Shown in pieces: positions 1-64,000 of a stretch of DNA of 64,000 nt. The notes below the pieces were generated by a model that saw nothing but the letters and a program-made list of their open reading frames with translations, did no database searches and had not been told where the DNA came from. How positions within the stretch are numbered: the stretch's first letter is position 1; each line of letters begins with the position of its first letter. The stretch spans positions 7,563,001 through 7,627,000 of the forward strand of contig NZ_CP109067.1 of the NCBI RefSeq assembly GCF_035917335.1, read 5' to 3'. Position numbers and translations under genes: made by a program. Source of the stretch: Micromonospora sp. NBC_01813 (GTDB taxonomy: Bacteria; Actinomycetota; Actinomycetes; Mycobacteriales; Micromonosporaceae).

Positions 1-264
1 CGCGGATGGTCAGCGAGGGGTGGGGCGATCGTGTCGGTGTGCTCGGCTGGCTGCGACTCGGCGTGAATCGGCCGAAAGTCAATGTTCCCGCAGCTCAGCG
101 GGGACAGCGTGCGCTAGCGCAGCGGACAAGATCGATCACCGGGCGAGATGTCAGCATGATGCCCTGGTGTGCCATGCCCCCATGGTGGCGCAGTGGAGGG
201 TGCGCGTCAAACCCGTTCCGAGATATGGGATATGTGGAGGGTTGATGATCGTTGGGACTTGATT
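1..264. other. Left-edge stretch without a supported gene
   Basis: I see no convincing gene here. The short open frames on both strands lack a plausible ribosome binding site and have no recognisable protein pattern. A TTGATG at 242-247 could be the -35 element for the operon starting at 327, because the operator that follows begins 17 bases later. The stretch may be the upstream flank of a gene outside the window. Confidence 0.5.
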
Positions 265-293
265 TCCCTATCTACCCGGTAGGAATATAGGGA
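265..293. promoter_or_regulatory. Rrf2-type operator, site 1
   Basis: This is a nested dyad. TCCCTAT (265-271) pairs with ATAGGGA (287-293), and inside it CTACC pairs with GGTAG. Over 23 positions it aligns with the site before rrf2 (7726-7748) at about 17 positions, and with the site before the SfnB-like gene. The shared pattern is CCTAT, eight bases, then TAGG-N-ATA. It ends 34 bases before the start codon at 327 and would overlap a -10 element if TTGATG at 242-247 is the -35. Repression by the Rrf2 protein encoded in this window is inferred. Confidence 0.6.
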
Positions 294-304
294 GGTCCTT
301 CTCG

Positions 305-334
305 ATGCTTCCCCCCGAGGTCTGTGATGACTGA
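305..334 (+). CDS. Possible 9-residue leader peptide containing Pro-Pro and Cys
   Basis: An ATG at 305 follows a strong Shine-Dalgarno sequence (AGGGAGG, 289-295) with nine bases of spacing. It opens a nine-codon frame, MLPPEVCDD, whose stop at 332-334 overlaps the start of the next gene (327) in another frame. The position, the Cys codon and the sulfur-related genes downstream fit a leader peptide that couples translation to cysteine supply, as described for some actinobacterial sulfur genes. A single Cys codon makes this weak, and the strong site may just be leftover sequence beside the operator. Confidence 0.3.
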   Translation: MLPPEVCDD

Positions 335-488
335 TGAAGCTTCCCCCCGACCTGCCGCATCGGCCGAGCCGGCGGCAGCAGCTGCCGGTAGATTCGCCCT
401 CAACGAGGACTGGGCGGCCACTGTCCTGGGTCTCGTGCTGCTGGCGCTGGTGCTCACCGGCATCATTCCAACCGGGTTGATTCCGTGA
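327..488 (+). CDS. Small single-span membrane protein coupled to the YeiH-like exporter
   Basis: This 53-residue frame has a GAGG ribosome binding site six bases before its ATG. Its Ala/Pro-rich N-terminal half is followed by one hydrophobic span (about residues 34-50, WAATVLGLVLLALVLTGIIP). The stop shares one base with the ATG at 488 of the exporter gene (TGATG), which implies translational coupling. It may be a small accessory subunit or a stabilising membrane peptide for the exporter. No family is recognised. Confidence 0.6.
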   Translation: MTDEASPRPAASAEPAAAAAGRFALNEDWAATVLGLVLLALVLTGIIPTGLIP

Positions 489-1654
489 TGGCCGGCGAGG
501 TGAGCGGGCAGTCGACGTCGACGCCCGGCACCGAGCCGTCCGTTCCGTCGGCGGCGGTGCCGCAACGCCCGGACCGCACCGACGCCTTCTGGCGGTGGAC
601 CGCCGTTGGCCTGGTGGTGGTGCTCGCTCTCGCGGCACTGAGCCGATTCCTGGAGCAGCGCGTCCCCGACTGGGTCGACGGCACGGTGTTGGAAGGGTTC
701 GCCAAGGCGGTCGAGTATCCGGTCTACGCGATTCTGCTCGGACTGCTCGGCAATGCGGTCGTCACGCTGCTCGGCGTGCGGGAGCGCATCGCGGCCGCGT
801 TCCGCACCGAGTTCTTCATCAAGACAGGTCTGGTCCTGCTCGGGGCCTCGATCAACCTGTCGGTGATCGCCAGCGCAGCCGGGCCGGCGATCGCCCAGGC
901 TCTTCTGCTGATCACCGCGGTCTTCTTCTTCACCTGGTGGCTCGCCGGCCGGTTCGGCCTCGACGACAAGCTGCGTGCCCTGCTCGCGTCGGCGGTGTCC
1001 ATCTGTGGCGTCAGTGCTGCGATCGCCGCGGCTGGTGCGGTACGGGCCCGACGCGAGCAGTTGGCCTACACCGCCAGCCTGGTGATCGTGTTCGCCATTC
1101 CGTCGATCTTCGTGCTGCCCTGGCTGGCCGGGTTGCTGGGGCTTCCGGACGAGGTCGCCGGCGCCTGGATCGGTGGCAACATCGACACCACCGCCGCGGT
1201 GAGTGCCGCCGGGGCGATCGTCGGCGAGGAAGCGCTGCAGATCGCCACCATCGTCAAGGTGACCCAGAACGCGCTGATGGGCGTGGTGGCGGTGGCCCTC
1301 ACCGCGTACTTCACGCTGCATGTCGAGCGCCAGGCTGGTGCCACCCGGCCTGGTCTGGGTGAGGTGTGGCGCCGCTTCCCCAAGTTCGTGCTCGGGTTCG
1401 TCGCCGCGTCGGTCATCGCCACCTGGTACCTGGACATCGTGGGCGGTGACGGCCGCGCGGTGATCGGTGTCGTCAACGACCTGCGTACCTGGTTCCTGAT
1501 CCTGGCGTTCGTCAGCATCGGCCTGGAGTTCCGGGTAGCGGCGCTGCGGGAAGCCGGCTGGCGGCCGATCGCGGTCTTCGCCAGCGCGACGGTGTTCAAC
1601 CTGTTGGTGGCGCTCGGGTTGGCGTCGGTGCTGTTCCGGAACTTCTCCGTCTGA
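485..1654 (+). CDS. YeiH-family putative sulfate exporter
   Basis: This 388- or 389-residue polytopic membrane protein has about ten hydrophobic segments. It shows the pattern of the YeiH/Cons_hypoth698 family, with small-residue-rich conserved loops such as GASINLSVI, SICGVSAAIAA and GGNIDTTAAVSAAG. Members are proposed to export sulfate or sulfite released during organosulfonate breakdown, and the neighbouring sulfonate uptake and desulfurisation genes support that role. Translation could begin at GTG 485 or, better coupled, at ATG 488, which overlaps the stop of the small upstream gene. About 40 charged or polar N-terminal residues precede the first membrane span. The family call is firm, but substrate and direction are inferred. 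Confidence 0.85.
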   Translation: MMAGEVSGQSTSTPGTEPSVPSAAVPQRPDRTDAFWRWTAVGLVVVLALAALSRFLEQRVPDWVDGTVLEGFAKAVEYPVYAILLGLLGNAVVTLLGVRERIAAAFRTEFFIKTGLVLLGASINLSVIASAAGPAIAQALLLITAVFFFTWWLAGRFGLDDKLRALLASAVSICGVSAAIAAAGAVRARREQLAYTASLVIVFAIPSIFVLPWLAGLLGLPDEVAGAWIGGNIDTTAAVSAAGAIVGEEALQIATIVKVTQNALMGVVAVALTAYFTLHVERQAGATRPGLGEVWRRFPKFVLGFVAASVIATWYLDIVGGDGRAVIGVVNDLRTWFLILAFVSIGLEFRVAALREAGWRPIAVFASATVFNLLVALGLASVLFRNFSV

Positions 1655-1724
1655 GGCTGTTGCGGGTCGCACCGGTGTTGCCGGCCAAGTTTGTCCCCGG
1701 TTTGACCGGAGTGAAACCTAATTA

Positions 1725-1747
1725 ACCTATAGAGTTAGTAGGTATAT
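1725..1747. promoter_or_regulatory. Rrf2-type operator, site 2
   Basis: CCTAT (1726-1730) and TAGG (1739-1742) are the half-sites of an imperfect dyad. It matches the operator before rrf2 at about 16 of 23 positions, including the trailing ATA. A TTGACC (1702-1707) lies 17 bases upstream and the start codon at 1787 lies 39 bases downstream. The dyad therefore sits where the -10 element is expected, which suggests repression of initiation. Confidence 0.6.
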
Positions 1748-1786
1748 CGACGATGCCCTGTTGGGCCGCGCAACCAGGAGGTCCCA

Positions 1787-3058
1787 ATGGCCAGCACCAC
1801 CGACGACGTCACGCTGCGAACTGAGCTGCCTGCCGCCCGACCCGCGCCGACCCGCACCGGGTACGCCGACCACCGCGAGGACGCCGCCGTCATCGACGAT
1901 GATGCCCAGGCGGTGCTGGTCGCCCGAGAGCTCGCCGTCGAGTTCGCCGCCGGCGCCGCCGAGCGAGACGCCGAGCGGCGGGCACCGGTCGCCGAACTCG
2001 CCCGGCTCTCCGCCAGCGGACTGCTCGGCATCACCGTTCCAGCGGTCTACGGGGGTGCGGACGTCGCCGCGCAGACCCTCGCCGAAGTGGTGCGGCTACT
2101 CGCCAGCGCGGACCCGAACATCGCCCAGATTCCACAGAGCCACTTCACCTACGTCAACGTGCTGCGCCAGCAGGGATCCGACGAGCAGCAGCGGTTCTTC
2201 TTCGCCGAGATTCTCGCCGGCCGGCGGTTCGGCAACGCTCAGTCGGAGGCAGGCACCCGACATGTTCAGGACTACCGGACCCGGCTCACCGCCGACGGCG
2301 GCGGCTTCCTGCTCACCGGGGTCAAGCACTACAGCACCGGCGCGCTGTTCGCCGACTGGATTCCGGTCCTCGCCCGCGGCGACGACGAAAAGCTGTACGT
2401 CGCCTACGTCCCGGCCGGCGCACCCGGGATGACCATCCGCGACGACTGGACCGGCATGGGTCAGCGCACCACCGCCAGCGGCACCGTCGAACTCGATCGG
2501 GTGCGGGTGCCCGCCGATCGGGTCGTCCCACACCACCTCACCTTCACCGGCCCGCAACTGCACGGGGCGTACTCCCAACTCGTCCACACCGCGATCGACG
2601 CGGGCATCGCCCGCGCCGCACTGGACGAGGCCGGCGAGTTCGTCCGGACCAGGACCCGACCGTGGGCCGAGAGCGGCGTCGACCGGGCCGCCGACGACCC
2701 CCTGCTCATCCAGCGTTTCGGTGAACTCGCCGTCCAGGTGCGGGCGACCGAGGCGCTCCTCGTCGACGCGGCCCGGGCGATCGACACCGCTCGGGCCGCG
2801 CTCACCGAGGACAGCGCCGCCGCCGCGTCGATCGCGGTGGCGGTCGCCAAGGCGTTCGCCGACGGCACCGCCATCGAGGTGACCAGCGCGCTGTTCGAGG
2901 TCGGCGGCACCCGATCCAGTCTCGACCCGCTCAACCTGCACCGGCACTGGCGCAACGCGCGCACCCACACGCTGCACGACCCGGTCCGCTGGAAGCTGCA
3001 GCACATCGGGCGGTACGTGCTCAACGGCACCCGCCCACCCCGACACGGGCTGATCTGA
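1787..3058 (+). CDS. SfnB-family sulfur acquisition oxidoreductase (acyl-CoA dehydrogenase fold)
   Basis: This 423-residue protein has the acyl-CoA dehydrogenase fold and the SfnB/DszC-like pattern. The N-terminal helical part is followed by IAQIPQSHF, the FFFAEILAGRRFGNAQSE block typical of SfnB proteins, and a C-terminal LHRHWRNARTHTLHDP region that closes the flavin site. SfnB-type enzymes are thought to be FMNH2-dependent monooxygenases acting on sulfones or other organosulfur compounds. The start is clear, with AGGAGG four to five bases before the ATG. The FMN reductase gene follows 19 bases downstream, giving a two-component oxygenase unit. No SsuD-type sulfonate monooxygenase is present in the window, so this may be the desulfurising enzyme. 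The exact substrate is unknown. Confidence 0.82.
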   Translation: MASTTDDVTLRTELPAARPAPTRTGYADHREDAAVIDDDAQAVLVARELAVEFAAGAAERDAERRAPVAELARLSASGLLGITVPAVYGGADVAAQTLAEVVRLLASADPNIAQIPQSHFTYVNVLRQQGSDEQQRFFFAEILAGRRFGNAQSEAGTRHVQDYRTRLTADGGGFLLTGVKHYSTGALFADWIPVLARGDDEKLYVAYVPAGAPGMTIRDDWTGMGQRTTASGTVELDRVRVPADRVVPHHLTFTGPQLHGAYSQLVHTAIDAGIARAALDEAGEFVRTRTRPWAESGVDRAADDPLLIQRFGELAVQVRATEALLVDAARAIDTARAALTEDSAAAASIAVAVAKAFADGTAIEVTSALFEVGGTRSSLDPLNLHRHWRNARTHTLHDPVRWKLQHIGRYVLNGTRPPRHGLI

Positions 3059-3077
3059 TCCACGGAGGAGTACCCCC

Positions 3078-3638
3078 ATGTCCACCATCCTGGCCATCTC
3101 CGGATCGCCCTCCGCCACCTCGCGCACCGCTGCTGTGCTGGACCTCGTCTCCGCGACGTTGCTCGATGCCGGGCACCAGGTGCGGCTGTTGTCGGTGCGC
3201 GACCTGCCGCCGGAGGCATTGCTCGGCGCCGACCCGACCCATCCGGCGATCCGTACGGCAGCGACCGAGGTAGCCGCCGCGGACGCAGTGGTCGTCGCCA
3301 CCCCGGTCTACAAGGCGGCGTACAGCGGTGTGTTGAAGTCTCTGTTGGACCTGCTGCCGCAGTTCGCGTTCGCCGGCAAGGTCGTGCTGCCGCTGGCCAC
3401 TGGGGGCACGACCGCTCACGTGCTGGCCCTGGACTACGCGCTGCGGCCGGTGCTGTCATCGATGGGCGCCGAGCACGTCGTGGCCGGCTACTTTCTGCCC
3501 GAGCAGGCCCTGGGCCCGGTGGTGGCCGGCGGTCTGCGGGTGGAGCCAGCTGCGCGAGCGGGCCTGGACGACGTCGTCGACGGGTTCCTCGCCGCTCTGG
3601 AACGCCGACAGCCGCTGCCGATCCTGCTTGCCTCCTGA
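3078..3638 (+). CDS. ssuE: NAD(P)H-dependent FMN reductase (SsuE/MsuE type)
   Basis: This 186-residue flavodoxin-like reductase has the N-terminal phosphate-binding loop GSPSATSRT and the central TPVYKAAYSGVLKSLLDLLP motif of the SsuE/MsuE family. Such enzymes supply reduced FMN to oxygenases that release sulfite from organosulfur compounds. GGAGGAG lies just before the ATG. The gene follows the SfnB-like gene closely, so its reduced flavin probably serves that enzyme. It ends 11 bases from the convergent TSUP gene. Other FMN-dependent roles cannot be excluded. Confidence 0.85.
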   Translation: MSTILAISGSPSATSRTAAVLDLVSATLLDAGHQVRLLSVRDLPPEALLGADPTHPAIRTAATEVAAADAVVVATPVYKAAYSGVLKSLLDLLPQFAFAGKVVLPLATGGTTAHVLALDYALRPVLSSMGAEHVVAGYFLPEQALGPVVAGGLRVEPAARAGLDDVVDGFLAALERRQPLPILLAS

Positions 3639-3649
3639 GCATCGTGCGC

Positions 3650-4435
3650 TCAGCCGGCCAGCCGCAGCGCACCGAGGACGACCAGCACCGCCAGGCCGGT
3701 ACGCAGCAGTCGGTCCGGCAGCCTGGACGCGTGGCGCACGGCCAGCCAGGCCCCGAACAGTCCGCCGAAGCCGAGTGCCAGCCCGATCGGCCAGTGTGGG
3801 GTCTGCACCCGCGTGGCGCCGGCGAGGTCGGCGGCGGCGTAGGTGAGCAGCCCGGTGACCGACACGGTGAAGGTGGTGATCAGCGCCGCTCCGGAGACCC
3901 GACTCGTCGGCCAGCCGGTGATCAACAGCGCCGCTGGGGCGGCGAGGATCGCCCCACCGAGGCCGTAGAAGCCGCCGAGTGCGCCGCTGGCCAGCCCGGC
4001 GACCGCCAGTACGGCGGTCACCGCCGGCCCGGCCAGCGGCTGCGCAGACCGGCCGCCGCGCGGGCGAGGCAGCAGCAGCGTTGCCGCGACGGCGACGAGT
4101 AGTCCGGCGACCAGGTGACGGAAGACCGTCGAGTCACCGAGCCAGAAGATGTTGGCCAGCGCTCCGGCCACCGCCGCCGGTGCGGCAGCCCCGGCCAGCA
4201 GCAGCGCCAGCCGCCGGTCCAGGCTGTGCTGCCGCAGGTGTCGGGTGATCCCGGCCGGGGTGGAGACGATGTTGAACAGCAGGTTGGTCGCACTGGCGAC
4301 GGTCGGTGGCAGCCCGAACGCGGTGAGCAGCAGCGGTAGCAGCAGCAGTCCACCGGAGACACCGGTCGGGGTGCCCAGGGCCGCCGCCAACGCACCTGCG
4401 CCGGCGGCGGCCAACAGAATCCACGGATCGGTCAC
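3650..4435 (-). CDS. TSUP-family (TauE/SafE) membrane transporter
   Basis: This 261-residue protein has seven to eight hydrophobic segments. The N-terminal TPTGVSGGLLLLPLLL and the central GALGGFYGLGGAILAAPALL are the paired glycine-rich repeats of the TSUP (TauE/SafE/sulfite exporter) family. Family members move sulfite, sulfonates or sulfolactate across the membrane. It is the last gene of the rrf2-ssuABC operon, 12 bases after ssuC, so export of released sulfite or another sulfur anion is likely. The direction of transport cannot be read from sequence. Confidence 0.82.
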   Translation of the reverse strand: MTDPWILLAAAGAGALAAALGTPTGVSGGLLLLPLLLTAFGLPPTVASATNLLFNIVSTPAGITRHLRQHSLDRRLALLLAGAAAPAAVAGALANIFWLGDSTVFRHLVAGLLVAVAATLLLPRPRGGRSAQPLAGPAVTAVLAVAGLASGALGGFYGLGGAILAAPAALLITGWPTSRVSGAALITTFTVSVTGLLTYAAADLAGATRVQTPHWPIGLALGFGGLFGAWLAVRHASRLPDRLLRTGLAVLVVLGALRLAG

Positions 4436-4447
4436 GGATCGCCAGAT

Positions 4448-5356
4448 TCAGGACTGGGTGAGGCCCCAACGGCGGCGCAGCGCGTTGTCGGCCGCGTTGA
4501 AGGCGATGTCCACCAGGATGCCGATGATCAGGATCACGATGATCCAGGCCAGCAGCCGAGGGGCGTTGTTGAACTCCCGGGCACCCTGCATGAGCGAGCC
4601 GATGGACCCCTGCCCGGGGACGATGACGAGCAGCTCACCGGCCATCAGGCTGCGCCAGGCGAACGCCCAGCCCTGCTTGAGGCCGGAGACGAACGACGGC
4701 AGCGATGCCGGCAGGATCAGGTGCCGGTAGAGCACCAGCCCACGCATGCCGAGGGTCTTGCCGACCCGCAGCCAGGTGCGTGGCACGTAGTCGATGCCGC
4801 TGATCAGGCCGTTGGCGACCGATGGTGCCGCCCCGAGCACCACGACGAACATGATGGCGCTCTCGCTGATCTGGAACAGCAGGATCGCGAACGGGAACCA
4901 GACGATCGACGGCATGGTCTGCAGCCCGGTGATCATCGAGCCGATCGCCGCCCGCAGCGGCGCGAACCGGGCCACCGCGATGCCGACGACGGTGCCGATC
5001 GCCACCGCGACGGCGAAGCCGAACACCGCCCGCTGCATGGTGATGCCCACCGCCCGGGCGAAATCCGGGGTGGGAATCAGCTGTGCCATGTTCTGCAGCA
5101 CGGTCACCGGGTCCGGCAGCGCGTACGGGCTGCGCCAGCCGGACACGAAGACCAACTGCCAGGCGACCAGCACGATGCCGATCGCCGCCAGCTTCGGCCA
5201 CAGCGACCGCCAGATCCGCAGGCCCAGCTCGACCGGCCGCCGCCGGTCGCGGGTCGGCCCGAGCTCCAGCGCGTCCAGCCCGCTGACCTGCGCGGCGTTG
5301 CCGTCGCCGGTCGTGGAGGTCACGTCGTCAGCGGCGGTACGGGTCTCAGCGGGCAT
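4448..5356 (-). CDS. ssuC: Sulfonate-type ABC transporter permease (SsuC-like)
   Basis: This 302-residue inner-membrane permease has about six membrane spans and a long polar N-terminus (about 55 residues). The cytoplasmic coupling loop near RTWLRVGKTLGMRGLVLYRH and the preceding PSIVWFPFAILLF are typical of SsuC/TauC/NrtB permeases. Its start overlaps the end of ssuB by 11 bases. With ssuA and ssuB it forms an importer for alkanesulfonates or related organosulfur compounds. The nitrate/taurine/sulfonate members of this family are hard to tell apart, and the sulfur neighbours decide the call. Confidence 0.85.
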   Translation of the reverse strand: MPAETRTAADDVTSTTGDGNAAQVSGLDALELGPTRDRRRPVELGLRIWRSLWPKLAAIGIVLVAWQLVFVSGWRSPYALPDPVTVLQNMAQLIPTPDFARAVGITMQRAVFGFAVAVAIGTVVGIAVARFAPLRAAIGSMITGLQTMPSIVWFPFAILLFQISESAIMFVVVLGAAPSVANGLISGIDYVPRTWLRVGKTLGMRGLVLYRHLILPASLPSFVSGLKQGWAFAWRSLMAGELLVIVPGQGSIGSLMQGAREFNNAPRLLAWIIVILIIGILVDIAFNAADNALRRRWGLTQS

Positions 5357-6140
5357 GTCGGGACACCTCCTCGCGGAGCCGGTCGGTGATGGTCGCGGAC
5401 AACCCGGCCACCTCTGACGAGTCGATGCGTCGTGGTCGGGGCTGCTCCACCGGGAACTCCTCGATGATCCGGCCGGGTCGGCTGCTGAGCAGGATCACCC
5501 GGTCGCCGAGCCGCACCGCCTCGCGGACGTTGTGGGTCACGAACAGCACGGTGAGCCGCCGTTCCCGCCAGATCCGCTCCAACTCGTCGTGCAGCACGTC
5601 GCGGGTCATCGCGTCGAGTGCGCCGAACGGCTCGTCCATCAGCAGCACGTCGGCGTCCTGGGCGAGGGCACGGGCCAGGGCGACCCGTTGCCGCATCCCA
5701 CCGGAGAGTTCGTGTGGTCGTTTGTGCCCGAATCCGCCGAGCCGGACCGTCTCCAGTAGCCCGGCGGCCTGCTCCCGCCGCTCCTGGCGGCCAACGCCGC
5801 GCAACCGCAGCGCGATCTCGACGTTGCGGGCAACGGTCAGCCAGGGAAAGAGGGCGGATTCCTGGAACATCATCGCCACCCGGTGTCCGCGGGTGTCGAC
5901 CGTGCCGGCACTGATCTCGTCGAGTCCGGCGACCAGCGACAGCAGAGTGCTCTTGCCGCACCCGGAGGCGCCGAGCAGGCAGACGAACTCGCCACGGGCG
6001 ACGGTCAGCGACACCCCCTCGAGAGCGAGCAGCGCGGAGCTGCCCCGTCCGTAGATCTTGCGTACGCCGTCGAGGCGGACGGCCGCGTCGCCGCGGCCGT
6101 CCCGTCGCTCGAGGGCGGTCGCCGGGTCGGCGCCGCTCAT
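5346..6140 (-). CDS. ssuB: Sulfonate-type ABC transporter ATPase (SsuB-like)
   Basis: This 264-residue ATPase has Walker A GASGCGKST (about residues 57-65), Q-loop MFQES (91-95), signature LSGGMRQR (145-152), Walker B DVLLMDEP (164-171) and the switch histidine in FVTHN. All catalytic motifs are intact. The ATG shares one base with the ssuA stop (TGATG), and the 3' end overlaps ssuC, so the importer subunits are translationally coupled. The length fits SsuB/TauB proteins. Confidence 0.9.
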   Translation of the reverse strand: MSGADPATALERRDGRGDAAVRLDGVRKIYGRGSSALLALEGVSLTVARGEFVCLLGASGCGKSTLLSLVAGLDEISAGTVDTRGHRVAMMFQESALFPWLTVARNVEIALRLRGVGRQERREQAAGLLETVRLGGFGHKRPHELSGGMRQRVALARALAQDADVLLMDEPFGALDAMTRDVLHDELERIWRERRLTVLFVTHNVREAVRLGDRVILLSSRPGRIIEEFPVEQPRPRRIDSSEVAGLSATITDRLREEVSRHAR

Positions 6141-7207
6141 CAGCCCGATCCCTCCCCGTTGACCGTCGGCTTGCCGGCGGCGGTGAGTAGCTCGTTGAGC
6201 AGGTCGAGGTGGTAGATGCCGGTCAGGTCGACCGGGTCGAGCAGACCGGCGTCCTGGGCGTGTTCGGCGCTGCCGTACAGCGACGAGGCGATCGGGTCGA
6301 CGGTGAAGGTCAGGTTGTCGATCGACGCGGTGAGGATCTCGTCGGTCAACCGGTTTCCGGTGAGCGCCTCAAGGTGGTCGTTGGCCACGGTGGCCGCTGC
6401 CGCCGGCTCGGTGGCCAGGTAGTCGATCGCGGCGAGGTGGCCTGCCAGCAGGTTGCGCACGACGTCCGGGTTGGCTGTCAGGAACTCCTTGCTGACGATC
6501 AGGTGGGTGGTGACGAACTCGCCGTCGGGCCACTCGTCGCGCTCGTCGACCAGGACCGTCGCGCCGTGTTCGATGATCAGCCGGCTCAGGTGTGGCTCGG
6601 GCAGCCAGGCGCCGTCGATCGCGCCGCTGGTGTACGCGGCGACGACCTCCGAGTTGGCGGTCGGCAGGATCGACACGTCGCCGCCGCCGGAGGTGTCGGT
6701 GGCGAAGCCCTGTTCCTTGAGCCAGTGCCGCAGCGCCACGTCCTGGGTGTTGCCCAACTGGGGGGTGGCGATCTTCTTGCCCCGCAGGTCCGCCACCGAG
6801 GTGATTTCCGGCTTGACGACCAGGGCTGCTCCGCCGCTGGTGACGCCGGAGATGATCTGCAGTGCCTCACCTTTCGACTGGGCCCAGCCGGTGATCGCCG
6901 GGTTGGGGCCGATGTAGGTGGCGTCGATCGCTCCGGAGAACAGTGCCTCGATCGCGGACGGTCCGGCGTTGAAGGTGGTGGTCTCCAGCTGTACGCCGCC
7001 GAGAGCCTCTTCGAAGATCTTGTTCTGGACGCCGACCAGTGCCGGTGCGTGGGTGATGTTCGGGAAGTAGCCGAGCCGCAGCGTGGTGGCCTGGTTTTCG
7101 CCTGCGGCCTGGGCCGACCCGTCGTCCCCGCCGCACGCCACCAGTGTGCCGCCGGCGAGTAGCGCGACGGCTGCGGCGGTGGTCAGCCGGCGGATGGGTG
7201 AACTCAT
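6140..7207 (-). CDS. ssuA: Sulfonate-binding lipoprotein (SsuA-like)
   Basis: This 355-residue substrate-binding protein has a basic N-terminus, a hydrophobic stretch and the lipobox LVAC (lipidated Cys about residue 25), followed by a flexible GGDDGS linker. TLRLGYFPNITHAPALVG, ATYIGPNPAITGW and the VDGAWLPEPH region are characteristic of the SsuA/NrtA/TauA family (NMT1-like fold). It presents the ligand to SsuBC at the outer face of the membrane. Its ATG overlaps the rrf2 stop (ATGA), so regulator and importer are made from one mRNA. Confidence 0.9.
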   Translation of the reverse strand: MSSPIRRLTTAAAVALLAGGTLVACGGDDGSAQAAGENQATTLRLGYFPNITHAPALVGVQNKIFEEALGGVQLETTTFNAGPSAIEALFSGAIDATYIGPNPAITGWAQSKGEALQIISGVTSGGAALVVKPEITSVADLRGKKIATPQLGNTQDVALRHWLKEQGFATDTSGGGDVSILPTANSEVVAAYTSGAIDGAWLPEPHLSRLIIEHGATVLVDERDEWPDGEFVTTHLIVSKEFLTANPDVVRNLLAGHLAAIDYLATEPAAAATVANDHLEALTGNRLTDEILTASIDNLTFTVDPIASSLYGSAEHAQDAGLLDPVDLTGIYHLDLLNELLTAAGKPTVNGEGSG

Positions 7208-7683
7208 CGTCGTCCTCCGAGAGGTTCTCTATCTAGTTGATCGACTTCAAGTGTTTTATGTGTGCTGGTCTGAGCGGTCTGATTGCGGTAGGTCAGCAGG
7301 TCGGCCAGGCTGATGCCGTCGACGACCCGTTCGAGCGCGTCGTTGACGGCGAGCCAGACATCCCGCAGGCCGGTTGCCACGCCGTCATAGGTCGCGGCCT
7401 CGACGGGTAGCCCGCGCACCGTGGTCAGGGTGCCGGTCATCGCCCGCAACACCTCGCCGACGGTGATCTTGGCCGCCGGCTTGGTGAGCTGGTAACCGCC
7501 CAGCCCGCCCCGATGGCTGTGCAACAGGCCGGCTCGGCGCAGGTCGAGCAGGATTCCCTGCAGGAAGCTCAGTGGCAGTTCCTGCTGCTTGGCCAGCGTC
7601 GACGCCTTGACCAGCTCGGTAGGCTCGGCGGCGATCGAGAGCATCGCCCGCAGGGCGTAGTCGCTGCGTGCGGAGACGAACAT
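7204..7683 (-). CDS. Rrf2-family repressor without cysteines (CymR-like)
   Basis: This is a 159-residue winged-helix regulator of the Rrf2 family. SARSDYALRAMLSIA opens the domain, LPLSFLQGILLDLRRAGLL is the recognition helix region, and GGYQLTKPAAKITVGEVLRAM forms the wing. It has no cysteines, so it cannot hold the Fe-S cluster of IscR/NsrR and resembles the cysteine-metabolism repressor CymR class. I start it at ATG 7683 (GGGA before it), although an in-frame ATG lies at 7722. A perfect dyad 43 bases upstream, repeated at two other sulfur promoters, is its probable operator. It heads the ssuABC-TSUP operon. Confidence 0.85.
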   Translation of the reverse strand: MFVSARSDYALRAMLSIAAEPTELVKASTLAKQQELPLSFLQGILLDLRRAGLLHSHRGGLGGYQLTKPAAKITVGEVLRAMTGTLTTVRGLPVEAATYDGVATGLRDVWLAVNDALERVVDGISLADLLTYRNQTAQTSTHKTLEVDQLDREPLGGRR

Positions 7684-7725
7684 CGTTGTCCCTTCCCGGT
7701 GCGCATTGGCTGCTAAACCCATGTG

Positions 7726-7748
7726 TCCTATCGAGCTGATAGGAATAA
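7726..7748. promoter_or_regulatory. Rrf2-type operator, site 3 (best copy)
   Basis: TCCTATC (7726-7732) and GATAGGA (7738-7744) form a perfect 7-bp dyad around GAGCT, followed by ATAA. It lies 43 bases before the rrf2 start. On the minus strand a TTGACC (7774-7769) sits 20 bases upstream, so the dyad covers the expected -10 region. Autoregulation of rrf2 and repression of ssuABC is the natural reading. Confidence 0.65.
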
Positions 7749-7822
7749 TCGGCGAGGCAGCCTCGGTGGGTCAACCGGTGTTCACATTGTGGGACTCGAC
7801 GGTGTTGGGGTGCGGAGTAGCC

Positions 7823-10800
7823 TCAGTGGAGCGGCGCTGGCAGCCGTCCGTCGATCAGCTCCGCGACAGCAGTGTCGCCCAGATGCAGCGGGGCCGCCGC
7901 GATCTTCGCCGCGCGAGCCGCCGACCAGTACGCCGCCGCCAGCTCCGGGTTCACCAGGCCGTGCACCAGCGGCAGGTCCGGCCGGTCCGCCTGCAGCAGC
8001 GACTCCAGCTGACAGGATGCCACCGTGTCCGGCAGCGCACCGCGTGCCGCGTACCCGGCGACCGCCGCCGCCGGCAGACCGGCGGGCAGGACGCGCCGCA
8101 CCGGGCCGCAGGAGAGCAGCCCGCCGCCGACCACCAGCACGTCGCCGTCGCGGCGCATCCGCCGCAGCGCGCCGGCCGTACTCACACAGTGCGGGAACGA
8201 GTCGTCGACCAGCACCGTCCCCGGGCGCAGCCGATCCACCTCGACGATCTCGGTGGCGCTGCTCACCGCCGCGACGATGGTCGCCGCCGCGTACACCTGC
8301 GCTGCGGCCGTCGGCGTCGAATCGGCCCAGACTAGCTCACCCCGGTAGCCGAGGCGCCGCAACCGGTCCGGGTAGTCGGCCAGCCGGCGCCGACTGGCCG
8401 GCAGATCGGCCAGCACGATCTGTGGCGGATGCGGCCCACCCTGGCTCAGCAGCAACTCCAGCGCCGACCGGCCGATCGAGCCCAGTCCGACCACGGCGAG
8501 CGGACCGGCGGCGAGATCACGCCCGGCGGCGTCGAGCGCCGCCAGCGTGGTCAGCACCACCGACGTGGCGGTCGCCGCGTGCCCGGTCGTCACCCGTACC
8601 GCCGAATTCACCTGCCGCAGTACGTCGAAGCCGTAGCCGGTGAACGACGGCACCAGCCCGGCGAGCGACACACAGCGAGCTCCCTGGCCCGCCGCGAGCT
8701 CGACCGCCCGAGCCACGACACCGGCGACACCGGTGCCGGGCCTCCCGGTGGATCCGGCGGCGAGTTCGTCGGCGAACAGCGGCAGGCAGACGAAGCCGGA
8801 CCGCCCGTACGGGGTCACCAGCTCCTCCAGCAGGCGGGGCGCGCCGTCCGGGAACAGCAGCTCGCGGATCTGCTCCCGGGGCAGCGCCGCCGCCGGCACC
8901 CCGGCCAACCTCGCCAACTGGGCCGGCGCCGGCAGGTAGCCGACGATCGCCGCGTCCAGCGCGGCCCCGGGCCGGTCGCTGGCGGCGGCCTGCGGCGCGG
9001 GCCGGGCCGCGGCGATCAGGTCGGCCGCCATCGCGGCGACGAAGTCGGCGAAGCGCTCCGGGTCCAACGCCTGCGGAGCGGCCCGGACGGTGACCCGCAG
9101 CCCGGCGTCGACCGGCCGGGCGGTCAACAGCACATCGGTGCCGACCGGCGGCGGCTCCAGTTCGCTGTCGCCGTCGTCCCAGCGCAGCGTCAACCCGCCC
9201 GGCGCGCCGTCTCCAGCCGGTCCGATTCCGGTGAGTCCGATCCCGGTGAAGTCGAGAGAGCTGAAGATGAACTGCGCCCCGGCCAGCATCGCCGCCGGCC
9301 CACCGCCCGAGGACTCGGCCGAGGTCAGCTCCCCTTCAGTGCCGTACCGCCGGGCCGCGGCGACCTCGCCGGCCACCTGGGCCAGATCGTCGCCGAACGC
9401 CCGCCCGGCCCCGGCGATCCGCAACGGCAACAGCACCGCGCACGGTCCGAAGAGCCGATGCAGGTCCGGCAGCGGGTGATCCCGGCCGGTCACCGTCAGA
9501 CCGATCACCAGGTCGTCCTGGCCGGTCAGCCGGGCCAACCCCCGGCGGTACGCGGTGAGCACCGGCGCGTACCCGCTGGTGCCCGCGGCAGCGGCCAGCC
9601 GGCTCAGCGCGGCGGACACCGTACCGTCCAGAGTGAACCCGGCGGTCTGCGCCGGCCTGGTGACTGCGGTCGCCGCGGACCCGGTCGAGGTGCGCCCGGT
9701 CGAGGTGCGCAGCATCGGCGGCCGGTACGGCTGCCCGAACCGTTCCCGCCACCAGTGGTGCGCCTGCGGATCCGGATCGTCCGGCCGTTGCCGCAACCAG
9801 GCCACGTAGTCACGCAACGTCGTGCGTAGCGGCGCGACGTCGACTGGCTGCCCGGCGGTCAGCCTGTCGTGCAGCGCCAGCAGTTCCTGGCCGAGCAGGG
9901 CGGCACTGTAGCCGTCACCGATCAGATGGTGGGCGTGCACCAGCAGGACGTGCTCGTCCGGCCCGACCGTCAACACCAGCAGCCGCAGCAACGGCCAGGC
10001 CCACGGCTCGAGCGACCGCTGACGTTCGAGCGCCACCCGGTCGTCGACCAGATCGGCCGACTCGATCGTCTCGAACCGCACCGGCAGCCGCAGCGTCGCC
10101 GGCAACTCCTGCTGCACCGCCGGCCGGGCCCCGGCCGGGAACACCGTACGCAGCATCGGATGCCGGGCCACGACGACGTCGACCGCCTGCTGGAAGCGAC
10201 GCCGGTCCAGCCGGCCGGACAGCCGCAGCCGGGCCAGCCAGGTCGAGCTGCTGCCCGGCGCGACAGCCTCGGCGAGCAGGAAGCCACGCTGGGCGGGGGC
10301 CAGCGGAAACGGCCGTGGATCGTAGGCCACCGTCGACGTATCTGGAGCCGACGTATCCGGAGCCGACGTTTGCGCTGTCGGCACCCCGGCGGCGGCTTCG
10401 TCGATCGCCGCGGCCAGCCCGGCCAGGGTGCGGTGGTCGTAGATCACCGTCGGGCGGGGCATGACCGGGAAGCGTTCCCGCAGCCGGGCGAATACGTCGA
10501 GGGCCACGATGGAGTCGCCACCGATGGCGAAGAAGTCGTCGTCGCGGTGCACAGCGGGCAACCCGAGCACGGTCTGCCACACCTGCGCCAACTGCCGCTC
10601 GGTGCCGGTACGCGGTGCTTCACCAGCGACAGGCAGCGGTGCCTCACCAGCAGCCGGCAGCGGTGCCTCGCCGGTTGGCTCCGGCTCCTCGCCCGGCAAC
10701 TCGGCGAGTAGTTGCCGGTCCACCTTGCCGCTGGCGGTCGTCGGCAACTCCCGTACCAACTCGATCCGGGCCGGAACCCACGACGGCGGCAGCCGGTCGG

Positions 10801-13800
10801 TGAGGTGCCGGCGCAGGTCGGCGGCGGCCGTCGTGGCGGCCGCGGCCGGGTCCCGCAGCTGCGCGTACGCGACGAGCCGGGGATACGGCTGCGTCTGGAG
10901 CAGCACCACCGCCGCACTGACCGCCGGGTGGCTGCCCAGCGCCGACTCGATCTCACCCGGTTCGATCCGGTGACCGTGCAACTTCACCTGGTCGTCCAGC
11001 CGGCCGAGGAACTCCAGGTCCCCGGTGGCTCCGATCCGGACCCGGTCGCCGCTGCGGTACCAGCGCCGACCGTCGCGGTGCACGAACGCCGCCCCGGTCA
11101 GCTCCGGCTCGTCCAGGTAGCCGGCGGTCAGCCCGGGGCCGGCGATCTGCAACTCGCCGGCCTCGCCCGGCGGGCAGGGCCGCCCAGCGGCGTCGACGAC
11201 GGCCAGCGTCGCGCCCGCCACCGGCCGGCCGATCGGCACCCGCCGTAGGCCGTCGGCCGGCCGCCGGTCGATCAGGAACCAGGCGGCGTTGATGGTCGCC
11301 TCGGTCGGCCCGTACAGGTTGGTGATCCGGTGCCCGGGGCCGAACAGGTCGAACCAGCGCCGTACCTGGCCGGGGGGCAGCGCCTCCCCGCCGACGTGGA
11401 TCCAACGCAGCGCCGACAGGTCGGGTCGCCGCCCCTGGGCGGCCCGCCGCCCGGCCGCCGCCAGTAACTGCCCCCACACCGTGGGCACCGAACTCCAGAC
11501 CGTCAACCGGCCCTGCTCGATCCGGTCGAGCAAGTCGTCGGGATCGCGCAGCAGCCGCGGTGCCAGCACGACGACCGTCGCGCCGACCAGCAGCGGTGCC
11601 AGCAGTTGCCGGACCGAGGCGTCGAAGCCCAGCGACGAGGTCTGCGCCAGCCGGTCCCCGCCGTGGTAGCCGAAGGTGTCGACCGCCCAGTGTAGATAGT
11701 TTGCCATCGAGCGGTGGCTGACCGGCACGCCCTTCGGTCGGCCGGTCGACCCCGAGGTGAAGATGACGTACGCCGTACCGTCGGGGTCCGGCGTAGCCGC
11801 ACCGTCCACTGCACCGTCCACTGCACCGTCGACGGTCGCGTCGATCGTCGTCTCGTCGGCGATGACCGCGTCGAGGTCGACCGTCCTCAGCTCGGCCAGT
11901 GCGTTCGCCACCGCTGCGGATTCGGCGTCGTGCAGCAGCACCCGCACGCCGCAGCGCCGCAGCGCGTCGCCGTGGCGGGTCGCCGGGTGGGTGACGTCCA
12001 GCGGCACCCAGCCGGCTCCGGCGCGCAGCACCCCGACGATCGCGGCCACGGCGGCGGGTCCGCGTGCGGCCAGCAACCCGACCAGGTCGCCAGGTTGGAC
12101 CCCGTGCCGGCGTAGCGTGCCGGCGACCCGGTCGGCGGCAGCATCCAACTGTCCGTACGTCATCCGCAGCGCGCCCGCTTCGACCGCGACGGCGGCGGCC
12201 TGCTGGCGGCACACCTGCCCGATCCGGTCCACGACCTGCTCCACCACCCGGGACGCCGGTTCAGCGCCGGGCAGCGGCGGGGCGGCCAGTGCGGCGAGTT
12301 CGGCCAGGTGCTCGGCGGCCAGCCCGGCCACGGTCGCCCGGTCGAGCAGCGCCACCGGATGGTTCCAGGCGAACCGGAGCCGCTGCCCGTCCTGCCAGCA
12401 GAGCAGTCCCAGCTGGGTGCCGGCCGAGGCGGTGCCGGCGGCGTCCGGCGACACCTGGACCGGGCAGTCCGGATCCGCGGCGACCGGGAAGCGGGCGAAG
12501 CTGAAACTGGCCGGGCTGGCGGTGGCCAGGCGTCCGCCGTGCCGGGGCAACGAACGGGCCAGATCGATCGCGTCGACCGAGCCGTGCCGCTGTGCGACCA
12601 GCCAGGCGGCCCGTACTCGGGCGGCGAGTTCGACCGGCGGCTCGGCCGGGTCGACGTCGACGGTGACCGGCAGGGTGTCGGCGAACGGTCCGACGACGCG
12701 GTCGATGCCGGGCAGCCGGGCGTCGCGGCCGGCCCGGGCCACCGACACGGTGACGGTGCGCTGCCCGCTCCACCGGGCGAGGCACCGGGCGTACCCGGCG
12801 AGCAGGAGGTGGAACAGCGACACCTCGGCGGCGGCGGCCCGCCGGGTCAGCGCGGCCACGGTGTCCGGGTCGACGGCGACCTGATGGGTGGCGTACGGCG
12901 GCGCGGGCTGCGCCGAGGCGTCGCGCCACGGTAGCCGCAGCCCGGCCGGCCACGACGCCAGGGTTTCCCGCCAGAAATCAAGATCCTGCGGCCGCGCGGT
13001 GGTCGCGGCCGCCAGTTGGTCGCGGAACGCCGTCGGCAACGGCGCAAGTTGCGGTACGCGGCCGGCGGCGAGCGCGCCGTAGGTGTGCCACAGTTCCTCG
13101 CTGAGCACACTGAGGCTCACCCCGTCCCCGGCGGCGTGGTGCAGCACCAGCACCAACTGGGCGAAGGCGGAGTCGGGGTCGGCGCGGACCAGCACGGCGC
13201 GCAGCGGCGGCCGGCGGGTCAGGTCGATCGGCTCGTTGCACAGCCGCTCGGTGAGCTGATCGACGTCCTCGGTGCCGCCGTGGATCTCGTACCAGTCGGT
13301 CAGCGGCACCGGCGGGCCGACCAGTTGGCGTGGTGCGCCGGTGCCGTCGACGAGCCACCGCATCCGCAGCATCGGGTGTCGGCCCATCACGTACGCGAGG
13401 GCCTGTCCGAGCAGTTCCTCGTCGAGCGGCCCGGTGATGGCGTGGCGGACGAACCCGTACGCGGGCACCTGCGGGTAGAGCTGGCGCAGGGTGTGGAACG
13501 CCAGCTGCACCCCGGACAGCGCGAACAACTCCACGTTGTCGTCGCTGCCCACGGTGACCGGCATCGGCACCGCCGCAGCCGGCGACACCACTGTGGATGA
13601 CGGCGTCGGGGCGGCGAGCCGGTCGACGAGTTCGGCGATGGTGCCGTGCTCGAAGAACAGGGTGGTGGGCAGCGGCTGGTCGAGTTCTTCTTCGAGGGTC
13701 TTGACCAGGTCGATGGCGGTCAGCGAGTCCAGGCCGAGGGAGAGGAACGGCGCGTCGTCGGCGATCTGCGCCGGGTCGCGCTCCAGCGCCTGGGCCAGCA

Positions 13801-16800
13801 GCCGGCGGATGATCGCCGCCACCGCGTCAGGCGCTTGACCACCAGATGCGGGCACAGCCGGGCTCGCCGACGCATCCGGCGTGCGGGCGGCGACGGTGTC
13901 CATGGCACGTTCGGTGGTGGCGGTGGTTGCAGTGGTGGCGGTGACTGCGGTCAGCCGGGCGATCACCAGGTGGGCGGTGGGTCGGCGTAGCGCCGACCGC
14001 AGGGCCGGCACCGCGTCGGTGACCGGCAGCGCCGGCAGGCCACGGGCGGCCAGCCGCGCGGCGATCCCCGGATGGGCGGCCATGCCTGCGTCGGCCAGCG
14101 CCGAGAAGGCGACGGTACGCAGCGGCCCACCGGCTGCCCGCTCGATGGCGGCGAACGTGTCCAGGAAGGCGTTCGCCGCCGCGTAGTCGCCGACCGCGCC
14201 GGCGAGGCCGGGCAGCAGGGCGCTGACCGAGGAGAACGCCACCACGACCGGCGGGCGTCGGCCGTGCCGGCGTAGCGCCCGGATCAGCAGGAAACTGCCC
14301 CGTACCTTCGGGGCCAGCACGGCCTGCAACTGCGCCACCGGCTTGGACCGCAGCGTGCCGGGTCGGACCACCCCGGCGGCGTGGAACACCCCGCTGAGGT
14401 CGGGTAGCCCGGCGATCAGCGCGTCGACGTCGTCGGCATCGGTGACGTCGCAGCGGCGGTAGTCGACCTGCGCGCCGAGGGCACCCAGCCGGTCGAGCAG
14501 TCCGGCCGGGGCGGTGGCGGCGCGCCCGGCCAGCACGATCCGCCGGCATCCGTCGGCGGCGAGGTCCGCGGCGAGCGCGGCGCCGACTCCGCCGGTGCCA
14601 CCAATGATCAGCTGTACGCCGTCGACGTCGACCGGATCCTTCTCGTCTACCGTGGACGGCTCGGCCGGGGAGAGCTGGCGGCCCAGCCGCTGCCCGGCCC
14701 GCCACGCCACCGGGCTCGCCTGCACCGCGCTCGGCTGCATGTCGCTTGCCAGCACTGCCGCGTCGAGTTCGGCCACCAACGCCGCCAGTCGGGCCGGTAC
14801 GTCGTCGGCGCGCGACAGATCCAACCCGCGTACCATCCGGTCCGGGTGTTCGTCGGCGAGCGCTGCCGTCAGCCCGGTGATCAGGCTCTGCACCGGATCC
14901 GGTTGCTCGCCGGCCGCGCCGGTGCAGACCGCGTCCTGGGTGACCACCAGCAGCCGACCGCCGCCGTCGGGCAGTGCGGCCACGAACTCGGCGAACTCGC
15001 GCAGGGTGGCGTCGACCACCGAGTCCAGCTGAACCACATCGGCCGCGCCGGCCGCGCCGAGGCCAGCCGGATCAGCCAGGTACACCGTCACCTCGGCCGC
15101 GCCGAGGCCGGCGGCGATGCCTGCGGTGAGGCCTGCGGCGATGCCGGCGGTGGGGCCTGCGGTGAGGTCGACACCGCGCGCGGTCAGCAGGTCGCGCAGC
15201 CCGTCAGCGAGTGGGCCGCCGACGGCGGCACCCGGCCCGGTCAGCTGCACCGAGACGGGCATCGCACCGGGCGGAGCCGGGTGCGGCGACCAGCTGACCT
15301 GATGGATCAGCCCGGCGAGGTCACTGGCCGGACCCGCGTCCGAAGCGGCAGCGGGCAGCCAGTGCCGTCGCCGCTGGAACGGGTACGTCGGCAGGGCGAC
15401 CCGCTGCCATCGGCCGCCAACTATCCGGGCCCGGTCCAGCATCGGGGTCCGGTCCAGCATCGCTACCCGGTCCAGCGCCGCGCCGTGCTGCCACAGTGTG
15501 CCGGCCAGGCCGAGCAGGCCGCTGTCGTCATCCACCGGGGTCAGCAACGTCAACCCGGCGGGGCCCGATCCGGGCGACGCGTCGCGCACCGCCCCGGCCA
15601 GGGCCTGCGGTTCGACCCCGACCACGATGTCGTACCCCTGGTCGAGCAGCTCCCGTAGCCGGGCCGGGAACCCGGGTGCGCCATCGGGGCAGCCGGCAGC
15701 CTTCGCGACCGCCTCGGCGACGGGCAGTTCCCCGGTCACCGCCGCTGCCGCCAACTCGCCGGCACCGTCGCCGAGTACGGCGTCCGGGGTGACACCCCAG
15801 TCGGCGAGTTGTCCGCAGACCGCCGCCGCGTACACCACCAGCAGCGGCGCGGCGACACCGGCGGCGGCCCGTCGGCCAGCGGTGGCGGCGTCGCTGTCGG
15901 TGTCGGTGTCGCCGAGCAGCCAGTGGCGCAGCGGCTGCCCGGCCACGTCGCCGACAGCCGCGCAGGTCTCGTCGACGATGCGGCGGAACACCGGCATCGA
16001 CCGGTACAGCGCGCGGCAGGACTCGGCCGGCGGCACGGACGTGCCGGTGAACACGAACGCCGTCCGGGGTCGCCGTACCACCTCGGTGAGCTGGCCGGAC
16101 GCGGCGGCGGTGAGCCGGGCGGCGAGCGCGGCGGTGCTGTCGGCGACGACGGCCACCCGGTGCGGCCGGTCGTCCCGGGCGGTGTCGACCGTCGCGCACA
16201 CCGCGCCCGGATCCAGGTCGGGGTGGTCGGTCAGATGTCCGGCGAGGGCCCGCAGCGACTGGCGCAGCGCGGTTTCGGTCGCCGCTGAGCAGGTCGACAG
16301 GTACGCCCCGGCACCGTCCGGTGAGGTAGCGGACGTCGGGGTCGGCGCGGCCTGCTGCAGGATGACGTGCGCGTTGGTGCCGCCGAACCCGAACGCGTCG
16401 ACCCCGGCGACCAACGGACCGTCGTCGGCCCAGTCCCGTACCTCGGTGACCACCTCGAACCCGGCCCCGGCCAGGTCCAGCCGGGGTGACGGCGTGTCGA
16501 CGTGCAGCGACGGCGGCAACTGGCGGTGCCGTAGCGCCAGCGCCACCTTGACCAGGCTCGGCATCCCGGCGGCGTTGAGCAGGTGACCGAGGTTCGACTT
16601 GACCGAGCCGAGCAGCCTCGGTCGGCCGTCCGGACGCGGCGGGAAGGCGTACGCCAGCGACCGCACCTCCACCGGGTCGCCGAGCGGCGTGCCGGTGCCA
16701 TGCGCCTCCACGTACGACACCGTCGCCGGGTCGACGCCACTGTCCCGGTACGCCTGCGTGATCACTTCCCGTTGGCGCAGCGGGTTCGGTGCCATCAGGC

Positions 16801-19672
16801 TCAACGAACGTCCGTCGTTGTTGACGGCGGTGCCGCGTACCAGGGCAATGATCTCGTCCCCGGCGGTGCGGGCATCGTCGGCGCGGGCCAGGACCAGCGC
16901 CGCCCCGCCTTCGCCGGGCACGAAGCCGTCGGCGGCGGCGTCGAACACCCGGCAGCGGCCGGTGGCCGACAGCGCCCCGGCGGCGTCCAGCAGCCGGTGC
17001 CCGGTCGGGGTCAGGTTGAGGTTGACCCCGCCGACCACCGCCAGGTCGCATTCGCCGTCGCGCAGGCTGCGGACCGCCAGGTGCAGCGCGACCAGCGCCG
17101 ACGAGCAGGCGGTGTCCACCGCGATCGCCGGGCCGGTCAGGTCGAGGGCCTGCGCGACGCGGGCCGGGATCAGGTTGCGCAGGTTGCCGACCAGCGCGGC
17201 CGGCTGCCCGCCGGCGTCGGGCAGCGTACGCAGCAGTTCGGCGTAGCCGCTGTCGCCGACCGCCGCGAACACCCCGACCCGGCGGCCGTGCCGGCGCGGC
17301 CCGGCGTACCCGGCGCGTTCCAGCGCCTCGTGGGCCAGCTCCAGGAAGATCCGGGCGTGCGGGTCGGTGTGGTCGGCCTCGACGTCGGACATGCCGAAGA
17401 AGCCGGCGTCGAAGCCGGCCGGGTCGTCGAGGAACGCCCCCCAGCGGGCGGTCGCACCGTCCGGCCGCCATCGCTGGGCCGGGATCTCGCCGACGCTGTC
17501 GTGTCCGTCGAGCAGTTGCTGCCAGAACTGTTCCGGCGTGTCCGCGCCCGGGAACCGGCAGGCCAGCCCGATGATCGCGACCCCTGCTGTCGTAGTTGCA
17601 GTCGAAGGCCGATCGCTTGTGGACCTGGCGGCTACCGGGGCGAGCAGGTGGTCGGCCAACGCCGCCACGGTCGCCCGTTCCCGCAGCTCGGCCGGGTCGA
17701 GTTCGCGGCCGAACGCGTCCTCCAGCCCGGCGAGCACCTCCATCGCCTGCAGCGACGACCCGCCGAGCGCGGTGAACCGATCGTGTGGCCCGATCTCGTC
17801 GGCCGGCCGGCGCAGCACCCGCGACCAGACCGCCCGCACGACCCGCTCCACCTCCGCCCGGCCCCCACCGCCGACCCCCCTTCTCCTCCCCGACGATCTT
17901 GCAGTTATCGACGACATTTGCCCGGATTGTCCATCGATAACTGCAAGATCGTCGGGATCTTGAGCGGGCGCGGGCGGCGGGGGCGGTGACAGGGCAGCCC
18001 AGCGGCGCTCGACGGCGGCGAAGTCACCCGTCTCGTAGCGCTGGCGCAGCCGCTGCCGACGCAACTTGCCGCTGGTGGTGCGAGGGAACGCACCGGCCGG
18101 CACCGGCAGCACCCGCACCTCGTCATGCCCGGTCGCGTCCACGATCCGGGTCGCCACCTCCCGCAACACCGCGTCGGCGGTCGCCGGCGGCCGGGCCCAC
18201 TGGACGAACACGACGATCCGCTCGGCACCACGGTCGTGGTCGGTGCAGCCGAGCACCGCGACCCGACCCGGCGGCAACCCGGCCGTACCGGCCACCACCT
18301 CTTCCAGGTCCGCGGCGTGGAACGTCCGCCCATTGACGAAGACCACGTCCTTGGCCCGGCCGGAGACACAGAGCCGACCGGCGAGCAGAAAACCCAGATC
18401 ACCGGTACGCAGCCAGCCGTCGACGAACGCCTCGGCGGTGGCCTGCGGATCGCGATGATAGCCACGGGCCACATTCGGGCCGCGTACCTCGATCTGGCCG
18501 ACTCGCGACGCGCCGCCATCGCGGCCGTCGTCGGCGACCCGGCCGGACTCCTCGACGATCCGCACCTGGCAGCCGGGCACCGGCCGGCCGACGTCCATGA
18601 ACTCGACCGCGTCCGAGCGGCCGGCCGACGCCCGCACCACCTGGCCGGCGGCGAGCGAGGCCCGGTCCACACTCACCGGCACGGCTGTCTCGCCCAACGG
18701 CGGGCAGGCGACGGCCAGGGTCGCCTCGGCCAACCCGTACACCGGTTGCAGTGCGCGCGGGTCGAGCCCGGCGGACCGGGTCCGGGCGACGAACGCCCGC
18801 CACACCACCGGGGAGATCGGCTCCGCGCCGACCATCATCAGCCGTACGGCGCTCAGGTCCAGGCCGGCCAGGGCGTCGGCCGGCACCCGGCGGACCACCA
18901 GCGCGAGCGCGAAGTTGGCCGCCGACAGCAGGGTCGCCCGGTGCCGATGCGCGGTCTCGAACCACAGCAGCGGCCGTTTCGCGAACGACAGCGGCCCGAT
19001 CTTTACCTGCCGCAGCCGGACCGCGAGCGGCGTCAGATGGGTGCCGATCAGCCCCATGTCGTGGAAGTACGGCATCCAGCTGACCGACACGTCGTCGCTG
19101 GTCACCGCCCCGGCCGCGCGGGCCTGGCCGAGGTTGGCCAGCACGTTGCGGTGGGTGAGTTCGACGCCGCGCGGGGTGCCGGTGCTGCCCGAGGAGAACT
19201 GCAGGAACGCGAGATCGTCCGGGCCAGGGGCGGGAAGTCGGTGCGGGGCCCGCCCGTGCCGCAGCCGGTCGATGTGCAGCGCTGGTGCGCCGGCCTTCTG
19301 TGCGACCGGGGCGCAGGCGTCGTCGACGATGACGGGTACGCCGCCGAGCAGGTCGCGTACCCCAGCCACTCGGGCCGGTTCCGGCGGCAGCGGTACGGGG
19401 ACCAGCCCGGCCGCCAGCGCCCCCCAGAACATCGGTTGGAAGTCGTCGCTTCGGTCGGCGAGCAGGATCACCGGCGTGCCGGTGCTGATCCCGGCATCGT
19501 GCAGTCCGCCGGCCACGCGTAGTGCGTCGTCACGCAGTTGCCGGTGGGTGACGACGCGCTCGGTCCCGTCCCCGCGTACGTGCACGATCACCTGGTCGGG
19601 TGCGTCGTCGGCCGCCCCGAGCAGCACGTCCAGCAGGTGTTCCTCGCCGTTGGGCCCGCCCGTGATCAGCAC
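7823..19672 (-). CDS. FAAL-PKS-NRPS megasynthase with C-terminal acyl-ACP-reductase-like domain
   Basis: This 3949-residue protein starts at GTG 19672, with an in-frame stop five codons upstream. Domain order (approximate residues): fatty acyl-AMP ligase 10-560 (FSSGSTGTP, MPYFHDMGLIG); linker holding a coding palindromic repeat 572-594; ACP 605-672 (LGGSS); ketosynthase 695-1110 (Cys 856 in DTACSS, EAHGTGTP, KSNLGH); degenerate acyltransferase 1200-1430 (GDGAG where GHSxG is expected, and shortened); ketoreductase to about 1900 (GGTGGVG, catalytic S-Y-N); ACP 1950-2020 (LGLDS); condensation 2050-2460 (HHAAGDG); adenylation 2480-2990 (FDASV, so an amino acid substrate); PCP 3020-3090 (IGGDS); condensation 3120-3570 (HHLIGDG); reductase-like 3590-3949. 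The last part parallels cyanobacterial acyl-ACP reductase: GYGFDVLRQVN, TTGHAATA, VVGLGSIG, VLVDDSFP, VVGGGLLS and Cys 3887 where the acyl-enzyme cysteine lies. It would load a fatty acid, modify it, join one amino acid and release the chain, possibly as aldehyde or alcohol. Confidence 0.9.
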   Translation of the reverse strand: MLITGGPNGEEHLLDVLLGAADDAPDQVIVHVRGDGTERVVTHRQLRDDALRVAGGLHDAGISTGTPVILLADRSDDFQPMFWGALAAGLVPVPLPPEPARVAGVRDLLGGVPVIVDDACAPVAQKAGAPALHIDRLRHGRAPHRLPAPGPDDLAFLQFSSGSTGTPRGVELTHRNVLANLGQARAAGAVTSDDVSVSWMPYFHDMGLIGTHLTPLAVRLRQVKIGPLSFAKRPLLWFETAHRHRATLLSAANFALALVVRRVPADALAGLDLSAVRLMMVGAEPISPVVWRAFVARTRSAGLDPRALQPVYGLAEATLAVACPPLGETAVPVSVDRASLAAGQVVRASAGRSDAVEFMDVGRPVPGCQVRIVEESGRVADDGRDGGASRVGQIEVRGPNVARGYHRDPQATAEAFVDGWLRTGDLGFLLAGRLCVSGRAKDVVFVNGRTFHAADLEEVVAGTAGLPPGRVAVLGCTDHDRGAERIVVFVQWARPPATADAVLREVATRIVDATGHDEVRVLPVPAGAFPRTTSGKLRRQRLRQRYETGDFAAVERRWAALSPPPPPAPAQDPDDLAVIDGQSGQMSSITARSSGRRRGVGGGGRAEVERVVRAVWSRVLRRPADEIGPHDRFTALGGSSLQAMEVLAGLEDAFGRELDPAELRERATVAALADHLLAPVAARSTSDRPSTATTTAGVAIIGLACRFPGADTPEQFWQQLLDGHDSVGEIPAQRWRPDGATARWGAFLDDPAGFDAGFFGMSDVEADHTDPHARIFLELAHEALERAGYAGPRRHGRRVGVFAAVGDSGYAELLRTLPDAGGQPAALVGNLRNLIPARVAQALDLTGPAIAVDTACSSALVALHLAVRSLRDGECDLAVVGGVNLNLTPTGHRLLDAAGALSATGRCRVFDAAADGFVPGEGGAALVLARADDARTAGDEIIALVRGTAVNNDGRSLSLMAPNPLRQREVITQAYRDSGVDPATVSYVEAHGTGTPLGDPVEVRSLAYAFPPRPDGRPRLLGSVKSNLGHLLNAAGMPSLVKVALALRHRQLPPSLHVDTPSPRLDLAGAGFEVVTEVRDWADDGPLVAGVDAFGFGGTNAHVILQQAAPTPTSATSPDGAGAYLSTCSAATETALRQSLRALAGHLTDHPDLDPGAVCATVDTARDDRPHRVAVVADSTAALAARLTAAASGQLTEVVRRPRTAFVFTGTSVPPAESCRALYRSMPVFRRIVDETCAAVGDVAGQPLRHWLLGDTDTDSDAATAGRRAAAGVAAPLLVVYAAAVCGQLADWGVTPDAVLGDGAGELAAAAVTGELPVAEAVAKAAGCPDGAPGFPARLRELLDQGYDIVVGVEPQALAGAVRDASPGSGPAGLTLLTPVDDDSGLLGLAGTLWQHGAALDRVAMLDRTPMLDRARIVGGRWQRVALPTYPFQRRRHWLPAAASDAGPASDLAGLIHQVSWSPHPAPPGAMPVSVQLTGPGAAVGGPLADGLRDLLTARGVDLTAGPTAGIAAGLTAGIAAGLGAAEVTVYLADPAGLGAAGAADVVQLDSVVDATLREFAEFVAALPDGGGRLLVVTQDAVCTGAAGEQPDPVQSLITGLTAALADEHPDRMVRGLDLSRADDVPARLAALVAELDAAVLASDMQPSAVQASPVAWRAGQRLGRQLSPAEPSTVDEKDPVDVDGVQLIIGGTGGVGAALAADLAADGCRRIVLAGRAATAPAGLLDRLGALGAQVDYRRCDVTDADDVDALIAGLPDLSGVFHAAGVVRPGTLRSKPVAQLQAVLAPKVRGSFLLIRALRRHGRRPPVVVAFSSVSALLPGLAGAVGDYAAANAFLDTFAAIERAAGGPLRTVAFSALADAGMAAHPGIAARLAARGLPALPVTDAVPALRSALRRPTAHLVIARLTAVTATTATTATTERAMDTVAARTPDASASPAVPASGGQAPDAVAAIIRRLLAQALERDPAQIADDAPFLSLGLDSLTAIDLVKTLEEELDQPLPTTLFFEHGTIAELVDRLAAPTPSSTVVSPAAAVPMPVTVGSDDNVELFALSGVQLAFHTLRQLYPQVPAYGFVRHAITGPLDEELLGQALAYVMGRHPMLRMRWLVDGTGAPRQLVGPPVPLTDWYEIHGGTEDVDQLTERLCNEPIDLTRRPPLRAVLVRADPDSAFAQLVLVLHHAAGDGVSLSVLSEELWHTYGALAAGRVPQLAPLPTAFRDQLAAATTARPQDLDFWRETLASWPAGLRLPWRDASAQPAPPYATHQVAVDPDTVAALTRRAAAAEVSLFHLLLAGYARCLARWSGQRTVTVSVARAGRDARLPGIDRVVGPFADTLPVTVDVDPAEPPVELAARVRAAWLVAQRHGSVDAIDLARSLPRHGGRLATASPASFSFARFPVAADPDCPVQVSPDAAGTASAGTQLGLLCWQDGQRLRFAWNHPVALLDRATVAGLAAEHLAELAALAAPPLPGAEPASRVVEQVVDRIGQVCRQQAAAVAVEAGALRMTYGQLDAAADRVAGTLRRHGVQPGDLVGLLAARGPAAVAAIVGVLRAGAGWVPLDVTHPATRHGDALRRCGVRVLLHDAESAAVANALAELRTVDLDAVIADETTIDATVDGAVDGAVDGAATPDPDGTAYVIFTSGSTGRPKGVPVSHRSMANYLHWAVDTFGYHGGDRLAQTSSLGFDASVRQLLAPLLVGATVVVLAPRLLRDPDDLLDRIEQGRLTVWSSVPTVWGQLLAAAGRRAAQGRRPDLSALRWIHVGGEALPPGQVRRWFDLFGPGHRITNLYGPTEATINAAWFLIDRRPADGLRRVPIGRPVAGATLAVVDAAGRPCPPGEAGELQIAGPGLTAGYLDEPELTGAAFVHRDGRRWYRSGDRVRIGATGDLEFLGRLDDQVKLHGHRIEPGEIESALGSHPAVSAAVVLLQTQPYPRLVAYAQLRDPAAAATTAAADLRRHLTDRLPPSWVPARIELVRELPTTASGKVDRQLLAELPGEEPEPTGEAPLPAAGEAPLPVAGEAPRTGTERQLAQVWQTVLGLPAVHRDDDFFAIGGDSIVALDVFARLRERFPVMPRPTVIYDHRTLAGLAAAIDEAAAGVPTAQTSAPDTSAPDTSTVAYDPRPFPLAPAQRGFLLAEAVAPGSSSTWLARLRLSGRLDRRRFQQAVDVVVARHPMLRTVFPAGARPAVQQELPATLRLPVRFETIESADLVDDRVALERQRSLEPWAWPLLRLLVLTVGPDEHVLLVHAHHLIGDGYSAALLGQELLALHDRLTAGQPVDVAPLRTTLRDYVAWLRQRPDDPDPQAHHWWRERFGQPYRPPMLRTSTGRTSTGSAATAVTRPAQTAGFTLDGTVSAALSRLAAAAGTSGYAPVLTAYRRGLARLTGQDDLVIGLTVTGRDHPLPDLHRLFGPCAVLLPLRIAGAGRAFGDDLAQVAGEVAAARRYGTEGELTSAESSGGGPAAMLAGAQFIFSSLDFTGIGLTGIGPAGDGAPGGLTLRWDDGDSELEPPPVGTDVLLTARPVDAGLRVTVRAAPQALDPERFADFVAAMAADLIAAARPAPQAAASDRPGAALDAAIVGYLPAPAQLARLAGVPAAALPREQIRELLFPDGAPRLLEELVTPYGRSGFVCLPLFADELAAGSTGRPGTGVAGVVARAVELAAGQGARCVSLAGLVPSFTGYGFDVLRQVNSAVRVTTGHAATATSVVLTTLAALDAAGRDLAAGPLAVVGLGSIGRSALELLLSQGGPHPPQIVLADLPASRRRLADYPDRLRRLGYRGELVWADSTPTAAAQVYAAATIVAAVSSATEIVEVDRLRPGTVLVDDSFPHCVSTAGALRRMRRDGDVLVVGGGLLSCGPVRRVLPAGLPAAAVAGYAARGALPDTVASCQLESLLQADRPDLPLVHGLVNPELAAAYWSAARAAKIAAAPLHLGDTAVAELIDGRLPAPLH
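17889..17956. repeat. 68-bp coding palindrome, copy 1 (inside the megasynthase)
   Basis: Arms 17889-17911 and 17934-17956 are perfect 23-bp inverted repeats around a 22-base loop. The core of the arm is CGATCTTGCAGTTATCGA. On the gene strand it is read in frame as the linker VIDGQSGQMSSITARS between the FAAL and first ACP domains. A second copy lies at 61891-61954 with the same loop length. Confidence 0.9.
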
Positions 19673-19786
19673 GGCCAGACCCTAGCCGAGCCGGACCACA
19701 CCCCACCTGGCCCGACCGGCCGGAACGCGGCGGATCCCGGGTACGGGCGGGTACCCGTCGGCGAGCGTGCGCAGCTTCTGCTGCCT

Positions 19787-19852
19787 GCTCGCGAGGTGAG
19801 GCTGACGCACCTTAAACGCGAAAATAGCGTGTGTCAGCCTCACCTCGCGAGC
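19787..19852. repeat. 66-bp perfect palindrome with AT-rich loop
   Basis: Arms GCTCGCGAGGTGAGGCTGAC (19787-19806) and its exact complement (19833-19852) flank a 26-base loop containing TTAAACGCGAAAATAGCGT. It lies between the divergent megasynthase and XRE genes, where a terminator is not expected. Its stem and loop sizes resemble the 17889 palindrome though the sequence differs. I see nothing else certain in the 322-base gap 19673-19994 except a weak TGTCCAC/GTGGACA pair (19911-19917, 19963-19969) around a possible promoter. Confidence 0.85.
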
Positions 19853-19994
19853 GAACGCCGAGTCGCTCAGCGAAAGCGTGGAAATTCCACGGAAGAATGC
19901 GCGTCTGAGTTGTCCACAGACCGTTGAATTGATCTCTCTGATCTGCGTTACTTGTGTGCACCGTGGACACAGGCCGCGACGGGAGGGCGTCCAG

Positions 19995-21278
19995 TTGACC
20001 GGACGGCGGGACAGTTTCATCAGGAGGCGCAGGGCGGCCGGCTTCAGCCAGGAAGGGCTGGCCGAGCGTCTGCAGGTCGACCGGACCACCGTCGCCCGGT
20101 GGGAGCGGGGTAAGGCTGAGCCGCATCCGTTTACCCGAGCGCGACTCGCGGAAGCGCTCGGTACCTCGGTCGACCAACTCGATGCCCTGCTCGCCGGGGA
20201 GCCAGAAAATCGATCTCTGGACATCGACGATTGGGGCGGTACCGTTACATCGGGGGACGACAATGGAGGTGATCTTACGGACCGGCGTGCGTTCACGATC
20301 AATGCCGCTCTGGCGGGCCTGGGCATCGCCAGCCCGCTGCGAGACTGGATCACCGCCCCGGACGTGCCGCAGCACCTGAGCATGGAGCACCTGCAGCAGG
20401 TGTCGGCCACCATCGCGGGCCTTGAGCGGGCCGACGCGGCGGCCGGCGGCGGCAAACTCTGCGACGTCGCCATCGCCATGCACCGGCGGCTGACCCGCTG
20501 GGAGCGGGAGGCCACCTATCCACGGCAGGTCGGCGACGCGTTGCAGAGCAACCTCGGCGACCTGGAAGCCTGGATCGGTTGGCTGGCGCTGGACGCGGAG
20601 CGGCGTGCCGAGTCGCGCCGCTACCTGCAGGAGGCGATCGTCCGCGCCCGGCTGCGCGACGATCCGCATCTTGAGGTCCACGCCTTGGTCATCATGGCGA
20701 TGCTGGTCAGGGAGGCCCGGCCGGTCGAGTCACTGCAGATCGCCGAGGCGGCCCGACGCATCTCCGGCCCGTGGGCGACCCCTCGACTGACCAGCCTGCT
20801 GCACCTGCGGACCACCCACGCGTCCGCGCTGATGGGCGACGCCGCCGAGTTCAGCCGCGCGCTGGCCAGGGCCAAGACCGCGCTCGACCGTGGCCCCAGC
20901 GACGACGACCCGCTCTACATCAGGTTTGTCAACGACAACGAGGTCAACGCGGTGGAGGCGTTGTCGCAGTTGGCGCTCGGTCGCCCCGAGCGCGCGGTTC
21001 CCTGTCTGCAGGCGCGGGTGGCGCACCACGACCCCGTCTATCGGCGAAACCAGATCCTCGGCAAGGTCAGCCTGGCGATCGCGCTGCACCAGCAAGGCGA
21101 CTCCACCGCAGCGGGCACCGTCGCGCTGGACGCGCTGCCCGACATCGCGGAGCTGAAGTCCGGGCGCGGCCGCAAGCGGCTCGCCGGACTGCGGGCCGAC
21201 CTCGGTCAGGTGGCCGACCGGGTGCCAGCGGCACGGGACTTCGTCGAGGCGTACGACGTGGCGAAGATGGCGGCCTGA
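19995..21278 (+). CDS. XRE-type regulator with TPR-like C-terminus
   Basis: This 427-residue protein has an N-terminal helix-turn-helix (RRAAGFSQEGLAERLQVDRT, then TVARWERGKAEPHP) and a long alanine/leucine-rich helical C-terminal part typical of tetratricopeptide-like sensor domains in actinobacterial XRE regulators. I choose TTG 19995 because GGGAGGG lies seven bases upstream and the helix-turn-helix follows directly. An in-frame ATG at 19878 would add 39 residues of unconvincing sequence. It faces away from the megasynthase and precedes the two unknown genes and the restriction system, so it could control either side. Its ligand is unknown. Confidence 0.75.
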   Translation: MTGRRDSFIRRRRAAGFSQEGLAERLQVDRTTVARWERGKAEPHPFTRARLAEALGTSVDQLDALLAGEPENRSLDIDDWGGTVTSGDDNGGDLTDRRAFTINAALAGLGIASPLRDWITAPDVPQHLSMEHLQQVSATIAGLERADAAAGGGKLCDVAIAMHRRLTRWEREATYPRQVGDALQSNLGDLEAWIGWLALDAERRAESRRYLQEAIVRARLRDDPHLEVHALVIMAMLVREARPVESLQIAEAARRISGPWATPRLTSLLHLRTTHASALMGDAAEFSRALARAKTALDRGPSDDDPLYIRFVNDNEVNAVEALSQLALGRPERAVPCLQARVAHHDPVYRRNQILGKVSLAIALHQQGDSTAAGTVALDALPDIAELKSGRGRKRLAGLRADLGQVADRVPAARDFVEAYDVAKMAA

Positions 21279-21359
21279 CAAGCCAACCGGCCGCTGCCGG
21301 CGCTGGGCCAGATACTGGCCGCCAGCATCGGCTTGGCCAAGGCTGGGAGACTGGGCGGT

Positions 21360-21998
21360 ATGTCGACTGTGATCGTGCCAGCCGGGTTGAGCATGGGTCC
21401 GCGCTATCGGTACGTGCGCCCGCCAGACCCGACGCCGGAGTGCTACGAGGTGCATCTCGGTGACGACTTGGTCGAGCTGACCGAGACCGAGGCGGCGGTG
21501 TGGGCGGCGGCGTTCCTCTACCCGGACCGGCACGCCAAGTTGTCGGTCAACCGGGAGTCGCTGGTGCGGATGCTGGAGACCGCGCCGAAGCCGGAGCCGC
21601 AGGCCGCCCGGTACGTCGACGACCTGATCGCCCGGGGTCTGCTGGTCGAGTTCGACCCGGCCGGCGATCTGCGCCCGGTGTTCAGTCGGCACAAGCTGCT
21701 GCCACTGGCCCAGGGTCTCGGCTCCACCCCGGACGCCCCCCACCAGCACCGCATCGGCATCGGCGACCAACCCCTCGTCGCGGTATCCAACGATGTGTAC
21801 GCCCAGTGGTCGTTCTCGTTCCTGCACCCCGACCTGTGGACTGCGTGCGCCTTCTACGCCGATGACTCCGAGCACGTCGCTGCTGGTGGGGAGCCACTCA
21901 ACCTGTCAGCCGAGTCGTTGGCGCGTGAGGTGGCGGAAGTGCTTCCCATGATGATCTCAGCAGGCTGCGCCGCGTTGGATCCGATCGTGCCGTCATGA
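21360..21998 (+). CDS. Unknown protein with winged-helix-like region
   Basis: I do not recognise this 212-residue protein. LTETEAAVWAAAFLYPD and the following SLVRMLETAP...AARYVDDLIARGLLVEF have the helix spacing of a small winged-helix domain (about residues 40-100). The C-terminal half is mixed and ends in a helix. Its stop overlaps the start of the next gene (ATGA), so the two are co-translated. They lie between the XRE regulator and hsdMSR on the same strand. A DNA-binding or restriction-associated role is only a guess. Confidence 0.65.
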   Translation: MSTVIVPAGLSMGPRYRYVRPPDPTPECYEVHLGDDLVELTETEAAVWAAAFLYPDRHAKLSVNRESLVRMLETAPKPEPQAARYVDDLIARGLLVEFDPAGDLRPVFSRHKLLPLAQGLGSTPDAPHQHRIGIGDQPLVAVSNDVYAQWSFSFLHPDLWTACAFYADDSEHVAAGGEPLNLSAESLAREVAEVLPMMISAGCAALDPIVPS

Positions 21999-22681
21999 GG
22001 TATCGCCGGCAGGCGCAGCAGCGCTCGACTCCGGACCGCTCGTTCGCGTCGCGGTGGCGGCACGAGATGGCCAAGGAGGGCAGCGGAACTCTCGTCCAGC
22101 AACTGGGCACCGGGCTGGGTGCGTTGATGGGCCTCGCCGCAGCGAGATGGGGACTGCCATCCGCGCCGGTCGCGATCGTGGGTGCGATCCTCGGCAACGC
22201 CGTGAGTATCGCCGGCAAGGGGTTCGTCAACACGGTGTTGGACCGGCGGCGTGAGGCGCGGGCGGGCGATGGCGCGACCCCGAGCAGCTCTGGCGGCGGC
22301 GGTGGTGCGAGACCGTTGAGCAGCATCCGTCGCCGGTATCCCGGCCACCGGAGTCGGGGCGGTGGCGACCGGCGGATCGCCATCGGCGGTCCGGCCAGTC
22401 GTGGCGGTAGTGATGGGGGCAGCGGGAGCACCGGCTCCTACCTTCAGCAGTTGCGTCGGCTGCTCGACGAGATCGAGACGCAGCAGGCGAAGCTGGCGAA
22501 CGTGGCGAACGCGATGCGGGCGAGTCAGCTCGGCCTGGCGCAACTGCTCGCCGGTGGTCGGCAGGACCGTACGCAGGAGATCTACACCTGGTCCGAGTTG
22601 TCGCGGGCCAATGTCGAGGAAGCCGCTGTCCTGACTCACCAGGCAGTCAAGAGCCTGAAGGCATACCTGTCGAACCTTTAG
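21995..22681 (+). CDS. Unknown protein: membrane-like N-terminal segment, glycine linker, helical C-terminus
   Basis: This 228-residue protein has a basic N-terminus, a small-residue hydrophobic segment (about 33-72, GTGLGALMGLAAARWG...AIVGAILGNAVSIAG), a Gly/Ser/Arg-rich low-complexity linker (about 88-148) and a C-terminal coiled-coil-like helix (LQQLRRLLDEIETQQAKLANVANAM). This two-part layout suggests a membrane-associated or assembly protein. It overlaps the previous gene by four bases, and hsdM follows after about 145 bases. No family is recognised. Confidence 0.65.
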   Translation: MRYRRQAQQRSTPDRSFASRWRHEMAKEGSGTLVQQLGTGLGALMGLAAARWGLPSAPVAIVGAILGNAVSIAGKGFVNTVLDRRREARAGDGATPSSSGGGGGARPLSSIRRRYPGHRSRGGGDRRIAIGGPASRGGSDGGSGSTGSYLQQLRRLLDEIETQQAKLANVANAMRASQLGLAQLLAGGRQDRTQEIYTWSELSRANVEEAAVLTHQAVKSLKAYLSNL

Positions 22682-22693
22682 GTTGATCATGCG

Positions 22694-22721
22694 TTGACCA
22701 GCGTTGATTCCTCCGTATGGT
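22694..22721 (+). promoter_or_regulatory. Possible hsdM promoter
   Basis: TTGACC (22694-22699) and TATGGT (22716-22721) are separated by 16 bases. An 8-bp inverted pair GATCATGC/GCATGATC (22685-22692 and 22733-22740) brackets the promoter. The restriction operon would then have a leader of roughly 100 bases. This is based on resemblance only. Confidence 0.35.
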
Positions 22722-22809
22722 TACCAAGGTCGGCATGATCATCTCTGTCGTGCTGCGACTGTCGCAAGTGATCTGCCTAGCTATCCCTTGTGCTGAGTGC
22801 GGGTGCGTC

Positions 22810-22826
22810 GGAACCTAAACGGTTCC
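22810..22826 (+). promoter_or_regulatory. Dyad abutting the hsdM start
   Basis: GGAACC (22810-22815), five bases, then GGTTCC (22821-22826) directly touches the GTG at 22827. It could be an operator or a hairpin that limits initiation. If hsdM instead starts at GTG 22863 it lies in the leader. Confidence 0.35.
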
Positions 22827-24398
22827 GTGTCCACCACCACTCAGCCCCTGGGACATGACTCCGTGATCACTGGTGAACTGAAGAGCAAGATCGACCGCAT
22901 CTGGGACGCCTTCTGGTCGGGCGGTATCTCCAACCCCCTCGAAGTGATCGAGCAGATTACGTATCTGCTGTTCATCCGCCGTCTCGACGAGTTGCAGACC
23001 CTCGCCGACAACCGGGAGCAGCGCCTTGGCCCCGATGGGGTCCGGCACATCTACCCCGAGGGAGAGGATCCGCAGGGTCGCCCGTACAGCGAGCTGCGCT
23101 GGTCGTACTTCCGTGACATCGACCCACGGAAGATGTACGAGATCGTCGGGGAGCACGTCTTCCCGTTCCTGCGCACCCTGGGTGGCGACGGGTCGGCGTA
23201 CTCGCGGCACATGAAGGACGCCCGCTTCACCATCCCGAACCCGGCGCTGCTGGGGCGGGTCGTCGACATGATCGGCGACATTCAGATGGAGGACCGGGAC
23301 ACCAAGGGTGACCTGTACGAGTACATGCTCAGCAAGATCGCCACGGCGGGCCACAACGGCCAGTTCCGTACGCCCCGGCAGATCATCAACCTGATGGTTG
23401 AGATGATCGAGCCCGGCCCGAAGGACCGCATCTGCGACCCCGCCTGCGGCACCGGCGGCTTCCTGGTCGGTGCGGCCGAGTTCATCCGCCGCCGGCACCC
23501 GGCCGCACTGCACGACCCGGTGCTGCGGGATCACTTCCACCAGGACATGTTCCACGGCTTCGACTTCGACAGCACGATGCTGCGGGTCGGCAGCATGAAC
23601 ATGCTGCTGCACGGGGTGGAGAACCCGGCCATCGACTACCGTGACTCGCTCGGTGACGACGTCAGCGACGAGACCGACGCGTACTCGGTGATCCTGGCCA
23701 ACCCGCCGTTCGCCGGCAGCCTGGACTACGAGCGCACCTCGCGGATCCTGCAGCAGACGGTCAAGACGAAGAAGACCGAGCTGCTGTTCCTCGCGCTGTT
23801 CCTGCGGCTGCTGCGCAACGGCGGCCAGGCGGCGATCGTCGTGCCCGACGGGGTGCTCTTCGGCTCCAGCAAGGCGCACAAGGAGCTGCGCCGGATGCTG
23901 GTCGAGGACCAGAAGCTCGACGCGGTGGTCAAGCTGCCCGGTGGGGTCTTCAAGCCGTACGCCGGGGTGTCGACCGCGATCCTGTTCTTCACCAAGACCA
24001 ACAGCGGCGGTACGGGCAACGTCTGGTTCTACGAGGTGAAGGCCGACGGCTGGAGCCTCGACGACAAGCGCAGCCCGCTGCTGCCTGAGGCGAAGCTCGG
24101 CCCGGTGCCGGCCGAGGCGCTGACCGCCGAGGAGCACGCCAAGAACAACCTGCCGGACGTGCTGGCCCGCTGGAAGCAGCGCGACAGTGCAGAGCGGGAG
24201 CGGGCTCGTACCGAGCAGTCCTTCTGCGTGCCGAAGGACGACATCGTCGCCCAGGACTACGACCTGAGCCTCAACCGCTACAAGGAGATCGTGCACGAAG
24301 AGGTCGAGCACCGGCCGCCAGCCGAAATCATCGCCGAACTCGAACGCCTCGAATCCGAGATCCAGCAGGGCCTCGCCGACCTCAAGGGGCTGCTGTGA
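22827..24398 (+). CDS. hsdM: Type I restriction-modification DNA methylase subunit HsdM
   Basis: This is a 523-residue N6-adenine methyltransferase subunit. The N-terminal helical domain contains ITGELKSKIDRIWDAFWSGG and ISNPLEVIEQITYLLFIRR. The SAM-binding motif DPACGTGGFLVG lies near residue 204 and the catalytic NPPF near residue 292. The C-terminal ERLESEIQQGLADLKGLL helix is typical. The start is uncertain: GTG 22827 is used here, but many family members begin at the ITGELKS segment, so GTG 22863 is an equal choice. It overlaps hsdS by four bases. All key residues are intact, so modification should be active. Confidence 0.93.
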   Translation: MSTTTQPLGHDSVITGELKSKIDRIWDAFWSGGISNPLEVIEQITYLLFIRRLDELQTLADNREQRLGPDGVRHIYPEGEDPQGRPYSELRWSYFRDIDPRKMYEIVGEHVFPFLRTLGGDGSAYSRHMKDARFTIPNPALLGRVVDMIGDIQMEDRDTKGDLYEYMLSKIATAGHNGQFRTPRQIINLMVEMIEPGPKDRICDPACGTGGFLVGAAEFIRRRHPAALHDPVLRDHFHQDMFHGFDFDSTMLRVGSMNMLLHGVENPAIDYRDSLGDDVSDETDAYSVILANPPFAGSLDYERTSRILQQTVKTKKTELLFLALFLRLLRNGGQAAIVVPDGVLFGSSKAHKELRRMLVEDQKLDAVVKLPGGVFKPYAGVSTAILFFTKTNSGGTGNVWFYEVKADGWSLDDKRSPLLPEAKLGPVPAEALTAEEHAKNNLPDVLARWKQRDSAERERARTEQSFCVPKDDIVAQDYDLSLNRYKEIVHEEVEHRPPAEIIAELERLESEIQQGLADLKGLL

Positions 24399-25594
24399 CG
24401 ACGGCAACCACAGTACGACTCGGTGAGGTCGCGTCCATCAACCCGAAGCTGCCCCAGCGGCCTGCTCCGGATGACGCTGTGTCCTTCGTGCCTATGTCAG
24501 CCGTGGATCAGGGGACAGGGATCGTCTCTGACTCCGAAACCCGATCTTTCGCTGAGGTGAGTAAGGGTTACACGACATTTCTCGACGGAGACATCCTGGT
24601 CGGCAAGATTACTCCGTGCTTCGAGAACGGCAAGATCGGGCATGCCAGGCTAAAGAACAAGGTCGGGGTAGGCTCGACCGAATTTCACGTTGTCCGGCCG
24701 GAGTCCGGACGTGCCGACGCGCGGTACCTGTTGCACATGTTGCGGCAGCCGTGGATCCGCGTCGCGGGTGAGCGCAGGATGACCGGTAGTGCGGGTCAGC
24801 GTCGTGTCCCCCAGGAGTTCGTAGCAGATCTCAAAGTCCGCCTTCCATCGCTGGATGAGCAGCGGCGGATCGCGGAGTTGCTGGACCGCATCGACACCCT
24901 GCGCGACACACGTACGCGTGCCCTGAACCAACTCGACGAACTGTCACGCGGGATCTTCATGGAGATGTTCGTGCTGGATGGCCCAAGCCATCCGGTGGCC
25001 AGCGTTGGGGATATTGCGAACCGATCGAAGGGCTCGATCAGGACGGGGCCTTTTGGTAGTCAGTTGCTGCATTCTGAATTCGTTGACAGTGGCGTCGCTG
25101 TTCTTGGGATCGACAATGCGGTCGCTAATGAGTTTAGGTGGGGAGAGCGGCGGTACATTAGTGAGGACAAGTATTGGCGGCTGAGTCGATATCGCGTCTA
25201 TCCGGGCGATGTGATTATTACAATCATGGGCACATGTGGGCGTTGCGCGGTCGTTCCTGCTGGAATCCCGTTAGCAATCAATACGAAGTATCTGTGTTGC
25301 ATCACCCTGGATCATGAAAAATGTCTCCCCGAATACTTGCATTCCTACTTTCTGATGCACCCGGTTGCTCGTGAGTACCTAAATCGGGCGGCGAAGGGTG
25401 CAATCATGTCCGGGCTCAACATGGGAATTATCAAGGACATGCCGGTGTGTTTGCCGTCGACCAGTGACCAGCGCCAGTACGTGGCCCGCCGATCGGAGGT
25501 TCGGCGTATCCAAGAGGTCCAGCAGAGGGCGTTGGGGGAGTTGGATGCGTTGTTCGCGTCGTTGCAGCACCGGGCGTTTCGGGGGGAGCTGTGA
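24395..25594 (+). CDS. hsdS: Type I restriction specificity subunit HsdS
   Basis: This 399-residue protein has two target-recognition domains. The first begins RLGEVASINPKLPQR and the second VGDIANRSKGSIRTGPFGS. Each is followed by a conserved helix, SLDEQRRIAELLDRIDTL after the first and DQRQYVARRSEVRRIQEVQQ after the second. The second domain (bases about 25010-25490) has much lower GC and different codon use from its surroundings, a sign of domain replacement by transfer. It overlaps hsdM and hsdR in the usual one-operon layout. The target sequence cannot be predicted. Confidence 0.92.
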   Translation: MTTATTVRLGEVASINPKLPQRPAPDDAVSFVPMSAVDQGTGIVSDSETRSFAEVSKGYTTFLDGDILVGKITPCFENGKIGHARLKNKVGVGSTEFHVVRPESGRADARYLLHMLRQPWIRVAGERRMTGSAGQRRVPQEFVADLKVRLPSLDEQRRIAELLDRIDTLRDTRTRALNQLDELSRGIFMEMFVLDGPSHPVASVGDIANRSKGSIRTGPFGSQLLHSEFVDSGVAVLGIDNAVANEFRWGERRYISEDKYWRLSRYRVYPGDVIITIMGTCGRCAVVPAGIPLAINTKYLCCITLDHEKCLPEYLHSYFLMHPVAREYLNRAAKGAIMSGLNMGIIKDMPVCLPSTSDQRQYVARRSEVRRIQEVQQRALGELDALFASLQHRAFRGEL

Positions 25595-28500
25595 CGGCGG
25601 CCAGCAACTTCGCCTTCCTGCGGGCCGAGTGGCCTGACCTGTTCGACGAGGCGCAGCGCGTCGAGCAGCACACGTTCGCGGACCCGCGTACCGCCTGCAT
25701 TTATGCTCGGCGCTGCCTCGAACACCTGGTCAAGTGGCTGTACCGGGCCGACGAGGCGCTGGGCCGGCCGTACCGAGGGAATCTCGCCGCGCGGATCGCG
25801 GAGCCGGCGCTGAAGAACTTGGTCGGTGAGCACCTGCACGCCAAGATGGACGTCCTCCGGTTGCAGGGCAACGAGGCCGTGCACGGGAGCCGGCGGGTCA
25901 GCGAGCGGGACGCTCTCGTGGTCTGCCAGGACCTGTTCCACCTGCTGTACTGGCTGGCCCGCACCTACACCCGTGACCAGGCGGCCGTGCCGTCGAGCAC
26001 CCTCGTCTTCGACGCAGCGTTGCTGCCCAAGCCGACGGTGAGCCGGGTCAAGACCCGCGCCGAGTTGCGCGCCCTGGCCGAGCAGTTCGCCGCACAGGAG
26101 CAGCAGGAGGAGCGCGAGGCCGCCGCCGAGCTCGACGGTGACCTCGACGGGCAGATCAAGGAACTTCGCCGGCAGGTCGCCGCCGCCAAGGCGCGCAACA
26201 GCAGGTTGCCGGACACCCACGACTACAACGAGCAGCAGACCCGGGACCTGTTCATCGATCTGCTGCTGCACGAGGCAGGCTGGCCGCTGGATCAGGCACG
26301 GGACACCGAGTTCCAGGTCAGCGGCATGCCGAACCAGACCGGCATCGGCTACGTCGACTATGTGCTGTGGGGCGACGACAACCGGCCGCTGGCGATCGTC
26401 GAAGCCAAGAGCGCCCGGCGGCACGCCATCGATGGCCAGAATCAGGCCCGACTGTACGCCGACGCGCTGGAGCAGACGTACGGCCGACGGCCGGTGATCT
26501 TCTACACCAACGGCTACGACATCTGCCTGTGGGACGACGTCAGGTACCCGTACCGCAAGGTCCAGGGCTTCTACACCAAGGATCAGCTTGAGCTGCTGAT
26601 CCAGCGCCGGTCGACCAGCCAGCGGCTGGCCGACACGTCGATCGACCAGCGGATCGTCAACCGGCACTACCAGCAGCGGGCGATCCGCCGGATCGCCCAC
26701 ACGTTCGAGGTCGACGGCCAGCGTAAGGCGCTGGTGGTGATGGCCACCGGAGCCGGCAAGACCCGCACCACGATCGCCCTGGTCGACCTGCTGCAGCGGG
26801 CCAACTGGGTCAAGCGGGTGCTGTTCCTCGCCGACCGGTTGGCGTTGGTGCAGCAGGCGACGAACGCCTTCAAGACGCACCTGCCGGACACGGTGACGGT
26901 CAACCTCTCGAAGGATCGCAACCGCACCGACGGCCGCGTCTACGTAGCCACGTACCCGACGATGATGGGTCTGATCAACGAGCTGGACGAGGGCGGCAGC
27001 CGGCGGTTCGGGCCGGGCTACTTCGACCTGGTGATCATCGACGAGGCGCACCGGTCGGTCTACCAGAAGTACGGCGCCATCTTCGACTACTTCGACTCGC
27101 TGCTCGTCGGGCTGACCGCCACCCCGAAGGACGAGGTCGACCGCAACACGTACCGCCTGTTCAACCTGGAGAACGGCGTGCCGACCGACGCGTACGGCCT
27201 GCAGGACGCGATCCGCGTGGGCTATCTGGTCCCGCCGCGCGCCGTCTCTGTCGCGATCCGGTACCCGCGGCACGGCATCCGCTACGACGACCTCCCCGAG
27301 CATGAGAAGGAGGAGTGGGATGGCCTGGAGTGGGGCGAGGAGGAAATCCCGGACCGGGTCGACGCGCAGGCCATCAACCAGTGGCTGTTCAACGCCGACA
27401 CCGTGGACAAGGTCCTCGAACTGCTGATGACCCGGGGGCACCGGGTGGCCGGCGGGGACCGGCTCGGCAAGACCATCATCTTCGCCAAGAACACCCGGCA
27501 CGCCGAGTTCATCGCCGAGCGATTCAATGCCAGCTACCCGCAGCCGCGTGGCGAGTTTGCCCAGGTCGTGCTGCACAAGGACCGCTTCGCGCAAACTCTG
27601 ATCGACAAGTTCGGCACCCCCGACAAGGAGCCGCACATCGCCATCTCGGTCGACATGATGGACACCGGTATCGACGTGCCGGAGGTCGTCAACCTGGTCT
27701 TCTTCAAGCAGGTCCGGTCGAAGACCAAGTTCTGGCAGATGATCGGCCGGGGCACCCGGCTGTGCAACGACCTGTTCGGCCCCGGCCAGCACAAAAAGGA
27801 TTTCCTGGTCTTCGACTTCTGCGAGAACTTCGAGTACTTCGGCCATTCGCCGGCCCGTACCGAGGGGTCCACGGCCGCCTCGCTCAGCGAGCGGATCTTC
27901 AAGGCGAAGGTCGAGCTGATCAGCCAGCTCGACCAGCGGCTACCCGCCGGCACGGTCATCGACGGCGACGGCACCCGCAGCGAATCCGGCCTGCGCTGGG
28001 ACGTCGCCAACGAGCTGCGCGGCCTGGTCGCCGGCATGAAGCTGGAGAACTTCCTGGTCCGCCCACACCGGCAGGCCGTCGAGCGGTACGCCGACCCGGC
28101 GAACTGGCAGCGTCTCACCCCGGCGGCGTCGGAGGAGATCAGCCACGAGCTGGCTCGGCTGCCGAGCACGGTGCGCCCGACCGGTGACGAGGAAGCCAAA
28201 CGGTTCGACCTGATGATCCTGCGGCTGCAACTCGCCCGGCTCTGCGCTGGTGGCCGCTTCGACCGGATCAAGGCGGATGTGCAGGCGATCGCCGCTGCGT
28301 TGCTGGAGCAGACCAACATCCCGGCGATCCGCGCTGAGGTGGAGCTGCTCGACCAGGTCGCGGCCGAGGAGTGGTGGCGCGATGTCACCCTGCCGATGTT
28401 GGAAGGGCTGCGGCGGCGGGTCCGGTCGCTGGTCAAGCTGGTCGAGAAGTCGAAGCGGGCGATCGTCTACACCGACTTTGAGGATCAGATCAACGACGTG

Positions 28501-29022
28501 ACCGAGGTACGCCTGACCGGTCTCGACGTCGGCACAGACTTCGAGCGGTTTCGGGAGAAGGTACGGGTGCACCTGCGGACCCATGAGGACCACGTGGCGT
28601 TGCAGAAGCTGCGGCGTAACCGGCAGCTGTCGCCGATGGACCTGGCCGAGTTGGAGCGGATGCTGGTCGACTGCGGTGGTAGTGAGCAGGAGATCGCCCA
28701 GGCCCGGCGGCGGGCCAACGGCCTCGGGTTGTTTCTGCGCTCGCTCGTCGGGCTGGACCGTCAGGCGGCGACCGAAGCGTTCGACGAGTTCACCGCCGGC
28801 CGTAACCTGGACGCCGGGCAGCTCGACTTCGTCAACATCATGATCGAGCACCTGACCCAGAACGGGGTGATGGAGCCGAGCCGGCTCTACGAGTCGCCGT
28901 TTACCGAGCTGGCACCGGCCGGCCCGGACTCGGTCTTCCCTTCGGCGGACGTCGACAAGCTGGTCAGCATCCTGCGTACCGTCAACGCGAGGGCGGCAGT
29001 GCCGGAAGCTGACGTCGCCTGA
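25591..29022 (+). CDS. hsdR: Type I restriction endonuclease subunit HsdR
   Basis: This 1143-residue translocating nuclease starts at GTG 25591, overlapping the hsdS stop. An N-terminal DUF4145-like domain (about 1-130) comes first. The nuclease motif follows (YVDYVLWGDD then IVEAK near 254-277), then the helicase with Walker A TGAGKT (about 386), DEAH (about 483), GLTATP (about 507) and QMIGRGTRLC (about 715), and a helical C-terminal domain. All motifs are intact. Its last 28 bases recur at 31049-31077, downstream of a serine hydrolase and a GNAT gene, which suggests that segment was inserted at the hsdR 3' end. Confidence 0.93.
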   Translation: MTAASNFAFLRAEWPDLFDEAQRVEQHTFADPRTACIYARRCLEHLVKWLYRADEALGRPYRGNLAARIAEPALKNLVGEHLHAKMDVLRLQGNEAVHGSRRVSERDALVVCQDLFHLLYWLARTYTRDQAAVPSSTLVFDAALLPKPTVSRVKTRAELRALAEQFAAQEQQEEREAAAELDGDLDGQIKELRRQVAAAKARNSRLPDTHDYNEQQTRDLFIDLLLHEAGWPLDQARDTEFQVSGMPNQTGIGYVDYVLWGDDNRPLAIVEAKSARRHAIDGQNQARLYADALEQTYGRRPVIFYTNGYDICLWDDVRYPYRKVQGFYTKDQLELLIQRRSTSQRLADTSIDQRIVNRHYQQRAIRRIAHTFEVDGQRKALVVMATGAGKTRTTIALVDLLQRANWVKRVLFLADRLALVQQATNAFKTHLPDTVTVNLSKDRNRTDGRVYVATYPTMMGLINELDEGGSRRFGPGYFDLVIIDEAHRSVYQKYGAIFDYFDSLLVGLTATPKDEVDRNTYRLFNLENGVPTDAYGLQDAIRVGYLVPPRAVSVAIRYPRHGIRYDDLPEHEKEEWDGLEWGEEEIPDRVDAQAINQWLFNADTVDKVLELLMTRGHRVAGGDRLGKTIIFAKNTRHAEFIAERFNASYPQPRGEFAQVVLHKDRFAQTLIDKFGTPDKEPHIAISVDMMDTGIDVPEVVNLVFFKQVRSKTKFWQMIGRGTRLCNDLFGPGQHKKDFLVFDFCENFEYFGHSPARTEGSTAASLSERIFKAKVELISQLDQRLPAGTVIDGDGTRSESGLRWDVANELRGLVAGMKLENFLVRPHRQAVERYADPANWQRLTPAASEEISHELARLPSTVRPTGDEEAKRFDLMILRLQLARLCAGGRFDRIKADVQAIAAALLEQTNIPAIRAEVELLDQVAAEEWWRDVTLPMLEGLRRRVRSLVKLVEKSKRAIVYTDFEDQINDVTEVRLTGLDVGTDFERFREKVRVHLRTHEDHVALQKLRRNRQLSPMDLAELERMLVDCGGSEQEIAQARRRANGLGLFLRSLVGLDRQAATEAFDEFTAGRNLDAGQLDFVNIMIEHLTQNGVMEPSRLYESPFTELAPAGPDSVFPSADVDKLVSILRTVNARAAVPEADVA

Positions 29023-29023
29023 C
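28995..29023 (+). repeat. 29-bp direct repeat, copy 1 (hsdR 3' end)
   Basis: Identical to 31049-31077; it begins GGCAGTGCCGGAAGC and ends GCCTGAC, including the hsdR stop codon. The copies bracket about 2.0 kb with the serine hydrolase and the first GNAT gene. They look like the edges of an insertion or an att-like duplication, though no recombinase gene is present. Confidence 0.85.
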
Positions 29024-29187
29024 CCACCGCACGTTGATGCCGCCGTCGCCCGTCGTGGGCGTGCACCGTGTCGACTGCCCTGGGGATAGCACGACCCCGA
29101 TTGGGGGGACTGCCGGATGGGCCTGCGCCGCGTGAATTCGTACGGTCAGGTCCCGGGTCGGTATCTGTCTATCTCGAAGGGCGTGAC

Positions 29188-30384
29188 ATGCGAACACACC
29201 TTGGCCGGTTGGGCCTGACTGCCGCGCTGGCGGCGGCGCTGGTCGCCACCAGCGCGGTGCCGGTCAGCGCGAATCGGTCCACCGGCACCAGTCGACAGTT
29301 GCAGGTCGCGGTCGACGACCTGCACGACCTCGGCGTCACCGGAGTGCAAGGACTAACCGTCGTCGGCCGGGCCACATCGTATGCCCGGGCCGGTGTCGGC
29401 GATCTTGATCGAGCGACGCCGGTGCCAATCAACGGACACTTTCGAATGGGCAGCAACACCAAGACCTTCGTCTCCGTCGTCGTCCTACAGCTGGTCGGCG
29501 AGGGGAAGCTGTCCCTGAACGACACGGTCGAGCGGTGGCTACCGGGTCTCGTCGTCGGCAATGGCAACGACGGCCGCCAGATCACCGTGCGCCAGCTGCT
29601 CGCGCACACCAGCGGCATCTACAACTACACCAACGACATCGCCGCCCTGAACTCTTACGAGGGCTACCTGGCACACCGGTTCGACCACTACGACGCCACC
29701 GAGCTCGTCGCCCTGGCGATGAAGCATGAGCCCAACTTCGCGCCCGGCACCTCCTGGGACTACTCCAACACCAACTACATCCTCGCCGGGATGATCATTG
29801 AGCGGGTGACCGGCCGGTCATGGCCCCGGGAGGTACGGGATCGAATCCTGCAGCCGCTCGGACTGCGCAACACCTCGCTGCCGGGAGACTGGCCGTTGCT
29901 GCCCGTACCGCACGCCAAGGGATACCAGCAGTGGGTCGTGGACGGTGCGTTGACCGACACGACCCGGTTCAACCCGTCCGCTGCCGACGCGGCCGGCAAC
30001 ATGGTCACCACCCCGAGCGACCTGGCCAGTTTCTGGCAGGCGTTGCAGCGCGGTCAACTTCTGGGGCCACGACAGATGGCCCAACTGCACGACACCGTGC
30101 TCGCCGAAACGTTCCAGGACTTCATCCCCGGTGCCCGGTACGGACTGGGCATCATGTACATCCCGAACCGGTGTGGTGGCTACTGGTCGCACGGCGGCGA
30201 CGTGCCCGGCACGAGCACCGCGAACGGGGTCAGCACGAACGGTGAGCGCGTGGCGGTGCTGTCGTTGACCACCCGACTTGCCGACGACCGAGCGGTAGCG
30301 GTGCACGGACGCGCTTTCCGACTGATGGACGACGTGATCTGCGGCCCGGCGCCCGCCCGCACCGGCCAGGCACTCAGCCGGTAG
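29188..30384 (+). CDS. Secreted serine hydrolase, beta-lactamase/DD-peptidase family
   Basis: This 398-residue protein has a signal peptide (LGLTAALAAALVATSAVPVSA) and the penicillin-recognising fold: SNTK (catalytic Ser and Lys), YSNTNY (Y-x-N motif) and HGGDVPGT near the C-terminus as the third motif. It resembles D-alanyl-D-alanine carboxypeptidase/class C-type hydrolases. The start is ATG 29188, with AAGGG five bases before it. It sits in the segment flanked by the 29-bp repeats and overlaps the end of the convergent GNAT gene. It could be an extracellular peptidase, esterase or beta-lactamase; the substrate is unknown. Confidence 0.85.
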   Translation: MRTHLGRLGLTAALAAALVATSAVPVSANRSTGTSRQLQVAVDDLHDLGVTGVQGLTVVGRATSYARAGVGDLDRATPVPINGHFRMGSNTKTFVSVVVLQLVGEGKLSLNDTVERWLPGLVVGNGNDGRQITVRQLLAHTSGIYNYTNDIAALNSYEGYLAHRFDHYDATELVALAMKHEPNFAPGTSWDYSNTNYILAGMIIERVTGRSWPREVRDRILQPLGLRNTSLPGDWPLLPVPHAKGYQQWVVDGALTDTTRFNPSAADAAGNMVTTPSDLASFWQALQRGQLLGPRQMAQLHDTVLAETFQDFIPGARYGLGIMYIPNRCGGYWSHGGDVPGTSTANGVSTNGERVAVLSLTTRLADDRAVAVHGRAFRLMDDVICGPAPARTGQALSR

Positions 30385-30907
30385 GCGGCGGCACGGGCAC
30401 GGTCATCTGGTCGCGGCGTAGTTGCAGTGCCGGGTGGCGGGACGGGGCGAAACCGAGTGACTGGTAGAGGTTTCCGCTGCCTGTCGTGGCGTTCAGGTCG
30501 ACGACGCTGACACTGGTCTGGGTGGCGAACCAGTCGATCAGGGCCTGTACGCAGTCTCGGGCGTAGCCGTGGCCGCGATGGGCTGGCTCTGTGCACACGT
30601 TGAACAGGTGGCCGCGTAGCCCGCCCGGGTTGCCGGGGGAGGGGGCGTGCCGGTCGCACTGGCCGATGGCGTTGCTGACGATGCCGTGGCGGGGGTCGTC
30701 GACTACGAACGCGGCGAACGTGTTCGGGTCGTCGAGTGACTGGGTGAACCAGTCGAGGGCTGCGGAGCGCCACTCGGCCGACTCATCGCCGATCGGTGCG
30801 CCCATGTCGTGCAGCATGACGACCCGGAGCCGTACCAGGGCGGGCGCGTCGGCTGTGGTCGCTCGGCGCGCCTGTGGTCGCGCCTGTGGTCGCGCTGGAT
30901 GTTGCAT
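30374..30907 (-). CDS. GNAT-family N-acetyltransferase, copy 1
   Basis: This 177-residue acetyltransferase has the acetyl-CoA loop EPAHRGHGYAR (R-x-x-G-x-G/A type), a preceding beta strand LFNVCT and the C-terminal NLYQSLGF. It is nearly identical to the gene at 32927-33457 and lies in the same 625-bp duplication. The copies differ within the shared DNA only in a residue or two (TQTSVS versus TDTSVS), and their last residues differ because the repeat ends inside the gene. Arg/Pro-rich N-terminal repeats (PQARPQARR) come from short DNA repeats. Substrate unknown. Confidence 0.85.
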   Translation of the reverse strand: MQHPARPQARPQARRATTADAPALVRLRVVMLHDMGAPIGDESAEWRSAALDWFTQSLDDPNTFAAFVVDDPRHGIVSNAIGQCDRHAPSPGNPGGLRGHLFNVCTEPAHRGHGYARDCVQALIDWFATQTSVSVVDLNATTGSGNLYQSLGFAPSRHPALQLRRDQMTVPVPPPTG

Positions 30908-31027
30908 CGGCGCAGCCTATCGCCAGCCGGCACCGGGCGTGACCTGGCTTGACGGCGCGAGGGGAGCGCCATGGCCCTTAAACCGGCGGCGAAAGGGCCA
31001 CGCGACTCCCCTCGACCCGGAGTCGGG
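30403..31027. repeat. 625-bp direct duplication, copy 1
   Basis: Bases 30403-31027 recur at 32953-33577, offset exactly 2550, with only a few substitutions (for example near 30509 and at 31001). It holds nearly all of a GNAT gene, its 5' region and a strong hairpin. Such high identity indicates a recent duplication. Confidence 0.92.
30958..31014. repeat. 57-bp hairpin near the edge of the duplication (copy 1)
   Basis: CGAGGGGAG (30958-30966) pairs with CTCCCCTCG (31006-31014), and inside it TGGCCCTT (30972-30979) pairs with AAGGGCCA (30993-31000). It lies upstream of the GNAT gene and 13 bases from the duplication end, so a palindrome-linked breakpoint is possible. The second copy is at 33508-33564. 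Confidence 0.8.
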
Positions 31028-31048
31028 GTTGCCGCCGACCCGAAACCG

Positions 31049-31077
31049 GGCAGTGCCGGAAGCTGACGTCGCCTGAC
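31049..31077 (+). repeat. 29-bp direct repeat, copy 2
   Basis: Exact copy of the hsdR 3' end at 28995-29023, here without a gene in front of it. The remainder of the gap 31078-31159 shows nothing I can name beyond an ordinary upstream region for the next gene. Confidence 0.85.
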
Positions 31078-31159
31078 TCGTCAGTTCTGTCGGGTGCACG
31101 CTTGTCCGGAACGTGACGCGATGGTGATGGCGCGTGATTGCCGTGCCTAGGGTCACGGA

Positions 31160-32110
31160 ATGCAACCAGAGCAAGGCAGCCTCCAGGTCCCGTCAAGTTC
31201 CCTGCGGGCCGACCCGGCCGCGACAGCGCGCCTAACCAACCTGTGCCAGGGCGACCAAGTAGTGGCCGACGCGGTGTTGGCGCTCAACGCCGCCCACCCC
31301 ACACCGCTGGCCGTGGCGATCCTTGACACGCCGGTCGGCAGCGACTACCAGCCGACTGGCAACATGATCGTTCTCTCCACCAAGTACGCCGCGCAGAGCA
31401 TGGGTTCGATCGCCGACAAACTGATCCTCTACCGGCTGGCCACCGGCCTGGACCTGCTCGACGTAGACGTGAGCAATCCGGTCGCGTTGCAGGCGTTCAA
31501 CACGCGGCAGGAGCACCTGTGGCGGCTGGCGAACCCGGTGCCGGCTCCCGCGCCTTCCGGGGTGTGCCGGTTCTACCAGGGAACCAACCGGGAGAATTTC
31601 TACCTCGGCGGCACGAGTATCTCGATCGTGGGGCTACAGCCAGGCAAGGCCGGCAGCGAACTCGGCTGCAAGCGGTGGGAGAAGCACACCATCACATCGG
31701 AGTACAAGGATCAAGGGTGGCACACTGTCACCCTCAGCTTCGACGTGGCGCTTTCCTACGCGCGGCAGCACACCGAGTGGGCCATGGGGACAATGCAGAA
31801 CGAGCCGGCCCTGCACGACGTGGCGGACTGCGGCGGGCTCGTACTCTGCTTCGACGTGCCGGCGGCGAGTATCACCGGCAGTGACCGGTGGCGCCAGGAC
31901 AACAGCGGCGACCTGAACAACTACCAGACTCAGGACACGATCCCGCCGCAACAGATCCAGGTGGTTGAGCGCCTGGCTGTTCCGGGGCCGTTGACGAAGG
32001 TCGCGCCGCCGCCGCCGATGGTGGCCCAGCTTCCAAGGGTCGCGCCACAGGTGAACGCGACGCCAGGGTCCGGAACCAAGCGTCGGGTCTATCCGACGAA
32101 CCATTCGTGA
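31160..32110 (+). CDS. Unknown protein with possible ADP-ribosyltransferase-like C-terminal domain
   Basis: This 316-residue protein has no certain family. The C-terminal part has features seen in ART-like folds: RFYQGT (137-142) in the place of the first strand motif, GLQPG (158-162), TLSFDVALSYA (191-201), GLVLCFDVPAASI, and IPPQQIQVVERL, a common last strand of ART toxins and enzymes. The N-terminal 130 residues are unassigned. A Pro-rich tail (PLTKVAPPPPMVAQLPRVAP) follows the domain. The next gene starts 12 bases downstream on the same strand. The pair sits between the two 625-bp copies beside a restriction system, which fits a toxin or defence module. This is inference; the gene could equally encode a 2'-phosphotransferase-like or unrelated protein. 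Confidence 0.5.
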   Translation: MQPEQGSLQVPSSSLRADPAATARLTNLCQGDQVVADAVLALNAAHPTPLAVAILDTPVGSDYQPTGNMIVLSTKYAAQSMGSIADKLILYRLATGLDLLDVDVSNPVALQAFNTRQEHLWRLANPVPAPAPSGVCRFYQGTNRENFYLGGTSISIVGLQPGKAGSELGCKRWEKHTITSEYKDQGWHTVTLSFDVALSYARQHTEWAMGTMQNEPALHDVADCGGLVLCFDVPAASITGSDRWRQDNSGDLNNYQTQDTIPPQQIQVVERLAVPGPLTKVAPPPPMVAQLPRVAPQVNATPGSGTKRRVYPTNHS

Positions 32111-32122
32111 GGCGGTGACCTG

Positions 32123-32890
32123 ATGCTCCAGGAGACGGACATCCCTTACCTTGGCACGTCGTGGCCCTGGCTGGACGACCCGGATGAGCTTGAGGAGGAC
32201 GAGCTCATCGACCCCTTCGACGGGGCCATCTATCAGGTGGCACCGCCGGAGAACCCGGGGGTCGGACCGACCTACAGCCGGACTGATGGGTTGTACGAGC
32301 CGCGCGACGAAGATGAGGCGAGTTTCCAGCGGATCCACCGGCGGGTTCTCGGTCAGGCCATAGCGGGGCTGGCCCACAATGCTCGGATCGTCGAAGGGAA
32401 GACCACGAAGTTGGTCCCGGACGCCGAAGCCGAAATGGCCGAGGACGGGGAGTCGGCCGTGGCGGTCGCCGCGATCGGGGTGAATGCCCTGGCGGGTACC
32501 GGCGGCGTCAGTCCGTGCGTGGCCGTGCTGGCCCGCGCACCGGCGGGCAATCGCTGGCGGGTCGGCTGCATCCACCTCAGCGCCGACGACATGAAGACTC
32601 TCGAACTGGTTATCGCTGCACTCGACCGGCTGCTGACGAAGCTGTCCCAGACGGGTCCGGACGCGAGCACCGGACCGGTCGAGCTCTACGTCGTTGGTGG
32701 CTGCGAGGATGAGAACGTCGCGTACGAGGAGTTCGGCCGGGTCATTGCCGCCGCCCAACTCCGCGCGGCCGGCCAGAGCGTTGTCCAGGTCCAGCTCGCC
32801 GGCGCCTTGGTGCCGGCCTGCGCCGACGAGCAGTACGTCGATGTGTACATCGGCTCGGGTGGCGTGACCTACTCCGTCGAGCAGGGCTAG
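32123..32890 (+). CDS. Unknown protein with CheD-like deamidase pattern
   Basis: This 255-residue protein has an acidic N-terminal third and a C-terminal half resembling the CheD glutamine deamidase fold. Thr126 lies six residues before Cys132 in TGGVSPCVAV, and His151 follows in GCIHLS. This is close to the Thr-Cys-His arrangement of CheD (Thr six before Cys, His about 17 after). VVGGCEDE and the helix YEEFGRVIAAAQLRAAG match the positions of the CheD GGA...RN segment. No chemotaxis genes are nearby. It follows the ART-like gene by 12 bases, so the two probably act together. The match is by eye and needs profile or structure comparison. Confidence 0.5.
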   Translation: MLQETDIPYLGTSWPWLDDPDELEEDELIDPFDGAIYQVAPPENPGVGPTYSRTDGLYEPRDEDEASFQRIHRRVLGQAIAGLAHNARIVEGKTTKLVPDAEAEMAEDGESAVAVAAIGVNALAGTGGVSPCVAVLARAPAGNRWRVGCIHLSADDMKTLELVIAALDRLLTKLSQTGPDASTGPVELYVVGGCEDENVAYEEFGRVIAAAQLRAAGQSVVQVQLAGALVPACADEQYVDVYIGSGGVTYSVEQG

Positions 32891-32926
32891 CGTGCCTGTC
32901 GGACGAAGGCATCTACGCCGAAGAGC

Positions 32927-33457
32927 TCAGCCAGCAGGCGACACCGGGGTGCTCATCTGGTCGCGGCGTAGTTGCAGTGCCGGGTGGCGGGACGGGGCGA
33001 AACCGAGTGACTGGTAGAGGTTTCCGCTGCCTGTCGTGGCGTTCAGGTCGACGACGCTGACACTGGTGTCGGTGGCGAACCAGTCGATCAGGGCCTGTAC
33101 GCAGTCTCGGGCGTAGCCGTGGCCGCGATGGGCTGGCTCTGTGCACACGTTGAACAGGTGGCCGCGTAGCCCGCCCGGGTTGCCGGGGGAGGGGGCGTGC
33201 CGGTCGCACTGGCCGATGGCGTTGCTGACGATGCCGTGGCGGGGGTCGTCGACTACGAACGCGGCGAACGTGTTCGGGTCGTCGAGTGACTGGGTGAACC
33301 AGTCGAGGGCTGCGGAGCGCCACTCGGCCGACTCATCGCCGATCGGTGCGCCCATGTCGTGCAGCATGACGACCCGGAGCCGTACCAGGGCGGGCGCGTC
33401 GGCTGTGGTCGCTCGGCGCGCCTGTGGTCGCGCCTGTGGTCGCGCTGGATGTTGCAT
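32927..33457 (-). CDS. GNAT-family N-acetyltransferase, copy 2
   Basis: This 176-residue acetyltransferase is nearly identical to the copy at 30374-30907, with the same EPAHRGHGYAR acetyl-CoA loop. Only the last residues (STPVSPAG instead of TVPVPPPTG) and one or two internal positions differ. Two small GntR genes lie upstream on the same strand, the first ending 120 bases before this start, so this copy probably keeps the original context. Substrate unknown. Confidence 0.85.
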   Translation of the reverse strand: MQHPARPQARPQARRATTADAPALVRLRVVMLHDMGAPIGDESAEWRSAALDWFTQSLDDPNTFAAFVVDDPRHGIVSNAIGQCDRHAPSPGNPGGLRGHLFNVCTEPAHRGHGYARDCVQALIDWFATDTSVSVVDLNATTGSGNLYQSLGFAPSRHPALQLRRDQMSTPVSPAG

Positions 33458-33577
33458 CGGCGCAGCCTATCGCCAGCCGGCACCGGGCGTGACCTGGCTT
33501 GACGGCGCGAGGGGAGCGCCATGGCCCTTAAACCGGCGGCGAAAGGGCCATGCGACTCCCCTCGACCCGGAGTCGGG
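32953..33577. repeat. 625-bp direct duplication, copy 2
   Basis: Second copy of 30403-31027. It ends one base before the stop codon of the neighbouring GntR gene, so the downstream junction falls exactly at that gene's end. The 57-bp hairpin lies at 33508-33564 within it. Confidence 0.92.
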
Positions 33578-33814
33578 CTACGAGCCGGCAATCTCGTCGC
33601 GGTCGGCGACGAAGACGCCGAGCCCGGGTACGCCCTGCACGAAGCCTTGTGCCTGGAGGGCGAGGATGGCTTGGCGGACGACTGACGTGGCGACGCGATG
33701 CTGTTCGCGCAACTGGTCGGTGGACGGCAGTTGATCGCCAGGGCGCAGCTCACCGGACGCCATCTGCAGGCGCAGGTGGTTGGCGAGTCGCCGCCACTGC
33801 GGCTCGACGGGCAT
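33578..33814 (-). CDS. HTH-only GntR-type protein, copy 1
   Basis: This 78-residue protein consists almost only of a GntR winged helix (GDQLPSTDQLREQHRVATSV followed by VRQAILALQAQGFVQGVPGLGVFV). I start it at ATG 33814, preceded by GGGAG, because this aligns with the start of its neighbour; an in-frame upstream start would add four residues. It lacks any effector domain. The gene at 33850-34089 is a close paralogue, so the two are a tandem duplication. They may act as dimers controlling the GNAT gene or each other. Confidence 0.8.
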   Translation of the reverse strand: MPVEPQWRRLANHLRLQMASGELRPGDQLPSTDQLREQHRVATSVVRQAILALQAQGFVQGVPGLGVFVADRDEIAGS

Positions 33815-33849
33815 CAGTGCTCCCAAAAGGCTACTTTCACCAGCCCACG

Positions 33850-34089
33850 CTACGAGCCGCCAGCGGTCTCGTCCTGGTCGGCGACGAACACCCCAAGCCC
33901 GTGTACGCCCTGCACGACGCCCTGCGTCTGTAGGACGAGTACGGCTTGGCGGACCACTGTGGTCGACACCTTGTACTGATCACGCAGCTGCGCGGTCGAT
34001 GGCAGTCGATCACCGGGACCGAGCTCGCCGGATTCGATCTGCGAGCGGATGTGATCGGCGATCTGCTGCCACTTGGGCTTTACGGGCAT
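33850..34089 (-). CDS. HTH-only GntR-type protein, copy 2
   Basis: This 79-residue GntR winged-helix protein (GDRLPSTAQLRDQYKVSTTV followed by VRQAVLVLQTQGVVQGVHGLGVFV) is about two-thirds identical to its downstream neighbour and likewise has no ligand domain. GGGAG precedes the ATG. A dyad ACAAG-N6-CTTGT at 34140-34155 in its upstream region is a possible binding site for one or both proteins. Its neighbour starts 35 bases downstream. Confidence 0.8.
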   Translation of the reverse strand: MPVKPKWQQIADHIRSQIESGELGPGDRLPSTAQLRDQYKVSTTVVRQAVLVLQTQGVVQGVHGLGVFVADQDETAGGS

Positions 34090-34211
34090 TTGGGCTCCCA
34101 GGTCTGCCCTGCCATTTGATCACAGCGCAGCTATGTACGACAAGGCACAACTTGTGGGGTTGCTTTACACGGGATGACGTGAGGGCGGTTCACCTGGTGG
34201 CGGAGGTCGGC

Positions 34212-34937
34212 ATGACGGACACGCCAGCAGAAAAGCGCGACCCGGCAGACGGGCAGGCGTTGCAGGTCGCCGCCGAGACGATCGACGTGCTGCGGACCGT
34301 CGCCCTGGCGATGGAGACCGCGGTGACTCACGCCGAGGAGCAGTTGCACGGCGGCCGGCATCCGGACGCCGGGCTGGCCACCGACCGTTACCAGGCCGCA
34401 CTGCACGAGGCGTGGGAGGCGTACGGCGAGGTCCTCGACGCCGTCGCCGCCGGCCGCCCGCAGCTGCCAGGTGGGCGACCGGTGGCGGTCGCATCCATTC
34501 TGTACGGCCTGCGGACCGCCCGCCACCACGCCGCGCACGCCGCCGCGCAACTGCCGGGCCTGCGCGACCGGTTGGCGTCTGCCGCCGATCGGCTGCACCG
34601 CAGCGACCGCCCGCCGGCTCAGGCCGTCGCCGACCGGCTGACCGCCGCGCTGGGCCGGCTGCGTGACGTCGAGACCAGTTTGGCGCTCGGCACCGGCGCG
34701 GTCGACCGCTATCTTGACGCCCTCGACACCGGTGCCGATCCGCCGGCCGCCCGGACGGCCCGACTCGCCGCAGTGCAGCCGGTGGCCCGCCCGGCTGGCG
34801 GCGACGCCGCTGCCATCGGCACTCGGACAGCGGCGGCCGTGGTCGCCGCCAACCGGCGGCAGCTACGTTTCCGGACCCGCTGGCAGCTGGTACGCCGGAG
34901 CCTGCGGGAGTCGATCAGGCGGGAGGTGGGGCTGTGA
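34212..34937 (+). CDS. Unknown all-helical protein
   Basis: This 241-residue protein is rich in Ala, Arg and Leu and predicted all helical, with repeated helices such as AAETIDVLRTVALAMETAVTH and YQAALHEAWEAYGEVLDAVA. I choose ATG 34212 because GGAGG lies five bases upstream. A much longer open frame begins at 33780 but runs over the GntR genes. It overlaps the next small gene by four bases. No domain is recognised. Confidence 0.7.
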   Translation: MTDTPAEKRDPADGQALQVAAETIDVLRTVALAMETAVTHAEEQLHGGRHPDAGLATDRYQAALHEAWEAYGEVLDAVAAGRPQLPGGRPVAVASILYGLRTARHHAAHAAAQLPGLRDRLASAADRLHRSDRPPAQAVADRLTAALGRLRDVETSLALGTGAVDRYLDALDTGADPPAARTARLAAVQPVARPAGGDAAAIGTRTAAAVVAANRRQLRFRTRWQLVRRSLRESIRREVGL

Positions 34938-35248
34938 CGAACAGCCAGCCGGTGGCGGCGCTCACCTGTCTGATGGCCGGGCAGGTGCCGGCCCATGACC
35001 GGCGGGTCCAGCGGTTCACCGAAGCCGACCGGCAGCACTATCTTGACCTGCTCAGCGCGTTGTTGGTGCTCTGCGCCGACCGGCGGTTCCGGCGCGACGA
35101 CCAGGGCGCGGTGATCCGGTTCGTGGCCAGCGTCCGGGAGCGTTTCGACCCCGACCGCACCCTGGTCAGTGACGAGCAGCCCAGCCCGGCCGGCTTCGAC
35201 GCGCTGCTGCGCGAGGTCGACGCCATGGTCACCGTCCCGCCGCCGTGA
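34934..35248 (+). CDS. Unknown small helical protein
   Basis: This 104-residue protein starts at GTG 34934, overlapping the preceding stop. It is mostly helical (RHYLDLLSALLVL-type segment, then RFVASVRERFDPDRT) with a short Pro-rich end. It is co-translated with the helical protein before it and they may form a complex. No family is recognised. Confidence 0.65.
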   Translation: MTNSQPVAALTCLMAGQVPAHDRRVQRFTEADRQHYLDLLSALLVLCADRRFRRDDQGAVIRFVASVRERFDPDRTLVSDEQPSPAGFDALLREVDAMVTVPPP

Positions 35249-35278
35249 CGACGACATCTGGCCGCTATCGAACGACCG

Positions 35279-36247
35279 TTACCGGGGTGGTGGTTTCCGG
35301 TCGCGGAAGACGTGCCGGTAGGTCTGCGGCGGTACCGCGACCGCGCGTTGGAAATGCATCCGCAACGTGGCGGCGGACCCGAAACCGACCCGACGGGCGA
35401 CCCACTCAACCGGTTCCTCGGTGGTTTCCAGCAGCTCCTGGGCGAGTCGGATCCGTTGCTGCACCAGCCAACGGAGTGGGCTGATCCCGGTGATCTCCAC
35501 AAACCGTCGGGCGAACGTACGCGGGCTCATGTTCGCCCGACGGGCCAGTTCCGGCACGGTCAGTGGATCGTCGAGGTGTTCGCGGATCCAGTCCAGCATC
35601 GGGCCCAGTTCGGTGCCTGCCGGCACCCGTACCGGTGGCTGCACGAACTGCGCCTGGGACCCGTTGCGATGTGGCGGCACCACCATCCGTCTGGCCAGTT
35701 CGCGCGCCACCGTTGCGCCGTGGTCGAGCGTGACGAGATGCAGGCAGATGTCGATGGCTGCACCCGTGCCAGCGGACGTGAGGATGTCGCCGTCGTCGAC
35801 GAAGAGGACCCCGCTGTCCACGTTCACCTTCGGCCACTGGTAGGCGAAGTCGGTCAAGTTCATCCAATGTGTCGTGGCGCGCCGGCCGTCGAGCAGCCCT
35901 GCGGCGGCGAGCAGGTACGCACCGGTGCAGATCGCCACCATCCGGGCACCTCGTTCGTGCGCCCGTCGAAGGCTGGCCAGCAGTTCCCCCGGCGGCTCCA
36001 GCTGGGTGCGGCGGGCGCACGACGCCACGATGACGGTGTCGGCCTGCTCCAGTTCGGCCAGCGACCACGGGACCGCCAAGCCCATCCCGCCCGCCCCCCG
36101 GATCCGGCCCGGAGCCGCAGCGCACAGGCGCAGCTCATACCAGGGATCCACTATGTCGGACCGGTCGATTCCGAAGACCTCACACGGTACGGCGAGCTCG
36201 AAGATCGGCATCTCATCGGTGACAGCCACAGCGACGACATGGGCCAT
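35279..36247 (-). CDS. GlxA-type AraC-family regulator with DJ-1/PfpI domain
   Basis: This 322-residue regulator has an N-terminal DJ-1/PfpI-like domain (about 1-190, with VAICTGAYLLAAAGLLDGRRATTHW around the nucleophile-elbow cysteine) and a C-terminal AraC double helix-turn-helix (LARRANMSPRTFARRFVEIT and VARRVGFGSAATLRMHFQRA). The architecture is that of GlxA-type regulators. The permease gene lies divergently and close by, so it is the probable target. The ligand is unknown. Confidence 0.9.
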   Translation of the reverse strand: MAHVVAVAVTDEMPIFELAVPCEVFGIDRSDIVDPWYELRLCAAAPGRIRGAGGMGLAVPWSLAELEQADTVIVASCARRTQLEPPGELLASLRRAHERGARMVAICTGAYLLAAAGLLDGRRATTHWMNLTDFAYQWPKVNVDSGVLFVDDGDILTSAGTGAAIDICLHLVTLDHGATVARELARRMVVPPHRNGSQAQFVQPPVRVPAGTELGPMLDWIREHLDDPLTVPELARRANMSPRTFARRFVEITGISPLRWLVQQRIRLAQELLETTEEPVEWVARRVGFGSAATLRMHFQRAVAVPPQTYRHVFRDRKPPPR

Positions 36248-36317
36248 GGCAGAAACCTAGCGGGTTCTGGCACTACTCGTGCTGTTGCCGGCTTCGTCCG
36301 CCTGCCGCTGTCGCCTG

Positions 36318-37634
36318 GTGGTCGACAGCGCACCGGAAGTCAAGCCCACCCCGGCCGGTCCCGCCGGCGGACAGGTGACGTTCGTCCAGGGCACGGCGCT
36401 CTACGTGGGCGCCGTGCTCGGCACCGGGGCGATCGCCCTGCCGGCCCTGGCCGCCCGAGCAGCGGGTCCGGCGTCGTTACTGGCCTGGCTGGGCATGGTC
36501 CTGATGTCCATCCCGCTCGCCGCGACCTTCGCCGCGCTCGGCTCCCGGTATCCGGACTCCGGCGGTGTGTCGACCTACGTCCGGCGTGCCTTCGGAGATC
36601 GGCTGGCGGCGCTGGTCGGCTGGTGCTTCTACCTGACGGTGCCACCGGCGATGGCCGCCGCCGCCCTGTTCGGTGGTGCCTACGTGGCCAGCGCCACCGG
36701 CGGTGGCGGCGCCACCGTCGTCGGCACGGCGGCGCTGCTGATCGCCACCGTCACGATCGCGAACGCCTTCGGGCTGCGGGTCTCCGGCCGACTCGCCCTG
36801 CTGCTCGCGGGCGTGCTCGCGACGCTGCTGCTGGTCGCCGCGATCACCGCCCTGCCGTACGCGCGGTGGGACAACCTGCAGCCGTTCGCGCCCTACGGCT
36901 GGCCGGCGGTCGCGACGGCTGCGGCGCTGCTGGTCTGGAGCTTCTCCGGCTGGGAGGCGATGACGCACCTGTCGGCGGACTTCCGACGACCCGCCCGCGA
37001 CATTCCGCGTACCACCGCAGCGGCCGTCGCCATCGTCGGCGTGCTCTACCTCACCGTGGCCGCAGCCAGCATTGCCGTCCTCGGTGCTGCGGCAGGGGAG
37101 TCGAATGCGCCGCTGGCCGATCTGCTGGCGATCGGGCTCGGTGGGCCGAGCCGGGTGATCGCCGCAGCGGCCGCCGTGTTGCTGACCCTCGGTGTGATGA
37201 ACACCTACCAGGCGGGTGCGGCGAAACTCGGTGCGGCTCTCGGTCGCGACGCAGCCCTGCCCCGCTGGCTGTCGCCGGGTGCCGCTTCTGGGGAGGTGCC
37301 GTTGCGCAGCGTCCTGGTGGTGGCGGCGTTCGCCGGTGCCGCGCTGGCTGGGGTGGCGCTGCTCGGCAACGCCGATCCGGAGCCGCTGGTGCTGCTGACC
37401 ACGGGTGCGTTCATGACCGTGTACGTCCTCGGAGCCGCCGCTGCGGTGCGCCTGCTGCCGCGGCGCAGTCCGGGCTGGGTGTCCGCGTTCGTATCGATGC
37501 TCGCCGCCGTGGCGCTGCTCGCCACGATCGGACGGTACCTGTTGTGGCCACTGGGGTTGGCCGGAGCGTGTCTGCTCTACCTGTACCTCGATGCGCGGCC
37601 CGCCGGCGTGGCTAGGCATCCGCCCCCAGGGTAG
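36318..37634 (+). CDS. APC-family amino acid permease (YjeH-like)
   Basis: This is a 438-residue membrane protein with about 12 hydrophobic segments. TALYVGAVLGTGAIALPALAA is the glycine-rich first span of APC transporters, and RRPARDIPRTTAAAVAIVGVLY follows the sixth span. Overall it resembles YjeH/neutral amino acid efflux permeases. No clear ribosome binding site marks the start; GTG 36318 is used here, but GTG 36279 would add 13 residues. It is divergent from the GlxA-type regulator, which may control it. Import or export cannot be told from sequence. Confidence 0.85.
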   Translation: MVDSAPEVKPTPAGPAGGQVTFVQGTALYVGAVLGTGAIALPALAARAAGPASLLAWLGMVLMSIPLAATFAALGSRYPDSGGVSTYVRRAFGDRLAALVGWCFYLTVPPAMAAAALFGGAYVASATGGGGATVVGTAALLIATVTIANAFGLRVSGRLALLLAGVLATLLLVAAITALPYARWDNLQPFAPYGWPAVATAAALLVWSFSGWEAMTHLSADFRRPARDIPRTTAAAVAIVGVLYLTVAAASIAVLGAAAGESNAPLADLLAIGLGGPSRVIAAAAAVLLTLGVMNTYQAGAAKLGAALGRDAALPRWLSPGAASGEVPLRSVLVVAAFAGAALAGVALLGNADPEPLVLLTTGAFMTVYVLGAAAAVRLLPRRSPGWVSAFVSMLAAVALLATIGRYLLWPLGLAGACLLYLYLDARPAGVARHPPPG

Positions 37635-37690
37635 TTCCCTGATGGACTGACCAGAATATTCTTGTTCCCACCCCAACTCGAGGACGGTCG

Positions 37691-38527
37691 ATGACAGGGA
37701 ACAGCCTGACTCACATGTTGCTGCTGCGGACCGCTGGCGGCCAGTGCGATCTGGAGCCGAAGCGTCTGCTCGACGTCTTCGCCGACCAGCGGCGGCGGCT
37801 CCGCGCGGACCTGGGGAGTTTCGGCCCCGAGGAGTGGGCGGCGCCGACCCGCTGCCCCGGCTGGTCCGCACACGACGTCGTCCGGCATCTGTGCGATGTC
37901 ACTCGTGCGCTCACCGCCGGGCCGGGGGACCGCACGTACGACATGCACGCCGGATTCGACCCGAGGACCACACCGAGTCGGTGGCTGGCCGCGTCAGCCG
38001 GCGAATCACCGGCCGCGACCCTCGACCGCCTCGCGGCGACGACGGACGAGGCGCTGGTCTCGGCCCGGGAGCGGCTGACCCGCGACGACCGGTTCGACGT
38101 CGTTCTGCCGTACGGGCCGATGGACTGGACGGTCCAGGCGCTGCACGTCCTGTGGGACTCGTGGCTGCATGAGCGGGACATCTTTCTGGCTCTCCGCGCC
38201 GGCCGGCCGGCTGACGCCGAGGCGACCGGCTACGCGAGCGCGTACGGGCTGTTCATCGCCGCAGCCGTGGCGCACATGTTCGGCGACGGCGTGAGCGAGC
38301 GTCTCGTACTCGGCGGTGATGGTGGTGGCGTCTTCGAGTTGGACACCAACGATTCAGTCACGCTCACCGTGACCCGGACGGCGACGGACGGTCCGCCCGC
38401 CGCTGCGGTGACGGACGCGCTGGCCGGTCGCGGCTCGGCCGCGGTGCTCGACGGACTGCCCGACCAGGCGCGGACCGCCCTGACCCACCTCGCTACCTTC
38501 TTCACCACTGAGGTCGACGAGACGTAA
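37691..38527 (+). CDS. Mycothiol-dependent maleylpyruvate isomerase family (DinB-like) protein
   Basis: This 278-residue protein has the N-terminal MDMPI/DinB-like helical bundle: PTRCPGWSAHDVVRHLCD and DSWLHERDIFLAL carry the histidines and acidic residues of the metal site. A small C-terminal domain follows (residues about 190-270). Such proteins in actinomycetes are mycothiol-dependent isomerases or transferases of varied substrates. It stands alone, convergent with the degradation cluster. A link to ring-cleavage products (maleylpyruvate-like) is possible but unproven. Confidence 0.8.
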   Translation: MTGNSLTHMLLLRTAGGQCDLEPKRLLDVFADQRRRLRADLGSFGPEEWAAPTRCPGWSAHDVVRHLCDVTRALTAGPGDRTYDMHAGFDPRTTPSRWLAASAGESPAATLDRLAATTDEALVSARERLTRDDRFDVVLPYGPMDWTVQALHVLWDSWLHERDIFLALRAGRPADAEATGYASAYGLFIAAAVAHMFGDGVSERLVLGGDGGGVFELDTNDSVTLTVTRTATDGPPAAAVTDALAGRGSAAVLDGLPDQARTALTHLATFFTTEVDET

Positions 38528-38555
38528 ACCTGACGCGGTAGCGCCGCGACGTCCG

Positions 38556-39533
38556 CTACGGGGTGATGACGATCCGGCTGCCGGCCGTACCGTCGGCCTG
38601 GGTCTGCCAGGCGGCGGCCACCTCGGCCAGCGGTCGCACCTGGTGGTCGACGGTCAGCCGGCCGGCGTGGGCGTGCCCGGCGATCGCGGCGATCGCCGCG
38701 GCCCGCTGCTGTGGGTTCAGTTCGTTGTTGGTGTAGCCGAGGATTCGCAGTGCGCCGCCGCGCAGGGTGGCCGACTCGATCGGGGCGGTGGCCCCGGCCG
38801 AGCTGCCCAGGTTGACCAGCCGGCCGCCGGGGCGCAGTACCCGTAGCGCGGCCGCCGCCGGCACCCCGAACAGTGGGTCGAGGACCAGATCGACCGGTCC
38901 GGCGGCGGCGTCGCGGATCCGGTCGGCGAGCCCGGGTACGTCGTCGTCGGCGCGGAGCAGCACCACCGCGTCGGCTCCCAGCTCGCGCAGCCGGTCGGCG
39001 GCGGCGGTCGACCGGCAGACGGCGGTCACCCGCCGGGCGCCAGCCAGCCGGGCGATCTGCACCCCGGCCTGCCCGACGGTGCCGCTGGCGCCGAGGACCA
39101 GCACGTCCTGCCCGGCGCGTAACCCGCCTCGTGACGTCAGCGCCGACCAGGCGGCGACCGCCGAGTAGCCGAGCGCGGCGATCAGCCGGTGGTCCACCCC
39201 GTCGGGCAGCGGCACCAGGTTGGTGACGGCCACGACGGCGTACTCGGCGAGGCCGCCGTCGCCGGGTGCCATGCCGGCGCTGGTCGGGAACCACACTGCG
39301 GAGCCGTCGGTGAGGGTGCCGACGCCCTGCACCCCGGGCACGTACGGCAGCGCCGGCGCACCCAGGTAGGAGGTGCCGGAGGCGCAGAGCAGGTCGAGCG
39401 GGGTGATCGGCGCGGCGCTCACCCGGACCAGCGTCTGCCCGGCGGCCGGGGTCGGTCGCGGTCGCGGCTGCGCCACCGGCGGCTCGCCGTACCCGGTGAG
39501 CACGGCGGCGCTCATCGACTCCGACATGCTCAT
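38556..39533 (-). CDS. Zinc-type alcohol dehydrogenase / quinone oxidoreductase family
   Basis: This is a 325-residue medium-chain dehydrogenase. The N-terminal GroES-like part (TLVRVSAAPITPLDLLCASG) precedes an NAD(P)H-binding Rossmann fold with VLGASGTVGQAGVQIARLAGA. It has no structural zinc cysteine cluster, so it fits the zinc-independent quinone oxidoreductase branch. The start at 39533 overlaps the stop of the LigA-like gene (ATGA); the longer open frame further upstream is false. It is the last gene of the cleavage operon and may reduce an unsaturated or quinone intermediate. Confidence 0.82.
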   Translation of the reverse strand: MSMSESMSAAVLTGYGEPPVAQPRPRPTPAAGQTLVRVSAAPITPLDLLCASGTSYLGAPALPYVPGVQGVGTLTDGSAVWFPTSAGMAPGDGGLAEYAVVAVTNLVPLPDGVDHRLIAALGYSAVAAWSALTSRGGLRAGQDVLVLGASGTVGQAGVQIARLAGARRVTAVCRSTAAADRLRELGADAVVLLRADDDVPGLADRIRDAAAGPVDLVLDPLFGVPAAAALRVLRPGGRLVNLGSSAGATAPIESATLRGGALRILGYTNNELNPQQRAAAIAAIAGHAHAGRLTVDHQVRPLAEVAAAWQTQADGTAGSRIVITP

Positions 39534-39895
39534 CAGGTGGCGATGTCCGGGTACGGCAACGCGAAGTGGGCCAGCCGCAGCCCGTACTGCTTCTGGTAGG
39601 CCAACGGCTCGGTGTGGTCGCGTTCGAACATGGCGATGAACAAGGTCAACGTCAGGAACGGGTGGGCGCCGAGCTCGAACAGCCGGACATGGTCGTGGCC
39701 GATCAGCGCCTCGCGTTCGTCGTCGGTGAAGCGCAGCCAGGTGCTGGCCTCGCCGGTGTGGCAGTTCAGTACGGAGTTCGCCCGCTCCGCCTCCCACCAG
39801 GTGACGAATTCCCGTGGTGCGGACCGGTATCGCTCGACGAGGTCCGGATCGCGGTCGACGGTGTAGAGAAACTTGTCCACGAGGTACTTGCTCAT
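39533..39895 (-). CDS. LigA-like alpha subunit of a class III extradiol dioxygenase
   Basis: This 120-residue, all-helical protein has the protocatechuate 4,5-dioxygenase alpha-subunit pattern (GAHPFLTLTLFIAMFERDH near the C-terminus). In LigAB enzymes it caps the active site formed by LigB. The ATG overlaps the LigB stop, so the subunits are co-translated. Protocatechuate, gallate or another catechol could be the substrate. Confidence 0.85.
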   Translation of the reverse strand: MSKYLVDKFLYTVDRDPDLVERYRSAPREFVTWWEAERANSVLNCHTGEASTWLRFTDDEREALIGHDHVRLFELGAHPFLTLTLFIAMFERDHTEPLAYQKQYGLRLAHFALPYPDIAT

Positions 39896-40755
39896 GCCGG
39901 CGCTCCGTTCGGGTACCAGGTGAAGTAGGCCTCCATGGTGTGGAACAGGTCCAGGGTGTCCACGTGGTGTGCTTTCGCGCCGGCACCGGCGACGCCCATC
40001 ATCAGCATGAAGTCCATGAAGCCGTGGGTGGCGTTGCCGGGGGAGTGCAGGCTGTCCAGGGTGACTTCGGCGAGGCAGCCGTCCAGGTCACCGTTGGCGA
40101 TCCACTCGACCGCCCGGCGGTCGAAGTCCGGGTCCGGGCCGTGCGGGCCGAACTGGCGTGGCCCGCCGAGTTCGAGCGACAGGTGGCCGGTGCCGATGAC
40201 CGCCACCCGCAGGTGACTCGGCCAGGATTCGACGATGTCCCGGATCGCCTCGCCGAGCTGCACGAAGCGTTTCGGCTGCGGCAGCGGCGGGGCGAAGATG
40301 TTGGTGTAGATCGGCACGATCGGCAGGTCCGCCTCGGGCCGCAGGGTGATGATCGGGCAGGTGATGCTGTGGTCGATCCGCAGCTCGTTGCTGAACGCCA
40401 GGTCGAAACCGGCGTCCAGGCCGGCCCGCAGCAGATGCCCGGACAGGTCTTCCTGGCCTTTGAGTAGCATCCGGGGCAGGCCGAACTCGCGTTCCTCGTT
40501 GTACCAGTTGGCGTCGTAGAACGGCGCCTTGCCGACCAGGAACTGCGGCATGTTGTCCAGCCACAGCTGGTGGAAGTGGTCGGAGCCGACCATCACCAGC
40601 ACGTCCGGGTTGGCCTTGGTCAGCGTCTCGCGGAAGGCGAGGATCTTGCGCTGCCATTCGTCGGCGAAGGGCGGGCGGTCTTCGCCGGTGGCGGTGGTGG
40701 CGCGGTAGTAGAACGGGTGGTGTGTGGAGGCGATGACCGCGACGATGCTGGCCAT
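39892..40755 (-). CDS. LigB-like catalytic subunit of a class III extradiol dioxygenase
   Basis: This 287-residue protein carries the LigB fold. The iron ligands are probably His12 and a histidine in GSDHFHQ, plus a later glutamate (NELRIDHS region) and a further histidine (VIGTGHLS) near the active site. It cleaves a ring next to, not between, the hydroxyls, using Fe(II). Gene order with LigA, a CoA transferase, a citryl-CoA-lyase-like protein and a dehydrogenase defines a degradation operon. Which catechol or hydroxylated heterocycle is cleaved cannot be read from sequence. Confidence 0.88.
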   Translation of the reverse strand: MASIVAVIASTHHPFYYRATTATGEDRPPFADEWQRKILAFRETLTKANPDVLVMVGSDHFHQLWLDNMPQFLVGKAPFYDANWYNEEREFGLPRMLLKGQEDLSGHLLRAGLDAGFDLAFSNELRIDHSITCPIITLRPEADLPIVPIYTNIFAPPLPQPKRFVQLGEAIRDIVESWPSHLRVAVIGTGHLSLELGGPRQFGPHGPDPDFDRRAVEWIANGDLDGCLAEVTLDSLHSPGNATHGFMDFMLMMGVAGAGAKAHHVDTLDLFHTMEAYFTWYPNGAPA

Positions 40756-40792
40756 GGCGGCTCCTTCCGAGAAGGTGACGGTGACGGGGGGA

Positions 40793-41608
40793 TCAGCTGG
40801 CGGTCGGGGGGACGTAGTGGGCGTTGCGGTCGACGGTGCGGTAGATCTCCATGCCGAGCGGGGCCCGGCGTTCCTCGGCGAGGTGGCCGAGCAGCCCGGC
40901 GGTGCGGGCGAGCAGGGCGAAGCCGCGCAGCAGGTCGACCGGCAGGCCCAGGTCGGCCAGTGCGGCCCCGCACACCCCGGCGCCGTTGAGCGGCAGGGTG
41001 CGGCCGAGTACCTGCGGGTGGACCCGGCCGATCGCCTCGAACAGCCGCAGGTGCGGTCCGCGCAGGCCTTCGGCGTCCGCGATCCGGATCAACACCGGGG
41101 TACGCGGGTCGACCTGCTTGTGGACCGGGTGCCCGAGGCCGGGCAGTAGCCGCTTGGCGGCACGGGCGTCGCGTACCGCTGTCAATGCGATCTCGTCCCA
41201 GCCGGCGTCGTCGTCGGGGTGGGTCTCGACGCCGGCGAGGATCTCGGCGAGGAACCGGCCGCAGTCCTCGGTGACGCCGAGGAAACGGGAACCGCCGCCG
41301 AGCAGCCCGGCGGCGATGGCGCCCTGCAGCGACTCGGGTGCGCTGAGGTAGGTCAGCCGGGCGGCGATCGCGGTCGGGGTGAAGCCGTGGTCGGCCAGCG
41401 CCACCAGCACCGTTTCGAAGACCCGTACCTGGCCGGGGGTGGGTCGGTGGCCGGCGACCAGCCAGTACGCCAGTTCGCCGAAGCCGACCTTGCCCATCAG
41501 GTCGCCGGCCAGGTCCTGGCCGAGCAGCCGGATGCTGGTCGCGTCCGAGGTGCCGATCGAGGTCGGGAAGCTCAGCGCCTGATCCTGGTCGTTCAGCTCT
41601 TCAGCCAC
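40793..41608 (-). CDS. Citryl-CoA-lyase-like citrate synthase family protein
   Basis: This 271-residue protein is a short member of the citrate synthase family, as are stand-alone citryl-CoA lyases. LLPGLGHPVHKQVDPRTPVL carries the active-site histidine region, and LNGAGVCGAALADLGLP resembles the C-terminal catalytic segment. It starts at GTG 41608 and overlaps the CoA transferase end by 16 bases. A CoA transferase plus a CoA-ester C-C lyase next to extradiol dioxygenase genes suggests cleavage of a CoA-activated tricarboxylate ring-fission product. This pathway is inference. Confidence 0.8.
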   Translation of the reverse strand: MAEELNDQDQALSFPTSIGTSDATSIRLLGQDLAGDLMGKVGFGELAYWLVAGHRPTPGQVRVFETVLVALADHGFTPTAIAARLTYLSAPESLQGAIAAGLLGGGSRFLGVTEDCGRFLAEILAGVETHPDDDAGWDEIALTAVRDARAAKRLLPGLGHPVHKQVDPRTPVLIRIADAEGLRGPHLRLFEAIGRVHPQVLGRTLPLNGAGVCGAALADLGLPVDLLRGFALLARTAGLLGHLAEERRAPLGMEIYRTVDRNAHYVPPTAS

Positions 41609-42774
41609 GCGCGGATCTCCTCACCGTGTTCGTCGAGTGCGGGTGGCGGCGCGTCGTAGCGCGCCGGGGTCTGCGACAGGGTGATCGGGTGCCGGATGCC
41701 GGGCACGGCGGCGGCGCCGTCGCCGACGGTGACGACCGGGTCGAGGCCGAGTCGTTCGGCGAGTGCCACCCCGCCGTCGATGGTGTTGATCGGCGCGCAC
41801 GGCACCCCGGCGGCGAGCAGTACGTCGAACCACTCGTCGCGGGTGCGCTTGCGCAACTGCTCGACCAGCATCGGGCGCAGTGCCTCCCGGTTGGCGGTGC
41901 GGTCCTGGTTGCGGCCGAATCTCGGGTCGTCGACCAGCTCGGGCACGCCGAGCACCTCGCACAGTTTGCGGAACTGCCCGTCGTTTCCGGCGATGACGAT
42001 CAGCTCGCCGTCGGCGACCGGCAGTGGCTCGTACGGGAACAGGCTCGGGTGGGCGTTGCCCATCCGGAACGGCACGACGCCGCCGGCGACGTATCCGCTG
42101 CTGTGGTTGACCAGCCCGGACAGCGCCGAGGACAGCAGGTTGACCTCGACGTGCTGGCCTTGCCCGGTGGTGTCGCGGTGGTGCAGGGCGGCCAGGATGC
42201 CGATGCTGGCGTGCAGCCCGGACATCACGTCGAAGACCGAGATTCCGGCCCGGTACGGCGACCCGTCGGGGTCGCCGGTGAGGCTCATCAGCCCGGAGAC
42301 GGCCTGCACCATCAGGTCGTAGCCGGGGAAGGAAGCGCCGGCACCGGTGCCGAAGCCGCTGATCGACGCGTAGATGACCTTGGCGTTGCGCTCGGCGACG
42401 CTGTCGTAGTCGAGGCCGAAGCGCCGTAGCCCGCCGGGCTTGAAGTTTTCGATCATGACGTCGGCCCGGTCGGCGAGCCGGTGGGCGATGTCGAGGTCGT
42501 CGGGGTTTTTCAGGTCGAGCGCGATGGACCGTTTGTTGCGGTTGATGCCGAGGTAGTAGGTGGAGACGTCGTCGCGGGTCGGCGGCATCCAGGTGCGGGT
42601 GTCGTCGCCGTTCGGGCCCTCGACCTTGATGACTTCGGCGCCGAGGTCGGCGAGCAGCATCGTGGCGTACGGGCCGGCCAGGATCCGGGAGAAGTCGGCC
42701 ACCACCAGTCCGTGCAGTGGTCCGGTGCCGCCGGTGGGCCGATCTGCGGCCGTCGGTGGTCGTTCCTCGGTCAT
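41593..42774 (-). CDS. CaiB/BaiF-type CoA transferase
   Basis: This 393-residue family III CoA transferase shows GLVVADFSRILAGPYATMLL and DLGAEVIKVEGPNGDDTR at the N-terminus, with the catalytic aspartate expected in the central NLLSSALSGLVNHSSG-type region. I start at ATG 42774 because GGGAGGA precedes it; a longer open frame begins at 42939. The gene heads the ligBA operon, and the dyad at 42817-42832 lies about 43 bases upstream. It probably transfers CoA to a ring-cleavage-derived carboxylic acid. Confidence 0.88.
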   Translation of the reverse strand: MTEERPPTAADRPTGGTGPLHGLVVADFSRILAGPYATMLLADLGAEVIKVEGPNGDDTRTWMPPTRDDVSTYYLGINRNKRSIALDLKNPDDLDIAHRLADRADVMIENFKPGGLRRFGLDYDSVAERNAKVIYASISGFGTGAGASFPGYDLMVQAVSGLMSLTGDPDGSPYRAGISVFDVMSGLHASIGILAALHHRDTTGQGQHVEVNLLSSALSGLVNHSSGYVAGGVVPFRMGNAHPSLFPYEPLPVADGELIVIAGNDGQFRKLCEVLGVPELVDDPRFGRNQDRTANREALRPMLVEQLRKRTRDEWFDVLLAAGVPCAPINTIDGGVALAERLGLDPVVTVGDGAAAVPGIRHPITLSQTPARYDAPPPALDEHGEEIRAWLKS

Positions 42775-42816
42775 CGGATTCCTCCCTCGTGCCCGCATGG
42801 CCGCATTGACCGTACA

Positions 42817-42832
42817 GCGGACGATCGTCCGA
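42817..42832. promoter_or_regulatory. Probable IclR operator before the CoA-transferase operon
   Basis: CGGACGATCGTCCG (42818-42831) is a perfect 14-bp palindrome; AGCGGAC and GTCCGA flank the same centre. The site at 43000-43015 matches it in arms and length. It lies 43 bases before the CoA transferase start. Confidence 0.6.
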
Positions 42833-42999
42833 GTATCGAGTCTCGGTCCGTCTCCCGATTGTGTCAACCCGTGGGACGGGAAGAGCTCCTGATCCTGCTG
42901 TTCAAGCCGGCTAAGCTGCGAATGTAACAACCTCGACATCTTCTCTTGACGTTGGTCGTGACCCGGAACACACTGGCAGAACTTGTGAGTGACCGTCTA

Positions 43000-43015
43000 G
43001 CGGACAGTAGTCCGA
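43000..43015. promoter_or_regulatory. Probable IclR operator before the amidohydrolase gene
   Basis: CGGAC-AGTA-GTCCG (43001-43014), flanked by AG and A, repeats the arms of the palindrome at 42818-42831. It ends 30 bases before the ATG at 43046. The gap 42775-43045 between the divergent genes contains both sites and no gene. Confidence 0.6.
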
Positions 43016-43045
43016 AACCTGTGAAGCGGGATGGGAGAGGCGCCG

Positions 43046-44500
43046 ATGAGCACAGACGCGCAGCAGACGGCAGGCCGACCGGTGGTCTTCCGCAACGGCC
43101 TGGTCCTGACCATGGACGACACGCATACGGTGCTGCCCCGCGCCGACGTGCTGGTGATCGGTGACCGGATCGCCGAGGTCGGCGAGGCGCTCGCCGTACC
43201 GGATGGGACGCTGGAGATCGACGCGGCCGGCGGCATCGTCATGCCCGGCATGATCGACACCCACCGGCACATGTGGCAGACGGCGATGCGTGGGTACGGC
43301 GCGGACTGGACACTGACCCAGTATTTCGTCTGGTACTACCTCGAATCAGGCAAACTGTTCAGACCACAGGATGTGTACGCCGGTAACCTGCTCGCCGCCA
43401 TCGAAGCTATCGACGCCGGGGTCACCACCACCGTCGACTGGTCGCACGGCCTGCAGACCCCGCAGCACGCCGATGCCGCCGTCGACGCCCTCGAAGCGGT
43501 CCCCGGCCGGTTCGTCCTCGCCTACGGCAACCTGCAGCAGGGCCCCTGGGAGTGGGCCACCAGCCCCGAGTTCCGTGACTTCGTCGCCCGCCGGGTGCAC
43601 GGTCGGGGCGACATGCTCGGCTTCCAGATGGCCTTCGACGTCACCGGTGACCCGACCTTCCCGGAGAAGGCCGCCTTCGAGGTGGCCCGCGAACTCGGCG
43701 TGCCGGTCACCACCCACGCCGGGGTCTGGGGCGCCACCAACGACGACGGCATCCGGCTGATGCACGAGAACGGCTTCATGACCGACCAGACCGTCTACGT
43801 GCACGCCGCCACCCTCAACCGCGATTCGTACAACCGGATCGCCGCCACCGGCGGCTCGGTCTCGGTCTCCACCGAGAGCGAGCAGAGCGCCGGCCAGGGC
43901 TACCCACCCACCTGGCAGCTGCGCCAGCACGACATCCCGGTGTCGCTGTCGATGGACACCAGCGTCTGGTGGAGCGGGGACCTGTTCTCCGCGATGCGCT
44001 CCACGCTCAGTGCCGACCGCTCCCGCGAACACCTGGAGGCGCACGGCCGACAGGAGACCGTCACCCACTGCCACCTGCGGGCGGAAAAGGTCGTCGAGTG
44101 GGCCACCCGGGGCGGGGCGCGCGCGCTCGGCATGGACAGCCTGGTCGGCGCGATCACCCCGGGCCGCAAGGCCGACGTGGTGCTGATCAAGAACGACGAC
44201 TCGCCGGTGATGTTCCCGGTCATCCATCCGTACGGGCACGTCGCGTTTCAGGCCCAGCGCGGCGACGTGCACAGCGTCGTGATCGACGGTCGGCTGGTCA
44301 AGCACGAACACCGGCTGGTCGACGTCGACCTGGCCGCCGCCCGCGCCGCCGTGGAGAGCACCATCGCGCACCTCACCGCCGAGATGGGCGACGAGTCCTG
44401 GGTCAAGGGCATGAACCCGGACGTGCCGCAGACCAAGGTGCTCGACAACCCGTACACCTACACCCAGTGGGACGCCGGCTCGGCCCAGTGGAAGCATTGA
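43046..44500 (+). CDS. Metal-dependent amidohydrolase (chlorohydrolase/deaminase type)
   Basis: This 484-residue protein has the amidohydrolase fold with an HxH motif (PGMIDTHRHMWQT), later metal-binding histidines (VTTHAGVWG, VYVHAAT), an aspartate (SMDTSVWW) and the final strand LVGAITPGRKADVVLI. The start is ATG 43046 with GGGAGAGG upstream. It resembles the TrzN/AtzB/8-oxoguanine deaminase group that hydrolyses amino or halogen groups from rings. It faces the ligBA operon and shares its operator type, so it may prepare a heterocyclic or amino-aromatic substrate for ring cleavage. Confidence 0.85.
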   Translation: MSTDAQQTAGRPVVFRNGLVLTMDDTHTVLPRADVLVIGDRIAEVGEALAVPDGTLEIDAAGGIVMPGMIDTHRHMWQTAMRGYGADWTLTQYFVWYYLESGKLFRPQDVYAGNLLAAIEAIDAGVTTTVDWSHGLQTPQHADAAVDALEAVPGRFVLAYGNLQQGPWEWATSPEFRDFVARRVHGRGDMLGFQMAFDVTGDPTFPEKAAFEVARELGVPVTTHAGVWGATNDDGIRLMHENGFMTDQTVYVHAATLNRDSYNRIAATGGSVSVSTESEQSAGQGYPPTWQLRQHDIPVSLSMDTSVWWSGDLFSAMRSTLSADRSREHLEAHGRQETVTHCHLRAEKVVEWATRGGARALGMDSLVGAITPGRKADVVLIKNDDSPVMFPVIHPYGHVAFQAQRGDVHSVVIDGRLVKHEHRLVDVDLAAARAAVESTIAHLTAEMGDESWVKGMNPDVPQTKVLDNPYTYTQWDAGSAQWKH

Positions 44501-44512
44501 CGCTCGGATCAC

Positions 44513-44538
44513 CCCCGGCGGACGTCTGTCCGCCGGGG
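44513..44538. terminator. Hairpin after the amidohydrolase gene, containing an IclR-type dyad
   Basis: CCCCGGCGGAC (44513-44523) and GTCCGCCGGGG (44528-44538) form a perfect 11-bp stem with a GTCT loop. It lies between the amidohydrolase stop and the IclR start. The inner part, CGGAC-N4-GTCCG (44519-44532), is the operator motif seen at the two divergent promoters, so it may both end one transcript and bind the regulator. There is no T-run. Confidence 0.6.
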
Positions 44539-44594
44539 TTCGTTCCCCGGCCGGACCAGGCGTCCACCGGGGTCAGGGCAGCGGAGGAGTCGCC

Positions 44595-45434
44595 GTGGCG
44601 CGCGAAGCCGGAGCCGACTTCATCGAGGCGTTGGCCCGTGGCTTGGACGTGCTGCGTTGCTTCCGGCCCGGCCGGCCCACCATGACGTTGAGCGAGATCG
44701 CCGCCGCGACCGGGCTGGCCCGTCCGACCGTGCGGCGGATCCTGCTCACCCTCGAAGAACTGGGGTACGTGCGCAGCGCCGCCGACCGGGGCTTCGCCCT
44801 CACCCCGCGGGTGCTGGAACTCGGTATGGCGTATGTCAACGCGTTGGGTATCTGGGACGTCGCCCGACCGCACATGCGGCGGCTGGTCGAGCAGACCGGT
44901 GAGTCCACCTCGATGGCGCAGCTCGACGGCAGTGACATCGTCTACGTGACCCGGGTCGCGGTGCCGAAGATCGTCACGCTGTCGGTGACCATCGGCACCC
45001 GGTTTCCCGCCGTCGCCACCTCGATGGGCAAGGTGTTGCTCGCCGCCTGCGAACCCGACGAACTCACCGCCGTGCTGGCTCACCCTGGCCGGTCCGGTAT
45101 CGCACCGCGCTGGCAGCCCGACCGCGCCGAGCTCGACCGCGTACTGCGCGAGGTCCGGGCCCGTGGTTGGGCCGCCGCCGATCAGGACCTGGCCGCCGGA
45201 ATCCGGTCGGTGGCCACCGGGGTACGCGACGGCGACGGCCGGGTGGTGGCCGCGATCAACGTCACCGTGCACGCCGCCGAGACGTCGATGGAGAAACTGC
45301 TCGGCGAGCACCTGCCTCGGCTGCTGAGCACTGCCGCCGACATCAGCCACGACTGGGCCCGGCTGGACTCCGTACCGATGGCGACCCTGCGGCCCCCGGC
45401 CGGCGACCGTCCGGGGGAGCCGGCCCACGGCTGA
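44595..45434 (+). CDS. IclR-family regulator of the degradation cluster
   Basis: This 279-residue IclR-type regulator has an N-terminal winged helix (TMTLSEIAAATGLARPTVRRILLTLEE is the recognition region, residues about 30-57) and a C-terminal effector domain typical of PcaR/PobR-type proteins (GTRFPAVATSMGKVLLAA; VHAAETSMEKLLGEHLPRL). GTG 44595 follows GGAGGAG. It is next to the amidohydrolase gene; the CGGAC-N4-GTCCG dyads are its likely sites. The effector is probably a substrate or ring-cleavage product. Confidence 0.88.
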   Translation: MAREAGADFIEALARGLDVLRCFRPGRPTMTLSEIAAATGLARPTVRRILLTLEELGYVRSAADRGFALTPRVLELGMAYVNALGIWDVARPHMRRLVEQTGESTSMAQLDGSDIVYVTRVAVPKIVTLSVTIGTRFPAVATSMGKVLLAACEPDELTAVLAHPGRSGIAPRWQPDRAELDRVLREVRARGWAAADQDLAAGIRSVATGVRDGDGRVVAAINVTVHAAETSMEKLLGEHLPRLLSTAADISHDWARLDSVPMATLRPPAGDRPGEPAHG

Positions 45435-45530
45435 TCTGAGGCACGGCTGATCTGAGGCACGGCACCCGCCTGCACCTACCACCTGAGCGCTTTTAGGCCT
45501 TTCATTCCTTATTTCATTGAAGGTCGCCCT

Positions 45531-45550
45531 TATCAGCAAAAGTGCTGATA
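45531..45550. promoter_or_regulatory. Perfect dyad in an AT-rich promoter region of the glycan operon
   Basis: TATCAGCA (45531-45538), AAAG, TGCTGATA (45543-45550) form a perfect 8-bp inverted repeat. It lies in the most AT-rich non-coding stretch near here (about 45485-45555) and 45 bases before the glycan operon start at 45596. A binding site for an unknown regulator is likely. No regulator gene is adjacent. Confidence 0.5.
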
Positions 45551-45595
45551 GAACTGTCCGTACCTGTCAAGGGCCGGAGGGTGGTGAAACGCCAG

Positions 45596-47800
45596 ATGAC
45601 CAGTGCGGATCTTGCCACCACCGGCTCGCGGACGGCCGTCGCGACCGCCGGCCCGCGCTCGGCCACGTCGGACCCGCCTGTCACGACCGACCCGACGGGC
45701 GGGACGCCCGCCACGACGGCGGCGACCGACCCCGGCGGCGGCGGGTTCCGCAGGGACATCGAAGGGCTCCGAGCGGTCGCCGTCTGCCTGGTCGTTCTCT
45801 ACCACGCCAAGGTTCCGCTGCTGGGCGGAGGTTACGTCGGCGTCGACGTCTTCTACGTCATCTCCGGGTTCGTGGTCACCACGGTCCTGCTGCGGGAGTT
45901 CACCACCAGCGGATCGATCTCCGTTCCGGGTTTCTACGCCCGACGGGCCCGCCGGCTGCTGCCAGCCGCCGTGCTCACCCTCGTCGTCACCGTGCTCGCG
46001 TCGTGGTGGTTGCTGCCGCTGCAACTGCAATGGATCGCCACCCAGGCGATCGCGAGCGCCACGTACAGCATCAACTTCCTGCTCGCCCGCAACAGCGTCG
46101 ACTACCTGGACACGATGCGGCGCGAGTCGCCACTGGAGCACTACTGGTCGTTGGCGGTCGAGGAGCAGTTCTACCTGGTCTGGCCGCTGCTGCTGCTCGC
46201 ACTGCTGGCCTGGTCGCGCCGTCGGGGTGGCGCCGCTCGCCCGATGCTGCCGGTCGTCGCCGCGATCGCGGTGATCGCCGTGCTGTCGTTCGCCCTCGGC
46301 GGCTGGCTGACCCGGCATTCGCCAGGCCACGCCTACTTCGGATCGCCCGGCCGGGCGTGGGAGTTGGCGGCCGGCGCGTTGGTCGCCTTCGGCGTGGGCA
46401 CCCTGCGGCGGATCCCGGCCCGGCTGGCCGCCGTCATGACCTGGACCGGACTCGGTGCCGTGGTCGCGTCGGCGCTGCTGTTCGACGGCTCAACCCAGTT
46501 CCCGGGGTACGCGGCGTTGCTGCCGGTGACCGGCGTGACGATGGTGATCGCCGCCGGGTGCGCACCACATCGCGGCGGTGCCGGCGGATTGCTCGCGGTG
46601 GCGCCACTGCGCCGGATCGGGCGGTTGTCGTACTCGTGGTACCTGTGGCACTGGCCGTTCCTGGTGATCGGTGCCGCGCTGATCGGCGGCACCACGACCC
46701 TCGGGCAGAACCTGGGCCTGGCTGGCGGCGCGTTGGTGGCCGCGGCGATCACGTACGCCCTGGTCGAGAACCCGGTCCGGCGGACGCGACGGCTGGCGGG
46801 CAAACCCTGGCGGACCATCGGGCTGGCGGTGGCGTCGTCCGTGGTGGTGATCGTGGTGGCGATGGCCGCGCTCGTACAGCAGCCGTCGGTCACCGGTCCG
46901 GGGTCGCCGGTCGACACCGCCGCCACGCTGTCCGCCTCGACGGCGCTCGAGCACGACCTCGGACGGTTGGTGGCGGCCAGTGCGCAGGCCCGATCGGTGC
47001 CGGCCAACCTGACCCCGTCGCTGAGCGCGGCCACCGCCGACATCCCCTCGGTCTTCCAGGACGGCTGCGTCGTGCTGAGGATCACCGACACCGGTACGGA
47101 CCATCCGTGCGCCTACGGGGATCCGGCGGGCCGGCGCACCGTGGTGCTGTTCGGCGACTCGCACGCGGGAAGTTGGTTCCCCGCCGTGCAGCAGGTGGCC
47201 CTCGAGCGCGGCTGGCGGCTGATCGTCATGGTCAAGGGCTTCTGCAGCGCCGCGTCGGTGCGGTTCCGGATGGACTCGGTCAACCGACCCTTCGACGAGT
47301 GCGTGCGGTGGCGGGAGCAGGCGCTGCGGCGGATCGGTGAGCTGCGGCCGTCGATCGTGGTCACCTCGTCGACCAACCACACGTTCGGCGACCCGGTCGG
47401 CACCTTCGACGACCGTGACCAGGTCTGGACCGACGGCTGGTCGAGCACCGTGGCGCGACTACGGTCGTACGGCAGCGACGTCGTCCTGATCAGCGACGTT
47501 CCGTGGCTGCCGTCGACCGTGCTCGACTGCCTCGCGTTGCATCTGTCCGACGCCCGGACCTGCCACAGCCCAGTGCCCGACGCGGTGCTGGAGCCCCGGC
47601 GACGACAGATGATCGAGTCCGCCGCCGCCGGTCTGGGCGCCAAGGTCATCGATCCGACTCCCTGGTTCTGCACATCCACCGTCTGCCCGGCGCTGGTCGG
47701 CAACGTCGTCACGTTGCGCGACGGCAACCACATCTCGGCCACGTACTCGCAGCTGTTGTGGCGGCTGCTGGACCAGCGCATCGGCGTGCTGAGTTCCTGA
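45596..47800 (+). CDS. Membrane O-acyltransferase fused to SGNH domain (OafA/YrhL-type)
   Basis: This 734-residue protein begins with a disordered polar stretch. An acyltransferase-3 membrane domain follows (residues about 60-420), with FRRDIEGLRAVAVCLVVLYHA at the start, GGYVGVDVFYVISGF next, and about ten spans. It ends in a SGNH-type esterase domain (VVLFGDSHAGSWFPA; DGNHISATYSQLL). Such proteins acetylate or otherwise acylate surface polysaccharides. The start is placed at ATG 45596, though GTG 45584 also fits; GGAGG precedes both. It is first in the glycan operon and overlaps the next gene by one base. Confidence 0.88.
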   Translation: MTSADLATTGSRTAVATAGPRSATSDPPVTTDPTGGTPATTAATDPGGGGFRRDIEGLRAVAVCLVVLYHAKVPLLGGGYVGVDVFYVISGFVVTTVLLREFTTSGSISVPGFYARRARRLLPAAVLTLVVTVLASWWLLPLQLQWIATQAIASATYSINFLLARNSVDYLDTMRRESPLEHYWSLAVEEQFYLVWPLLLLALLAWSRRRGGAARPMLPVVAAIAVIAVLSFALGGWLTRHSPGHAYFGSPGRAWELAAGALVAFGVGTLRRIPARLAAVMTWTGLGAVVASALLFDGSTQFPGYAALLPVTGVTMVIAAGCAPHRGGAGGLLAVAPLRRIGRLSYSWYLWHWPFLVIGAALIGGTTTLGQNLGLAGGALVAAAITYALVENPVRRTRRLAGKPWRTIGLAVASSVVVIVVAMAALVQQPSVTGPGSPVDTAATLSASTALEHDLGRLVAASAQARSVPANLTPSLSAATADIPSVFQDGCVVLRITDTGTDHPCAYGDPAGRRTVVLFGDSHAGSWFPAVQQVALERGWRLIVMVKGFCSAASVRFRMDSVNRPFDECVRWREQALRRIGELRPSIVVTSSTNHTFGDPVGTFDDRDQVWTDGWSSTVARLRSYGSDVVLISDVPWLPSTVLDCLALHLSDARTCHSPVPDAVLEPRRRQMIESAAAGLGAKVIDPTPWFCTSTVCPALVGNVVTLRDGNHISATYSQLLWRLLDQRIGVLSS

Positions 47801-49341
47801 TGCTGACGTCGGCGGATCGCGTCGGCGGTCGGCGGACCGTCGCTGCCGCCGACCAGCCCTTGAGCAGTTGGCTGCTGGCCGTCAGCGTGGTGCCGGTGGC
47901 CAGCGTGCTGCTGGCCACAGTGGAACCACAGCTGCGCCACTGGTTCCTGATCCCGGTCACGGTCTCCGGTGTGCTCATCGGCGTCGACGCGTTCGAGTGG
48001 CTGTCGCGTCGGCGCGACGTGTTCGATCCGCGGGCCGTCCTCGGCCTCTTCGGTCTGCACTTCTACTACCTCGCGCCGATTCTCCATGTGCTCCTGGACT
48101 ACTGGCCGCGGATGCTGTTTCCGATCGCCGCCGACTGGCGGACGGCGCTGGGCGCGATGGCCCTGCTGAACATGGTCGGTCTGGCCATCTACCGGGTGAT
48201 CGTGTCGCTGCCCGGCCGGGCAGCGCAACCTGCCGGTGGTGGTTCGCGTCCGGCCGGCAGGTTGCGGCTGGACGAGGTGCGGTTCCGGCGAATCGCCACG
48301 CTCGCGGTCGCCGCCGGCGTCCTGGCATTCCTCGGCGAAGTGCTTATCCTCGGCGGCCCGGCCGGGTTCCTGCAGGCGATGACCCAGGACCGGGATGCGC
48401 TGACCGGGCTGGGCTGGCTGCTGTTGCTCAGCGAGTCGTTCCCGCTGATGCTCTTCAGCCTGGTGGTGGTCGGCTGGCGGGCGGCGCTGCGCGACCGCGT
48501 CGGAGTGGTGGTGCTGCTGCTGATCGGCCTGGTGCTCCTCCAGTTCGTGGTCGGTGGGCTGCGGGGCAGCCGGTCCGCCGCGTTGTGGCCGTTGGTGATC
48601 GGCCTGCTCCTGGTGCACTACCTGGTGCGGTCGATATCGAGGAAGGTGTTCTTCGCCACGGCGGCGGTGGTCGTCGTGTTCGTCTACGGCTATGGGCTCT
48701 ACAAGGGAGCCGGGGTCGAGGTCGTCGACATCGCCAAGGGCGACCGTACGGTCGAGGAGGTGTCGGCGACGACCGGCAGGGACCTGCCCACCGTCCTGCT
48801 CGGCGACCTGGCCCGTGCCGACATGCAGGCACTGCTGCTGGACCGGGATCGCGCCGGCCAGAGTCGGTGGAGCGTGGGAAGCACCTACCTCGCGGCGCCG
48901 CTGTCCCTGGTGCCCGGCCGGCTGGTGGTCGACGGCCCACGGGACAAGTCCGAGGTCGGCACGAACGTGCTGTACGGCCCGGGTGTGTACGAGGCCGGGG
49001 TGCATTCACAACGGGTCTTCGGCCTCGCCGGCGAGGCGATTCTGAACTTCGGTCCGGTCGGCGGACTGCTGTCGTTCGTGGTTCTCGGTCTTTTCCTGCG
49101 GTTCGCCGGCAGGTACTGCACGCAGGCACGGCCCGGCGACGAGTTGGCACCGAAACTGCTCTGTCTGCCGTTGTGTGTCCTCACCGTGATCCTGCTGACA
49201 GCGGATCTGGACAACATTCTCGCATTCTTCGTCGGTGAGGCGCTCCCGCTGACACTCGTGGTGTTGTGCGCGATGGCCAGAGTGCCGGCCATTTCTCCGG
49301 TAAATCTCGATGCGGACAAATCATCCGCAAGTGAGTGTTAG
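47800..49341 (+). CDS. Polysaccharide polymerase-like membrane protein (Wzy type)
   Basis: This 513-residue protein has about ten to twelve membrane spans and an extended external loop (about residues 310-410) between spans, the layout of Wzy/O-antigen-polymerase-like proteins. TM-flanking Arg residues and [18 protein letters not shown] lie in that loop. No enzyme motif is diagnostic, and sequence conservation is low in this class. Its ATG shares a base with the acyltransferase stop. It sits in a cluster with flippase and sugar enzymes, supporting a polymerase or ligase role. Confidence 0.7.
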
Positions 49342-49370
49342 CCTCGAAGTGCGTCGGAGGAGGGTACTCG

Positions 49371-50108
49371 ATGGACGAGATGCATGTCGTGATCATGGCA
49401 GGCGGAAAGGGAGTCCGGCTGCGGCCCTACACGACCGCCCTGCCCAAACCGCTGGTGCCGATCGGTGACGACTTCGCGATTCTGGAAATCGTCCTGCATC
49501 AGCTCGCGGCGTACGGATTCCGGACCGCAACGATGGCGATCAACCACCACGGCTCGCTGATCCGCGCCTTCGTCGGCGACGGAACGCGGTTCGGCCTGCG
49601 GGTCGACTACGCCGAGGAACGGACCCCGCTGTCCACCGTCGGCCCACTCTTCGGGCTGCGGGACCGCCTGCCCGAGCGCTTCATCGTCATGAACGGCGAC
49701 ATCCTGACCAACCTCAACTACGCCGACCTGCTGCGCGCCCACACCGACTCCGGTGCCCCGGTGACCGTGGCGACGTTCCGACGCAAGGTCAAGGTCGACT
49801 TCGGGGTGTTGACGGTCGAGGGCGACAAGGTGGTCGAGTTCAAGGAGAAGCCCACCCTGGACTACCGGGTGAGCATGGGGGTCTACGGGCTCACCAGAGA
49901 CACGATCGCGCCGTACCCGACCGGAATCGAATTCGGATTCGACCAGTTGATGCTCGACCTGATCAACCACGGCAGCCCACCCGCCGCCTACGACTTCGAC
50001 GGCTACTGGCTGGACATCGGCCGACCAGAGGACTACGACGAGGCGAATCGCAGCTTCGAAACGCTCAAACCCATCCTGCTGCCGGCAGCACTGCGGGATC
50101 CCGGATGA
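49371..50108 (+). CDS. Sugar-1-phosphate nucleotidyltransferase
   Basis: This 245-residue enzyme has the nucleotide-binding signature [24 protein letters not shown], the catalytic acidic segment [11 protein letters not shown] and the substrate loop [12 protein letters not shown]. It makes an NDP-sugar from a sugar 1-phosphate. The gene lies ahead of the UGD-type dehydrogenase and epimerase in the operon. GGAGGAGGG precedes the ATG at 49371; a longer frame begins at 49335. Confidence 0.9.
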
Positions 50109-51451
50109 GTGCGCGACCAGGACCGGAACTCCGAGATGAGGAGCGGACAATGCCCGGCAGAATCGGAATAGTCGGCATGGGCTACGTCGGGCTGACCCTG
50201 GCGGCCGGCCTGGCCCGCAGCGGATTCGAGGTGCACGGCGTCGACAGCGAGCCGAGGGTGCGCGAATCCTTGGCCCGTGGCCGCGTACACCTGTATGAGC
50301 CCGGCCTCGACGAGGCGCTGCGGGACACGCTCGACAGATCCCTGTTCGTCCACCCGACGCTGCCACCCGGCCTCGACGCCGCGATCATCTGCGTGTCGAC
50401 GCCGGTACGCGACGACACCCGGACGCCGGACCTGACGAACATCGCGGCGGCAGCGAACCAGATCGCCCGGCACTGCGGGCCCGACACACTGGTCGTGGTG
50501 CGCAGCACCGTGCCGGTCGGCACCAGCCGCAGCGTCGTACTGCCGGCCCTGACCCGGGCGTGGGGCCGCGCCCGCCTGGTGATGGCCCCGGAACGCACCA
50601 TTCAGGGCCAGGCGCTGCGCGAGCTGACCGAGCTGCCGCAGGTGGTCGGTGGGCTCGACGACGACAGCCTGCGCGCCGGGGTGGCCCTGTTCGGCCAGCT
50701 CGCCGACCAGGTCGTCACCGTCGCCAGCCTGGAGGCGGCCGAGCTGGTGAAACTCGCCAACAACTGCCACACCGACCTGATCTACGCGTACGGCAACGAG
50801 ATCGCCCTGCTCGCCGGCGAGCACGGGGTGGATCCGTTGGAGGTCGTCCGGGCCGCGAACCACGACTACCCCCGGCCGGACCTGGCCAGACCGGGCTTCG
50901 TCGGCGGAAGCTGCCTGTCCAAGGATCCCTACCTGTTCGGTGCCAGCGCGTCCGGCCACACCCCGTCGCTCGTCGCGGCGGCCCGCCAGCGCAACGAACA
51001 GTTGCCGGTGCACGTCGCCGACACCATGGTGCGGCGACTGCGGCAGCTGCGGGGCGCGACCGCCGGGGCCACCCTCGCCGTGCTCGGCTGGGCGTACAAG
51101 GGATGGCCGCCCACCGACGACATGCGCGGTGCGGCGATCGTGCCGATGATGCCGGCGTTTCGGCGGGCCGGGCTGCGGGTGCTCGGACACGACCCGCTCG
51201 TCGCCGACGATGTGATCCGGGCCCACGGCGGTGAACCGGTCAGCCTGGACAAGGCGTTCAGCGAAGCCGACGCCGTGCTGGTGCTCAACGACCACCCGGA
51301 CTACCGCGCGTTGCCGGTGGCGACACTGCTGCCCGGCACCGGCGTCCGGTTCGTGTACGACTCGTGGCGCATCCTCGACGAGGAGGCGGTGCGGGCGGCC
51401 GGCGTGCGCTACGAGGGCATCGGCTACCGGCCGGCGACGGAGTCGGTGTGA
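50105..51451 (+). CDS. UDP-glucose/ManNAc 6-dehydrogenase family protein
   Basis: This 448-residue NAD-dependent dehydrogenase has the N-terminal dinucleotide motif [16 protein letters not shown], the central helix [26 protein letters not shown] and the catalytic cysteine in [14 protein letters not shown]. It oxidises the C6 of an NDP-sugar to a uronate. The start overlaps the previous stop (ATG 50105), or internal ATG 50150 with a ribosome binding site could be used. Proteins of this type include WecC and UGD, and the sugar itself is unknown. Confidence 0.9.
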
Positions 51452-52416
51452 TGCGGGTACTCGTGCTCGGCGGCGCCGGCTTCATCGGCCTGCATCTGGT
51501 GCGGCGCCTCGCCGCCGACGGCCACTCGGTCACCGTGGTCGACGACTTCTCCCGGGGTCGCGACGACGCCGACCTGGCCGTGGTCTGCGCCGACCCGGCG
51601 GTCGAGGTGGTCACCGGTGACCTCACCCGGGCGGCGACCTGGGCCGCGTTGCCACGAGGCTGGGATCAGATCTACCTGCTGGCGGCCGTCGTCGGGGTAC
51701 GCAACGTGGAGGCCGACCCGGCCCGCGTCGTGCGGATCAACACCACCGTCGCGCTGCACCTGATGGACTGGATCACCCCGACCGACCAGGTCTTCTTCTC
51801 CTCCACCAGCGAGGTGTACGCGGGTGCGGTCGACGCCGGTGTCGCCGCCGTACCGACGGGGGAGGACGTGCCCGCGATGGTGGCCGACGTGACCGCGCCC
51901 CGGTTCGCGTACGCCACCAGCAAGTTGCTCGGCGAGGCGGCGGTGCTGCACGGCGCCCGGGCGGTCGGCGCGCGTGCGGTGGTGGGCCGCTTCCACAACG
52001 TGTACGGGCCGAGGATGGGCGCCGACCACGTCGTACCGGAGATGTCGCTGCGGGCGATCCGGGGCGAGGACCCGTTCCGGGTGCCGGGGGCCGACCAGTA
52101 CCGGGCGTTCTGCCACGTCGACGACGCGGTCGAGGCGATGATCCGGCTGATGGCCACCGGGCAGGCGGCCGGCGAGATCGTGCACATCGGCAACGACGCC
52201 GAGCAGACGAACATCGCCGACCTCGCGAAGCTGGTGCTGCGGGTCGCCGGCGCCCACGCGAGTCTGCGGCCGGAGCCGGCACCCGCCGGATCGGTGCATC
52301 GGCGCTGCCCGGACCTGGGCAAACTGCGCCGGCTCACCGGCTACCAGCCCAGGGTGGCGCTGGAGGACGGCGTCAGCCAGACCTTCGCCTGGTACCGCGA
52401 CCACCACGCCGGATGA
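51451..52416 (+). CDS. NAD-dependent nucleotide-sugar epimerase/dehydratase
   Basis: This 321-residue extended SDR has GGAGFIGLHLVRRL, the active-site serine in FFSSTSEVYAG, and Y-x-x-x-K in YATSKLLGEAAV. It acts on nucleotide sugars, as epimerase or decarboxylase-like. Its start ATG 51451 overlaps the preceding stop; the open frame beginning at 51364 is longer but its extra part is out of the gene. It is in a run of six overlapping or nearly touching genes. Confidence 0.9.
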   Translation: MRVLVLGGAGFIGLHLVRRLAADGHSVTVVDDFSRGRDDADLAVVCADPAVEVVTGDLTRAATWAALPRGWDQIYLLAAVVGVRNVEADPARVVRINTTVALHLMDWITPTDQVFFSSTSEVYAGAVDAGVAAVPTGEDVPAMVADVTAPRFAYATSKLLGEAAVLHGARAVGARAVVGRFHNVYGPRMGADHVVPEMSLRAIRGEDPFRVPGADQYRAFCHVDDAVEAMIRLMATGQAAGEIVHIGNDAEQTNIADLAKLVLRVAGAHASLRPEPAPAGSVHRRCPDLGKLRRLTGYQPRVALEDGVSQTFAWYRDHHAG

Positions 52417-52444
52417 GACGTATATCAGTAGGGAGGTACCGCCA

Positions 52445-53275
52445 GTGCGGGTGAGTCTGGGCAGACGAATCCTCGACGTGTTCGACGACCGGATGGATCC
52501 CCGGCTGATCGCCGGTCTCGGCTCCATCGCCCTGTCGGTGCGTTCCCGGTCGCGCTGCACCGTCCGGTACGAGCAGGGCAACTGGGTCCACCGGTATCCG
52601 GCCGGCATCGTGGTCAGTACGACCTTGAGTGGCCTGACCGCGCAGATGGAGGACCAGGTCGCCCAGGACACCTTCCTGTACGGCTACCGTCCGCGGCCCG
52701 GTGACACCGTCGTCGACATCGGCGCCGGGGTCGGCACCGAGGTCCGGTTGTTCTCCCGACTGGTCGGCGACACCGGCCGGGTGGTGAGCATCGAGGCCCA
52801 CCCGAGGACGTTCCGCTGTCTGCACCGCACCGTCGAGCTCAACGCGCTGACGAACGTGACACTGCTGGAGTGCGCGGTCGTCGGTGAAGCCGGTCCGGTC
52901 TACCTGGAGGACGACGCGGTCGATCACCTGCGTAACGGGCTCACCTCCGAGGCGGCCGGTGGCGTCGAGGTCACCGGCCGGCGGCTCGACGAGGTGATGG
53001 CCGCCGCCGGGATCGACCGGATCGACCTGTTGAAGATGAACATCGAAGGCGCGGAGCTGGGCGTACTGGCCGGATCCGGCGACGCGCTCGACGCGGTCGA
53101 CAACCTGGTGGTGTCGTGCCACGACTTCAAGGCCGCTGGGCCGACCGACGCCTGGATGTGCACCTTCGCCGGGGTCACCGACCTGCTGACCGAGGCCGGC
53201 TATCGGATCACGACCCGACCCGACGACCCCCGGCCGTGGATCCCCTACTACGTCTACGCATCCCGGCGCGGCTGA
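52445..53275 (+). CDS. FkbM-family methyltransferase
   Basis: This 276-residue SAM-dependent methyltransferase shows VVDIGAGVGTEVRLFSRLV (motif I), SIEAHPRTFRCLHRTVELN and IDLLKMNIEGAELGVL, as in FkbM/hexosyl O-methyltransferases. It probably O-methylates a sugar of the polymer or a lipid intermediate. GTG 52445 follows GGGAGGT. It overlaps the sulfotransferase gene. Confidence 0.88.
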   Translation: MRVSLGRRILDVFDDRMDPRLIAGLGSIALSVRSRSRCTVRYEQGNWVHRYPAGIVVSTTLSGLTAQMEDQVAQDTFLYGYRPRPGDTVVDIGAGVGTEVRLFSRLVGDTGRVVSIEAHPRTFRCLHRTVELNALTNVTLLECAVVGEAGPVYLEDDAVDHLRNGLTSEAAGGVEVTGRRLDEVMAAAGIDRIDLLKMNIEGAELGVLAGSGDALDAVDNLVVSCHDFKAAGPTDAWMCTFAGVTDLLTEAGYRITTRPDDPRPWIPYYVYASRRG

Positions 53276-54288
53276 TGCGACTGCTCTTCATCGGTGGAAT
53301 GGGCCGCAGCGGCAGCACCCTGGTCGAGCGGGTGCTGAACGAACTGCCGGGGGTCTGCGGGCTCGGCGAGGTCACCCACGTCTGGCACAACGGGGTACGC
53401 GACAACCGGCTGTGCGGCTGCGGCGCGCCGTTCCGGCAGTGCCCACTGTGGCGGGCGGTCGGCCAGCGGGCCTTCGGCGGGTGGGACAACGTCGATCTCG
53501 ACCGGGTGGACGCGCTGCGCGACGCCGTCGGGCGGACCCGGCACGTTCCCGCGCTCGCCGGTCGCTGGCTGCCCGCGCGCCGCCGTGCCCAGTTGGCCGA
53601 GTACGTCGACCTGTACGTGCGGATCTACGCGGCGGCCGCCGCTGTCACCGGCGCTGCGCTGATCGTCGACTCGTCGAAGGACACCGCGTTGGCGTTCGGC
53701 CTGCGGCGGGCCGGCGACGTCGACCTGCGCGTCCTGCACCTGGTACGGGATCCACGGGGGGTGGCGTACTCCTGGACCAGGCGGGTGCGCGACCAGGAGA
53801 CCGGTGAGCTGGTCGCCGTGCCGAGATTTCCCGCGCTGCGGTGCGCGCTGGCCTGGACCGGCCACAACGCGGCCTACGACCTGTTGGCGTGGAGCGGGCA
53901 CAACGCGGCGTCCGACCGGCCGGTACGCCGGATGCGGTACGAGGAGTTCCTCGTCGACGCGCCGGGGGCGGTCGGCGCACTCGCCGGCTTCGCCGGCCGG
54001 CCGGTGTCCGGAGCCGACCTGACCTTCCTGTCCGGTGGGCAGGTGGAGCTTGGCGTGCTGCACAGCGTCTCCGGCAACCGGATGCGGTTCGACACCGGCC
54101 GGTTGGCGTTGCGGATGGACGATGCCTGGCGTACGGCACTGTCGGCCGGTGCTCGCAGTCTCATCGGCGTGCTGTGCGCGCCGCTGTTGCTGCGGTACGG
54201 CTACCACCGGCAGCTCCCGTCGGTCCCGTCGGTGTTCCAGAGTGACCACTTGCCGGATCCACAACCACAAAAACGGCAAAAGGTATAG
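53275..54288 (+). CDS. PAPS-dependent sulfotransferase
   Basis: This 337-residue protein has the 5'-phosphosulfate loop FIGGMGRSGSTLVERVL and the 3'-phosphate motif VLHLVRDPRGVAYSWT of the sulfotransferase family. It transfers sulfate from PAPS to a hydroxyl, here probably a sugar. The ATG overlaps the methyltransferase stop. The N-terminal part has a CGCGAPFRQCPLW cysteine cluster also seen in bacterial PAPS sulfotransferases. It shares a cluster with glycosyltransferases and a flippase, so the final polymer is likely sulfated. Confidence 0.88.
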   Translation: MRLLFIGGMGRSGSTLVERVLNELPGVCGLGEVTHVWHNGVRDNRLCGCGAPFRQCPLWRAVGQRAFGGWDNVDLDRVDALRDAVGRTRHVPALAGRWLPARRRAQLAEYVDLYVRIYAAAAAVTGAALIVDSSKDTALAFGLRRAGDVDLRVLHLVRDPRGVAYSWTRRVRDQETGELVAVPRFPALRCALAWTGHNAAYDLLAWSGHNAASDRPVRRMRYEEFLVDAPGAVGALAGFAGRPVSGADLTFLSGGQVELGVLHSVSGNRMRFDTGRLALRMDDAWRTALSAGARSLIGVLCAPLLLRYGYHRQLPSVPSVFQSDHLPDPQPQKRQKV

Positions 54289-54337
54289 ATTTCCCTCAGC
54301 TGTTCTACATCGTGGTAACACGGCGTCAGGAGGTCCG

Positions 54338-55540
54338 ATGCGGGTGGTGGTGACGGTCGAGGGCCGGTTCGCGCGTACCCCCGACGGAGCGATCTGGACG
54401 CAGACCGGCCAGGACCATCAGTTCTGGACCGGATACCTGGCGGCGTTCGACCAGGTCCGGGTCGTCGCCCGGGTCCGGGACACCACCGCCCCGGCGAGTG
54501 ACGCCAAACGCGTCACCGGGCCCGGCGTCGACGTCTGGCCGGTGCCGTACTACATCGGTCCGTACCAGTATCTCGCCAAGCGGCCCGCGATCGGGCGGGC
54601 GATCCACCAGGCGGCCAGCGACCGCGACGCGGTGATCATGCGCGTTCCGTCCCCGATCGGCACCATCCTCGCCGCCGCCCGCGAGCGCCGCGCGCTGCCG
54701 TACGCGCTGGAAGTCGTCGGCGACCCGGACGACCTCTTCGCACCCGGCGTCGTGGACCACCCACTGCGCCCGCTGCTGCGCCAGCGCTACGTCGGCAGCC
54801 TGCGCCAGCAGTGCCGATCGGCGGTCTGCGTCGCCTACGTGACCGACGGATACCTGCAGGGCAGATACCCGGCCGGCCAAGGCGCCATCAGCGTCGCGGT
54901 GTCCGACGTCGACCTCGCCACGGCGGCGTACGTCCCTACCCCCCGCGGCGTCGAGCAGACGCGCCACGCCAGCACCCTCATCTCCATCGGCTCGCTCGAG
55001 CAACGGTACAAAGGCATCGACACCCTCATCGAGGCACTCGCGACGCTCGTCGGCAACGGGCGACGACTGCGACTGGTACACGTCGGCGACGGCCGGTACC
55101 GAAGCCAACTGCAGGCACACGCGCGCCGGTGCGGCGTCGCCGACCGGGTCGTCTTCACCGGCTCGGTGCCGGCCGGCGAGGCCGTCCGCCAGCGACTCGA
55201 CGCCGCCGACCTGTTCGTCATGCCGTCGCGCACCGAGGGTCTGCCCCGCGCGTTGATCGAGGCGATGGCCCGTGGGCTGCCCGCTGTCGGATCGACCGTC
55301 GGCGGCATCCCCGAGCTGCTGCCCCCCGAGTTCCTCGTCCCACCCGACGACCCGACCCGGCTCGCCGACACGATCGCGACGGTCCTGGACCACCCGGAGC
55401 TGATGGCCGCCGCGTCGGCCCGCAACCTGGCGCGGGCCCGGGACTACTCGGCGCAGACGCTCGCCGACCGGCGTACCGGCTACTACCGGTCCGTCGCCGA
55501 GGCGACCGCCGGCCGGTCCGGGCAACGGAGCTACGCATGA
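54338..55540 (+). CDS. GT4-type glycosyltransferase
   Basis: This 400-residue protein has a GT-B fold with the nucleotide-sugar motif DLFVMPSRTEGLPRALIEAMARGLPAVGS (E-x7-E type). STLISIGSLEQRYKGIDTLIEAL opens the C-terminal domain. AGGAGG precedes ATG 54338 and there is a 49-base gap before it, so an internal promoter is possible. It overlaps the next glycosyltransferase by four bases. Confidence 0.88.
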   Translation: MRVVVTVEGRFARTPDGAIWTQTGQDHQFWTGYLAAFDQVRVVARVRDTTAPASDAKRVTGPGVDVWPVPYYIGPYQYLAKRPAIGRAIHQAASDRDAVIMRVPSPIGTILAAARERRALPYALEVVGDPDDLFAPGVVDHPLRPLLRQRYVGSLRQQCRSAVCVAYVTDGYLQGRYPAGQGAISVAVSDVDLATAAYVPTPRGVEQTRHASTLISIGSLEQRYKGIDTLIEALATLVGNGRRLRLVHVGDGRYRSQLQAHARRCGVADRVVFTGSVPAGEAVRQRLDAADLFVMPSRTEGLPRALIEAMARGLPAVGSTVGGIPELLPPEFLVPPDDPTRLADTIATVLDHPELMAAASARNLARARDYSAQTLADRRTGYYRSVAEATAGRSGQRSYA

Positions 55541-56709
55541 CCAGATCGCACACCGCACCGCCGGCCCCGCCCCGCGCAACACCCACCTCAGTGACGCAGG
55601 TGGTGCACGTCATCGGGACCCTGGACCGGGGTGGCGCGGAGACGCTGTCCCTCGACATGTGTCGGGCCATCCCGACCACCGCCGTCCGGCAGACGTTCAT
55701 CACCCTGGGTGGGCGGGAAGGCAGCCTGGCGGACCAGTTCCGGGCCGCTGGCGCCACCGTCGTCCAATGCCCACAGCGCCCAGCGGTCACCTTCCCGTAC
55801 CGGCTGTGGCGATGCCTGCGCCCGATGCGGCCCGACGCGGTCGTCTCCCACATCAGCCTGTTCAGCGCCGTGGTGCTGACCGTCGCCGCAGCGATGCGCG
55901 TGCCGGTACGGATCGCCCGGATGTGGAGCGAAGGCGACGGCCGGGCGGACACCGTCGCCCGCCGGGCGCTGCGCGCGGTGCTGCGGCGACTGCTCCGACC
56001 GGTCGCCACCGACATCGTCGCGGTCAGCGACGCCGCGATGGCCTACGCCGGCCGATCCGTCGGCGAGCCGGGCTGCCGGATCCTCTACAACAGCGTCGAC
56101 GCCACCCGGGTCGCCGGCTGGGACCGACCATCGGCCCGGCGGCGCTGGGGCATCCCGGACGACGCCAGCGTCGTCGGCTACATCGGCCGTGCGTCGCCGG
56201 AGAAGAACCGACCATTCCTGGTGGACGTCCACCGGGCGGTCCAGGCCAAGTCCCCCCGGGCGCAGTCACGTCGGGCCCGGCTGCTGATCATCGGCCCGTT
56301 CGGCGTCGACGACGTGGTGTCGGCCCACCCGGACGTGCCGGACGACCCGACGATCATCCTCGGCGGCGAAGCCGACGAGATCGCCTCCGTACTCGCCGCC
56401 ACCGACGTGTTCGTCCTGCCGTCACTGTGGGAAGGACTGCCCGGCGTCGTACTCGAAGCACTCGCCGCCGGCGTCCCCGTCGTCGCTACCAACCTGCCCT
56501 GCCTGCGGGAAGCCGCCCAGTACGTCGACGGGCTCACCCTCGTCGACCTGTCCGACGGGCCGGCTCGATGGGCCGACGCGGTGCGCCGCAGTGTCCAGAC
56601 ATCGCCGGCGCGGCGCGACGAGATCCGGGCCAGCTTCCGGGCGTCGCCGTTCCAGACCGACCAGGCCGCAGCCCAGTGGCGGACACTGTGGCGGGCGGAC
56701 CATTCGTGA
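55537..56709 (+). CDS. GT4-type glycosyltransferase
   Basis: This 390-residue protein has a GT-B fold. VIGTLDRGGAETLSLDMCRAIP is the N-terminal acceptor-binding motif, VGYIGRASPEKNRPFLVDVH the linker to the donor domain, and DVFVLPSLWEGLPGVVLEALAAGVPVV the E-x7-E donor motif. It adds a sugar to the growing repeat unit. Its start overlaps the previous gene's stop, and its own stop overlaps the flippase GTG. Confidence 0.88.
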   Translation: MTRSHTAPPAPPRATPTSVTQVVHVIGTLDRGGAETLSLDMCRAIPTTAVRQTFITLGGREGSLADQFRAAGATVVQCPQRPAVTFPYRLWRCLRPMRPDAVVSHISLFSAVVLTVAAAMRVPVRIARMWSEGDGRADTVARRALRAVLRRLLRPVATDIVAVSDAAMAYAGRSVGEPGCRILYNSVDATRVAGWDRPSARRRWGIPDDASVVGYIGRASPEKNRPFLVDVHRAVQAKSPRAQSRRARLLIIGPFGVDDVVSAHPDVPDDPTIILGGEADEIASVLAATDVFVLPSLWEGLPGVVLEALAAGVPVVATNLPCLREAAQYVDGLTLVDLSDGPARWADAVRRSVQTSPARRDEIRASFRASPFQTDQAAAQWRTLWRADHS

Positions 56710-58001
56710 TCCTCGACCGGCGGCTCGCCGTGGCGTTCCTGACCGGATCCAGTGCGGTCCAGATGGGCGGAAACATGGTGGCGGCCCTGATGGCCAGCAG
56801 CGTGCTCGGCCCGCACGGCCGCGGCCTGATGGTGCTGGGTGTGTCCACCGCCGGGATCGTGCCGCTGCTCGCCGGGCTGGGCACCGGACCGCAGCTACGG
56901 TCGGCGTACCCGTCGACGACCAGCGGACCGCAGCGGCGCGACCTGCTCGCCGGATACACCTGGTGGTCGGTCGCGGCCGTGGCCGTCGCCGCCGTACTGG
57001 CCATCACCGTCTCGGCGCTGTCCGCGCCGCTGATCGACCCGGCGCTCGCACAACCGGGATACCTCCTCGCGCTGTCCGTCCTGACCTGCGGCTACGTCGC
57101 GCACACCCAACTGCCTGACCTCTGGTACGCCGCCGGACTGTTCCGCGCCGGCAGCGGGTGGGCGGTGACGACCACCCTCGGCGGGATGACCGGCCTGCTC
57201 GTCGCGGTGGCGGTCGCCCCCACCGTGACCGGGCTGCTGCTCGCCCAGGGCATCGGCATGCTGGCGGCGAACACCGCCCAACTGACCCGGCTGCGCACCG
57301 CCGGCCTGCTCCGCTTCCAGCTGCCCAGCCGCGCCGAACTGCGGGGCCTGCTGCGCCGGGGTTGTGGGGCACTCGGGCTGACCCTCGGGCTGGCGCTGAC
57401 GCTCCGACTGGACCGCTACGTGCTGGGCACGATCGCCGGCGCCGCCGCGGTCGGCGTCTACTCGGTCGCGTCCACCCTGGGCCAGCTGCCCCGGATGGTC
57501 CCCAACGCCATCGGCCAACTCGTCAACCGGGACGCCGCCGTAGCGGGAGCCGCGTTCCGGCCCGCCCGCGTGCTGGGCCGGACCGTCGCGGTGGCCGTGG
57601 TCGCCGCTGTGGTGACGGCCGTCGTCGGCTGGCTGGTGATCGTCCCGCTGCTGGGTCCCGAGTTCGCCGCCGCCAAACCCCTGCTGCTGGTCCTGCTGGT
57701 CGCCGAGGTCGCGTTCGTGCCGTACACCGTGGCGAGCCGGGCACTGCTGGGCGCCGGCTGGATGCGTACCGTCGGTGTGTTCGGTCTGATCTGGAGCGTC
57801 GCGGCGGTGACGTTGTTCTTCGTCACCATCCGACTGTGGGGAACGCTCGGTGCGGCGCTGGCCTGCATCACCCTGTACGCCGGCCTGTCCGCCTCGTCCT
57901 GGCTGCTGCTGTCGCGGGGTCTCGCCCGAGCCCGATCCCGCGAACCCGACACGCGGGCACCCGACACCCAGCCGGCAGCCGTCCCGCTCACCCGGGTCTG
58001 A
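56706..58001 (+). CDS. Polysaccharide flippase (Wzx/MATE-like)
   Basis: This 431-residue protein has about twelve hydrophobic segments and belongs to the polysaccharide-transport branch of the MOP superfamily. Its spans occur in a regular two-six layout with Gly/Ala-rich membrane helices, and charged loops such as RLRTAGLLRFQLPSRAELRG. It would flip lipid-linked repeat units to the outside for the polymerase. GTG 56706 overlaps the previous stop. No gene for an initiating phosphoglycosyl transferase is in the window, so that step must be encoded elsewhere. Confidence 0.85.
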   Translation: MILDRRLAVAFLTGSSAVQMGGNMVAALMASSVLGPHGRGLMVLGVSTAGIVPLLAGLGTGPQLRSAYPSTTSGPQRRDLLAGYTWWSVAAVAVAAVLAITVSALSAPLIDPALAQPGYLLALSVLTCGYVAHTQLPDLWYAAGLFRAGSGWAVTTTLGGMTGLLVAVAVAPTVTGLLLAQGIGMLAANTAQLTRLRTAGLLRFQLPSRAELRGLLRRGCGALGLTLGLALTLRLDRYVLGTIAGAAAVGVYSVASTLGQLPRMVPNAIGQLVNRDAAVAGAAFRPARVLGRTVAVAVVAAVVTAVVGWLVIVPLLGPEFAAAKPLLLVLLVAEVAFVPYTVASRALLGAGWMRTVGVFGLIWSVAAVTLFFVTIRLWGTLGAALACITLYAGLSASSWLLLSRGLARARSREPDTRAPDTQPAAVPLTRV

Positions 58002-58029
58002 GCCACGATCGACGACAGGAGCAGCGCCG

Positions 58030-59154
58030 ATGCTTCCCTACGGACGACCCAGCCTCGACGAATCGGACGCGGCAGCGGTCGCCGCCGCCGTACGCAGCGA
58101 ATGGCTGACCTCCGGGCCGACCGTACGCCGCTTCGAGGCCGAACTCGGCGCGTACGTCGGCGGGGCCGGCTGCGTCAGCGTCAGCTCCGGCACCGCCGCG
58201 CTGCACACCGCGTACGCTGCCGCCGGCCTGCGCCCCGGCGACGAGGTGATCACCACGCCGCTGACGTTCGTCGCCACGGCGGCCACCGCGGCCCTGCACG
58301 GCGCCCGGGTGGTCTTCGCCGACGTCGAGGACGCCACCGGCAACCTCGACCCGGCCGCGACACAGGCCGCCGTCACCGCACGGACCCGGGTCGTCACCGC
58401 CGTCGACTACGCCGGACATCCCGCCGAGTACCAGCAGCTACGCAAGGTGGCGGCCGACGCCGGCGCCCTGCTGATCGACGACGCGGCACACGCCATCGGC
58501 TCCACCTACCACGGCGCACCGGTCGGCACCCTCGCCGACCTCACCACCTTCTCGTTCTTCCCGACCAAGAACCTCACCACCGGCGAAGGCGGCGCCGTCA
58601 CCGGCACCGACCCGGACCTGCTCGACCGGGTACGCCGGTTCGCCAGCCACGGCATGGTGCGCGACCCCGACCGGCTGCGCCACCCGGACGAAGGTGGCTG
58701 GCACCAGGAGGTGCACAGCTTCGGCCTCAACTACCGGCTCTCCGACGTGCTGTGCGCGCTCGGGCTGAGCCAACTCGCCCGACTGCCGCACTTCAAAGCC
58801 CGCCGGGCGCGGATCGCGGCCCGCTACCGTGAACTGCTCGCGGACGTGCCGGGGCTGCGGCTACCCGAGCAGCGACCCTGGGTCGACCCGGTCTGGCACC
58901 TCTACCCGGTACGGGTCCTCGACGGCCGCCGCCGCGAGGTCTACGACCGGATGCGGGCGGCGGGCATCGGCGTACAGGTCAACTACCTGCCGGTCTACCG
59001 GCACCCGGTCTTCGCCGACCTCGGCTACCGACCAGGTATGTGTCCGGTCGCGGAGGCGTACTACGCCGAGGAACTCTCCCTGCCGATCTACCCGGACCTG
59101 ACCGACGCCGACCAGGACCGGGTCATCGACGCGCTCCAGACCATCCTGCGCTGA
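58030..59154 (+). CDS. DegT/DnrJ/EryC1-type sugar aminotransferase
   Basis: This 374-residue PLP enzyme has the catalytic lysine in FSFFPTKNLTTGEGGAV and the substrate loop SGTAALHTAYAAAGLRPGDEV of nucleotide-sugar aminotransferases. It converts a keto sugar to an amino sugar. The ATG is preceded by AGGAG, 28 bases after the flippase stop. Its C-terminal codons and stop are the first unit of a three-unit 21-base repeat. It is last in the glycan operon. Confidence 0.9.
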   Translation: MLPYGRPSLDESDAAAVAAAVRSEWLTSGPTVRRFEAELGAYVGGAGCVSVSSGTAALHTAYAAAGLRPGDEVITTPLTFVATAATAALHGARVVFADVEDATGNLDPAATQAAVTARTRVVTAVDYAGHPAEYQQLRKVAADAGALLIDDAAHAIGSTYHGAPVGTLADLTTFSFFPTKNLTTGEGGAVTGTDPDLLDRVRRFASHGMVRDPDRLRHPDEGGWHQEVHSFGLNYRLSDVLCALGLSQLARLPHFKARRARIAARYRELLADVPGLRLPEQRPWVDPVWHLYPVRVLDGRRREVYDRMRAAGIGVQVNYLPVYRHPVFADLGYRPGMCPVAEAYYAEELSLPIYPDLTDADQDRVIDALQTILR

Positions 59155-59208
59155 AGCTGGACCCTCCTGCACTGAAGCCGGACCGTTCTGCGCTGAAGCG
59201 GACCGGTT
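59146..59208 (+). repeat. Three tandem 21-bp repeats at the end of the aminotransferase gene
   Basis: Units at 59146-59166, 59167-59187 and 59188-59208 share CTGC-CTGAAGC-GGACC with small changes. The first contains the gene's final codons and TGA; each later unit repeats the stop in the same frame. The array ends in the convergent hairpin described next. Confidence 0.8.
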
Positions 59209-59221
59209 CGGCGCTTCAGCG
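59199..59221. terminator. Hairpin between convergent genes
   Basis: CTGAAGCG, eleven bases further on, CGCTTCAG, and flanking GCGGACC/GGTCCGC form overlapping dyads. The structure overlaps the stop of the regulator gene (59216-59218). A bidirectional terminator is likely; there is no T-run. Confidence 0.5.
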
Positions 59222-60073
59222 GTCCGCCGCCGCGAAGTGCTGGTGGCCCAGCACCGCGAGCAGCCGGATCTTGTCCTCGGCCTCGCTGCCCGGCCGTGGC
59301 GTGAGCACCAGCAACGCCTGCGACTGGTCCTCGGTGAACAGGGCCTGACAGTCCACCTCGATCGCACCGACCTCCGGATGCACCACCGTCTTGTGGTCCT
59401 CGAACCGCCGGGCGACCTCGTGCCGCTCCCAGAGCCCGCGGAACTCGGGCGACTCGGCCAGCAGTGCCCGCACCAGCTCACCGGCGCGCGAACGCGGCCC
59501 GGCCGCGCCATGCACCACCCGGAGCGAGGCGACGAGGCCACGGCCATGCCGGTCGTGGTACTCCGGCGGGTACACGGCCCGGGAGGCCGGATCGGTGAAC
59601 CACCGGTAGACCTCACAGCGGGCCAGACCGGTACGCGTCGCCGGATCGCCGAAGATCGACACCGCCAGCCGGTTCGCCACCAGCACCTCGCCGAGCGACG
59701 ACAGAATCAACGCCGGGGTGTCCGCCATCCGGTCCAGCACCCGCAGCAAGGCCGGGGCGACATGGATGTCCTCGGGTGTCCGGCGGGGGACGTTGTGGCC
59801 GGCCAGCCGGAACAGGTGGTCACGCTCGTCCGCGGTCAGCCGCAGCGTCCTGGCGAGCGCGGCGAGCATCTGCGTCGACGGCTGCGGGCCGCGCTGCTGT
59901 TCGATCCGCACGTAGTAGTCGGCGGACATGCCGGTCAGCGCCGCGACCTCCTCCCGGCGCAGCCCCGGCGTGCGCCGACGCGGCCCGGACACCAGACCGA
60001 CGTCGGACGGGCGCAGCGCCTCGCGGCGGCGGCGCAGGAAATCGGCCAGGGCGGCACGGTTCATGCCGTCCAT
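59216..60073 (-). CDS. XRE-type regulator with MmyB-like ligand-binding domain
   Basis: This 285-residue protein has an N-terminal helix-turn-helix (RRTPGLRREEVAALTGMSADYYVRIEQQRGPQPS) and the PAS-like MmyB/MLTR ligand domain (ALILSSLGEVLVANRLAVSIFGD and YRWFTDPASRAVYPPE). Such regulators commonly control a neighbouring reductase or transporter gene; here the SDR gene is divergent. The start is ATG 60073 or 60064. Confidence 0.9.
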   Translation of the reverse strand: MDGMNRAALADFLRRRREALRPSDVGLVSGPRRRTPGLRREEVAALTGMSADYYVRIEQQRGPQPSTQMLAALARTLRLTADERDHLFRLAGHNVPRRTPEDIHVAPALLRVLDRMADTPALILSSLGEVLVANRLAVSIFGDPATRTGLARCEVYRWFTDPASRAVYPPEYHDRHGRGLVASLRVVHGAAGPRSRAGELVRALLAESPEFRGLWERHEVARRFEDHKTVVHPEVGAIEVDCQALFTEDQSQALLVLTPRPGSEAEDKIRLLAVLGHQHFAAADR

Positions 60074-60168
60074 GGTGCGCCCCGCCGCGCCGTCCCAGCC
60101 AGGGATCGCCGGTCCCCCGATCGCCGGGTTGGTGCCTAACCCGCCGCCCGGCGGCGAGGGTAGGTGAC

Positions 60169-60927
60169 ATGAACACGTCCGGAAACACCATCTTCGTACC
60201 CGGCGCCACCTCCGGTATCGGACTGGCGCTTGCCCTACGGCTGCAGGCCGCCGGCAACACCGTCGTCATCGGCGGGCGGCGTGGCGACCTGCTCGACAAG
60301 CTCGCCGCCGACCACGGATTCGGGACCGTACGCATCGACACCGCCGACGCGGCGTCGATCGCGGAAGCGGCCGCCGACGTCGTCGAGCGTTTCCCGGAGC
60401 TGAACGTCCTGATCGCGATGGCCGGCATCATGCGGGTCGAGGACTGGACGAGCCCCGGGTTCCTCGCCGACGCCGAGCAGATCGTCACCACCAACCTGCT
60501 CGGCCCGATCCGGCTGATCGCCGCCCTCACCGGCCATCTGCAGACCCGCCCCGACGCCGCGATCGTCACGGTCTCCTCCGGTCTGGCGCACGCCCCGCTG
60601 CGGGTCACCCCGACCTACAACGCCACCAAAGCCGCGATCCACCAGCTCAGCGAGACACTGCGGCTGCAACTGGAGCCGGCCGGCGTGCAGGTGATCGAAC
60701 TGGTCCCACCCTCGGTGCGGACCGCGCTGCTGCCAGGTCAGGAGACCTCCGACTTCGCGATGCCGCTCGACGAGTTCGCCGACGAGGTGATGACCTTGAT
60801 CGAGGCCGACCCGAAAGCCCGCGAGATCCTGGTCGACCGGGTGAAGTTCCTCCGGTACGCCGAGGTCCGCGGCGACTACGACCAGGTCGTGGCCACCCTC
60901 AACGCGGCCGACCCGCACGGCCGCTGA
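60169..60927 (+). CDS. Short-chain dehydrogenase/reductase (DltE-like)
   Basis: This 252-residue SDR has GATSGIGLALALRL, catalytic Ser in VTVSSGLAHAPLRV, and Y-N-A-T-K with the active-site Tyr/Lys. It belongs to the DltE-like classical SDR branch. It is divergent from the MmyB-type regulator, with only 95 bases between the starts, so it is the likely regulated gene. Substrate unknown. Confidence 0.88.
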   Translation: MNTSGNTIFVPGATSGIGLALALRLQAAGNTVVIGGRRGDLLDKLAADHGFGTVRIDTADAASIAEAAADVVERFPELNVLIAMAGIMRVEDWTSPGFLADAEQIVTTNLLGPIRLIAALTGHLQTRPDAAIVTVSSGLAHAPLRVTPTYNATKAAIHQLSETLRLQLEPAGVQVIELVPPSVRTALLPGQETSDFAMPLDEFADEVMTLIEADPKAREILVDRVKFLRYAEVRGDYDQVVATLNAADPHGR

Positions 60928-60970
60928 ACCAACCGGCGGTACGGCGAACGCGCCCGGCCGTGCCGGTACG

Positions 60971-61014
60971 CGTCGAGGGCCGGACCCCGGTGGTACGGGG
61001 TCCGGCCCTCGACG
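60971..61014. terminator. Strong bidirectional terminator
   Basis: A perfect 19-bp stem, CGTCGAGGGCCGGACCCCG (60971-60989) with its complement at 60996-61014, encloses a 6-base loop. It lies between the convergent SDR and secreted-protein genes. Confidence 0.85.
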
Positions 61015-61040
61015 CTGTCGGTTGTCTCGGTCCCTGCGGG

Positions 61041-61655
61041 TCAGCTGTTCCAGTGCTGGGCGACGAGCTCGGCGGCCTGGGTCTCCCACTGGGCGTAGTG
61101 GTCCGGGTACGCGGACACCTGCACGGCCTGGGCGGCGTCGGTCAACGGCATGTCCTGCCAGCCGTCGACACCCTTGAGCCCGTCGAGGAACGCGGTGGTC
61201 GAGTATTCGACGTCGGTGATCTGCTCGACGGTGCCCCAGCCGGACGACGGGCGCTGCTGGAACAGGCCCTGCGAGTCGTGGTCGTTGCGGTCACCGAGGT
61301 GGCCGAGGTTCTCCAGCTTCGACTCCTGCAGGGCGGTGCCGATGGCGACGACGGCGGCCCGCTCGTCCATGCCGGCCTTCTTGGTGGCGGCGATGATGCC
61401 CTTGACGTTGTCGGTCTGCTCGGCGTTCAGGTCGATCCGGGACTGCTCGCCCTGCACGCCGTGCGGGGTCAGCTTGCTGCTGTCGACGGCGCTGCTGGCG
61501 GCGGCGGCGCTCGCGGCGGCCTGCACGCCGGTGGGGGCGTGGTCGGCGGCCAGGGCGGGGGCGGCGATGGCGCCGCCGGCCAGGGTGAGTCCGGCGATGC
61601 CGAGGGCGGTGTTCCGCAGGCTGGTACGCACGGTACGGCTGATGATCGTGGTCAT
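61041..61655 (-). CDS. Secreted cell-wall-associated lysozyme-like-fold protein
   Basis: This 204-residue protein has a signal peptide (residues about 1-35, LRNTALGIAGLTLAGGAIA). The domain (about 85-200) contains AATKKAGMDERAAVVAIGTALQESKLENLG, HLGDRNDHDSQGLFQQRPS, WGTVEQITDVEYSTTAF and MPLTDAAQAVQVSAYPDHY. This pattern recurs in many actinobacterial secreted proteins annotated as peptidoglycan hydrolase-like; the glutamate in ALQES may be catalytic. I start it at ATG 61655, preceded by GGAAGG, rather than the longer frame at 61853. The exact activity is unproven. Confidence 0.82.
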   Translation of the reverse strand: MTTIISRTVRTSLRNTALGIAGLTLAGGAIAAPALAADHAPTGVQAAASAAAASSAVDSSKLTPHGVQGEQSRIDLNAEQTDNVKGIIAATKKAGMDERAAVVAIGTALQESKLENLGHLGDRNDHDSQGLFQQRPSSGWGTVEQITDVEYSTTAFLDGLKGVDGWQDMPLTDAAQAVQVSAYPDHYAQWETQAAELVAQHWNS

Positions 61656-62071
61656 GGGGGGGTCCACCTTCCGTTCCGGGGGATACACACCCGCAGTGGT
61701 GCGCGGATGTGCGGTAACGGCACTTTCCGGGTGGTGCGGTGACACAACATGTCTCTGGGGGTGTCCGCCTCGCGGGGCCACCTGCCTACCCGAGTGGGTG
61801 GGGGCCGCTACTGCGCTGCGGACCATGTACAACCACGCCACCCCGCCGACCATTCCCGGCTACGACCGGCCGCTCCACGCTTCAAGATCGCGACGATCTT
61901 GCACTTATCGACGGACAAACCCGGCAAATCTTCTCGATAAGTGCAAGATCGCCGAGGAAAGGCGGTAGGCGCTGGCGGCTGACCAGACCGCGCTGTAGCC
62001 ACCGTTCACCGGACGGCCTGTCGCCGAACGGGGCTTCGGCCCGTCGGCTGATCACCGATCCGCCCCAGCGG
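61656..62071. other. Gene-free stretch holding the second palindromic repeat
   Basis: This 416-base gap has no supported gene. It contains the palindrome copy 2 (61891-61954), an adjacent short inverted repeat CAAGATCG/CGATCTTG (61883-61890, 61894-61901), and the 5' region of the secreted-protein gene. I looked for a cyclic-di-AMP riboswitch because such genes often have one, but saw only a weak GGTAGGC-type match. Confidence 0.6.
61891..61954. repeat. Coding palindrome, copy 2 (intergenic)
   Basis: Arms CGATCTTGCACTTATCGA (61894-61911) and its complement (61934-61951) enclose a 22-base loop. Aligned with the reverse of the 17889 copy it is about 84 percent identical. One stem pair has changed on both sides (G-C to C-G), a covariation. 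Read on the + strand it has the same open frame as copy 1 (IDGQTRQIFSISARSP). Confidence 0.85.
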
Positions 62072-63439
62072 TCAGGCCCACGGCGCCCGAGGCATGAAGT
62101 TCCAGTCTGGCAGGAACCCCTGGCCGGTCAGGATGCTCCAGACGACCATTCCGACAAAGGCCAGGATCGTTATGAGAGCCACCGCCAGGCCGACGATCAC
62201 CGCTGCCACCGGTAGCAGGGCAACCGGCCCGAGCCACCGTAGCCACGTGCGGCGGCGTCGCTGCCGGGGTGGAGCCGCCGGAGTTGTCGGAGCCGGCGTC
62301 GGCGAGGTCGGCGCGGCGTCCGGTTGCCCGGTGGCCTGGTGCCACTTCCGGCCAGGGGCCGGTGGCAGTTCGGGGAGTGCGACGCTGCCCTCGGCCACAA
62401 CGAGTTCCGGCTGCTCGATCACGACCGGAGCGCGTCCGAGTTCCTGGAACAGCAGGGTGGACAGCAGCGGGATCCGACTGCTGCCGCCGACCAGGAAGAC
62501 CCCGGCGAGGCGGTGCCCCGGCACCGCCAACCGCCCGACGACCGAGTTGGTGAGCCTTACCGCCTCGGTGAGCGCCGGGGTCGCCAGCGACTCCAGCTCA
62601 TGTCGGGTGAGGTGTACCTCGATCCCCACCTGAGGCACCACGATCTCGGAGATCGTGGCCCGGGACAACCGTTCCTTGGCAGCGCGTACGTCGTCCCAGA
62701 GCAGCCGCCGCGCCCGCCGATCATTGAGGTTCGCCGGTGTGGTGAGCCGGTGCCACGCACCGCCTGAGTCCGTGCCGTGGACTCCGGACAGATGGGCGAC
62801 CACCGCCGCGTCCAGGTCGATGCCGCCGAGGTCGTCCCGGCCGTCGAGCGCGCTCACGGTGAACCCGGTCCGGGTCCGGGTGACCGCGGCGACGTCCACC
62901 GTCCCGCCGCCGATGTCGTGCACCACCAGTACCGAGCCGGTCGGCAGTCGCTGGCCGAGGACCCGCACGAAGTAGGCGGCGGCCGCCACCGGCTCGGGTA
63001 CCAGCCGGATTCGGTCGAAACCGGCCGCTTCGGCCGCGGCGACCAGCACCCTGCGGCGCGGTTCGCCCCACGCCGCGGGGTGGGTGAGGGTCAGCTCGGG
63101 CCGGACGGCGCCGACCACCCGGCCCCACTCCTCGCCTACCCGCCGGTAGACCGCGGCGATCAGGTCGACCACCGGGAACTCCCGCTCGCCCAGCAGTACG
63201 GTGCCGTCGTCGACCCGTCGCTTGGGGTGGGGTTCGAACCGGGCCGGGTCGACGCGGGCGGCAAGGATGGCGTCGCGTCCCACGAGCAGCGGCGCGCCTG
63301 GCTGCGCGTAGACGGCGGAGGGCAACAGCGGTGAGCCGTCGAAAAGCAGGACCCGCGACCGGTTGTCAGGCGAGCGGGCCGCTGCGACCGTGTGCGACGT
63401 TCCGAAGTCGACGCCGAGCATGTACCCGGGGCCGGCCAT
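62072..63439 (-). CDS. Hsp70-like protein with C-terminal membrane anchor
   Basis: This 455-residue protein has an actin-like ATPase domain of the Hsp70 type: phosphate 1 VDFGTSHTVAAA, phosphate 2 VVHDIGGGTVDVAAV, adenosine GVFLVGGSSRIPLLS. A Pro/Thr-rich linker (about 375-405), a basic stretch, and two hydrophobic segments at the C-terminus (about 405-440) follow. The C-terminal substrate-binding domain of true DnaK is absent. Such short membrane-tethered Hsp70-like proteins occur in actinomycetes. The start is ATG 63439 or 63421. Partner proteins are not in the window. Confidence 0.85.
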   Translation of the reverse strand: MAGPGYMLGVDFGTSHTVAAARSPDNRSRVLLFDGSPLLPSAVYAQPGAPLLVGRDAILAARVDPARFEPHPKRRVDDGTVLLGEREFPVVDLIAAVYRRVGEEWGRVVGAVRPELTLTHPAAWGEPRRRVLVAAAEAAGFDRIRLVPEPVAAAAYFVRVLGQRLPTGSVLVVHDIGGGTVDVAAVTRTRTGFTVSALDGRDDLGGIDLDAAVVAHLSGVHGTDSGGAWHRLTTPANLNDRRARRLLWDDVRAAKERLSRATISEIVVPQVGIEVHLTRHELESLATPALTEAVRLTNSVVGRLAVPGHRLAGVFLVGGSSRIPLLSTLLFQELGRAPVVIEQPELVVAEGSVALPELPPAPGRKWHQATGQPDAAPTSPTPAPTTPAAPPRQRRRRTWLRWLGPVALLPVAAVIVGLAVALITILAFVGMVVWSILTGQGFLPDWNFMPRAPWA

Positions 63440-63576
63440 GGGCGCGAGTGTACGACAGCGACACGCCTTGCTGCGGGCTCCCGATCGCACCTCCTGCAGC
63501 CCGCCAACGCGGTGCAGGGAACGTGCAGCCTGATGAGGCCGCGAGTTAGTGGGGCGCTGACCTGGGGTGGAGGGGG

Positions 63577-63650
63577 TGGAGCGGGCGACGAGAATCGAAC
63601 TCGCGTAATCAGTTTGGAAGACTGAGGCTCTACCATTGAGCTACGCCCGC
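63577..63650 (-). tRNA. tRNA-Gly (UCC)
   Basis: The minus strand reads GCGGGCG, a D-arm with AGCTCAATGGTAGAGC, an anticodon loop CTTCCAA (anticodon TCC), a T-arm with GTTCGATTC and CGCCCGC, a discriminator and an encoded CCA (63577-63579). The cloverleaf is complete. No integrase or att-like duplication lies beside it. Confidence 0.95.
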
Positions 63651-63911
63651 GTGCACCCCGTCGGGCGGGGCGCGGTGTCTAGCGTACAAGTCGTGGCGGG
63701 TCTGCCGCACGGGGGTATCACCGGCTGATGCGGCGGGCGGCGGGTCTGCGTACCGCTGAAGGATGCTGGACCTGTGCGCGGACCTTGCGCCGGACGGTTT
63801 GTGGCGTGCCTCGCGGTCGGGCAGTGCCGGGCGGTCGCGCGGCCGGTGCCGCGCCCGGCGGGATACCGGGCAGCGTGGTGGTTTGCCGGCAGCATAGACT
63901 GATCGTCGCCA

Positions 63912-63985
63912 CGGGGTGTGGCGCAGCTTGGTAGCGCACTCGCTTTGGGAGCGAGGGGCCGTGGGTTCAAATCCCGCCACCCCGA
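63912..63985 (+). tRNA. tRNA-Pro (UGG)
   Basis: CGGGGTG opens the acceptor stem, GCGCAGCTTGGTAGCGC forms the D-arm, CTCGC-TTTGGGA-GCGAG the anticodon arm with anticodon TGG, and GTGGGTTCAAATCCCGC the T-arm, closing with CACCCCG. Its 74 bases lack an encoded CCA. The 63651-63911 gap between the tRNAs shows no gene I can support. Confidence 0.95.
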
Positions 63986-64000
63986 CTGTTAGACCGCCGG

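Follow-up and report, generated by a model that had tools for sequence, protein, structure and literature searches.

The last 377 or so residues of a megasynthase encoded on the reverse strand of the window (the whole stretch of 64,000 nucleotides that was analysed) are a domain of the acyl-ACP reductase (AAR) type. Sequence and fold comparisons favour its placement within the AAR superfamily as a sister group of the domain called TAD, which ends the carmabin synthetase of cyanobacteria, and it probably serves in chain release. The domain is predicted to take the completed chain onto Cys3887 and to release it in an NAD(H)-linked reaction, most likely as a primary amide, a reading to which we give a nearly even chance; between an amide and an aldehyde, the amide is the somewhat likelier product.

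The open reading frame runs through 3949 amino acids uninterrupted by a stop, and its product appears to couple one fatty acid and one amino acid. The following features were located.

7823-19672, reverse strand: megasynthase gene, 3949 aa, GTG start, with the order FAAL-ACP-KS-(AT remnant)-KR-ACP-C-A-PCP-C-TAD/AAR-like
17993-19615, reverse strand: fatty acyl-AMP ligase (FAAL) domain, approximately residues 20-560, with PRK09192 and FadD21-type matches
17633-17875, reverse strand: first acyl carrier protein (ACP), LGGSSL, Ser ~639 (Pfam and motif)
16313-17581, reverse strand: ketosynthase (KS), active-site motif DTACSS (Pfam and motif)
15695-16057, reverse strand: acyltransferase (AT) remnant covering 113 of the 319 Pfam positions, with GDGAGE in place of the catalytic GHSxGE
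14093-14620, reverse strand: ketoreductase (KR) (Pfam)
13616-13810, reverse strand: second acyl carrier protein, LGLDSL (Pfam and motif)
12263-13540, reverse strand: first condensation domain (C1), HHAAGDG (Pfam and motif)
10724-12211, reverse strand: adenylation (A) domain (Pfam), specificity code DARSHGLIN, the same or nearly the same in 76 orthologs
10418-10615, reverse strand: peptidyl carrier protein (PCP), IGGDS (Pfam and motif)
8993-10345, reverse strand: second condensation domain (C2), HHLIGDG, with no carrier protein after it
7823-8956, reverse strand: TAD/AAR-like terminal domain, residues ~3573-3949 plus stop (homology and fold comparison)
8579-8581, reverse strand: His3698 of TTGH, TAD-type by alignment (Asn in AAR and PigE)
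8471-8488, reverse strand: dinucleotide loop GLGSIG, residues 3729-3734, in the alignment opposite AAR 162-168 and the NAD site of TAD
8405-8407, reverse strand: Asp3756 after Rossmann strand 2, by alignment predicted to select NAD(H) over NADP(H)
8186-8206, reverse strand: DDSFPHC, residues 3823-3829, by alignment a TAD-type signature missing in AAR and PigE
8012-8014, reverse strand: Cys3887 (codon TGT), predicted acyl-enzyme nucleophile, equivalent to AAR Cys294 and TAD Cys2238
8003-8005, reverse strand: Glu3890 of CxxE, by alignment common to PigE and AAR but replaced by Ser or Ala in TAD proper

Pfam matches in the megasynthase comprised two AMP-binding, three PP-binding and two condensation domains, the KS, the KR and an acyltransferase fragment, and none fell in the last ~385 residues. 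The first-pass annotation had denied this tail a usual release domain, and this is borne out, as no thioesterase or thioester-reductase family of Pfam is found in residues 3565-3949; with zero profile matches, both a thioesterase and an SDR reductase were rejected. SDR-type thioester-reductase (R) domains share the terminal NRPS position with the window domain, but belong to a different fold family and form no cysteine intermediate. The AAR motif order proposed instead was recovered in full: GYGFDVLRQVN (3679-3689), TTGHAATA (3695-3702), VVGLGSIG (3727-3734), VLVDDSFP (3820-3827), VVGGGLLS (3847-3854) and Cys3887 within ASCQLES, the latter aligned with the acyl-enzyme cysteine of AAR and invariant in the aligned actinobacterial relatives. 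The AAR-type domain starts near residue 3573 (nucleotide ~8956), slightly ahead of the position 8900 claimed for it, and is preceded, as that annotation had it, by an intact condensation domain rather than by a carrier.

An AlphaFold2 model of residues 3565-3949 (pLDDT 89.6, pTM 0.90) superposes on the AAR structure with Z 26 over 317-320 residues at 19% identity, and on the carmabin TAD structures with Z 43.8-44.5 over 357-370 residues (Foldseek, VIA-align), the best superposition having Z 44.5, 368 residues, rmsd 2.5 and 27% identity. A phmmer search of the same residues against PDB placed 9E4X/9E4S on top (E 6.3e-39), followed by PigE with E 1e-6, and gave no match to AAR, while a profile of 27 relatives reached 9E4X at E 5e-61 and AAR at E 2.7e-5. 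The AAR model TIGR04058 was matched by 16 of the 27 relatives (best E 2.5e-9) but not by the window domain at E 0.1, and its curated cut-off was exceeded in no genome of the window's genus. The best NCBIfam match of the window domain was the PigE model NF053554 (E 1.2e-12, 47 bits against a cut-off of 850); the SbnB model TIGR03944 gave E 0.0097. The AAR-like reading proposed earlier holds for fold, motif order and cysteine, but the nearest kin is the carmabin-type TAD and not AAR. Further fold matches at Z ~13 were to amino acid dehydrogenases, SbnB and formate dehydrogenases. Membership in the ornithine cyclodeaminase/SbnB or shikimate dehydrogenase families was rejected, the SbnB superposition (Z 13.6, 184 residues) being partial and far below those of TAD and AAR.

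Cys3887 is common to AAR, PigE, TAD and all aligned relatives. According to PDB titles ("TAD from Carmabin Biosynthetic Pathway"), the TAD was crystallised free, with NAD, with NADH and as a Cys2238-dephospho-CoA disulfide; chain numbering and the aligned ranges leave a single candidate for this Cys2238, the cysteine opposite Cys3887. In the alignment, Cys3887 and the predicted NAD(H) site match the reactive cysteine and the cofactor site of TAD. TAD also has the equivalents of His3698, Asp3756, Asp3824, Ser3825, His3828, Cys3829 and His3930, which neither AAR nor PigE possesses. Glu3890, in turn, occurs in all aligned members of the window family, in AAR, in PigE and in standalone AAR-like proteins, and is replaced by Ser or Ala in five TAD-type sequences: the carmabin TAD, a Pantoea plasmid homolog, a C-A-PCP-TAD module (G368) and two free-standing TADs. 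In AAR, the NADPH phosphate is bound by R189, R193 and R314 (PMC7089970). The invariant Asp3756 falls into the R189 region, where the local alignment is gapped; since it stands where AAR has an arginine for the NADPH phosphate, the predicted cofactor of the terminal domain is NAD(H), in agreement with the NAD- and NADH-bound TAD crystals.

The carmabin TAD (PDB 9E4S, 9E4U, 9E4X, 9E50, 9E56) and its counterparts in VatR (vatiamide) and HcaD (hectoramide) lie, like the window domain, at the end of an NRPS. The carmabin TAD resembles the window domain in its full-length fold, the cysteine at the catalytic position, the NAD site of GxGxxG and Asp, TTGH and DDSxPHC; it differs in having CxxS, whereas the window family has CxxE and forms a separate clade, residing, unlike the carmabin-type TAD, in one-gene actinobacterial FAAL-PKS-NRPS proteins. 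In HcaD and VatR the PCP is immediately followed by a terminal domain that is presumed to offload via terminal amidation and was called a putative amidating (ammonolysis) domain with mechanism and enzymology not studied (PMC10949194); the window domain, in contrast, follows a condensation domain. Carmabin A is listed among terminal-amide products (PMC10949194) and has a C-terminal amide (PMC6164609), and from these statements on hectoramide, vatiamide and carmabin we infer that "TAD" stands for terminal amidation domain. Cyanobacterial AAR (TIGR04058; 6JZQ/6JZU/6JZY/6JZZ) shares with the window domain the fold, the motif order, the position of Cys294 and CxxE, but, besides the low identity of 19%, has TTGN for TTGH, a GATGDIG loop and the NADPH-binding Arg189, lacks DDSxPHC, and is a free-standing enzyme working with aldehyde deformylating oxygenase (ADO), while the window domain is fused to a megasynthase. 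The N-terminal domain of PigE from prodigiosin biosynthesis (NF053554, 4PPM) belongs to the same superfamily and has its cysteine in a CMAE context; however, it is fused to an aminotransferase and has neither TTGH nor DDSxPHC, and the window domain scores far below its equivalog cut-off.

The superfamily has other members elsewhere. Plasmid pCN101 of Pantoea stewartii encodes a free-standing TAD-like protein, annotated as hypothetical, with 45% identity to the carmabin TAD (L133, 7578-8867); it lies in an NRPS/PKS cluster that also encodes an NAD+ synthase, a penicillin acylase and a MupA/Atu3671 monooxygenase. A separate deep clade consists of free-standing TAD/AAR-like proteins that have CxxE and DDSxPYC (L134, 7644-8840, on a plasmid of Streptomyces sp. 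NBC_00470, and L155, 11592-12911), the plasmid copy adjoining ACP and ketosynthase genes. An actinobacterial NRPS module with the hectoramide order C-A-PCP-TAD lies downstream of PKS and NRPS genes (G368; L148, 14173-18678). Free-standing TADs occur in two different families, represented by G404 (L150/L151), near two AMP-dependent ligases, a carrier protein, a PLP-dependent enzyme and an FAD oxidoreductase, and in G557 (L153/L154), which looks similar. Finally, free-standing AAR-like proteins with TTGN and CMAET occur outside cyanobacteria, in small-genome Actinomycetota (L093-L104).

In the phylogenetic tree, AAR and its standalone relatives are set apart at 100/99, and the window family (98/99) and TAD proper (95/87) are joined at 95/94, with CxxE changing once. 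The AU test did not formally reject grouping of the window family with AAR (p 0.06); therefore, the placement as sister to TAD is favoured, not proven.

The domain order FAAL-ACP-KS-AT-KR-ACP-C-A-PCP-C-TAD within one gene is common, as far as the contigs extend, to loci of Streptomyces, Actinoplanes, Couchioplanes, Nonomuraea, Microtetraspora, Herbidospora, Ornithinimicrobium and Nocardioidaceae, a few of them being cut short, split or broken. In the window's genus, all seven genomes carry the megasynthase gene; counting strong matches, it occurs in about 28 of 201 genomes of its family and about 43 of 296 Streptomyces (~14%); it was also found on a Streptomyces megaplasmid without biosynthetic neighbours. 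No partner genes are common to the Streptomyces loci, and the neighbours vary within the window's genus. All 76 orthologs compared have one of three adenylation codes, DARSHGLIN, DARSHGLVN or DARSQGLIN; to our knowledge, DARSHGLIN is no recognised amino-acid code. Those Streptomyces orthologs that were examined have an intact AT, with GHSVGE or GHSIGE, whereas in the window's genus the AT has lost its catalytic serine (GDGAGE) or is deleted, and in Actinoplanes lutulentus the serine is likewise lost (GHGAGE) (loci L110, L113, L125, L038). This points either to an acyltransferase that serves the protein in trans or to an abandoned elongation step. Three Streptomyces (G548, G582, G772) retain only fragments of the terminal domain, short or broken, apparently as a result of gene decay.

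In the preferred course, the FAAL would activate a fatty acid, the KS would extend it once with malonate and the KR would reduce the product, the AT acting in cis in Streptomyces and probably in trans in the window organism; C1 would then join the 3-hydroxyacyl chain to the single amino acid selected by the A domain. The resulting N-(3-hydroxyacyl)-aminoacyl chain would pass from the PCP to Cys3887 as a thioester beside bound NAD(H). By analogy, this step would be the same as in AAR, where the acyl group is transferred to Cys294 and an NADPH hydride then yields the aldehyde (PMC7089970). The most likely exit would be a primary amide, as in carmabin, formed by direct ammonolysis or by a redox-neutral NADH/NAD+ route. 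C2 might take up a small amine supplied in trans, or the chain might skip it; either C2 would act before the terminal domain, or the PCP would have to get past C2 to that domain. The aldehyde release that the first-pass annotation had derived from the likeness to AAR does not follow from it, because the nearest kin, TAD, belongs to a primary-amide pathway.

Reduction is nevertheless a possibility to be taken seriously, if one that we hold with rather low confidence: the chain on Cys3887 would receive one NADH hydride and leave as an aldehyde, whose later fate might be to remain free, to form a ring with an amine or the 3-hydroxyl, or to undergo further reduction. The kinship with TAD argues for the amide. 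CxxE, which TAD proper has lost but which the window family has in common with PigE, AAR and standalone AAR-like proteins, argues for reduction; the AAR superfamily fold (Z 26), the complete AAR motif order and the precedent of acyl-Cys294 followed by hydride transfer from NADPH (PMC7089970) point the same way. Sequence and fold are, however, far nearer to TAD than to AAR, TTGH and DDSxPHC are TAD-type, the known TAD pathways give an amide, and the genome has no ADO gene. The amide, for its part, has to reckon with the hypothetical status of TAD amidation itself (PMC10949194), with the retention of the CxxE of true reductases where the five TAD-type sequences have lost it, with a condensation domain between PCP and terminal domain that hectoramide and vatiamide enzymes do not have, with an AU test that allows grouping with AAR, and with the absence of a conserved ammonia-supplying partner gene.

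That C2 itself performs the release, coupling the acyl-amino acid on the PCP with a free amine or alcohol or with another molecule of its own kind, and with the TAD-like domain supplying or modifying the nucleophile or acting on another thioester in trans, is improbable in our estimate. C2 is intact and stands straight after the PCP, with its HHxxxDG motif kept in 78 of 78 orthologs; the TAD fold is similar to SbnB and to amino acid dehydrogenases as well (Z ~13), and free-standing TAD-like proteins adjoin ACP/KS or ligase genes. Yet no gene for a second substrate is conserved, and the conservation of Cys3887 and its surrounding motifs equals that of the C2 motif, a pattern in keeping with direct acyl chemistry. 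Still much less probable is that the domain is a non-catalytic relic, decayed or kept for structure: the AT of the same protein did decay in the genus of the window, and the domain is broken in some Streptomyces, but it is present in seven of seven genus genomes, and the cysteine, NAD loop, TTGH and DDSFPHC are kept in ~80 orthologs from several actinobacterial families, which differ from the window domain at about 45% of positions. An epimerisation role of C2 was rejected on its C-type motifs (FGPCAVLLPLR region) and on its top PDB profile kin, chains of PvdL and bacitracin synthetase. A model of the 850-aa C2-TAD segment, made with a rigid unit in view, reached pTM 0.53 and did not fix how the two domains are arranged.

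The fold and one close relative, TAD, were already known. In the literature searched, no description was found of the CxxE clade, the C-TAD order or the one-gene assembly line of actinobacteria, nor any known product or publication for the megasynthase. It is conceivable, though doubtful, that the CxxE clade represents a third functional type, fused to a megasynthase, dependent on NAD(H) and cysteine and associated with a terminal C domain, which would release a lipo-amino acid reductively or as an amide via a bound aldehyde or hemiaminal, in a manner undescribed for AAR or TAD; if so, one gene would be the route to a widespread actinobacterial lipid. Release domains set the reactive end of a natural product, and the window domain ties a crystallised but biochemically obscure cyanobacterial domain to the AAR chemistry of the alkane pathway. 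Its mixed residues, a TAD-type site with an AAR-type CxxE, open the question of amide versus aldehyde to point mutation. As the gene is lone and apparently self-contained, has one A code and occurs in ~14% of the sampled Streptomyces, its product is likely to be a common lipo-amino acid, which could be had by moving one gene.

Beside the megasynthase, at 1787-7722, the window contains a sulfur/sulfonate-type arrangement of genes for an Rrf2 regulator, an NMT1-like ABC transporter, a TauE exporter, an FMN reductase and an acyl-CoA dehydrogenase-like enzyme, found in just one other genome of the genus. On the other side lies a type I restriction-modification system (HsdM, HsdS, HsdR; 22797-29022); relatives of HsdM and HsdR occur near the megasynthase in four of the seven genus genomes, the window included. 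Two GNAT acetyltransferase genes with near-identical Pfam matches are located ~2 kb apart (30374-30907 and 32927-33457, reverse strand), and the GNAT family is also represented near the megasynthase locus in four other genomes of the genus.
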